A stretch of DNA of 35,326 bases, from NCBI GenBank assembly GCA_001577345.1, contig LSLI01000019.1, forward strand, positions 1 to 35,326, in the 5' to 3' direction. How positions within the stretch are numbered: the first letter of the stretch is position 1; each line of letters opens with the position of its first letter. Shown one piece after another: positions 1 through 35,326 of the stretch. The notes under the pieces are model-generated. The model was not told the origin of the DNA. It made no database searches and saw only the letters and a program-made list of their open reading frames with translations. Made by a program: the position numbers and the translations under genes. Source of the stretch: Candidatus Gallionella acididurans. Lineage in GTDB: Bacteria; Pseudomonadota; Gammaproteobacteria; Burkholderiales; Gallionellaceae.

Positions 1-2
1 AA

Positions 3-2762
3 GCGATCAAGGCGCACTCATACTGGCGTATGAAAGGGCTGACGGTCGAACTGGTTATATTGAACGAAGACGCTTCGGTTTACCGCCAAACCCTGCACGA
101 TATGATCACCAGTCTGATTTCGTCCGGAATTGAAGCACCAATGCTGGACAAGCCCGGCGGCATCTTTGTCCGCCGCCTCGAACAAATTCCCGGCGACGAT
201 CTCGTGCTGCTGCAATCTGCGGCACGCATAGTTCTGGACGATGAGAAGGGAACTTTGGCGGAGCAGGTGGAACATCGCGGTGTTCTGGAACCAGTGGTTC
301 CGGTGCTGAAGGCCAGCCGCTCCGGGTCTGCCGGTTTGCCCGCACCGCTCGCGCAACGCGATTTGATTTTTCAGAACGGCCTGGGCGGCTTTACCCGCGA
401 CGGCCACGAATATGTAATCACCCTGCAACCCGGTCAAATGACGCCGGCACCCTGGGTCAATGTGCTGGCCAATCCCTATTTCGGGACGGTTATTTCCGAG
501 AGCGGAGCGGCTTACAGCTGGGTTGAGAATGCTCATGAATTCAGGCTGACGCCCTGGAACAACGATCCTGTTGAAGACACCACCGGGGAGGCGATTTACA
601 TACGCGATGAGCAGACCGGACATTTCTGGTCGCCCACGCCTTCTCCCGCTCGCGGCAGAACACCCTATGTCATTCGCCACGGCTTTGGCTACAGCGTATT
701 CGAACATAGCGAAAACGGCATCGCCTCCGAGTTGTGGGTCTATGTGGCGATGGATGCCCCGGTGAAATTATCGGTGTTGAAATTGCGCAACGTCTCGGGG
801 CATCCACGCCGCCTGTCGGTCACCGGATACTGCGAATGGGTATTGGGCGACTCGCGGCATAAAAATCTGCTGCACGTGCAAACCGAAGTGGACCTCAAGA
901 CCGGCGCCTTGCTGGCGCGCAATCCTTACAACACCGACTACAGCGGACGCATCGTTTTCATGGATGTGAACGATGCGACACGCACGCTCACCGGAGACCG
1001 CAAAGAGTTCATCGGAAGAAACGGCAACCTGTCTCAACCGGCAGCTATGAAGCGCACACGTCTTTCCGGGAAAGCCGGCGCCGGGCTGGATCCGTGCGGC
1101 GCGATGCAAGTCGCCTTCGATCTGGCGGATGGACATGAGCGGGAAACGAGTTTCCGCCTCGGCGTCGGCCGCAACCCGACCGAGGTTCAGAACCTGATCC
1201 GGCGCTTTCGCCTGGTGGATGCCAGCCGCGTTGCACTCGAAGGCGTCTGGGACTATTGGAATCGAACCCTGGGCGCGGTGAACATTGATACGCCCGATCC
1301 CGCTGTGAATGTAATGGCGAACGGCTGGTTGTTGTATCAGACCCTGAGCTGCCGATTGTGGGGACGAACGGGGTTTTACCAATCCGGCGGTGCCTACGGC
1401 TTCCGCGACCAGTTGCAGGACGTGTTGGCGCTGGTGCATGCCGAACCGGCGCTCACCCGCGAGCATCTGCTGCGCGCTGCCACGCATCAATTCCGCGAGG
1501 GCGACGTGCAACACTGGTGGCATCCACCGGCAGGGCGGGGCGTGCGCACGCATTTTTCAGACGACTATCTGTGGTTGCCGTTCGTGACCTGCCGTTATGT
1601 AAAGTGTGTCGCCGATACCGGCGTGCTCGATGAAGCGATTCCCTTCCTTGACGGCCGTCCGCTCAAGCCGGATGAGGAAGCCTGCTATGATCTGCCCAAC
1701 CGGTCTGAAGAGGTAGCCACACTTTACCAGCATTGCGTGCGCGCCATCGAGCGCGGACTGATCTTCGGCGAACACGGCCTGCCGCTGATGGGCTGCGGTG
1801 ACTGGAATGATGGCATGAACCTGGTTGGCATCAAAGGCCGGGGCGAAAGTGTGTGGTTGGCTTTCTTCCTTTACGACGTGCTCACCCAATTTGCCGGACT
1901 GGCGCGTACGCGCAAAGACATCCCCTTTGCCGACCGTTGCGTCACCCAGGCGCGGCAACTGCAACAGAACATCGAGCAACACGCCTGGGACGGCGCATGG
2001 TATCTCCGCGCCTGGTTCGACAACGGCGAGCCGCTGGGTTCCAGCACCAATCAGGAATGTCAGATCGATTCCCTGCCGCAGAGCTGGTCGGTGATCAGCG
2101 GTGCGGGCGATATGTCCCGCTCGCGACAGGCGATGCAATCCGTGGATCAGCGTCTGGTCAGGCGCGAGGCCGGGCTGATCCAATTGTTCGATCCGCCGTT
2201 CGACAAATCTGCGCTCGATCCCGGTTACATCAAGGGTTACATTCCGGGTGTGCGCGAGAACGGCGGCCAATACACCCACGGCGCAATCTGGACCGTCATG
2301 GCTTTTGCCCTGATGGGTGAAAACGACCGCGCATGGGAATTATTCTCGCTGCTCAATCCCATCCATCACGGCGCGACGCCCGAACAAATCGCCGTCTACA
2401 AGGTTGAGCCGTATGTCGTCGCGGCGGATGTCTATGCAGTTGCGCCGCACACCGGCCGGGGCGGCTGGACCTGGTACACGGGATCAGCCGGCTGGATGTA
2501 TCGCCTGCTGATTGAAACCCTATTGGGTGTGAACCTGGAAGGAGATCGGCTGCGCCTGACTCCGCGTATGCCGAAAAGCTGGAACAGCTACAAAATCCAC
2601 TACCGCTACCGGCAAACTGTTTATCACATCACGATCAGCCGGCTCGATGCCGATGCCGGCGATGCAGATCAACTTTTGCTCGATGGAAAAAAACTTGCCG
2701 AAAAAACCGTCCCTTTGGTAGACGACCGTCATGAACATTCCGTCGAATTAAAAGTACGCTAG
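3..2762 (+). CDS. Cyclic beta-1,2-glucan synthase-like protein, C-terminal part (GH94), 5' end outside window
   Basis: The reading frame is open to the left edge and the codons before the Met at 30 read AIKAHSYWR, which fits the linker before the GH94 module of NdvB-type cyclic beta-1,2-glucan synthases. The Met at 30 is therefore internal and the gene starts upstream. The visible 919 residues hold a carbohydrate-binding beta-sandwich followed by the (alpha/alpha)6 barrel of glycoside hydrolase family 94, with the catalytic motif GCGDWNDG encoded at 1791-1814. Family knowledge: GH94 enzymes are beta-glucoside phosphorylases, and in NdvB this domain trims and sets the length of the glucan made by the upstream GT84 domain in the inner membrane. 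Only 13 bp separate it from acetate kinase, so they are probably cotranscribed. A free-standing cellobiose or chitobiose phosphorylase is the alternative, but the upstream residues argue against it. Confidence 0.8.
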   Translation, partial: AIKAHSYWRMKGLTVELVILNEDASVYRQTLHDMITSLISSGIEAPMLDKPGGIFVRRLEQIPGDDLVLLQSAARIVLDDEKGTLAEQVEHRGVLEPVVPVLKASRSGSAGLPAPLAQRDLIFQNGLGGFTRDGHEYVITLQPGQMTPAPWVNVLANPYFGTVISESGAAYSWVENAHEFRLTPWNNDPVEDTTGEAIYIRDEQTGHFWSPTPSPARGRTPYVIRHGFGYSVFEHSENGIASELWVYVAMDAPVKLSVLKLRNVSGHPRRLSVTGYCEWVLGDSRHKNLLHVQTEVDLKTGALLARNPYNTDYSGRIVFMDVNDATRTLTGDRKEFIGRNGNLSQPAAMKRTRLSGKAGAGLDPCGAMQVAFDLADGHERETSFRLGVGRNPTEVQNLIRRFRLVDASRVALEGVWDYWNRTLGAVNIDTPDPAVNVMANGWLLYQTLSCRLWGRTGFYQSGGAYGFRDQLQDVLALVHAEPALTREHLLRAATHQFREGDVQHWWHPPAGRGVRTHFSDDYLWLPFVTCRYVKCVADTGVLDEAIPFLDGRPLKPDEEACYDLPNRSEEVATLYQHCVRAIERGLIFGEHGLPLMGCGDWNDGMNLVGIKGRGESVWLAFFLYDVLTQFAGLARTRKDIPFADRCVTQARQLQQNIEQHAWDGAWYLRAWFDNGEPLGSSTNQECQIDSLPQSWSVISGAGDMSRSRQAMQSVDQRLVRREAGLIQLFDPPFDKSALDPGYIKGYIPGVRENGGQYTHGAIWTVMAFALMGENDRAWELFSLLNPIHHGATPEQIAVYKVEPYVVAADVYAVAPHTGRGGWTWYTGSAGWMYRLLIETLLGVNLEGDRLRLTPRMPKSWNSYKIHYRYRQTVYHITISRLDADAGDADQLLLDGKKLAEKTVPLVDDRHEHSVELKVR

Positions 2763-2775
2763 CCGGTAAAAATCG

Positions 2776-4008
2776 ATGCCTATGAAAAATGAGTTCCCAT
2801 TTGTTCTGACCATCAACGGCGGCTCGTCGAGCATCAAGTTCGCGCTGTTCGAGGCCGGAATCACCCTCCGCAGGATTCTGCAAGGCGGGATCGAACGGAT
2901 AGGATTGCCGGAGGCCGGCTTGCGGGTAACAGGCTTGAGCCAGACGGACAACTTTTCGCGCCCGGTGACGGCACCGGATCATACGGCGGCGGCGGCAGTT
3001 CTGATGGACTGGATCGAGGAACGCTGCAGCCATGATGGATTGACCGCAGTGGGACATCGCGTGGTACACGGCGGCCCGAAATACGGCCGCCCGCAGCGCA
3101 TCACGGCGGAGATGATAGACGAGCTGCATCGGCTCAGTCCGTTCGATCCCGAGCATCTGCCCGAAGAAATCCTGTTGACCGAGATGTTTCATCGCCGCTT
3201 TCCCGACCTTGTTCAGGTGGCGTGCTTCGACACGGCCTTTCACGATGATCTGCCGCGTGTAGCGCGGCAGTTGCCTATCCCGCGCCGCTACGAAGCGCAA
3301 GGGGTGCGGCGCTACGGGTTTCACGGTTTGTCATATGAATTTCTGATGGAGGAACTCGCCCGCCTCGGCGACCCTGCCGCGAGCAGGGGAAGGGTGATCC
3401 TTGCCCATCTCGGCAATGGCGCGAGCCTTGCGGCGGTGCGCGACGGCAAGAGCATCGACACCAGCATGGGTTTCACACCAGCGGCGGGCTTGGTGATGAG
3501 CACCCGTTCCGGCGACCTTGATCCGGGGCTGGTCTGGTACTTGGCGCGCACTGAAAAAATGGGCGCAAAACAATTCAACGAGATGGTCAATTTTCAGTCC
3601 GGACTGCTCGGGATATCGGAAACCAGTTCCGACATGCGTGATCTGCTGGACTGCGAGGCGCATGATGAGCGCGCAGCTGAAGCGATCGCGCTGTTCTGCT
3701 ACCAGGCCAGGAAATGGATAGGTGCTTATGCCGCGGTGTTGGGCGGACTGGACACGCTGGTTTTCGCCGGCGGCATCGGCGAAAACGCGCAGCTTGTGCG
3801 TGAACGGATATGCGACAGACTCGGCTTTCTGGGCATTGAACTGGACCGGCAGCGCAATGCCGGGCATGCACCGCTGATATCGCCGGACACCGGCCGCGTC
3901 AGGGTGCGGGTCATACATACCGACGAGGAACTGATGATTGCGCGCTCCGTCACCCGCGTTCTCAATCTCAATCTCAATCTCAACGCAAAAGGGAAACTTA
4001 AACCATGA
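2776..4008 (+). CDS. ackA: Acetate kinase
   Basis: Converts acetyl phosphate plus ADP to acetate plus ATP (reversible) in the cytosol. The 410-residue length is normal. Conserved elements are visible in order: the N-terminal phosphate loop with Asn14 ([11 protein letters not shown]), the Arg of GHRVVHGG, the catalytic Asp of CFDTAFHDD, the Arg of STRSGDLDP, the GGIGENA nucleotide loop and the Glu of [10 protein letters not shown]. The N-terminal loop reads NGGSSS where NSGSSS is usual. ATG codons at 2776 and 2782 are both possible; neither has a clear Shine-Dalgarno sequence, so coupling to the gene upstream is likely. The last residues, LNLNLNLN, come from a repeated CTCAAT hexamer at 3961-3984 and are not part of the kinase fold. 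The stop overlaps the phosphoketolase start as ATGA, fitting a phosphoketolase-acetate kinase ATP-yielding pair. Confidence 0.96.
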
Positions 4009-6371
4009 AATCCTCCACACTTACACCCGAGCTGTTGCACAAGATCGACGCCTACTGGCGTGCCGCCAACTATCTGTCGGTCGGCCAGATCTTTCTTTAC
4101 GCCAATCCCCTGCTGAAGCGGCCGCTGGCACTCGCCGATGTCAAAAAAATGTTGCTCGGGCACTGGGGTACCACGCCCGGGCAGAACTTCATCTACGCGC
4201 ACTTGAACCGGGTCATCAAGAAATACGACCTCGACATGATCTACGTTTCCGGGCCCGGCCATGGCGGCCCTGCGGTGGTCGGCAACACCTACCTCGAGGG
4301 CACCTACAGCGAGATCTATCCCGACATCAGCCAGGATGAGGCCGGGCTGCAGAAGCTGTTCCTGCAGTTCTCCTTTCCCGGCGGCATTCCCAGCCATGCC
4401 GCGCCGGAGACGCCAGGCTCAATCCATGAAGGCGGTGAGCTGGGTTATTCGCTCAGCCATTCGTTCGGGGCGGCGTTCGACAATCCGGAGTTGATCGTCG
4501 CTTGTGTGGTCGGCGACGGCGAGGCGGAAACCGGGCCGCTGGCCACCGCATGGCATTCCAACAAGTTCCTCGACCCGGTTACCGATGGCGCGGTACTGCC
4601 TATCCTGCACCTCAACGGCTACAAGATTTCCAATCCTACCGTGCTCGCCCGAATCGAACATGAGGAACTGGAGCAGTTGCTGCGCGGCTACGGATGGACA
4701 CCGATCTTCGTCGAGGGTTACGAGCACGAACAGATGCATCAGGCGATGGCCGCCGCGCTCGACACGGCGGTGGAGAGAATCAAACAAATCCAGCAGCACG
4801 CCCGTTCCAGCGGAGACACCGCCCGCCCGCGCTGGCCGATGCTAGTCCTGAAGTCGCCCAAGGGCTGGACCGGGCCCAAGGTGGTCGATGGCCTGCAGAT
4901 CGAGGGCACGTTCCGCGCGCACCAGGTGCCGTTACACCCGAATACTCATCCCGAACACCTCAAGCTGCTGGAAGACTGGATGAGGAGCTACCGGCCGGAG
5001 GAACTTTTCGATGAACAGGGCAGGCTCAAACCGGAACTGGCCGAACTCGCACCGACAGGAGAGCGACGCATGGGCGCGAATCCCCATGCCAACGGCGGCA
5101 TATTGCTGCGCGACCTGCGCATGCCGGATTTTCGCGGCTATGCAGCTAGGGTACCCGTGCCCGGCGCGCCCGGCATCGGCGACACGCATGTGCTTGGACC
5201 TTTCCTGCGCGATATCGCGAAGCTGAACGGTGAACAGCGCAATTTCCGCGTGTTCGGCCCCGACGAGACGCTTTCCAACGGACTGGAAGCGTTGTTTGAT
5301 GTGACCGAGCGCCAGTGGGATGCGGCCACCGTGCCGAACGACCAATGGCTGGCACCCAGCGGGCGCGTGATGGAAATGCTCAGCGAACACCAGTGCGAAG
5401 GCTGGCTCGAGGGCTACCTGCTCACCGGCAGGCACGGGCTGTTCAACTGCTACGAGGCGTTCATCCACATCATCGATTCGATGTTCAATCAGCACGCCAA
5501 GTGGCTGGAAGTCACTGCACGCCTGCCGTGGCGAAGGAAGATCGCATCGCTCAATTACCTGTTGGCCTCGCATGTCTGGCGCCAGGATCACAATGGCTTC
5601 ACCCATCAGGATCCGGGTTTCATCGATGTCGCCTTGAACAAGAAGGCCTCGATTGTGCGTGTGTATTTTCCGCCCGACGCCAATTGTTTGTTGTCGGTGA
5701 TGGACCACTGCCTGCGCAGCCGCCACTACGTGAACATCGTGGTCGCGGGCAAGCACCCGGCGCCGCAGTGGCTGGCGATGGACGCCGCCGTCAAGCACTG
5801 CACCGAGGGCATCGGCATCTGGCAATGGGCCAGCAACGACCAGGCTGTTGCACCCGACGTGGTCATGGCCTGCTGCGGCGACGTGCCCACATTGGAGACC
5901 CTTGCCGCCGTCGCTATCCTGCGCGAGCACTTGCCCGAGCTGAAGATCCGTGTGGTCAACGTCGTCGATCTGATGAAGCTGCAGCCGCAGACCGAGCATC
6001 CGCACGGCTTGAGCGACATGGATTTCGACGAGCTGTTCACCCGGGACAAGCCGGTGATCTTCGCCTACCACGCCTACCCGTGGCTGATCCACCGGCTGAC
6101 CTACCGCCGCACCAACCACGACAACATCCATGTGCGCGGCTACAAGGAAGAGGGCACCATCACGACGCCGTTCGACATGACGGTGCTGAACGATATGGAC
6201 CGCTTCCATCTGGTGATGGACGCGATAGACCGCCTGCCGCAGACCGGGGACAAGGGCATCTATCTGAAGCAGCAGCTCAAGGACAAGCTGATCGAACACA
6301 AACAGTATATCAACAAGCACGGCGAAGACATGCCGGAGATCCGCAACTGGAAGTGGAGCAATGCCAAATGA
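4005..6371 (+). CDS. xfp: Xylulose-5-phosphate/fructose-6-phosphate phosphoketolase
   Basis: A thiamine-diphosphate enzyme that cleaves xylulose 5-phosphate or fructose 6-phosphate with phosphate, giving acetyl phosphate plus glyceraldehyde 3-phosphate or erythrose 4-phosphate. The 788 residues are the usual length. The N-terminal signature is visible ([13 protein letters not shown], then [11 protein letters not shown] and SGPGHGGPA), followed by the ThDP/Mg motif [11 protein letters not shown] with [10 protein letters not shown], the pyrimidine domain around [20 protein letters not shown], and the C-terminal end [14 protein letters not shown]. The start overlaps the ackA stop by 4 bp, so the product acetyl phosphate passes directly to the neighbour's enzyme. 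Substrate preference (X5P only or dual) cannot be read from the sequence. A small paralogous scrap of the C-terminus lies at 12852-12950. Confidence 0.97.
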
Positions 6372-6520
6372 ATGCGCTTGAACATATAAACACCGTGAGG
6401 ATGCTGGTCGCCACCGACCAAGAGCCTGCTGGCGATGGAGAGCGCATCAGTCTGACAACAAGCATTCCGCAATCCACGAAATCTTCAACAGCGCAAAGAC
6501 GGGAGGAGCATTTACTATGA
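6368..6520 (+). CDS. Possible 50-residue protein coupled to xfp and the P-type ATPase
   Basis: An ATG at 6368 overlaps the xfp stop (ATGA) and the TGA at 6518-6520 overlaps the ATPase start (ATGA). The product begins [12 protein letters not shown] and ends RREEHLL; it is polar, with no membrane segment or family I recognise. Four-base overlaps at both ends are the pattern seen elsewhere in this operon, which is the main argument for translation. The counter-argument is that the ATPase has its own strong Shine-Dalgarno sequence (GGGAGGA near 6501) inside this ORF, so the stretch may simply be a spacer. Confidence 0.4.
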
Positions 6521-9500
6521 AACCCAATACCGATTCGCCCAAGGCTCCTGAATCGAAGCCCGAGGCCAAACCCGAAGCTAAACCCGAAGCCAAATCCGAC
6601 AAATCCGACGCGAAACCCGATGCAAAGCCGGTGGGTGCCGCAACGGATAACCCGACCAGCGGCCTGACGAGCGACGAGGCCGGACGCCTGCTGAAGAAGT
6701 TCGGCCCCAACGCGATGCCGGATACGAGCATGCACCCGTTGCGCATGGCGCTGGAAAAATTCTGGGCGCCGGTGCCGTGGATGCTCGAGGCTGCGATCGT
6801 GCTCGAACTGGTGCTCGGCAAGTATGTCGAGGCCGCGATCATCGCCGGCCTGCTGGTGTTCAACGCGGCACTGGGACTGTTCCAGGAGAGCCGTGCGCAG
6901 GCAACTCTCGCCGCACTGAAGTCGCGGCTCGCGCTGAGCGCGTCCGCCCGGCGCGACGGCGCGTGGAAAACCGTACCCGCGGCCGAGCTGGTGCCGGGCG
7001 ACGTGGTGAAGCTCTCCCTCGGTGGCGTGGTGGCCGCGGATGTGCACATCACCGGCGGGGAAGTTCTGCTCGACCAATCCATGCTTACCGGCGAATCGGT
7101 ACCCATCGAAGCCGGCGCGGGCGTGCAAACCTTTGCCGGAGCGCTGGTGCGCCGGGGCGAGGCGGTGGCGGAGGTCACCGCGACCGGAGCGCGCACCAAG
7201 TTCGGCCGTACTGCGGAGCTGGTTCGCACCGCTCACGTCGTGAGCTCCCAGCAGAAGGCGGTGCTGCGCGTGGTGCGCAATCTCGCCGCATTCAACGGCG
7301 TCGTCATCGCGGCGCTCGTGGTCTATGCCTACTTTCTCAAGATGCCGCTGGCGGAGATCATCCCCCTCGTCCTGACGGCGGTCTTGGCGTCGATACCGGT
7401 TGCGCTGCCGGCCACGTTCACGCTGGCGGCGGCGCTCGGCGCGCGAGCCCTGGCAAAGCTGGGGGTCCTTCCGACCCGTCTGTCTGCGGTGGATGAAGCG
7501 GGAACGACGGATGTGTTGTGCGCCGACAAGACCGGCACGCTGACCCAGAATGCGCTGACGGTGACGACCGTTCATTCCATGCCCGGCTTCGACGAGGCGC
7601 ATGTTTTGGCGCTGGCCGCGCTGGCGAGCGCGGATGGCGGGCAGGACCCGGTGGATGCAGCCATTCGCGCGGCCGCTTCGAGCAAGGGCGTCTCCGACGC
7701 GCCGAAGTTAGTCAAGTTTGAGTCTTTCGATCCGGCGAAGAAGACGTCCGAGGCGACCGCGACTGATTCGAGCGGCGGCACGCAACGTATCGTGAAGGGC
7801 GCCTTTGCCGTGGTCACCGGTCTCGCACAACCGTCGCCGACCGCGGCAGCCGCGGCGAACGAACTCGAGGGGCAGGGCTTCCGGGTTCTGGCAGTGGCGG
7901 CGGGGCCGCCGACGGCGATGAAGCTGGCAGGACTCATTGCGCTGAGCGATCCGCCCCGTTCGGACTCGGCAGCGCTCGTTACCGAATTGCATGCGTTGGG
8001 CGTTCGCACCGTGATGGTGACGGGCGACGCCCCGGCGACCGCGGCCATCGTCGCGCGCGCGGTGGGGCTTGATGGTGCCGTCTGCCCGCCCGGCCCAATC
8101 CCCGACAGCGTCCACCCCGGGCAATTCGCGGTTTTCGCCGGCGTCCTCCCGGAGGACAAATACAAGCTGGTCAAGGCGTTCCAGAAGGGCGGCCATACCG
8201 TCGGCATGTGCGGCGACGGAGCCAATGACGCGCCAGCGCTGCGCCAGGCGCAGATCGGCATCGCGGTCTCGACCGCAACCGACGTCGCCAAATCGGCCGC
8301 CGGCATGGTGCTGACCGAGCCCGGGCTCGCCGGCATCGTCGCCGCGGTCAAGGAAGGGCGGATAACGTTCCAGCGCATCCTCACCTACACGCTGAATACC
8401 ATCGTCAAGAAGATCGTGACGGTGCTCTTCCTGATCGCCGGTCTGATCATGACCGGGCACGCGATCCTGACTCCGCTGCTGATGGTCATTGTGATGATCA
8501 CTGGCGACTTTCTCTCCATGTCATTGACGACGGATAATGTGCGGCCGTCGCCGATGCCGAATGCGTGGCGCATCGGCAACCTGACGATCGCCGGCGTCAC
8601 CATGGGGGTCTGCCTGCTGGCCTTCTGCAGCGGCGTCCTGGCCATCGGCAAATTCGGCATGAATCTCGAAATAGCGGCGCTGCGAACCCTGGCCTTCGTC
8701 GTCCTGGTGTTCGGCAGCCAGGCGACGCTCTATGCCATTCGCGAACGCCGGCACTTGTGGGGCACTCGTCCCAGCCTCTGGCTTGCGCTGTCGTCGGTCG
8801 CCGATATCGTGATCGCCTCGACATTGGCCATCGGCGGATTTGCCATGACATCCTTGTCGCCCCTGGTGGTGGCGGGCACGCTTGCTGCGGCGGTGGTGTT
8901 CGCATTCGTCCTGGATTTGGTGAAGGTTCCCGTATTTGTTCGCCTCGGGATCGCCGAGCCGGAGCCCAATGCCGGCCAGCCCAAGGCTTCCGACTCCAAA
9001 CCTGACGCCAAAGCCGAGCCTGAACCTGAAGCCAAAGCCAAGACACCATCCGATTTGACGACGCAGATCGCCAAACGATCCTACGAACTCTACGAGGAGC
9101 GAGGTCGTCAGGACGGCCGAGCAGTTCAGGACTGGGAGAAGGCGGAACGGGAGATTCGGAAAGCTGAACCCGAAGCCAGCCCGGAACCCAAGCCCGAAGC
9201 CAAGCCCGAAGCCAAGCCCGAAGCCAAGCCCGAAGCCAAGCCCGAAGCCAAGCCCGAAGCCAAGCCCGAAGCCAAGCCCGAAGCCAAGCCCGAAGCCAAG
9301 CCCGAAGCCAAGTCCGAAGCCAAGCCCGAAGCCAAGCCCGAAGCCAAGCCCGAAGCCAAGCCCGAAGCCAAGCCCGAAGCCAGCCCGGAGCCCAAGCCCG
9401 AAGCCAAGTCCTCGTCCGATTTGACGCCGGAGCTCGTCAAGCGAGTGCATGAACTCTACGAGGCACTGGGGCGCAAAGACGTTCAAGCAGTCGAAGAATT

Positions 9501-9546
9501 GGAGAAGGCGGAGCGCGAGAATCGGAAAGATGAACCCGGCAAATAA
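6517..9546 (+). CDS. P-type (P3A-like) proton-exporting ATPase with PEAK/DUF2934 tail
   Basis: Pumps cations, most likely protons, out of the cell using ATP. Core motifs: TGES at residues 191-194, phosphorylation site DKTGTLT starting at Asp337, [10 protein letters not shown] starting at 566, and membrane segments before and after. The stretch around Asp664 ([15 protein letters not shown]) lines up with the plant/fungal plasma-membrane H+-ATPase segment whose Asp (Asp684 in AHA2) is essential for proton transport. The protein is unusually long at 1009 residues because of additions: an N-terminal PEAK/DAK stretch (about 11-37), and after the last membrane segment a DUF2934-like helix pair (about 845-885), fifteen PEAK-type tetrapeptides (893-952) and a second DUF2934-like copy (about 967-1005). 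A strong Shine-Dalgarno sequence precedes the ATG. Proton specificity is inferred from family resemblance; the function of the tails is unknown. Confidence 0.9.
9193..9372 (+). repeat. 12-bp tandem repeat encoding PEAK
   Basis: Fifteen head-to-tail copies of cccgaagccaag, nearly identical at DNA level; unit 11 (9313-9324) begins tcc and encodes SEAK. Degenerate units flank the array (PEPK before, PEAS after). It lies in frame in the ATPase tail. Such near-perfect identity suggests recent slippage expansion, so copy number probably varies between strains and assemblies. Confidence 0.97.
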
Positions 9547-9575
9547 GCAGCCGCGCACTGCGTGCTAGCCACCTA

Positions 9576-9591
9576 AGTGTGGCAACGTACA
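9576..9591 (+). promoter_or_regulatory. TGTGYG-N4-CGYACA palindrome, copy 1
   Basis: Reads AGTGTG-GCAA-CGTACA. It lies between the P-type ATPase and the SHOCT gene, 124 bp before the SHOCT start. The flank GAGCATGCC that follows is nearly the same as after the copy at 33147, so about 25 bp are shared between two places 23.5 kb apart. The regulator is unknown. Confidence 0.5.
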
Positions 9592-9714
9592 GAGCATGCC
9601 ACGGGTGTAGCGCACAATCATCTTTGAGGTGTGATACCGGAAGCCATGGCTGCCTTTATCCGGAAAAGTGGCAGTTCCTCGAACCTGATGGCTTTAATAA
9701 CCAAGGAGAATCAA

Positions 9715-9951
9715 ATGAATCATTACTATTGGAACGACTGGTATGCGGCATGGGGTTGGATGCTTTGGTTCGGCATAGTGTTCCTGCTGTTTTCGAACAT
9801 CGGGAACTGGGGATACAGTTACCGCGCGCACCAGAAATATGACTCACTGTCACTGAAAACGGGGGACGATATTCTCAATGAGAGATACGCCCGCGGGGAG
9901 ATCAGCCGCGAAGAATACGGGCAAATGAAATCCGATATTTCCGGCAAATAG
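9715..9951 (+). CDS. Small membrane protein with C-terminal SHOCT domain
   Basis: 78 residues. One hydrophobic segment (about 14-35, rich in Trp and Phe) is followed by a charged linker and a SHOCT motif (ILNERYARGEISREEYGQMK, about 54-73). SHOCT is a short helix pair often at the end of small bacterial membrane proteins; its role is thought to be oligomerisation, but no activity is established. The ATG at 9715 is preferred over in-frame upstream codons because AAGGAG lies just before it at the right distance. It stands between the P-type ATPase and the aldolase in the same direction. A second, more degenerate SHOCT protein is at 33754-33969. Confidence 0.85.
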   Translation: MNHYYWNDWYAAWGWMLWFGIVFLLFSNIGNWGYSYRAHQKYDSLSLKTGDDILNERYARGEISREEYGQMKSDISGK

Positions 9952-10004
9952 CAAACGGCAGTTGACCCGGAATTCAGGAAGTAACCGCGGTTGGCATTTT
10001 AATC

Positions 10005-10029
10005 GGGTGCCCTGCATCGGTCGGCACCC
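10005..10029. other. Stem-loop between SHOCT gene and 59-residue ORF
   Basis: A perfect 7-bp stem (GGGTGCC / GGCACCC) with an 11-nt loop. No T-run follows on either strand, so it is not a classical terminator; it could be an mRNA processing or stability element. Confidence 0.35.
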
Positions 10030-10056
10030 ATATCAAACAGGCTTGGGAGTTGCGAG

Positions 10057-10236
10057 ATGACAAAAGACGAAACAAGAAAGATATTGTCGGACGATATCGA
10101 TAATTTTCGAGTGAAAGCCAAATACTACGAGTCGCTGCATTTGTTTGAGGCGGAAAAATATGCAGACAACCTTGCCTCAAACATCGAACTGGCACTGACG
10201 ACAATGCCCTCCGATGATGATCCGGAGATTTCCTGA
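10057..10236 (+). CDS. Hypothetical 59-residue acidic protein
   Basis: Starts MTKDETRKILSDDIDNF and ends SDDDPEIS. Composition is strongly charged and helical, with alternating Asp/Glu and Lys/Arg, and no membrane segment. A short purine-rich sequence (GGGAG) lies before the ATG. It is co-directional with the aldolase 116 bp downstream. I do not recognise a family; the regular amphipathic helix pattern (YYESLHLFEAEKYADNLASN) makes coding more likely than chance. Confidence 0.55.
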   Translation: MTKDETRKILSDDIDNFRVKAKYYESLHLFEAEKYADNLASNIELALTTMPSDDDPEIS

Positions 10237-10285
10237 AATACGCTATTCTGTTATATATGCCCTGACCGCAACAAGGAAGGCAGCC

Positions 10286-10360
10286 ATGGGCCGCCGGGCA
10301 ACGCGTGACCGGATGGTTGCAAACCTTTTGCTGGAAGTGGAGGTGATACAAGATGAATGA
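10286..10360 (+). CDS. Possible 24-residue leader peptide before aldolase
   Basis: The ATG at 10286 has AAGGAAGG just upstream, and the frame ends at 10358-10360, overlapping the aldolase start. Product MGRRATRDRMVANLLL... has no recognisable family. It could translate as a coupling leader, but the aldolase has its own GGAGGTG ribosome site, so this is tentative. Confidence 0.25.
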   Translation: MGRRATRDRMVANLLLEVEVIQDE

Positions 10361-11381
10361 GCAAGCGCTGATGGACATCGCGAAGGTGCTGGTTGCCGGC
10401 GACAAGGGACTGCTGGCGATGGATGAAAGCAATCCAACCTGCAACAAACGATTTGCCGGGTTGGGAATTCCCCAAACAGAAAAGACGCGGCAAGCCTGGC
10501 GGGAGTTAATCGCGACCACACCCGGCCTTGCTGAGTGCATCAGCGGTGCGATCCTCTATGACGAGACTATCCGCCAGCGAAACAAACAAGGCACTCCGCT
10601 CATCAAGACCATCACTGATGCGGGCATCATTCCCGGCATCAAAGTTGACGCCGGCGCAAAGGACATGGCGGGTCATCCCGGAGAAAAGATGACCGAAGGT
10701 CTCGACGGATTGCGCGACCGCCTCGGCGAATATTCCCAAATGGGCGCCCGCTTCGCCAAATGGCGTGCGGTGATCGCTTTGGGCGAGGGTATTCCCAGCC
10801 GGGCTTGTATCGAGGCCAGCGCGCAGGCGTTGGCTCGCTATGCGGCGTTGTGCCAGGAAGCCGGACTGGTCCCGGTCGTCGAGCCGGAAGTGCTGATGGA
10901 AGGCGACCACACCCTGGCGCAGTGTTTCGAGACAACGGAGGAAGTTCTGCGCGCGGTTTTCAGGCAGCTGTACATACAAGGGGTGATGCTGGAGGGAGTG
11001 ATCCTGAAACCCAGCATGGTGCTTCAGGGGTTGGCCTGCCCCAAGCTGGAAACGGTGGAAGAAGTGGCCGATGCCACGGTGAAGTGCCTGTTGCGGGCCG
11101 TCCCCGCCGCTGTTCCGGGAATTGCGTTCTTGTCGGGGGGGCAAAGTGGCGAACTGGCCTCGGCCCGCTTGAACGCGATGAATCTCCGCTTCAAGTCGCG
11201 GTTGCCGTGGGCGCTGGCGTTTTCGTTTGCCCGCGCCATCCAGCGACCAGCCATGGAAATATGGTCGGGCCGGGACGCCAACGTGGAAGCGGCTCAACAG
11301 GCGCTGCTCCACCGGGCCAGGTGCAACCGCGCTGCCCGCCGCGGCGAATACAGCGCCGCGATGGAAGCCACCGGCGCATGA
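10353..11381 (+). CDS. Fructose-bisphosphate aldolase, class I
   Basis: Cleaves fructose 1,6-bisphosphate to dihydroxyacetone phosphate and glyceraldehyde 3-phosphate, or the reverse, through a lysine Schiff base and without metal. The 342 residues match the eukaryote-type class I family. Visible motifs are GLLAMDES near the N-terminus, ILYDETIRQ, GIIPGIKVD, PVVEPEVLMEGDH, Schiff-base Lys219 in GVILKPSMVL, and FLSGGQSGELAS. GGAGGTG sits 9 bp before the ATG. It overlaps the next gene by ATGA, so aldolase and phosphatase are translationally coupled. In the gluconeogenic direction it would supply sugar phosphate to the phosphoketolase encoded 4 kb upstream. Confidence 0.96.
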   Translation: MNEQALMDIAKVLVAGDKGLLAMDESNPTCNKRFAGLGIPQTEKTRQAWRELIATTPGLAECISGAILYDETIRQRNKQGTPLIKTITDAGIIPGIKVDAGAKDMAGHPGEKMTEGLDGLRDRLGEYSQMGARFAKWRAVIALGEGIPSRACIEASAQALARYAALCQEAGLVPVVEPEVLMEGDHTLAQCFETTEEVLRAVFRQLYIQGVMLEGVILKPSMVLQGLACPKLETVEEVADATVKCLLRAVPAAVPGIAFLSGGQSGELASARLNAMNLRFKSRLPWALAFSFARAIQRPAMEIWSGRDANVEAAQQALLHRARCNRAARRGEYSAAMEATGA

Positions 11382-12025
11382 TGAAGACAGACAAACCCGA
11401 CTCCCTGCACCTGTATCTCATTCGGCACGGCGAAACCGAGTGGTCGCTGTCGGGTCGGCATACCGGCCGCACGGACATTCCGTTGACCCGGAACGGCGAG
11501 GACGAGGCGCGTGAACTGGGCAAGCACCTCGTGGCTATCCCGTTTGCACATGTGCTGACCAGTCCGCTCAAGCGCGCACGGCAAACCTGTGAATTGGCCG
11601 GCTTGGATAAAGCCCCTGAAATGGAACCCGAACTGGCCGAATGGGATTATGGCGATTACGAAGGACAACGCTCTGTGGACATCCACAAGGCACGGCCGGA
11701 CTGGAATGTTTATCAGGACGGTTGTCCTCGCGGTGAAATGCCCGCACAGATTGCCGGTCGTGTTGATCGGCTCATCGCCCGCTTGCGCAAGCTGGACGGG
11801 AATGTCGCACTGTTTACCCACGGTCAGGTGGGCAGCGTCCTGGCAGCACGCTGGATCGGATTGGCGGTGGCCGAAGCACGGCATTTCTCGCTGGGTACGG
11901 CATCGCTCAGCATACTTGCCTTCGACCCCCACCAGCCTGATGTGCCGGTTATCGCATTGTGGAATGCGGCCGCCCGGCTGGGTGCGCTGCCGAACAGAAC
12001 CAATCGGGATCCGCGCTTAAGCTGA
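11378..12025 (+). CDS. Histidine phosphatase family protein (phosphoglycerate mutase-like)
   Basis: 215 residues. The phosphohistidine motif LIRHGETEW places the catalytic His at residue 17. SPLKRARQTCELA supplies the second Arg, the acid/base Glu lies in ELAEWDYGDYEG, and the second His is in LFTHGQVGS. The superfamily includes phosphoglycerate mutases, cobalamin/ribazole phosphatases and sugar bisphosphatases, and sequence alone does not separate them. The ATGA overlap with class I aldolase makes a sugar-phosphate substrate plausible, for example dephosphorylation of fructose 1,6-bisphosphate to fructose 6-phosphate, a phosphoketolase substrate. That assignment is an inference from neighbourhood only. 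Confidence 0.85.
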   Translation: MMKTDKPDSLHLYLIRHGETEWSLSGRHTGRTDIPLTRNGEDEARELGKHLVAIPFAHVLTSPLKRARQTCELAGLDKAPEMEPELAEWDYGDYEGQRSVDIHKARPDWNVYQDGCPRGEMPAQIAGRVDRLIARLRKLDGNVALFTHGQVGSVLAARWIGLAVAEARHFSLGTASLSILAFDPHQPDVPVIALWNAAARLGALPNRTNRDPRLS

Positions 12026-12100
12026 TTTTGTTACCGAGTTCCAGCCTGGTTTCCATTCGTTGGACAACCGCTGTTCGACCTTCACTAAGGAGAAGCAAAA

Positions 12101-12835
12101 ATGTTACGCAGCATGAACGATCTGGAGGGTTACACCATCCACGCGACCGACGGCACCATTGGTCACGTGAAAGATTTCTATTTCGATGACCGGGCGTGGG
12201 TTATCCGCTATCTCGTTGTCGACACAGGTAGCTGGCTTTTGAGTCGAAAAGTGCTGATCTCGCCTATCGCGATCGGCCACCCGGACTGGGCCGAAAAGGT
12301 GTTGCCCGTCTCGATTACGAAAGAGCAGGTGAAAAACAGCCCCGACATTGACACCGAAAAGCCGGTTTCGCGGCAGCACGAAATAGACTACTTCGGGTAT
12401 TACGGCTACCCGTTTTATTGGGGCGGTGCCGGCATCTGGGGCGGGGGTATTTACCCGAACATGATGATGCCGGACTACGCCGGCTTAGAATCCAAACCGC
12501 CTGGCGAAGGTCCGGGAGCGGACGAAGCTTACGCACGCGCTGACACGGCAAAGCACCAGCATGACGATCCCCACCTGCGCAGCTGTAAAGAGGTAATGGA
12601 CTATCACATTGAGGCGACCGATGGTGACGTCGGCCACGTACAGGGCATGCTCGTCGACGAGGAAACCTGGGCCATTCAATACCTGATTGTGAACACCAGC
12701 AATTGGTGGCTCGGTCATCAGGTGCTCATCGCGCCGCACTGGATCAAGGACGTGAGCTGGTCCGACGCGACCGTTTCGCTCAATCTGACACGGCAAGCCG
12801 TGAAAGAGGCCCCGCTGTACGACCCGGCGGCATAA
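12101..12835 (+). CDS. Double PRC-barrel domain protein
   Basis: 244 residues with two PRC-barrel repeats, about 1-80 (DLEGYTIHATDGTIGHVKDFYFDDRAW, cited here in part) and about 163-242 (YHIEATDGDVGHVQGMLVDEE), joined by a Gly/Tyr/Trp-rich linker (YYGYPFYWGGAGIWGGG). Each repeat has the GxIGxVxD and WxIRYLVVDTxxW pattern. PRC-barrels are protein- or RNA-binding beta folds; free-standing double forms are common in soil and freshwater bacteria and often lie near stress genes, without a defined activity. CTAAGGAG precedes the ATG. It stands alone between the aldolase pair and the N-ATPase operon in the same direction. Confidence 0.9.
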   Translation: MLRSMNDLEGYTIHATDGTIGHVKDFYFDDRAWVIRYLVVDTGSWLLSRKVLISPIAIGHPDWAEKVLPVSITKEQVKNSPDIDTEKPVSRQHEIDYFGYYGYPFYWGGAGIWGGGIYPNMMMPDYAGLESKPPGEGPGADEAYARADTAKHQHDDPHLRSCKEVMDYHIEATDGDVGHVQGMLVDEETWAIQYLIVNTSNWWLGHQVLIAPHWIKDVSWSDATVSLNLTRQAVKEAPLYDPAA

Positions 12836-12851
12836 CAAAGACAGAAAGCGT

Positions 12852-12950
12852 ATGAAATCGATTGACAAGCACGGTGAAGAGATGCCGGAGATTTGTAGTT
12901 GGAAATTGGAGGGGGATGCAAGCCAGAACAGGAAAGCACCGGCGAAATGA
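12852..12950 (+). pseudogene. Remnant of a phosphoketolase C-terminus
   Basis: A 32-codon frame whose residues 4-19 (IDKHGEEMPEICSWKL) match the last residues of the xfp product ([16 protein letters not shown]) almost one for one. Nothing before the ATG resembles the rest of the enzyme. It ends 34 bp before atpD. The simplest reading is that a second or ancestral xfp copy once stood directly upstream of the N-ATPase operon and was deleted down to its tail. Confidence 0.75.
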
Positions 12951-12984
12951 GTGACGCGTGCTAGATTGCAGATAGTGGAAATAA

Positions 12985-14855
<1,871 letters not shown>

Positions 14856-14863
<8 letters not shown>

Positions 14864-15194
14864 AAAACCGGAACAAAAATCCGTGACCGGCGAGACCGAA
14901 TTCAGCCAGCAGGTGGGCGAGAAGGCGGCGCGCAAGCTCAAGGCACAACGCCATGTAACACAGACGGTCTGGTCCGGCCTGGGCATGATGGGATTGATCG
15001 GCTGGTCGGTGGCGATACCCACGCTGCTCGGTGCGGCGCTGGGACTTTGGCTGGACAAGAGCTATCCCGGCGGCCACTCCTGGACGCTGATGCTGCTGGC
15101 CATCGGCCTGGGTCTGGGCTGCTTCAATGCGTGGCATTGGGTGGCCAAGGAAGATAGGGAAATTCACGGGCAGGAGGGAGGCGATCATGATTGA
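14856..15194 (+). CDS. atpQ: N-ATPase-associated membrane protein AtpQ
   Basis: 112 residues with a charged N-terminal 45 residues, then two hydrophobic helices (about 45-67 and 76-95) with the AtpI-like feature PTLLGAALGLWLDK. AtpQ is found only in N-ATPase operons, in this position between epsilon and AtpR; it is thought to help assemble the rotor ring or to bind divalent cation, without direct proof. The ATG at 14856 inside the atpC end is chosen because MSEKPEQ is a typical start and the earlier ATG at 14841 lies deeper in atpC. Confidence 0.88.
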
Positions 15195-15498
15195 TCCGTT
15201 GAGCCTGACATTCGCTATGCTGGCGGGAACCATGCTCGGAGCGATATTTTTTGGTGGCCTGTGGTGGACAGTGCGCAAGGGCGTTTCGTCCGGACACCCG
15301 GCACTGTGGTTCTCTGTCAGCATGTTGCTGCGGACTTGCATAGTCGTGCTCGGTTTCCATTTTATCCTCGGGGATAACTGGCAGAGACTGCTTGCTGGCC
15401 TGTTCGGTTTCATCATCGCGCGCATTGCCATGACGAGGCTCACACGAGCAGTGCGGCAACAAAACCAATTGGCGCAGGAGGCTGGCCATGCACCTTAG
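15187..15498 (+). CDS. atpR: N-ATPase-associated membrane protein AtpR
   Basis: 103 residues, about three membrane helices. The second carries a buried Arg (MLLRTCIVVLGF) conserved in AtpR, which has been proposed to face the ion-binding Glu residues of the c subunit. CAGGAGGGAGG lies just before the ATG at 15187, a strong ribosome site that decides this start over in-frame codons from 15127. It overlaps atpQ by 8 bp and atpB by 11 bp. Confidence 0.88.
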   Translation: MIDPLSLTFAMLAGTMLGAIFFGGLWWTVRKGVSSGHPALWFSVSMLLRTCIVVLGFHFILGDNWQRLLAGLFGFIIARIAMTRLTRAVRQQNQLAQEAGHAP

Positions 15499-16201
15499 TC
15501 CCGATGAAATCATCTTCTGGCAATCCGGCTTTGTTAAGCTCAACGCCACGATCGTTTACACATGGGGGCTGATGGCCGTGCTGGCGGTCGGCTCAAAACT
15601 TGTTACGCGCAAACTTTCCGCTGGCCTGCAGCGTACGCGCTGGCAAAACCTGCTGGAGATCGTCGTCACCGGCATCGACAAGCAAATCGCAGAGGTGGGC
15701 ATGAGCCAGCCGGAAAAATATCTGGGCTTTCTCGGTACCCTGTTCCTGTTTGTCGCGATGGCGAGCCTCTTCACCATCGTCCCGGGCTATGAACCGCCGA
15801 CCGGTTCGCTATCGACCACCGCGGCGCTGGCGATCTGTGTGTTCGTCGCGGTGCCGCTGTTCGGCATCGAGGATCAGGGGCTGGGCGGATACCTTGGAGA
15901 TTACCTGAAGCCGACGGTCATCATGCTGCCGTTCAACATCATCAGCGAACTGTCGCGCACCCTGGCCCTGGCAGTCCGCCTGTTCGGCAACATGATGAGC
16001 GGGACGATGATAATTGCCATCCTGCTGACCATCACGCCGTTCATCTTCCCGATCGCGATGAGCGCGCTCGGACTGCTGACCGGCATGGTACAGGCCTACA
16101 TCTTCAGCATCCTGGCCACGGTTTACATCGCGGCTGCCACGCGAGTCCGCAAGCCAAAGCCAGCGCCAGCACCAGAACCAGAACCGGCAGCAAAACATTG
16201 A
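15488..16201 (+). CDS. atpB: N-ATPase subunit a
   Basis: Stator membrane subunit forming the ion half-channels. 237 residues. The essential Arg is at 164 in LALAVRLFGNMMSG, within the conserved penultimate helix pair, and the final helix is TGMVQAYIFSILATVYIA. The C-terminal 18 residues (RKPKPAPAPEPEPAAKH) are an added Lys/Pro/Glu tail after the last helix, echoing the tails on alpha, beta, b and the P-type ATPase. It begins inside the end of atpR. Confidence 0.94.
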   Translation: MHLSPDEIIFWQSGFVKLNATIVYTWGLMAVLAVGSKLVTRKLSAGLQRTRWQNLLEIVVTGIDKQIAEVGMSQPEKYLGFLGTLFLFVAMASLFTIVPGYEPPTGSLSTTAALAICVFVAVPLFGIEDQGLGGYLGDYLKPTVIMLPFNIISELSRTLALAVRLFGNMMSGTMIIAILLTITPFIFPIAMSALGLLTGMVQAYIFSILATVYIAAATRVRKPKPAPAPEPEPAAKH

Positions 16202-16232
16202 AGCACCAACCACGACCAGCAAAGGAGAAATT

Positions 16233-16514
16233 ATGGACAGCATGACTATTATCGCGGTGGCATCCATTGTCACTGCCGGCATGACCATCGCCATCGGGGT
16301 GGTAGGGCCTTCGCTGGGCGAAGGGCGCGCGGTTGCGACGGCGCTGACCTCGCTGGCCCAGCAGCCCGATGCCTCCGCCACCATCACCCGGACGCTGTTC
16401 GTCGGTCTGGCGATGATTGAATCCACGGCAATCTACTGTTTCGTGGTCTCGATGATTCTCCTTTTTGCCAACCCGTTCTGGAACCATGTCATTGCGCTGG
16501 TGCCGGGAAAATAA
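16233..16514 (+). CDS. atpE: N-ATPase subunit c (rotor ring)
   Basis: 93 residues, two membrane helices. Helix 1 contains GPSLGEGRA with Glu30 inside the membrane; helix 2 contains the ion-binding Glu63 in MIESTAIYCF. The E-S-T-x-x-Y set (63, 64, 65, 68) resembles the Na+-binding pattern of Na+ F-ATPases, and a second Glu stands where those have Gln. This double-Glu form is typical of N-ATPases. Ion choice cannot be settled from sequence: Na+ was predicted for the family, but the Burkholderia pseudomallei N-type ring was reported to be H+-specific. AAGGAG precedes the ATG. Confidence 0.95.
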   Translation: MDSMTIIAVASIVTAGMTIAIGVVGPSLGEGRAVATALTSLAQQPDASATITRTLFVGLAMIESTAIYCFVVSMILLFANPFWNHVIALVPGK

Positions 16515-16517
16515 GCC

Positions 16518-17786
16518 ATGCTGATAGACTGGTTCACCGTCATCGCTCAAGTCGTCAACTTCCTTATTCTGGTGTGGTTGTTGAAGCACTTCCTCTACCG
16601 GCCGATCCTCGACGCCATCGACGCGCGTGAGAAAAGGATCGCCAAGGAGCTGGCAGACGCCGATGCGAAAAAGGTCGAAGCCCGGAAAGAGCGCGACGAG
16701 TTCCAGCATAAGAACGAGGAGTTCGAGCAGCAGCGCAGCGCGCTGATGAACAGCGTGACGGAGGAGGCGAAAACCGAACGCCAGCGCCTGCTCGATGAAG
16801 CGAGGCAGGCGGCCGACGCCCTGAGCGCCAAGCGACAGGAGGCGCTGCAAAACGATGCCCATAACCTGAACCAGGCGATCAGCCGCCGGACACAGCAGGA
16901 AGTATTCGCCATCGCGCGCAAGGCGCTAACCGATCTCGCCGCGACGAGTCTGGAAGAACGCCTGGCCGATGTGTTCACTCGCCGCTTGCGCGAGATGGAC
17001 GAGCAGACGAAAAATGGCATCGGCCAGGCACTCAAGACAGCATCTGAACCCGCGCTGGTGCGCAGTGCCTTTGACCTGCCTGCGGCCCAGCGCACCGCGA
17101 TACAACAGGTGCTCAATCAGGCCTTTTCGGCTGAGATCCCCATCCGGTTCGAGACTGCACCGGAACTGATCGGCGGCATTGAGCTCACCACGAATGGACA
17201 AAAGCTGGCGTGGAGCATCGCGGGCTACCTGGCGTCGCTGGAAAAAGGTGTAGCCGAACTGCTGAAAGAGAAGGAGAAGGCTGAAGCCCAGGCACAGGCA
17301 AAGAAACCGTCAGAATTGACACAGCGAATCGGCAAACGAGCCTACGAGCTCTACGAGGAGCATGGCCGCAAGACCGGCCATGCAGCCGAGGATTGGGAGC
17401 AGGCAGAGCACGAAATTCGGGAAAAGATTCATAAGCCCGTCAAAACCGAACCTAAGCCTGAAGCCAAAGCGAAGCCCAAGCCCGAAGCCGAACCTGAAGC
17501 CAAAGCGGAACCTGAACCACAAACCGAAGCTAAGCCTGAAAACATAGTGAAGACTAAGCATGCAGATAAAGCTGATTCTGAGTCTGGAGCTAAAACCGAG
17601 GCTAAGCCAGCAAACAAAGTCGAGCCCAAGCCTGAGGGTATACCTGAAGCCAAAGCGAAACCAGAACCAGAACCGGAAACAGAGCCGGAACCAGAAGCCA
17701 AAGCCAAGCCTGAAAATAAAGTGGCGTCTACACTTTCAGCCAAAGCTGAACTCTCGGAATCTGAGTCCGAAGTAAAGAACCAATGA
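16518..17786 (+). CDS. atpF: N-ATPase subunit b fused to delta-like domain, with DUF2934 and PEAK-like tail
   Basis: Peripheral-stalk subunit, 422 residues, far longer than a usual b subunit (about 160). Order: one N-terminal membrane helix (about 5-27), a long coiled coil (about 30-145), a delta-like C-terminal domain (about 150-250, ending [19 protein letters not shown]), a DUF2934-like motif (about 265-305, [19 protein letters not shown]), then about 115 residues of Pro/Glu/Ala/Lys-rich low complexity. The b-delta fusion explains the missing atpH and is normal for N-ATPases. The DUF2934 motif and tail are not, and they match the P-type ATPase tail in kind and order. Confidence 0.92.
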
Positions 17787-19396
17787 TCATGGAACCCGAG
17801 AGCCTCCAGAACGTTTTCGACAGCGCTTTTGCCGGAATAGGCCAGGCACGGGAAGCCTGCACGCCGCAACTGAGGTTGCAGGAAGTGGGCACGATCACCA
17901 GTATCGCGACGGGCATCGCAACGGTTACCGGTCTTCCCGGCGTGGGTTTTGAGGAGGTGCTGAAGTTTCCCTGCGATGTGTATGGCGTCGCATTCAACGT
18001 CGACGAAGACGAGATCGGTGTCGTTCTGCTGGGGGACTACTGGCAGTTGCATGCGGGAGATGAGGTCGAACGCAGGGGGCACGTGATGGACGTGCCGGTG
18101 GGTGACGGATTGATCGGGCGCATCATCAATCCGATGGGGCATCCGCTCGACGGCAACGGCCCGCTGGCATCCGGCTCGCGTTTGCCGGTCGAACGCCCGG
18201 CCGCTTCCATCATGGACCGCGCGCCCGTTACGGTCCCGCTGCAAACCGGCATCAAGGTCATCGATGCACTCATCCCGGTCGGGCGCGGCCAGCGCGAATT
18301 GATACTCGGCGACAGGCAGACCGGCAAGACCGCGATCGCGCTCGACACGATACTCAATCAGCGCGACCAGAATGTGCTGTGTGTCTATTGCGCAATCGGC
18401 CAGCGCGCATCCGGTGTGGCCAAAGTGATCGCCGCCCTGCGCGAAAATGGCGCGATGGATTACACCGTCGTGGTGGTCACCGAAGGCAACGATCCGCCCG
18501 GGCTGGCTTATATCGCGCCTTACGCCGCGACCAGCATCGCCGAGTATTTCATGGAACAGGGCCGCGACGTGCTGATCATTTACGACGATCTGACTCATCA
18601 TGCGCGTGCCTATCGCGAACTGTCTTTGCTGCTGCGCCGTCCGCCCGGACGCGAGGCCTTTCCCGGCGATATCTTTTACATTCACTCGCGGCTGCTGGAG
18701 CGCGCCACGCACTTGTGCCCGGAACTCGGCGGCGGATCGCTGACTGCGCTGCCGATCATCGAAACCGAGGCGCAGGATATTTCCGCCTACATTCCAACCA
18801 ACCTGATTTCCATCACTGACGGCCAGATTTACCTGTCGCCGTCGCTGTTCGAACTGGGTGTGCTGCCCGCAGTCGACGTCGGCAAATCCGTTTCGCGTGT
18901 CGGCGGCAAGGCGCAACACGCGGCTTACCGTGCCGTGGCGGGCGACCTCAAGCTTGCCTATGCACAGTTCGAGGAGCTGGAAACGTTCTCACGATTCGGC
19001 GCGCGGCTGGATGAAAGTACCCGCAAAATCATCGAGCACGGGCGGCGCATCCGCGCCTGCCTCAAGCAACCGGAATTCACGCCGGTATCGGTAGCTGCGC
19101 AAATCGCCGTATTGCTGGCATTGACCGCGAAACTTTTCGACAACGTGCCGATGGAGCAGATGACTGATGCCGAGCTTGCCGTGCGCGAATCGGCGGAAGA
19201 AATTCCGGCAGAGGTCAGCGCGCGTTTCGGTACAGCCGACCAGTTGAGCGATGAGGATAGGGAAGCGATCATCGCAATCGCCCGCCAGGCACTCGCACGT
19301 TTCCAGCCTGAGCCAGAAGCCAAGCCGGAGACTTCAACCAGGCCGGAATCAGATGCCAAGTCAAAACCAGAGACGGAAGCCGAGGAGATGTCATGA
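17783..19396 (+). CDS. atpA: N-ATPase subunit alpha
   Basis: Non-catalytic nucleotide-binding subunit, 537 residues. Walker A is GDRQTGKT at 176-183; the arginine finger lies in [12 protein letters not shown]. The C-terminal 27 or so residues ([18 protein letters not shown], in part) are another added acidic/basic Pro-rich tail. The start overlaps the atpF stop as ATGA; an in-frame ATG at 17789 is also possible. It sits eighth in the N-ATPase operon, next to gamma, as in other N-ATPase clusters. Confidence 0.96.
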
Positions 19397-20316
19397 GCGA
19401 CACCGCCGCGAGCCTGCGCCGCAAGATCACCAGCGCCGGAGATCTGGAATCCGTGGTGCGCACGATGAAAGCCATGGCCGCGTCGAACATCGGGCAGTAC
19501 GAGAATGCGGTGCGCTCTCTGGATGATTATTACCGGACGGTGCAACTGGGTTTGGCCGCTTGTTTTCAGCAGAATGAACCCCGGACCATGACACCAGCCA
19601 GGCACAGGAAAGCAGCGGCGATAGGGGCTGTGGTGTTTGGTTCCGACCAGGGGCTGGTTGGACAATTCAATGATGTGATGGTGGAGTTTGTCGCGGATAC
19701 GCTGGGAAAGTTGCCGGGTGAAAAAACAGTATGGGCGGTCGGCGAACGCATTCAGTCGCGCCTCGCAGACACCGACTTGTTGCCGGGGAAAGACTTCATT
19801 CTGCCGAATTCCATCAGTGCCATCACTTCGCTGGTCGGGCAGATTCTGATCGAGATTGAAAGACATCGCAAAAAAGCCGGGATAGAGCAGATTTACCTTT
19901 TTCATAATCGCCCCGGGTCCGGCGCGATTTATACCCCGGTCAGCCAACGGCTGCTGCCGCTGGACGAAGAGTGGAGACGCGCTCTGGAGGGAATCCCATG
20001 GCCGACCGGAAATTTGCCCGAGGTCATGAATGGCCGTGAACAGACGCTGCCGGCCCTGGTTCGCGAATATCTTTTTGTCTCGCTGTTCAGGGCGTGTGCC
20101 GAATCCCTGGCGAGCGAAAATGCCAGTCGCTTGGCCGCGATGCAACGCGCTGAAAAAAATATCGACGAATTGTCAGAGGACTTGAAGCGCAGCTTTCACC
20201 GTCTGCGCCAGAGCGGTATCGACGAAGAGCTATTCGACGTCGTCGCCGGTTTCGAGGCGCTGAAAGTTACTCGGAAGTCGAATGATTACCAAGAAAAACA
20301 GAAAGGATCAGAATGA
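19393..20316 (+). CDS. atpG: N-ATPase subunit gamma
   Basis: Central shaft of the motor, 307 residues. The N-terminal helix ([20 protein letters not shown], as in the family) and the C-terminal helix pair that form the coiled-coil axle are both present, with the Rossmann-like middle containing [12 protein letters not shown]. It overlaps atpA and ppk2 by ATGA at both ends. No atpH gene follows, as expected for an N-type operon where delta is fused to b. Confidence 0.92.
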
Positions 20317-21182
20317 AAATCAACATCAAGGATTTCCGCGTACCGGCGGGGAAAAAGATCAAACTCGACAGGTGGCCGACGCGGGTGAAACCGGTATACA
20401 AGTCGAAGAAACAATACAAGGAATTCCTCGAAAAGCAGGTTGAGGAACTGAGCGAACAGCAACAGCTGCACTACGCATCCAACCGTTATGCGGTATTGCT
20501 GATTTTTCAGGCGATGGACGCCGCCGGCAAGGACGGCGCCATCAGGCACGTGATGTCCGGAGTCAATCCGCAAGGCTGCCAGGTGCACAGTTTCAAGCAT
20601 CCGAGCGCGGAGGAACTGGAGCATGATTTTTTGTGGCGCACCACGCAGGCTCTGCCGGAACGCGGCCAGATCGGTATCTTCAACCGCTCCTATTACGAGG
20701 AGGTGCTGATCGTCCGGGTGCATCCGGAGATTCTGCAAGCCGAGAATATTCCGGACGGACTGACGAACAAGAAAGCCATCTGGCCGGAGCGTTATCGCTC
20801 CATCGTTGACATGGAGGAACACCTGCACCGCAACGGCACGCGTATCATCAAGTTCTTCCTGCACCTTTCGGAAGAGGAGCAACGCAAACGCTTCCTCGAA
20901 CGCATCGATCAGCCCGACAAGAACTGGAAGTTCAGCCTCGCGGATATGACCGAGCGGAAATTCTGGAAGCAGTATATGCAGGCTTACGAGGAATGCCTGA
21001 GCGCCACCAGCACGCGCGATGCGCCGTGGCATGTTGTTCCCGCCGACGACAAGGAGAATGCGCGGCTGATCATTTCCGAGATCGTTCTCGACACATTCAA
21101 GGCGCTCAAATTGGCCTATCCCAAGGCCAGCGCGGAACACCAGCGGGAATTGCAGGCGATCCGCAAACAGCTGGTGAAATAA
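20313..21182 (+). CDS. ppk2: Polyphosphate kinase 2 family protein
   Basis: Transfers phosphate between polyphosphate and nucleotides. 289 residues, one PPK2 domain: Walker [11 protein letters not shown] with Lys73, Walker B region [10 protein letters not shown], and the lid motif [14 protein letters not shown]. The overall pattern is closest to the PPK2 group whose studied members phosphorylate both AMP and ADP (class III), but class is not certain from sequence. The ATG overlaps the atpG stop, so it is effectively the tenth gene of the N-ATPase operon; AAAGGA lies just upstream. Neighbourhood suggests it regenerates ATP from stored polyphosphate when the pumps run as ATPases. Confidence 0.93.
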
Positions 21183-21200
21183 CAGTGCAAGGTTGAAGAG

Positions 21201-21257
21201 ATGTCCATGAAAAAATTATTTCACAAAAATCGGCAAAACGCGGCCGAACAGGGACGC
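21201..21257 (+). pseudogene. 5' stub of a gene cut off by the IS remnant
   Basis: GGTTGAAGAG precedes ATG 21201; the frame begins MSMKKLFHKNRQNAAEQGR and is then joined at about 21258 to antisense transposase sequence, ending at a stop at 21300. The first 19 residues look like a normal basic N-terminus placed 18 bp after ppk2. The rest of the gene is missing, so its identity is unknown. It might equally be noncoding sequence. Confidence 0.35.
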
Positions 21258-21258
21258 C

Positions 21259-21918
21259 TGTGTGCCAGTAGTGGCTGCCCCGGTCGCTGTAGAAGGAGCT
21301 GAACAGGCCCTGTGCTTCGATCACATCATGCACGCCCCGGAAGCTGCTTGCCGTGCCTTCTTCTGCGACGAAGAACATCGAGTAGTGCTCATTGGTGGCG
21401 TCATCCATCGTGACGATCAGGTCCCACTTCTGCCCGGCTACCCATTCGTGGGTGCAGCCATCCTGATGGATCATCATGCCCGGAAGGGCAGAGCGCTCAA
21501 GGCGCTTTCTATGCGTGCCCCGTTTCTTGGCCTTGGGCACCAGCTCTGCTTCTTGCAGGTGCCGCTTGACCCAGGTGTAACTGCGCGTGCCACCCGTGCG
21601 GATATTCCAGCTATGGAAGTGTTTGACGTTCCAGCCCATATACCGGCGCCGATACTCATCGGTCAACGCCATCACTTCATCTACCGGTGCCTGGCGGTTA
21701 GAGGCTTGTTCCTGCCGCCGGTCGATCAGCCCCTCTATCCCGTCTGTTTCATAGCGCCCCGGGTAGCGGCGAAAACTGCGCTCGCAAACTCCCAGTATTC
21801 GCGCCGCCTCGGCCTGCGTCAGCCGCCCTGCATTCCATCCTTCATAAGCTTCCTCGAATCTCATCTTCCGTATCTCCTGTAGCACTTTTGTCGGCTTCAT
21901 ATCGCCCTCCTCGGGCAA
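21259..21918 (-). pseudogene. ISNCY-like transposase, 3'-truncated
   Basis: The first 220 codons read as a transposase: an N-terminal helix-turn-helix (RLTQAEAARILGVCERSFRR), a linker with EGLIDRR, then the start of a DDE/integrase core with first Asp in DLIVTMDDATNEH and second Asp in FYSDRGSHYWHT. After that residue the frame runs into unrelated sequence from the ppk2 side, so the third catalytic residue and roughly the last half of the protein are gone. The family as I know it is about 430 residues. The start may be at 21918 or at the Met at 21900. Inactive. Confidence 0.85.
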
Positions 21919-21924
21919 TAGGAC

Positions 21925-21960
21925 AACCGGACAGATTGCGTGCTACAAAACCGGACAGAT
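21925..21960 (-). repeat. IS terminal repeats
   Basis: AACCGGACAGAT occurs twice in direct orientation, at 21925-21936 and 21949-21960, just upstream of the transposase start. The outer copy is the likely IS end; the inner copy is a probable subterminal transposase-binding site. Confidence 0.6.
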
Positions 21961-21990
21961 CAAAACTCGCAACAACTTTTTCGATAGCTG

Positions 21991-22020
21991 TTGACACTAA
22001 ATCTATAAGAGTATTATAAT
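21991..22020 (+). promoter_or_regulatory. Near-consensus sigma-70 promoter
   Basis: TTGACA at 21991-21996, 18-bp spacer, TATAAT at 22015-22020. The -10 sits inside a perfect 12-bp palindrome (22011-22022), a possible operator. No gene of matching direction follows; the next signal is an intrinsic terminator 30 bp on. The promoter starts 31 bp outside the IS end. Confidence 0.75.
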
Positions 22021-22026
22021 ACACTC

Positions 22027-22079
22027 ATAGATTGATTTTTCTCCCCCTCGGCTTGCCTCCTCTGCAAGCCATTTTTTTT
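22027..22079 (+). ncRNA. Candidate ~50-nt small RNA
   Basis: Bounded by the promoter ending at 22020 and by the terminator at 22050-22079. The predicted transcript has a short single-stranded leader ending in a CTCCCCCTC run, then the terminator hairpin with loop CTCCTCT. Both C-rich stretches can pair with Shine-Dalgarno sequences (AGAGGAG-like), as in known sRNAs carrying C-rich seed loops. It contains no start codon with a useful frame. The exact 5' end is inferred from promoter spacing. Confidence 0.5.
22050..22079 (+). terminator. Intrinsic terminator of candidate sRNA
   Basis: Perfect 7-bp stem GGCTTGC / GCAAGCC with loop CTCCTCT, followed by A and eight T (22072-22079). On the other strand the hairpin is followed by G-rich sequence, so it acts for + transcription only. 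Confidence 0.85.
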
Positions 22080-22298
22080 ACTGGCATAAATAGTCCCCGA
22101 GGTTGGCCAGGCTGGTTCTGCAAACCAAAGTTGTATTCCATACCGCCGTTCCAGTTTCCTGTAAGCAGCCATACGTACCGACAAACGGACGACATATTCC
22201 CGCTGGTCTGTATTCAAACAAAGGGCAATCATAGTGCCCGGGTGATTCCCCTCCATCCTGAAACGATACAGGCAGCTCTTCGGAAGAACCGGCGAACG
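22080..22298. other. Gap after nrdG with no recognised gene
   Basis: Several frames are open here on both strands but none has a family resemblance or a convincing start. No terminator for nrdG was found. Confidence 0.5.
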
Positions 22299-22997
22299 TC
22301 ATGCCCAGCGCACAGAGAAACTCTCGAACATCGTTCCGATTCGGCCGCATGTCGCGTCATCCAGTAATTCCCGCGCGGAATAGCTGTTGACAACCTCGTC
22401 GGTGCATCCATGAGGCCGGAATTCCTGCAGCAGATAATGCTTTACACCCAGCTGCTGCAATTCCTCCGCCAGTCGCAGCAGTGAATCACGGGTGTGATAA
22501 AGGGGGTGTACGGTAGTGCGGAATTCGCATGACACGCCGCTTGCCAGGAGCAGCTGCGCACTTTCCCGCGCATGCTTCCCGCTTTTCGGGGTGCCGGTCA
22601 CCTTGTCGTAGTCCGGGAAGGCAGCCTTGATGTCCATGCCGACCCATGAGAGCAGCGGAAGCAGTTTGTCCAAACGGGAAGGGTAAATGCCACCGGTATG
22701 CAGGCCTACCTTGAAACCAAGGTTGCGAACTTCGCCGGCGGCGGTTTGGATGTTGTCCTGAAGTGTCGGCTCGCCGCCGCTGAAAACAACCGCATCCAGC
22801 AGTCCCCGGCGGCGGTGCAGAAAGCGCATCACGTCAGACCACTCCAACCGGTTTTCGCCGTGGGGAGGAATCAGGTGACGGTTGTGGCAATACCCGCAGC
22901 GCCAGGGGCAACCCTGGAAAAATATTACCGCGGCCAGGCAATCGGGGAAATCGATACTGGTCAGCGGAGTAAGGCCGCCGATTTGCAAGCTTGACAA
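22299..22997 (-). CDS. nrdG: Anaerobic ribonucleotide reductase activating protein (radical SAM)
   Basis: Generates the glycyl radical on the class III reductase using S-adenosylmethionine and a [4Fe-4S] cluster. 232 residues. The cluster motif is CPWRCGYC, the SAM-binding GGEP is in VVFSGGEPTLQ, and the N-terminus IGGLTPLTSIDFP is typical of the longer NrdG/PflA-like form. The start is a TTG at 22997, since no ATG lies in frame before the conserved N-terminus; the ribosome site is poor. It is downstream of the glycyl-radical gene in the same direction, 66 bp away. Confidence 0.92.
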   Translation of the reverse strand: MSSLQIGGLTPLTSIDFPDCLAAVIFFQGCPWRCGYCHNRHLIPPHGENRLEWSDVMRFLHRRRGLLDAVVFSGGEPTLQDNIQTAAGEVRNLGFKVGLHTGGIYPSRLDKLLPLLSWVGMDIKAAFPDYDKVTGTPKSGKHARESAQLLLASGVSCEFRTTVHPLYHTRDSLLRLAEELQQLGVKHYLLQEFRPHGCTDEVVNSYSARELLDDATCGRIGTMFESFSVRWA

Positions 22998-23063
22998 GGC
23001 TGGCTAAGATTTCAGGGTGCGCAAAGACACAGCTTTAACATCTTGCGCCTGCTGTTGGCTTGA

Positions 23064-23258
23064 TCAGGCAGTCAACGGGACGCGGCATTCCTGAAAATGC
23101 TTGCGCTCGTAGTGCTCGGCTTTTTTGCCGATATTGAAAGACGCGACTGGCCGGTGGTAGCCCATCACTCGCGTCCACACTTCGCAGGGCTGGCGCTCCT
23201 CTTCGGTCAAAAAAATTTCATCGGTCTTGATGCTGGCTGGGTTGGACAGATCGGTCAT
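23064..23258 (-). CDS. Separate glycyl-radical domain of class III ribonucleotide reductase
   Basis: 64 residues. The second half (TRVMGYHRPVASFNIGKKAE) is the glycyl-radical loop that normally ends NrdD, with the radical Gly at residue 33 in RVMGY and the conserved FN-GK motif after it. The first 22 residues are a polar leader not found in NrdD. AAGGAGA is placed 6 bp before the ATG, so it is made as its own protein. The gene starts 26 bp after the nrdD stop and precedes nrdG. Presumably it docks onto the NrdD barrel to complete the enzyme, in the manner of the spare-part glycyl protein GrcA on pyruvate formate-lyase; that is an inference. Confidence 0.9.
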   Translation of the reverse strand: MTDLSNPASIKTDEIFLTEEERQPCEVWTRVMGYHRPVASFNIGKKAEHYERKHFQECRVPLTA

Positions 23259-23284
23259 GGTTGTCTCCTTGCAAGGATGGGAAA

Positions 23285-25333
23285 TCAGGCTGCCGCAAGT
23301 TTTTTGCCGCGCTTTTCGGCCAGGGATTCCTGGTCGCATTTCGGACAATAATCATGTTCACCCTCCAGATACCCGTGCTTGGGGCAAATCGAGAATGTCG
23401 GCGTGATCGTGATATAGGGCTGGGCAAACCGTTCCAGGGCGCGACGCACCAGCTTCTTGCAGGACTCCGCACTGGTAATGCGCTCGGCCATGTAAAGATG
23501 CAATACGGTGCCGCCGGTATATTTTTTCTGTAATTCCTCCTGACGTTCCAGCGCCTCAAAAGGATCATCCGTGAAACCTACCGGTAGCTGTGATGAATTG
23601 GTGTAGTAGGGCATGTCCTTGGTGCCGGCCTGGATGATGTCGGGAAAGCGTTTCCTGTCTTCCTTGGCGAAGCGGTAAGTCGTGCCCTCAGCCGGAGTCG
23701 CTTCGAGGTTATACATGTGGCCGGTTTCGTCCTGAAAAGCAAGCATCTTTGCGCGCACGTGATCAAGCAGTCGCACTGCGAAGGCGTGACCCCAATCGGT
23801 GGTGATATCGTGCTCGTCGCGGGTGAAGTTGCGTATCATCTCGTTGATGCCGTTGACCCCGAGAGTGGAGAAATGGTTGCGCAATGTGCCGAGGTAGCGC
23901 TTGGTATAAGGGAACAGGCCGGCATCCATATGGCGCTGGATCACTTTGCGTTTGATTTCCAGGCTGTTCTTGCCGATTTCAAGCAGGTCGTCCAGGCGAT
24001 GCAACAGCGCCTCTTCGTTGCCCTGGTAGAGGTGGCCCAGGCGCGCGCAATTGATCGTGACAACTCCCACCGAACCGGTCTGTTCGGCGCTGCCGAACAG
24101 ACCATTGCCGCGTTTCAGTAGTTCGCGCAGGTCGAGTTGCAGGCGGCAGCACATGGATCGGACCATGTTGGGCTTGAGCTCGGAATTGATGAAGTTCTGG
24201 AAATACGGCAGGCCGTATTTTGCTGTCATCTCGAATAGCAGAGTGGCATTTTCGGATTCCCAAGGGAAATCCGGTGTCATGTTGTAGGTCGGGATGGGGA
24301 AGGTGAATACCCGGCCCTTGGCGTCGCCGGTAGTCATTACCTCGATATAGGCCCGATTGATCATATCCATTTCAGTCTGCAACTCGCCATAACTGAATGG
24401 CATTTCCTGGCCGCCGATGACGGGGATTTGCTCGCGCAAATCTTCCGGGCATGTCCAGTCGAAAGTCAGGTTGGTAAACGGTGTCTGGGTTCCCCAGCGC
24501 GACGGAACGTTGAGGTTATAGATCAGTTCCTGGATCGACTGCTTGACCTCTGCATACGGAAGGTTGTCCTTGCGGATGAAGGGCGCCATGTAGGTGTCGA
24601 AGGAGCTGAATGCCTGCGCGCCTGCCCACTCATTCTGCAAGGTGCCGAGGAAATTGACGATCTGACCGACAGCAGAAGACATATGCCTGGGCGGGCCGGC
24701 CTCGACTTTGCCGGGAACGCCGTTGAGGCCGTCGTTGAGCAGGGTGCGCAGCGACCAACCGGCGCAGTACCCGGCCAGCATATCCAGATCGTGCACATGA
24801 ATGTCGCCTTCGCGATGGGCAACACCGACTTCGGGCGGGTAGACGTGGTTGAGCCAGTAGTTGGCCACCACCTTGCCGGAAACATTCAAGATCAAACCAC
24901 CCAGGCTGTAACCCTGGTTGGCATTGGCATTGACGCGCCAGTCCATCTGGTTAAGATATTCATTGATCGAGCTTTCCACGTCCACCACGGTCTTGCGATC
25001 CTGGCGCAGCTTGGTGTGCTGCTCGCGATAGGCGATGTAGGCACGGGCGGTCTTGAAGTGATTGGCGGTGATCAACACCTGCTCCACCGCGTCCTGAACT
25101 TTTTCGATGTGCGGCGGTTCGGCGCGGAATTTGTGAATAAGGACCTTGACTACCTGGGCGGTGAGCAAAAAAGCCTCATTGGCATCAAAATCCTTTGTGG
25201 CGGCACCGGCACGCTGGACGGCAGAGCGGATCTTTTCGGAGTCGAATGGCACCATTGAGCCATCGCGCTTGATTACAGCCCTGGGTAGTGAAACCAGGTT
25301 GCCGCTGCCGTTTTCCATCTGATTATCTGACAT
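23285..25333 (-). CDS. nrdD: Anaerobic ribonucleoside-triphosphate reductase, body without glycyl-radical domain
   Basis: Reduces ribonucleotides to deoxyribonucleotides without oxygen. 682 residues from the ATG at 25333, chosen because GGGGAGGG stands just upstream; an in-frame ATG at 25390 lacks a ribosome site. An ATP-cone occupies about residues 14-100 (AVIKRDGSMVPFDSEKI); the ten-stranded barrel follows, with the thiyl Cys429 in TINCARLG. The C-terminus has the zinc site, Cys650, His653, Cys663 and Cys666 (CPKHG...CPKC), then ends LAEKRGKKLAAA. The glycyl-radical loop that should follow is absent and encoded by the next gene. The TGA is not read through: the frame beyond it closes after nine codons. 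Confidence 0.93.
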   Translation of the reverse strand: MSDNQMENGSGNLVSLPRAVIKRDGSMVPFDSEKIRSAVQRAGAATKDFDANEAFLLTAQVVKVLIHKFRAEPPHIEKVQDAVEQVLITANHFKTARAYIAYREQHTKLRQDRKTVVDVESSINEYLNQMDWRVNANANQGYSLGGLILNVSGKVVANYWLNHVYPPEVGVAHREGDIHVHDLDMLAGYCAGWSLRTLLNDGLNGVPGKVEAGPPRHMSSAVGQIVNFLGTLQNEWAGAQAFSSFDTYMAPFIRKDNLPYAEVKQSIQELIYNLNVPSRWGTQTPFTNLTFDWTCPEDLREQIPVIGGQEMPFSYGELQTEMDMINRAYIEVMTTGDAKGRVFTFPIPTYNMTPDFPWESENATLLFEMTAKYGLPYFQNFINSELKPNMVRSMCCRLQLDLRELLKRGNGLFGSAEQTGSVGVVTINCARLGHLYQGNEEALLHRLDDLLEIGKNSLEIKRKVIQRHMDAGLFPYTKRYLGTLRNHFSTLGVNGINEMIRNFTRDEHDITTDWGHAFAVRLLDHVRAKMLAFQDETGHMYNLEATPAEGTTYRFAKEDRKRFPDIIQAGTKDMPYYTNSSQLPVGFTDDPFEALERQEELQKKYTGGTVLHLYMAERITSAESCKKLVRRALERFAQPYITITPTFSICPKHGYLEGEHDYCPKCDQESLAEKRGKKLAAA

Positions 25334-25410
25334 TGATCCCTCCCCATCGGGTTTTGTCCGGATAGTTGCGATCTGATCCTCGAAAGCCATCCGAAGATAG
25401 ATTGGCGATT

Positions 25411-25439
25411 ATCATAGACCACAATATGTAGTGTGTCTA
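25411..25439 (-). promoter_or_regulatory. Promoter of nrdD
   Basis: Reading the minus strand: TAGACA (25439-25434), 17-bp spacer, TATGAT (25416-25411), about 75 bp upstream of the chosen ATG. One NrdR-like box fills the spacer. Confidence 0.6.
25419..25434. promoter_or_regulatory. NrdR-like box, proximal
   Basis: CCACAATATGTAGTGT, close to the NrdR consensus ACACWATATATWGTGT. It overlaps the nrdD promoter spacer, a position suited to repression when dATP is high. Confidence 0.75.
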
Positions 25440-25450
25440 CACATAGAATT

Positions 25451-25466
25451 ACACTATATATTGTGA
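25451..25466. promoter_or_regulatory. NrdR-like box, distal
   Basis: ACACTATATATTGTGA. Its centre is 32 bp from that of the proximal box, three helical turns, the usual NrdR box spacing. Confidence 0.8.
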
Positions 25467-25658
25467 TTTGTAAAGTAAGGTGATGCGGGAAAGCGTCCTG
25501 ATCCGGACTGTGAGTTTGCATGTAAAACGATTTGCGGAATTTGGCGGGCAACGCTAATACCACTTTTCGTTCAAAGCCGCGTTATTGTACGGTGCGTGGG
25601 ACGCAACCCACGATTTCACTTTCGATTGAGAAATGGAATAAGGTCTCGAGGTTCTGAA

Positions 25659-26132
25659 TCAGGCCGGAAATATACGCGACCTGATTCGGGCTATCACATT
25701 GCGCGGCGACAGCGAGGCAACATCGAATTTCGGCAACTCGATCGCATCCAGCGTATTTTTTGCCACCAGTCCCAGTTCCGTGTCCCCTTCCACGATCAGG
25801 CGGCGGCTAAAAAAAAGTGTGTCCGGGTCTTCTCTGCGGGTGGCCAGCAAATAGAAATCCTGCGCGGTGGCACTGATAGCCAGATCCGGCACCTTGCCGG
25901 AACGGGTTGGAATGAATCTATCGGCATCTATCGTGAAGTACAGGACCAGGCCGAGATCCCTGACGCGGATCGCAATCTGCTTGCCGTGCAACGGTTCCAG
26001 ATATTGCTTGAGGATGATCCGGCCCAGCGCAAGGTTGAGCATCCTGGCAAGAACAAAGGAGGGCGGAAAGGTCGGCAGCAGCGAAACCAGTGTGGCGACG
26101 GGTTGCGGAAAAGTGAATGCGGGTTGTTCCAT
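25659..26132 (-). CDS. ubiT: SCP2-domain protein of oxygen-independent ubiquinone synthesis
   Basis: 157 residues with one SCP2 sterol-carrier domain (about 40-140; the C-terminal part includes RLIVEGDTELGLVAKNTLDA). UbiT (YhbT) binds isoprenoid quinone intermediates and works with UbiU and UbiV to make ubiquinone without oxygen. It follows ubiV in the same direction by 45 bp, with AAGGGG before the ATG. The 325-bp stretch up to the nrdD start holds the nrdD promoter and NrdR boxes. Confidence 0.88.
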   Translation of the reverse strand: MEQPAFTFPQPVATLVSLLPTFPPSFVLARMLNLALGRIILKQYLEPLHGKQIAIRVRDLGLVLYFTIDADRFIPTRSGKVPDLAISATAQDFYLLATRREDPDTLFFSRRLIVEGDTELGLVAKNTLDAIELPKFDVASLSPRNVIARIRSRIFPA

Positions 26133-26177
26133 GTTATCCCCTTGTATCGTGGTAGATCGTGGCCGACCAAAATCCGG

Positions 26178-27071
26178 TTAGATGGAGATGCCTGCTTGCT
26201 CTATGCCGGGCCGACCATGCCAGTAGCCGTCGCACGCCTGGTCCGGCATCAGGTGCGCCATCTGCTGTGCGGCTTCGGGGCCGGACAGGTTGTCATCCAG
26301 TCTTTGGCGAAACAGCGCAAGTATCTTTTCGGTATGGAACGGCTGCGGACTGACACGCACCACATCCACCCCCAGTTGTTCCATGCTTTCCAGTTCCGCC
26401 ACCAGGTTATAGACACTGGATGATTGTGTCTGGATGCCGTTCAGCGCGAGGAACGGCTGGCCCTCGCGGGTCTTCAGCGTCAATCCGACAGCGTGATCGA
26501 GGCAGCGGAACTGGCAATCATCCTTGGGCAGGTTGTAATGGCGTGCAGTAAAGCAGCGGGCGGAAAATGCCAGCGGAAGACGGCCATAGGCGAATACTTC
26601 GGTCTCCATGCCTGGCGGTTTGCAGGCCAGCAGGTCGGCCAGCATCCGGCTGGACATTTCCACCGGGATCACCCAGCGCTGCGCGCCCAATTCTGCGAGC
26701 AACGCCAGCGTCTGGGGATTGTAAGTATTGATATGCGAACCCGCGACAAAGCTCTTTCCCGACAACAATCGCACCGCCCCCATATCGTTGGCCTCCACCG
26801 TGTAGCTGCCGTTTTCAGCGAGGCGGCGCAGGGTTTTGAGGTCGGATTCGGATTCGATCAACGCCTGGGTGGACAGCACCACCTGCTTGCCGGACGCGGC
26901 GAGATTTTTTGCCACCTCCAGCCAGTCTTCCAGACGGAAATTATGGCGCTTGGAGCACACTGTCTCGCCGAGATAGACGATATCCACCCGCGCTGCCGCG
27001 ATCCGCTCGTAAAATTCGAACAGCGCGTCGCGTTGCCAATAGTAGAGGACAGGACCAAGGGCGAGCTTCAT
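26178..27071 (-). CDS. ubiV: Oxygen-independent ubiquinone hydroxylase subunit UbiV (U32 peptidase-like)
   Basis: 297 residues from the ATG at 27071 (MKLALGPVLYYW), preceded by GGAAG within the end of ubiU. A peptidase U32-like TIM barrel with four cysteines for a [4Fe-4S] cluster: VCSKRHN near residue 40 and CFTARHYNLPKDDCQFRC near the middle. With UbiU it hydroxylates the ubiquinone ring anaerobically, using prephenate as oxygen donor (E. coli work). It starts 2 bp after the ubiU stop. Confidence 0.93.
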   Translation of the reverse strand: MKLALGPVLYYWQRDALFEFYERIAAARVDIVYLGETVCSKRHNFRLEDWLEVAKNLAASGKQVVLSTQALIESESDLKTLRRLAENGSYTVEANDMGAVRLLSGKSFVAGSHINTYNPQTLALLAELGAQRWVIPVEMSSRMLADLLACKPPGMETEVFAYGRLPLAFSARCFTARHYNLPKDDCQFRCLDHAVGLTLKTREGQPFLALNGIQTQSSSVYNLVAELESMEQLGVDVVRVSPQPFHTEKILALFRQRLDDNLSGPEAAQQMAHLMPDQACDGYWHGRPGIEQAGISI

Positions 27072-27073
27072 GT

Positions 27074-28075
27074 TCACTTCCAGGGACGGTGATAGGCGCC
27101 CAGGGTGTGATGCTGACCCTCTGCGAGTTTGTTCAGCTGGTTCATCCAGGCCGGTTCTACGGCATAGCTTTCGGCACTGCGCTGAGCGCTGTCGATGGCC
27201 GAGCGCCAGACTTTGGTTACCTGCTCCACATAGACCGGGCTGCGCTGGCGGCCCTCGATCTTGACGGCGGATATGCCGATGCGCATCATTTCCGGGATCA
27301 GTTCCAGCGTGTTGAGGCTGACCGGTTCTTCGATCGCGTAATAGGTTTCGTCGTTGACGTCGAAGCGTCCCTTGCACAATGTGGGGTAGCCGGCGTTTTC
27401 GCCGTCGGCGTAGCGGTCCAGCAACACGCCGTTCAGTCGCGACTCCAGTCCTTGCGGGGTTTGCTGCCAGCGCACCGCCTTGGCCGGGGAACACACCCCG
27501 GCGGTATTGGGGGATTCGCCGGTAATATAGGAGGAAAGCACGCAACGCCCTTCCACCATCACGCACAGGCCGCCGAAGCCGAACAGTTCGATTTCTACCG
27601 GGGTGTGCTGCACCAGCTGCTCGACCTGGGGAAGCGACAGTACCCGGGGCAAAACCGCCCGGCGAATACCGAAATGCTCATGGTAGAAATTGATCGCCTC
27701 GTAATTGGTGGCCGAACCCTGCACCGAGAGATGCAGGCGCAGTTCGGGATAAGTCCGCGAGGCGTAGCGCATCAAACCCGCATCCGCGAGGATGACAGCA
27801 TCCACACCCGCTTCTGCCGCATGATCCACCGCCTCTTGCCAGCGCTGCCAGTTGGCAGCTTGCGGATAGGTGTTCAGCGCAAGAAAGACTTTTTTTCCGC
27901 GCGCATGGGCATAACGCACCGCCTCACCGGCGGCAGGCAGGTCGAAATTCAGTCCGGCGAAGGCGCGGGCATTGGTGTTGTCGCGAAAGCCGATGTAAAC
28001 GCAATCCGCACCGTTATCGACGGCTGCCTTCAGGGCCGGCAGGCTGCCTGCCGGACAAACCAGTTCAAGCGACAT
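27074..28075 (-). CDS. ubiU: Oxygen-independent ubiquinone hydroxylase subunit UbiU (U32 peptidase-like)
   Basis: 333 residues. The N-terminus ELVCPAGSLPALKAAVDNGAD is family-typical (given here in 21-residue register: VCPAGSLPALKAAVDNGAD); cluster cysteines lie in GLCVMVEGRCVLSSY, GVCSPAK and TLCKGRFD. Partner of UbiV in anaerobic ring hydroxylation. It begins 11 bp inside the end of the radical SAM gene and is followed at once by ubiV, so the three are one translational unit. Confidence 0.94.
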   Translation of the reverse strand: MSLELVCPAGSLPALKAAVDNGADCVYIGFRDNTNARAFAGLNFDLPAAGEAVRYAHARGKKVFLALNTYPQAANWQRWQEAVDHAAEAGVDAVILADAGLMRYASRTYPELRLHLSVQGSATNYEAINFYHEHFGIRRAVLPRVLSLPQVEQLVQHTPVEIELFGFGGLCVMVEGRCVLSSYITGESPNTAGVCSPAKAVRWQQTPQGLESRLNGVLLDRYADGENAGYPTLCKGRFDVNDETYYAIEEPVSLNTLELIPEMMRIGISAVKIEGRQRSPVYVEQVTKVWRSAIDSAQRSAESYAVEPAWMNQLNKLAEGQHHTLGAYHRPWK

Positions 28076-29018
28076 GTTTCAATTCCTCGTTCACAAAGGG
28101 AGTGCCGGCACGGGTGCCCTGGCGGGCGCCTCGTTTCCTCAGCTTTATTTCGATGCCGTTCAGCAGATTCCATTTTTCCGCACACCATGCGGGTGCCAGC
28201 AAGACGTCACGCGATGCGGTCGCCGTTACCCGGTGGTAGACGATGTTTGCGGGGGTGCGCTCGATCAGGTTGGCGGCCATGGCTATGTATCCCTCACGGG
28301 AGAGCGGAGCATACTCGCCCTTGCGCCATTGATGGGCCAGCAGCGTGTGCTTGACGATGTGCAAGGGATGCAGCTTGAGGCCGTCAACGCCGGTTTCCAG
28401 CACGGCATCCAATGTGGCATGGCAATGTTCTTCGGTCTCGCCTGGCAAGCCCACGATCAGGTGGGTGCATACGGCGATGCCGCGCTGTCGCGCGGCCAAT
28501 GCGGTAGTACGATATTCGGCAAAGGTATGGCCGCGGTTGACCCGCTCCAGGGTTTTGTCAAAGGAGGACTGGAGCCCCAGTTCCAGCCACACTTCCAGCC
28601 CCTGGTCGCGATAACGGTCCAGCAGATCCAGTACTTCGGATGAAACGCAGTCGGGACGTGTGCCCACGGCAAGCCCGACCATGTCCGGTTCTTTCAGCGC
28701 TTCGAGATAGAGCGCTTCGAGCGCCTCTACTTTGGCATAGGTGTTGGTGTAGGCCTGGAAATAGGCGATGAATTTGCGGGCGCGGGTGCGCCGTGCAATG
28801 GCCCGTCGCGCCTTGGCAATCTGCGCGGCAAGACCCAGGCGGGTATCGGCATCGGGGCTGAAAGAAATGTTGTTGCAGAAGGAACACCCTCCGCGACCCT
28901 TGGTGCCGTCGCGGTTGGGACAGGTGAAGCCGGCATCGAGGGCAATTTTGTGGACTCGCTCGCCATGGCGGCGAAGCAGGTCTTGTCCGTATGTGTTGAT
29001 TCTCGCCGAAAGTATCAT
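28065..29018 (-). CDS. Radical SAM protein, YhcC family (TIGR01212)
   Basis: 317 residues. The cluster motif is the longer form typical of this family, TCPNRDGTKGRGGCSFC, with HRV-containing C-terminus and a glycine-rich SAM site around LIVGLPGETEEH. YhcC-family proteins are widespread but their substrate is not established. Coupling to ubiU by an 11-bp overlap suggests a link with anaerobic quinone or tRNA metabolism, without proof. A minus-strand TATAAT at 29069-29064, 46 bp upstream, may be the -10 of the operon; no good -35 accompanies it. A small hairpin (ACCGG/CCGGT) at about 29043-29060 lies in the leader. Confidence 0.87.
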   Translation of the reverse strand: MILSARINTYGQDLLRRHGERVHKIALDAGFTCPNRDGTKGRGGCSFCNNISFSPDADTRLGLAAQIAKARRAIARRTRARKFIAYFQAYTNTYAKVEALEALYLEALKEPDMVGLAVGTRPDCVSSEVLDLLDRYRDQGLEVWLELGLQSSFDKTLERVNRGHTFAEYRTTALAARQRGIAVCTHLIVGLPGETEEHCHATLDAVLETGVDGLKLHPLHIVKHTLLAHQWRKGEYAPLSREGYIAMAANLIERTPANIVYHRVTATASRDVLLAPAWCAEKWNLLNGIEIKLRKRGARQGTRAGTPFVNEELKHVA

Positions 29019-29252
29019 TGCTTGTTCAAGCTCTTATACGACACCGGTTTTTCATCCGGTCTCATTATACTGCGTGAAGCAGAAGGGTATCTTAAACTGG
29101 TATATTCAGAATGCATATTTAAAGGGGTGCCGGAGGCATCGAACACCTGTGTCCAAAATGATTTTTGTCGTGCCCGCTGTGTCAGGCTTTATCCTGCAGC
29201 AGACAAGCAAGCAGCAAACTCAAAAAAATAAATTTGCCACGCTGGAGCATGT

Positions 29253-29513
29253 TTATTTGCGTGTGAAGTTGATTACGATTTGTCCCGGTTCGCGGGTGAC
29301 ATAATTGATTTCGATGCTGTGGCCGTAACGTTGGGTCAATTGGGCGAGCAACGGCAATGGATCGTGGTCGTTGACGAATGCCATCGTCTCACCCGGATTC
29401 AGTGCGTCCAGCGCGCCAAATATTGCGGCGTGACGAAAGCGTTTTGCAACGCCACGCGCATCAAACGGATAATGCAGGTCAGTTGAAATTGTGTTGGAAC
29501 AAGCATGTGTCAT
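29253..29513 (-). CDS. DUF2249 domain protein
   Basis: 86 residues from the ATG at 29513 (MTHACSNT), chosen because AGGAAA precedes it; longer frames start in the divergent regulatory region. The pattern DARGVAKRFRHAAIFGALDAL and MAFVNDHDPLPLL followed by INYVTREPGQIVI is the TusA-like DUF2249 fold. DUF2249 proteins occur with hemerythrins in NO-response clusters; biochemical role unknown. Transcribed away from the hemerythrin operon, with an NsrR-like site between. Confidence 0.88.
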   Translation of the reverse strand: MTHACSNTISTDLHYPFDARGVAKRFRHAAIFGALDALNPGETMAFVNDHDPLPLLAQLTQRYGHSIEINYVTREPGQIVINFTRK

Positions 29514-29586
29514 TTTGGATTTCCTGGATTGAAATGTGTATGTGACGTACCGCATGAAAATCATGCTGCTAACCATGCACACATAA

Positions 29587-29615
29587 CTAACATGTATTAA
29601 TAATACATGTATTAT
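29587..29615 (+). promoter_or_regulatory. Possible promoter of hemerythrin operon
   Basis: CTAACA at 29587-29592, 17-bp spacer, TATTAT at 29610-29615. The NsrR-like palindrome fills the spacer, the usual arrangement for repression. Confidence 0.45.
29590..29610. promoter_or_regulatory. NsrR-like operator
   Basis: A perfect 21-bp palindrome: arm ACATGTATTA, central A, arm TAATACATGT. It resembles the NsrR consensus of two inverted ATGYATTT motifs. It lies between two sets of genes typical of NO-responsive regulons. NsrR is the likely but not the only candidate regulator. Confidence 0.65.
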
Positions 29616-29696
29616 CATATAGCGCCAACTTCTTCCAGTTTCCCCCGCTATTGCCGCACCGAACGCACCACCCGGAATTTTTATGAGGATATTGAT

Positions 29697-30128
29697 ATGC
29701 AAACCATTACCGAATATATGAGCGCCAGCCATCACGCCTGCGATGAGGCATTCGCCAACGCAGAACAGGCCGCTTTAGACAACAACTGGAGCGATGCTGA
29801 GATTGGGTTTAACAATTTCCGAACCGATCTAGCCAGGCACTTTCGAATGGAGGAAGACGAACTGTTTCCAATGCTGCTTTCCGCCGGCGGTCCTGCCGGC
29901 CCGGTTCAGGTAATGCGCATGGAGCACGCGCAGATGAATACGCTTATCGAACAACTGGCCGTCACATTGGCTCACCGGGATGCGCAAGGGTATGGTGGCC
30001 TGTCGGAGACACTGTTGATTGTGATGCAGCAGCATAATTTAAAGGAAGAGCAAATGCTCTATCCCATCGCGGATCATTTTCTGGCGTCACAGCGGAAAAC
30101 GCTGCTTGATCGCATGCGGGTGGAATGA
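29697..30128 (+). CDS. Hemerythrin HHE-domain protein
   Basis: 143 residues, four-helix hemerythrin fold with the di-iron ligands visible: His12/His13 (MSASHHACDEAF), the HFRMEEDELFP motif, RMEHAQMN, and QQHNLKEEQMLYP. Such proteins bind O2 or NO, or repair damaged Fe-S clusters. The ATG at 29697 (GAGGATATTG upstream) is preferred to 29607, which lies in the operator palindrome. The stop overlaps the next start as ATGA. Confidence 0.92.
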   Translation: MQTITEYMSASHHACDEAFANAEQAALDNNWSDAEIGFNNFRTDLARHFRMEEDELFPMLLSAGGPAGPVQVMRMEHAQMNTLIEQLAVTLAHRDAQGYGGLSETLLIVMQQHNLKEEQMLYPIADHFLASQRKTLLDRMRVE

Positions 30129-30364
30129 TCACCCTGCGCGCGAACATGACACACGAGCTGGATGTGCGCGGTTTGCCGCCGCCCGAGCCTTTCGAGCACA
30201 TCATGAGCGCATTGTTGACAATCCCCGCCGGAGCATGCCTTTATGTGCATATAGATCGCGAACCCTACCCGCTTTACGAGGTGTTGCACAACGGTGAATA
30301 TGCCTGGCAGACCACCGCGCTGGCAGATGGCAGCTTTTCAATTTGCATCAGCCATGGCGCATGA
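30125..30364 (+). CDS. DUF2249 domain protein, second copy
   Basis: 79 residues: ELDVRGLPPPEPFEHIMSAL, then HIDREPYPLYEVL and a short C-terminal strand pair. Same TusA-like fold as at 29253 but a different subgroup, with the PPEP motif. Coupled by ATGA at both ends between hemerythrin and the membrane protein. Confidence 0.88.
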   Translation: MITLRANMTHELDVRGLPPPEPFEHIMSALLTIPAGACLYVHIDREPYPLYEVLHNGEYAWQTTALADGSFSICISHGA

Positions 30365-31647
30365 AAATCATCTCGCTCAATACCGAGCAGGCCCCGCCGA
30401 TTTCTGTGCCGATGCGCTTTTTCACTGTCGCCCCGCTGTTTTTGCTAATGGCTGCGTTGATGCTGGTGACCGGCGCAGGCAATCCATTTGACGATATGCG
30501 CTCGCCAGCGCTGCTTGCCGCGACGCACTGCATAACGCTGGGGTTCATGGCAATGATAATGATGGGAGCGATGCAGCAGATCCTGCCGGTGGTGATTGGC
30601 AGCCCGATGCCGGCATCCCGGCTGACTGTATGGCTCACCTTTCTGCCGCTGCTATCTGGCGCACTGTTGCTTCCAGCCGGTTTCATGCTGGGCAAACCGG
30701 CATTGCTCAATCTTGCATGGCCGCTATTGGGGCTGGCGTTCATTGCATTCATCAGCGCCAGCCTAGCTAGCCTGGCACGCTCTCCCGCACACAATGCCAC
30801 CAAGACTGCAATACTGCTGTCTATCCTCGCGCTCAGCGGGGCCATTGTCTTGGGCATGTTGCTGGCACAAGGCCATGCCTCTGGCTCGCTGCTGCCCTAT
30901 GACAAATTGGCTACAGCCCATATCAGTCTGGCATTGGGCGGCTGGGTGATGTTGCTGATCGTCGGCGTATCCTATCAAGTGGTACCGATGTTCCAGCTCA
31001 CACCCAACTACCCGAAATGGTTAGTCAAAGGGTTAACTCCCGCCATATTTATCGTGCTGCTGTTGAGTATGCTGTCACGTCTGTTCGAACCCGGGTCGCA
31101 CTGGTTAACAATCACTACGCAAGGTCTGTTCTGGTTTTTGGCAAGCAGTTTTGCCCTAATCACACTCAGATTGCAAAGCAATCGCCGCCGCCGCGTTGCG
31201 GATGCCACACTGAGTTTTTTCCGGCTGGGTATGATGGCATTGTTGTGCGCTGGACTATTTGCGTTAGCAACCCTGGTTTTTCCAGCTATAGATAGTCTAG
31301 GAACAGTATCCGCTCTGTTATTCCTGCTCGGCTTTGCCATGTCGTTGATGCATGGCATGTTATACAAGATCGTCCCCTTTCTGGTGTGGTTCCATCTGTT
31401 CCGTGGCGGGGTAAATAGCGGTGTTCCCAATATGAAGGAAATCATCCCGGAAACTTGGAAGTGGCGGCACTTTTGGCTGCATTGCAGCACATTGCTTGCG
31501 GCACTATTGGCACCTTGGTGGAATGCAGCAACATGGTTGGTCGCACTTGGTTTGCTGCTGCAAGGCATGCTGCTTGAATACACGCTTCTCATTGCTATCT
31601 CGGTGTATCGACGCACACTGGAACGCATCGGGGGAGTTTCACCATGA
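30361..31647 (+). CDS. Polytopic membrane protein, NnrS/haem-copper oxidase subunit I-like
   Basis: 428 residues from the ATG at 30361, about twelve hydrophobic helices. Histidines sit in helices at ATHCITLGF, TAHISLALGG and SLMHGMLYKIVPFLVWFHLF, a pattern shared with NnrS and the diverged oxidase-subunit-I-like proteins found in NO-response clusters. No full set of oxidase ligands can be claimed, so haem binding is likely but activity is unknown. It is the third coupled gene after hemerythrin and DUF2249. The in-frame ATG at 30343 lies inside the upstream gene and is less likely. Confidence 0.85.
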   Translation: MKIISLNTEQAPPISVPMRFFTVAPLFLLMAALMLVTGAGNPFDDMRSPALLAATHCITLGFMAMIMMGAMQQILPVVIGSPMPASRLTVWLTFLPLLSGALLLPAGFMLGKPALLNLAWPLLGLAFIAFISASLASLARSPAHNATKTAILLSILALSGAIVLGMLLAQGHASGSLLPYDKLATAHISLALGGWVMLLIVGVSYQVVPMFQLTPNYPKWLVKGLTPAIFIVLLLSMLSRLFEPGSHWLTITTQGLFWFLASSFALITLRLQSNRRRRVADATLSFFRLGMMALLCAGLFALATLVFPAIDSLGTVSALLFLLGFAMSLMHGMLYKIVPFLVWFHLFRGGVNSGVPNMKEIIPETWKWRHFWLHCSTLLAALLAPWWNAATWLVALGLLLQGMLLEYTLLIAISVYRRTLERIGGVSP

Positions 31648-31748
31648 GCTTTTTGTTGATCAAAGGTATACATATGAATCAGCATGTTGCATTTGCCAGT
31701 TGGCGCTTCCGCTGCGGATTCACGTTATGTCGATTTTGTTGCCAATAA
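31644..31748 (+). pseudogene. 34-codon ORF after the membrane protein, possible gene stub
   Basis: The ATG overlaps the preceding stop (ATGA), as for real genes in this operon. The first residues MSFLLIKGIHM resemble the N-terminal helix of SirB-type small membrane proteins, but what follows does not, and the frame closes at once. It may be a truncated gene or chance. Confidence 0.3.
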
Positions 31749-32112
31749 TTCCGACTACATCCCAGCCAGGGATAACGGTAAGCTGCCCCTCAAATATTCA
31801 CGCCATGACTGCAGATTCAACGCGTGTCGGGATGAAAGGATGCGCTAGCATTCATGCATTCCTGGCCGGGCAGTCGAAAGCGTAATAAATGGATTAGACT
31901 CACTTCAACCAGGAAGCACGATAACAGATTTACGATTGGGGGAACGCGTGACATGTCGACATCGATACACAAATCAGACATCGGCACCGATTGCTATTAC
32001 GCGACGATCTGGTTTACTAACTAGCTTGCAAACCTCGGTAGCCACTTTCGGGTGCAATTGTTTCCATATGTCATCGTGTCACTGTCATCAAATATGAAAA
32101 CCTGAATAATCT
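31749..32112. other. Intergenic stretch with no recognised gene
   Basis: About 360 bp, AT-rich, many stops in all frames. No promoter, hairpin with T-run or family resemblance was seen. Confidence 0.6.
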
Positions 32113-32193
32113 GTATGGCCCCTGAATTTTTCCAGACAGCTAGTCGCATTTTCCTTCAGCAACTTCAATTTGATCATCAGTTAGCTTTCCCGA
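32113..32193 (-). pseudogene. Decayed csbD-like gene
   Basis: Reading the minus strand from 32190: GKLTDDQIEVAEGKCD, an amber stop, then LSGKIQ. This matches the core of E. coli YjbJ/CsbD proteins (GKLTDDD...EGKRDQLVGKIQ) with CAG changed to TAG and Arg to Cys, both C-to-T changes. Sequence on both sides no longer aligns and no start remains. It lies downstream of the BON gene in the same direction. Confidence 0.75.
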
Positions 32194-32223
32194 TGCAGCA
32201 CTGTTGCACAGACAGGTTCAAGC

Positions 32224-32541
32224 TTAATTGGGATTAATTTTCAAATTATTGTGTACTGCCTTCACAGCTTCAATTTTTGTCGCAAGTGCCGTGGCACGAT
32301 CAGATTCCTTTGTGCTACCAACAGTTCCGGTTAAATCAACAACGCCATGATCGGTACGAACACTGATGTCCCGACCTTGGACCCACTTATCATTGGCAAA
32401 ACTTGCTTTTACCTTTGTGGTTATGGTCGAATCGTCAATATATTGACCAGTGGTATCGGTGGACGTATCCGCGGCAGAGGAGAAAGCGGGCATCAGTAGC
32501 GCAGCGGCTAAGAGAAAGACTCCAACAATTTTGATATTCAT
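32224..32541 (-). CDS. Periplasmic BON-domain protein (OsmY-like)
   Basis: 105 residues. A signal peptide (MNIKIVGVFLLAAALLMPAFSSAAD, cut about residue 24; cited here only as MNIKIVGVFLLAAALL) precedes one BON domain from about 36 to 103: DDSTITTKVKASFANDKW, DISVRTDHGVVDLTGTVGS, then AVHNNLKI. BON proteins bind membranes and are induced by osmotic or envelope stress. AAAAAGGA lies before the ATG. Confidence 0.92.
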   Translation of the reverse strand: MNIKIVGVFLLAAALLMPAFSSAADTSTDTTGQYIDDSTITTKVKASFANDKWVQGRDISVRTDHGVVDLTGTVGSTKESDRATALATKIEAVKAVHNNLKINPN

Positions 32542-32755
32542 AGTAGTTCCTTTTTAAATTTCAATGATTAGCGACCTTGATGTCTATTTTTCAGAAGTGC
32601 CGTAGTCGTTGCACAACACTCATAGATTGATGATGGGGGTTGGTCATGAATCCTTCTGTGCGTTCTCGCACATAAACAAAGGAGAAGTCATTGGGTATCC
32701 TGTTGCCACTCATTTTTTTCCTTCCTGTCATGTAAACGCTATCCTCCTCCCATCA

Positions 32756-32986
32756 TCAGTGAGCTTTGATGCCTTCGCTGCTGTTGAGCATTGAATCAAT
32801 CTCCGCTTCGGCGGCCAGCCAGTCCTCGACGAGATTACCCCCACCAAAGCCGCGATGCTCGGCGCAGAAATATGCTGCGACCGCAATCATTTCTTCGCGG
32901 CCTACCCCACCACCAAAATCATTTTTCTGTATGGCAGGTGGGAGTTTCTTATTCGGTTTGTTTGCGATAGCAGACGTGTTTGCCAT
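32756..32986 (-). CDS. DUF2934 protein, free-standing
   Basis: 76 residues from the ATG at 32986 with CAAGGAGA upstream. The DUF2934 helix pair covers about residues 29-67 (REEMIAVAAYFCAEHRGFGG, then EDWLAAEAEID). The function of the family is unknown. The same motif type is fused to the P-type ATPase and to N-ATPase subunit b elsewhere in this window. The N-terminus is Lys/Pro/Ala-rich and looks disordered. Confidence 0.85.
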   Translation of the reverse strand: MANTSAIANKPNKKLPPAIQKNDFGGGVGREEMIAVAAYFCAEHRGFGGGNLVEDWLAAEAEIDSMLNSSEGIKAH

Positions 32987-33146
32987 AATCGTTCTCCTTG
33001 GGGAAAAGCCGACAATCATATGAAACAACATAACTAATATTTGATGAAAACATATTGCGGAACGGATTGCAGAATCAGCAAATAGCCACAACGGGTGATC
33101 TAATGGAATCACTGGACGCAAGATACGGGTACGTGCAAATCGCTAC

Positions 33147-33162
33147 TGTGCGGCAACACACA
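33147..33162 (+). promoter_or_regulatory. TGTGYG-N4-CGYACA palindrome, copy 2
   Basis: Reads TGTGCG-GCAA-CACACA, then GAACATGCC, nearly the same flank as at 9576. It is 26 bp before the start of the 141-residue ORF and 161 bp from the DUF2934 start. Confidence 0.5.
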
Positions 33163-33187
33163 GAACATGCCAGCAGGGAAGCATAGG

Positions 33188-33613
33188 ATGTGCAAATCGG
33201 TTACTGCTCAGGGGAATGCTGTGCAATCCAATAATGTACCGTATATTAAATACCATCTTGCGAACCCCCTATCCATGCATTTTAGATGCGTTGAGATGGA
33301 AGGCGAGGTGATTCACAGGATAGAAAATATAGATGAGTTTTATTACGAATTTGGATACACACCAGACATGATGAAAGCTGGGGTGTTACCAGAGGAATAT
33401 ATTTGGGCCAAGTATATTCAAAACACCACCTGTAATTTCACTGTCTGCATACAGATACGCATTCTTAAATACCTGATAAAGCACTCAGACAAATATGGCG
33501 AACAATGCAAAGTTTGGCTTGATACTTATTTGAAGGAAAGCGTAGCGAAAGCTGCTACGTGTGCAAAATGCGGATTGAAGCCAATCTGTGAAAAATTGAA
33601 AAAAACTTTCTGA
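33188..33613 (+). CDS. Hypothetical 141-residue protein
   Basis: Starts MCKSVTAQGN; an in-frame ATG at 33167 would add seven residues, and CAGGGAAG lies before 33188. The centre is acidic and aromatic (IHRIENIDEFYYEFGYTPDM); the end has a possible metal site CAKCGLKPICEKL. I do not recognise the family. Its codons are much more AT-rich than region 1, suggesting acquisition or relaxed constraint. The consistent amphipathic pattern supports coding. Confidence 0.6.
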   Translation: MCKSVTAQGNAVQSNNVPYIKYHLANPLSMHFRCVEMEGEVIHRIENIDEFYYEFGYTPDMMKAGVLPEEYIWAKYIQNTTCNFTVCIQIRILKYLIKHSDKYGEQCKVWLDTYLKESVAKAATCAKCGLKPICEKLKKTF

Positions 33614-33753
33614 TTGTGCCGGGCAGGCAATCCTGAATCTTTGGAGATTTTGGAGGGGAAGATGAGCCATCGGTGGATTTGCTGTGCAGCCGTTCGCATT
33701 CACCTGCAACTAAAGATACAAGGCGCCACTTGAAGATCGTCAGACCTGTTTGG

Positions 33754-33969
33754 CTAGCCGCCAATATCTCGCTTCCGCTGGTCAAACTTATCCTTCCCGA
33801 TCTCGCCGCGTGAAGTGCTTTCCTTGGAGATGTCGAGGGAAGTTTTCTTGTTGGGGCCAAATCCAGGTCGCTTGGTCAAAAATGCAATGAGCGCAACGAC
33901 CAACAAGATAGGAATCAGCCACATTAATATCATGACCAAGCCATCACCAAACATTCCTGAGCCATTCAT
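33754..33969 (-). CDS. Small membrane protein with degenerate SHOCT motif
   Basis: 71 residues from the ATG at 33969; AAAGGA stands at the right distance for it, and too close to the alternative ATG at 33975. One hydrophobic segment (about 9-33, GLVMILMWLIPILLVVALIA) is followed by LDISKESTSRGEIGKDKFDQ, which keeps the spacing of SHOCT but has lost the usual RYA core. Convergent with the ORF at 33188. Confidence 0.75.
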   Translation of the reverse strand: MNGSGMFGDGLVMILMWLIPILLVVALIAFLTKRPGFGPNKKTSLDISKESTSRGEIGKDKFDQRKRDIGG

Positions 33970-34108
33970 TGCCATTCCTTTGTTAATAAATACTACGGAT
34001 CACCTGCTTCAGTTTTTTCAACACCAAATCCAGGCCGCCGTAAACACTTTTTAACACTCCCATATTCGACATGCTATTTGTTCAGCTCTTAAATAATTTG
34101 GAAGATAT

Positions 34109-34171
34109 CTAACGAAAAAAGACAAGATATAGAACAATAATGAGCACTATAGTACCGAAACCGATATACAT
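34109..34171 (-). CDS. 20-residue single-helix membrane peptide
   Basis: A perfect GGAGGTG lies 5 bp before the ATG at 34171. The product, MYIGFGTIVLIIVLYLVFFR, is one membrane helix with an Arg end. Very short hydrophobic proteins of this kind (DUF3309-like) are common beside CsbD and BON genes. The strong ribosome site is the main evidence. Confidence 0.65.
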   Translation of the reverse strand: MYIGFGTIVLIIVLYLVFFR

Positions 34172-34461
34172 TTTTCACCTCCAGCTCATAGCTAACCCTC
34201 TGGGAGGATAATTAAGCACGAGCTCTTCTAATCATTAAAGCATTCGCTCATGTTGATATCTGTGCGCCAGCACACGTAGTTAATATTTGGGACAAAAATA
34301 GTGTATGTAGCCGCTTGGCTCTGGATGAAAATCTTTGCATCAGGCTTCAGTGTTTTAGGTCGAGAAAAGCTTGGACATGATTTATTTAATTTGCCCGGCA
34401 CTTAATATCAGAAATTACGTCCTCGCCTAATCGCATGTCCGCGCCATTATTCATCCGCAAG
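34172..34461. other. AT-rich intergenic stretch
   Basis: No gene seen. It contains the palindrome at 34261-34276. Confidence 0.5.
34261..34276 (-). promoter_or_regulatory. TGTGYG-N4-CGYACA palindrome, copy 3
   Basis: On the minus strand CGTGTG-CTGG-CGCACA, 90 bp upstream of the 20-residue peptide gene. About 22 bp around it match the copy at 35185 with two differences (AACTAYGTGTGCTGG, then CGNACAG). Confidence 0.55.
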
Positions 34462-34659
34462 TCACTTTTCTCGTTTGCGAGGCTGGGTGTTGCGGTTTTT
34501 TCCGGCCTTTTTTAACGAGATCGCTACGGCCTGCTTGACCGCTTTTTGTTTCGTCGCGGGATGGCTGCTGCCTATCGATCCATCCTCTTCCCACTCATGC
34601 ACGAGTGCCTTGATATTGCTGCTGATGACAGTCTGGCTTGCCCCTTTTTTTAGTGGCAT
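34462..34659 (-). CDS. Small basic protein, DUF6496-like
   Basis: 65 residues: MPLKKGASQTVISSNIKAL at the start, KQAVAISLKKAGK toward the end, then a very basic tail. Proteins beginning MPLKKG-SQ-TIS-NI with a QAVAIAL motif are common in proteobacteria and of unknown role. Here a 20-residue insert (HEWEEDGSIGSSHPATKQKA) separates the two halves. GGAGAAATGTC precedes the ATG. Confidence 0.75.
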   Translation of the reverse strand: MPLKKGASQTVISSNIKALVHEWEEDGSIGSSHPATKQKAVKQAVAISLKKAGKNRNTQPRKREK

Positions 34660-34738
34660 GACATTTCTCCAATCCGTTGAATTACATTCAGAAAGGTTTT
34701 GTTGTCTGCGCAGAGGTGTCCCGCGAATTGATGTGTCG

Positions 34739-34765
34739 AAAAAAATGGCCGCTATACGCGACCAT
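34739..34765 (-). terminator. Intrinsic terminator of csbD
   Basis: On the minus strand ATGGTCGC, loop GTATA, GCGGCCAT (one G-U pair), then a run of T (34745-34739), 15 bp after the csbD stop. Confidence 0.75.
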
Positions 34766-34780
34766 TGTCGTTACGAGGAT

Positions 34781-34966
34781 TCAAGGACGCTTGTTTGAAT
34801 CCTTGATGACTTCTTTTGCATCGCCGTAAGTTTTCTCGGCTTTCCCGGAAATTTGTTTGCCGAGGCCCCTGACCTGCTGCTCTTTGCTGCCGACCACCTG
34901 TCCAGCTTTTTCCTGCACTTTACCAGCGACGTCTTTTAAAGCTCCTTTGACTTGACTCTTGTTCAT
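34781..34966 (-). CDS. CsbD-like stress protein
   Basis: 61 residues, highly charged and helical: MNKSQVKGALKDVAGKVQEK, then GSKEQQVRGLGKQISGKAEK. CsbD proteins are general-stress induced, with no known activity. GTAAGGAG precedes the ATG. Different in sequence from the decayed csbD at 32113. Confidence 0.9.
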   Translation of the reverse strand: MNKSQVKGALKDVAGKVQEKAGQVVGSKEQQVRGLGKQISGKAEKTYGDAKEVIKDSNKRP

Positions 34967-35042
34967 GATCAGACTCCTTACATCAAAATTAACAGGCTTT
35001 CCCTGTAACAGGTTCAGATTGAACTTAATGTCGCCGCGGTTC

Positions 35043-35058
35043 TGTGTGGTAACGCACC
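35043..35058 (+). promoter_or_regulatory. TGTGYG-N4-CGYACA palindrome, copy 4
   Basis: Reads TGTGTG-GTAA-CGCACC, 77 bp upstream of the csbD start. Confidence 0.5.
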
Positions 35059-35184
35059 CTTAGCAATAATCAGTTCAATTTTGCCGAACTGTATGCCCGG
35101 CAACACGGACTGCCCTTCGGCCATACCGACCTTTTTCAAACATGCTTTCGTTGAATCTCCCGCACCAATCTACTTATCTAACTA

Positions 35185-35200
35185 TGTGTGCTGGCGAACA
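35185..35200 (+). promoter_or_regulatory. TGTGYG-N4-CGYACA palindrome, copy 5
   Basis: Reads TGTGTG-CTGG-CGAACA, 111 bp before the ATG at 35312. Confidence 0.5.
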
Positions 35201-35311
35201 GTTTGATCACACATAAGAGCTTACCTTGATGTGCCATGGCGCTTGATTAGTTCTGCGTCATGCAATGTAAATTTAAATTAATCAGCATTAATTAAAAAGG
35301 AAATAAACATC

Positions 35312-35326
35312 ATGGTAAATAACAAT
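35312..35326 (+). CDS. Start of a gene running off the right edge
   Basis: AAAAAGGAAA lies about 9 bp before an ATG; the visible residues are MVNNN. Too short to identify. Confidence 0.5.

Follow-up and report, generated by a model that had tools for sequence, protein, structure and literature searches.

The P3A plasma-membrane H+-ATPase Pma1 bears a C-terminal extension that regulates the pump, and SHOCT is a short module that is found appended to unrelated proteins. In N-ATPases, the alternate F1F0 enzymes, a C-terminal extension of more than 100 amino acids is typical of subunit b, as stated in an excerpt of the published account (PMC4154653); this extension probably corresponds to an OSCP-like part. 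The locus described here lies in a window (the whole stretch of DNA that was analyzed) of 35,326 nucleotides from Candidatus Gallionella acididurans. It encodes a P3A-like ATPase and an N-ATPase, both of which carry an additional module, DUF2934 (PF11154); our literature search returned no report of DUF2934 attached to ion pumps.

RESULTS

The P-type ATPase (positions 6517..9546, forward strand; 1009 aa) matched the Pfam families E1-E2_ATPase (1e-36) and Hydrolase (3e-20), with TIGR01647 as its best model match; since its score of 587.3 bits falls below the TIGR01647 equivalog cut-off of 615.5 bits, we refer to it as P3A-like (H+-ATPase type). The P3A ATPase of genome G010, which belongs to the same lineage, scored 573 bits, and the cut-off was passed by the P3A lineages b (701 bits in AHI8 and 718 bits in G228) and c (1070 and 1073 bits). 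The window protein has a K/P/E/A tail N-terminally and a tagged tail C-terminally, where a sequence-only reading of the window had placed two DUF2934-like motifs around fifteen repeat units; both motifs and the repeat number were borne out. Tag 1 (9043..9165, forward strand) was matched by PF11154 at residues 848 to 881 (E=1e-10, 41.5 bits; gathering cut-off, 22 bits) and scored 91 bits against a tag model built from 13 pump-tag sequences, of which it is itself one. Tag 2 (9412..9531, forward strand), a divergent DUF2934 at the extreme C terminus, was found by the tag model only (43.6 bits, E=8e-11), of which it is not a row, and was not reported by PF11154 even at E<=10. Orthologues aside, the closest pump tags are 59% identical to tag 2, whereas the free DUF2934 proteins compared reach at most 36%; tag 2 is present in the G080 and G072 orthologues and missing from that of G010. 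Between the tags lies a 12-bp tandem repeat encoding K-P-E-A units (9169..9408, forward strand; TRF, 20 copies, 94% match), the central run of which comprises 15 KPEA units (15 identical 12-mers) and one KSEA. This repeat is a slippage array and is reduced or missing in orthologues. Plasmid-borne relatives from Rhizobium rhizogenes and Methylocella tundrae, which are 80 to 82% identical to the window P3A protein, stop before the tag.

The N-ATPase genes, all on the forward strand, encode beta (12985..14484; TIGR03305, 885 bits), with a low-complexity tail from about 14380; epsilon, an AtpI-like protein (ATPase_gene1), AtpR, a, and c (14459..16514; PF02823, PF09527, PF12966, PF00119, and TIGR03322); the 422-aa subunit b, AtpF (16518..17786; TIGR03321, 342 bits); alpha (17783..19396; TIGR03324, 918 bits), with a low-complexity tail from about 19298; and gamma (19393..20316; PF00231, 1e-55). 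AtpR is present, and TIGR03305, TIGR03321, TIGR03322, and TIGR03324 all scored above cut-off; no separate delta gene was seen on reading the operon, and b has an OSCP match at residues 178 to 243. Subunit c, as read from its sequence, has a glutamate at residue 30 and a second one in helix 2, a pattern also reported for an H+-specific ring (partial text of PMC5376962), so that H+ may be the coupling ion. AtpF consists of a b core, the OSCP-like domain, a tag, and a K/P/E/A tail. Its tag (17304..17426, forward strand) was matched by PF11154 at residues 266 to 301 (E=6e-9, 35.8 bits; cut-off, 22 bits) and by the tag model, of which it is a row, at 87 bits. The two pumps thus share a homologous DUF2934, with their tags about 8.2 kb apart, in keeping with the spacing of 8 kb first read; because the motif is homologous, independent simple-repeat growth is ruled out as the source of the likeness, as had been argued from the sequence, and slippage accounts for the repeat itself.

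The low-complexity tails are a feature separate from DUF2934, and a commoner one. The sequence-only reading had treated tails and motif as a single feature, a view contradicted by subunit b: among 39 named relatives, 8 carry DUF2934, 29 lack it even though the end of the protein is there, and the remaining 2 run off their contigs. Most of the 29 have, by eye, a K/P/E/A-rich tail. The claimed tails of alpha, beta, and a (the last a short K/P/E/A tail) are present; tail comparison also found them in several phyla, on related N-ATPases that have no DUF2934, and they therefore offer no argument that the N-ATPase and the P-type ATPase are linked. Tail length and composition differ among orthologues. 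A DUF2934 tag beyond the OSCP-like part was found in 9 of the 39 family genomes having a b match. Helix-moment values were mixed, two of four segments lying at or below 0.015 among shuffles, and carry no weight here.

A free DUF2934 protein is also encoded in the window (32756..33121, reverse strand; PF11154, 6e-13, 48.6 bits) and had been proposed as a competitor of the tags. That role is without support, because the protein belongs to a different subtype outside the pump-tag group: free and pump domains occupy separate parts of the tree and share a mean identity of 31 to 35%. The tag trees were computed from 37 columns with midpoint rooting. In the first, the P3A, P1B, and AtpF tags, together with a remnant (L185), a frame (L186), and two N-terminal P1B tags, grouped apart from free DUF2934 with a support of 0.88. 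When 10 free alphaproteobacterial DUF2934 proteins were included, a group of 29 tags was obtained (support, 0.89), consisting entirely of pumps and the decayed remnant L185, and no free protein other than this remnant fell inside it. The N-terminal P1B tags were placed within the same group and so may not represent a separate acquisition. The nearest free group found was alphaproteobacterial, with mean identities of 40 to 43%, and at most 58%, to the P3A and AtpF tags. Among solved structures, no relative was found, only chance-level matches.

One tag group therefore occurs on three P3A-type ATPase lineages, copper P1B ATPases, and N-ATPase b. Among frames of at least 330 aa in the 76 genomes of the genus (a limit chosen after the list had been seen), 12 of 14 Pfam DUF2934 matches were pumps, and the other 2 were GGDEF/PAS proteins. 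The order and family scans gave 20 distinct tag-model matches of at least 65 bits, all of them pumps (10 P3A, 2 P1B, and 8 AtpF); 11 were the model's own rows, and the remaining 9 were also all pumps. No match at E<=0.01 was obtained from 14 well-known control genomes; at E<=10, 10 of them gave DUF2934 matches, none above the cut-off. In two scans of plasmids, which met 41 and 49 records, no tagged b or P3A protein was present among the 20 matches listed for each. The tag alone was found in 24 plasmid records, of which 20 were listed: 13 were annotated as DUF2934 proteins, 7 carried no annotation where the tag matched, and none was annotated as a pump. Viral spread of the tag was set aside after one viral-contig scan gave a single weak relative.

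The proposed survey of co-occurrence did reveal further genomes with two tagged pumps. Subunit b and a P3A pump different from that of the window are both tagged in G022/UBA6045, AHI8, G228 (on different contigs), and G897 (where the tagged P3A sits in a short broken frame); P3A and copper ATPases are both tagged in G256 and in G234, which has an N-ATPase elsewhere in its genome and no third tag, and b and a copper ATPase are both tagged in G095. Obligate pairing is ruled out by the counts for 158 family genomes: both b and P3A were tagged in 4, b only in 5 (G068, G069, G076, G095, and G882, with a degenerate tag), and P3A only in 4 (G010, G072, G080, and G906), so that a rule of two tagged pumps per genome fails on 9 b-or-P3A singles versus 4 pairs. 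In G010 and G906, the P3A pump is tagged while b is untagged. Where both pumps were present (13 genomes), the association of tags gave a p value of 0.086. Some singles are former pairs, since G080 carries the scar of a deleted N-ATPase. Genomes with one tagged pump are nevertheless common, largely the outcome that the sequence-only reading had named as refuting it; the alternative refuting outcome that it named, failure of the DUF2934 profile to match the tails, did not occur, as the profile matches both.

Selection was computed for the DUF2934 part of the tails. The dN/dS ratio was 0.13 for tag 1 of the P-type ATPase (4 orthologues) and 0.21 for the AtpF tag (8 sequences), and it lay between 0.13 and 0.21 in each pump context having measurable dS, with dS near or above 0.4 in most pairs; the tags are under purifying selection. 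In G234, the P3A tag and the P1B tag have an exact run of 34 bases in common; a run of 29 bases is common to the window P3A tag and the G069 AtpF tag. The window's own two pump tags have a 17-base run in common, and each is closer to its orthologues. Of seven genomes, one (G234) showed signs that two of its pumps had recently exchanged tags; the window's genome was negative.

In the surrounding cluster, on the forward strand, genes for a GH94 phosphorylase, acetate kinase, and phosphoketolase lie upstream of the pumps (30..6371; Pfam). Between the pumps are genes for a SHOCT protein, a class I aldolase, and a PRC-barrel protein, all named from Pfam, and a phosphoglycerate-mutase-like frame named by reading only (9631..12835); the SHOCT gene adjoins the P-type pump gene. 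The last gene described encodes the ADP-polyphosphate phosphotransferase PPK2 (20313..21182; NF042973, 522 bits; cut-off, 450 bits). PPK2 is the last cluster gene in several genomes, and at loci with room it adjoins 4 of 5 tagged versus 5 of 20 untagged N-ATPases (p=0.04). Our literature searches found no paper mentioning phosphoketolase together with N-ATPase, or polyphosphate kinase 2 together with a proton-efflux P-type ATPase. Neither Rfam families nor tRNA genes were found on scanning the window, and regulation through an FNR box was dropped, no site being found at <=1 mismatch (1.28 expected by chance).

DISCUSSION

In this study, we have established that the tags of different pumps are homologous, form a common group, are under purifying selection, lie in a cluster setting, and have recently been exchanged in one genome. 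Selection on a shared tag hints at a common docking system, and we tentatively favor, at somewhat less than even confidence, the explanation that the DUF2934 module of roughly 40 residues serves ion pumps as a tag for docking or assembly in the cytosol. The tag would have spread among pumps of one energy-gene cluster, and the tagged ends should face the cytosol: the C terminus of P3A pumps, the C terminus (G234 and G256) or N terminus (G083 and G095) of copper P1B pumps, and the part of b beyond the OSCP-like domain. The tags may bind one another, or all bind the same partner in the cytosol, and may thereby hold the tagged pumps together, or near the substrate-level ATP supply of the cluster, that is, acetate kinase/phosphoketolase and polyphosphate kinase. 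On this view, the repeat that separates tag 1 from tag 2 of the P-type ATPase would be a spacer that expanded recently and whose length is not fixed. In favor of docking are the concentration of tag matches on pumps, their single tag group, the low dN/dS, the DNA runs common to tags of different pumps, and the more frequent PPK2 neighbor of tagged N-ATPases. Against it weigh the excess of tagged singles over pairs, the p value of 0.086 where both pumps are present, the untagged b of G010 and G906, the missing third tag of G234, the detection of recent exchange in only one of seven genomes, and the placement of the N-terminal P1B tags in the common group.

The tag may instead serve only its own pump, as a local regulator or oligomer clamp, such as a clamp for the b dimer or an analogue of the eukaryotic P3A C-terminal regulatory tail, and be shared by descent, with no joint action. 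We regard this explanation as possible, if on the improbable side. Tagged singles are common, selection acts in every context with measurable dS, and there are precedents in the yeast Pma1 hexamer (PMC8575881) and autoinhibitory domain (PMC10817110 and PMC11051447), as far as extracts of these sources indicate; however, it would be left unexplained why pumps of different classes within a single gene cluster took up the same module and why a P3A tag and a P1B tag underwent exchange in G234.

It is also conceivable, but unlikely, that repetitive DNA encoding K/P/E/A recombines neighboring pump genes, so that the motif spreads without any joint function. The exact DNA runs common to tags of different pumps, the slippage array, and the frequency of low-complexity tails in this N-ATPase group are all consistent with such hitchhiking, and much of the co-occurrence is explained if a single gene cluster was inherited as a whole. 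The low dN/dS of the tags argues against it, however, as do the P3A-b and P3A-c tags, which have little repeat linker, so that the repeat is not required for spread. Sensing of ionic state, pH, or polyphosphate by the tails, which would gate the pumps, is very improbable: the tails are charged (K/E) and the cluster ends in PPK2 in several genomes, but orthologous tails vary in length and composition.

The docking explanation has an extended form, which we consider unlikely, in which the tag gathers rotary, P3A, and copper pumps into a single assembly facing the cytosol, a bacterial scaffold for pumps, near acetate kinase, phosphoketolase, and polyphosphate kinase and ATP is passed to them directly. 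If this were true, fermentative and polyphosphate-derived ATP would keep the membrane energized once respiration stops. The cluster described here, which combines GH94, acetate kinase, phosphoketolase, a P3A-type ATPase, an N-ATPase, and PPK2, looks like an emergency system that would draw on sugar phosphates and polyphosphate to build up a membrane potential. The presence of DUF2934, so far a family without a function, on mechanistically unrelated pumps offers a direct route to its role and suggests that bacteria may organize different pump classes via a shared tag.

In comparison with known systems, the pump tags score above the curated cut-off of DUF2934 (22 bits), like other family members; the others that we encountered were mostly short free proteins, with some GGDEF/PAS proteins and one OmpA-type protein, and their subtypes differ from those of the pump tags. 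The N-ATPase resembles described enzymes in its subunit set, AtpR, the TIGR033xx models passed, and the lack of a visible delta gene, whereas its b subunit differs in carrying a DUF2934 tag beyond the OSCP-like part. Similarly, G234, G256, and G083 have tagged P1B pumps that pass TIGR01511 as CopA-like copper ATPases and differ from them by the tag. The pump tag may be likened to SHOCT-type modules as a small appendage only, and a C-terminal extension is common to Pma1 and the P3A-like pump of the window.

Window pumps and their tails

The draft genome that holds the window comprises 3.43 Mb, of which the window is one complete contig. Two of its ion pumps carry DUF2934 (Pfam PF11154). The P-type ATPase (6517-9546), which resembles the H+-ATPase (P3A) type, ends in two DUF2934 motifs, the second of them divergent, with a 12-bp repeat array between them; in subunit b (AtpF) of the N-ATPase (16518-17786), the b core is followed by an OSCP-like domain, a single DUF2934 and a K/P/E/A tail. 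The sequence-only reading had placed the domain on both pumps, and the first P-type motif and the motif in b indeed scored above the Pfam cut-off. Its second P-type motif went unreported by Pfam even at an E value of ≤10 and was recovered (43.6 bits; E = 8e-11) only with the tag model, a profile built from 13 pump-borne sequences (tags). The two window tags share 63% protein identity, 74% DNA identity and a 17-base run, and each is nearer its orthologues.

The centre of the repeat array comprises 15 identical 12-mers and one variant. Among orthologous ATPases (lineage P3A-a), the array is long in the window, short in genome G080, almost missing from G072 and absent from G010; given this strong variation and the near-identical central units, the array is a recently grown spacer. 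Whether or not DUF2934 is present, many of the N-ATPases nearest that of the window, drawn from several phyla, have K/P/E/A-rich tails on alpha, beta, a and b; the tag therefore probably entered a tail that was already present. Within the genus, N-ATPases less closely related to that of the window (e.g., loci L048 to L062) have short ends only. The low-complexity beta tails often share a similar E-H-A-A...H-E-S terminus at loci of several phyla, a stretch that may itself be functional.

Plasmid relatives of P3A-a from Rhizobium rhizogenes and Methylocella tundrae, 80 to 82% identical, end ahead of the tag. The untagged R. rhizogenes ATPase (L198, plasmid pC6.5d, 10010-13204; 82% identity to that of the window) has an ADP-polyphosphate phosphotransferase (PPK2) gene directly next to it; no PPK2 gene directly follows the M. 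tundrae relative.

Distribution of DUF2934 on pumps

Tagged P3A ATPases fall into three lineages: a (the window, G080, G072 and G010), b (G022, AHI8 and G228, with ca. 41 to 43% identity to the window protein, plus G906 and a broken frame in G897) and c (G234 and G256; ca. 36%). Copper (P1B) ATPases carry DUF2934 at the C terminus in G234 and G256 and at the N terminus in G083 (L172, 4129-6321) and G095 (L173, 3919-5598); the G083 contig also encodes an N-ATPase beta subunit. Subunit b was tagged in 8 of 39 named loci, two of the remainder being truncated at a contig edge, and in 9 of 39 family genomes that matched b at an E value of ≤1e-30, the G882 tag being degenerate. Across the 76-genome genus, the 14 Pfam matches in frames of at least 330 amino acids, a limit chosen once the list had been seen, comprised five P3A, five AtpF, two P1B and two GGDEF/PAS proteins; a 299-residue G076 frame, cut at a contig end, is a further tagged AtpF.

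At ≥65 bits, the tag model gave 20 distinct strong matches in a 399-genome draw from the order and the 158-genome family, all 20 on pumps; 11 were sequences from which the model was built and 9 were not. Strong tags occurred in four genomes of the order draw, all with two tagged pumps and all contributors to the model, and in a 398-genome phylum draw only in the window's own genome. Since PF11154 is present in 132 of the 399 order genomes, the domain is common and its pump subtype rare.

DUF2934 also lies on the N-terminal side of PAS/GGDEF diguanylate cyclase proteins (L162 of G020, 2753-4453; L174 of G095, 159-1445). Proteins that look similar by eye, with a DUF2934-like segment, are encoded at L178, L184 and L195; that at L178 matches an OmpA domain. 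At L118, a tagged N-ATPase lies on a 6-kb contig assigned to an Acidobacteria bin, which may reflect transfer or misbinning.

Co-occurrence of tagged pumps and gene context

The prediction that a tagged P-type ATPase always accompanies a tagged N-ATPase does not hold: in the 158-genome family, b was tagged in nine genomes and P3A in eight, but both in only four (P = 3e-4 against independence). This association may largely reflect co-inheritance of the cluster. Thirteen genomes encode both pumps (E value of ≤1e-130 for P3A). With one tagged P3A sufficing for a genome to score as tagged, both were tagged in four of the 13 (G000, G022, G228 and G897), b alone in one (G069), P3A alone in two (G010 and G906) and neither in six (G004, G006, G031, G078, G079 and G091), giving a P value of 0.086. 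A tendency of the tags to go together remains, and G095 combines a tagged b with a tagged P1B.

In G080 (L154, ca. 11650-12041), the first codons of beta are fused to the end of gamma just upstream of PPK2. This scar of a deleted N-ATPase operon shows how a single tagged pump can arise. In G234, N-ATPase beta lies 1.3 Mb from the tagged pumps and a third tag is absent; in G256, G072 and G080, the only beta matches found are ca. 50% identical, as expected of ordinary F-type enzymes. Decayed tag remnants occur in G132 (L185, 6050-6199), G849 (L192) and G856 (L193); that of G132 is flanked by a GH94 gene and a broken PPK2, a setting that would suggest the loss of a tagged pump.

The cluster runs from genes for a GH94 phosphorylase, acetate kinase, phosphoketolase and the P-type ATPase through those for a SHOCT protein, an aldolase, a mutase-like frame and a PRC-barrel protein to the N-ATPase (beta, epsilon, AtpI-like, AtpR, a, c, b, alpha, gamma) and a PPK2 of the ADP-polyphosphate phosphotransferase equivalog. 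It recurs in part in G022, G068, G069, G010, G072, G080, G228, G897 and named metagenome genomes. To its right (23285-30128) lie anaerobic ribonucleotide reductase, U32 peptidase, radical SAM and hemerythrin genes, and the whole would fit an oxygen-poor, energy-stress setting. On plasmids of Pseudorhizobium flavum (L205) and Ancylobacter polymorphus (L206), a free alphaproteobacterial DUF2934 gene immediately precedes glgP (alpha-glucan phosphorylase).

Relatedness, exchange and selection

Mean identity between AtpF and P3A tags was 61%, versus 31 to 35% between pump tags and the free DUF2934 proteins compared first, which came mostly from the window's own order. A tblastn search of plasmids with one tag returned 24 records and revealed closer free proteins in Alphaproteobacteria; ten of these averaged 40 to 43% identity (at most 58%) to AtpF and P3A tags. 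With these ten added, the pump tags still grouped together (support, 0.89); the 29 leaves of this group are one decayed remnant, the two N-terminal P1B tags and 26 further pump tags. An earlier tree (support, 0.88) also placed frame L186, from a phylum genome, inside the group. Because these trees rest on 37 columns and midpoint rooting, they are modest evidence that the pump tags form one group. The N-terminal P1B tags are divergent from the C-terminal ones yet fall inside it, and we therefore do not claim their separate acquisition.

In G234, the P3A and P1B tags share an exact 34-base run, and the P1B tag has more in common with that P3A tag (76% at the protein level) than with its G256 counterpart (66%), whereas the P1B cores of the two genomes are 93% identical; the G234 P3A tag is nearer its G256 orthologue (82%). 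Among the seven two-tag genomes compared, G234 alone had so long a within-genome run. A 29-base run is common to the P3A tag of the window and the AtpF tag of G069. Pooled dN/dS ratios, for which pairs are nonindependent and dS is often high, were 0.21 for AtpF (eight sequences), 0.19 for P3A-b (five), 0.13 for P3A-a (four) and 0.14 for the second P-type motif (three, with few changes); one P1B pair gave 0.18, and the P3A-c pair was saturated. None was close to 1.

Discussion

The pump-borne DUF2934 is a short, conserved, probably helical module. Its presence on unrelated pumps, under selection and within a cluster of ATP-making enzymes, leads us to read it, tentatively, as a docking or assembly tag. 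All the attachment sites (the P3A C terminus, the P1B termini and b beyond its OSCP-like part) are expected on the cytosolic side, where tags could dock pumps through tag-tag binding or a common partner. That each tag instead acts strictly locally, serving its own pump alone, seems only somewhat less likely. Of four papers naming DUF2934 in the literature searched, three have it once each, as a table entry; one of the four is the only paper there to mention ATPase as well.

PMC4154653 describes an N-ATPase b with a long C-terminal extension, presumably the OSCP-like part, and notes horizontal transfer. The N-ATPase ring described in PMC5376962 is proton specific and carries a further glutamate, the second, at position 30. 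The window c subunit likewise has Glu30, and by this analogy both window pumps may move protons.
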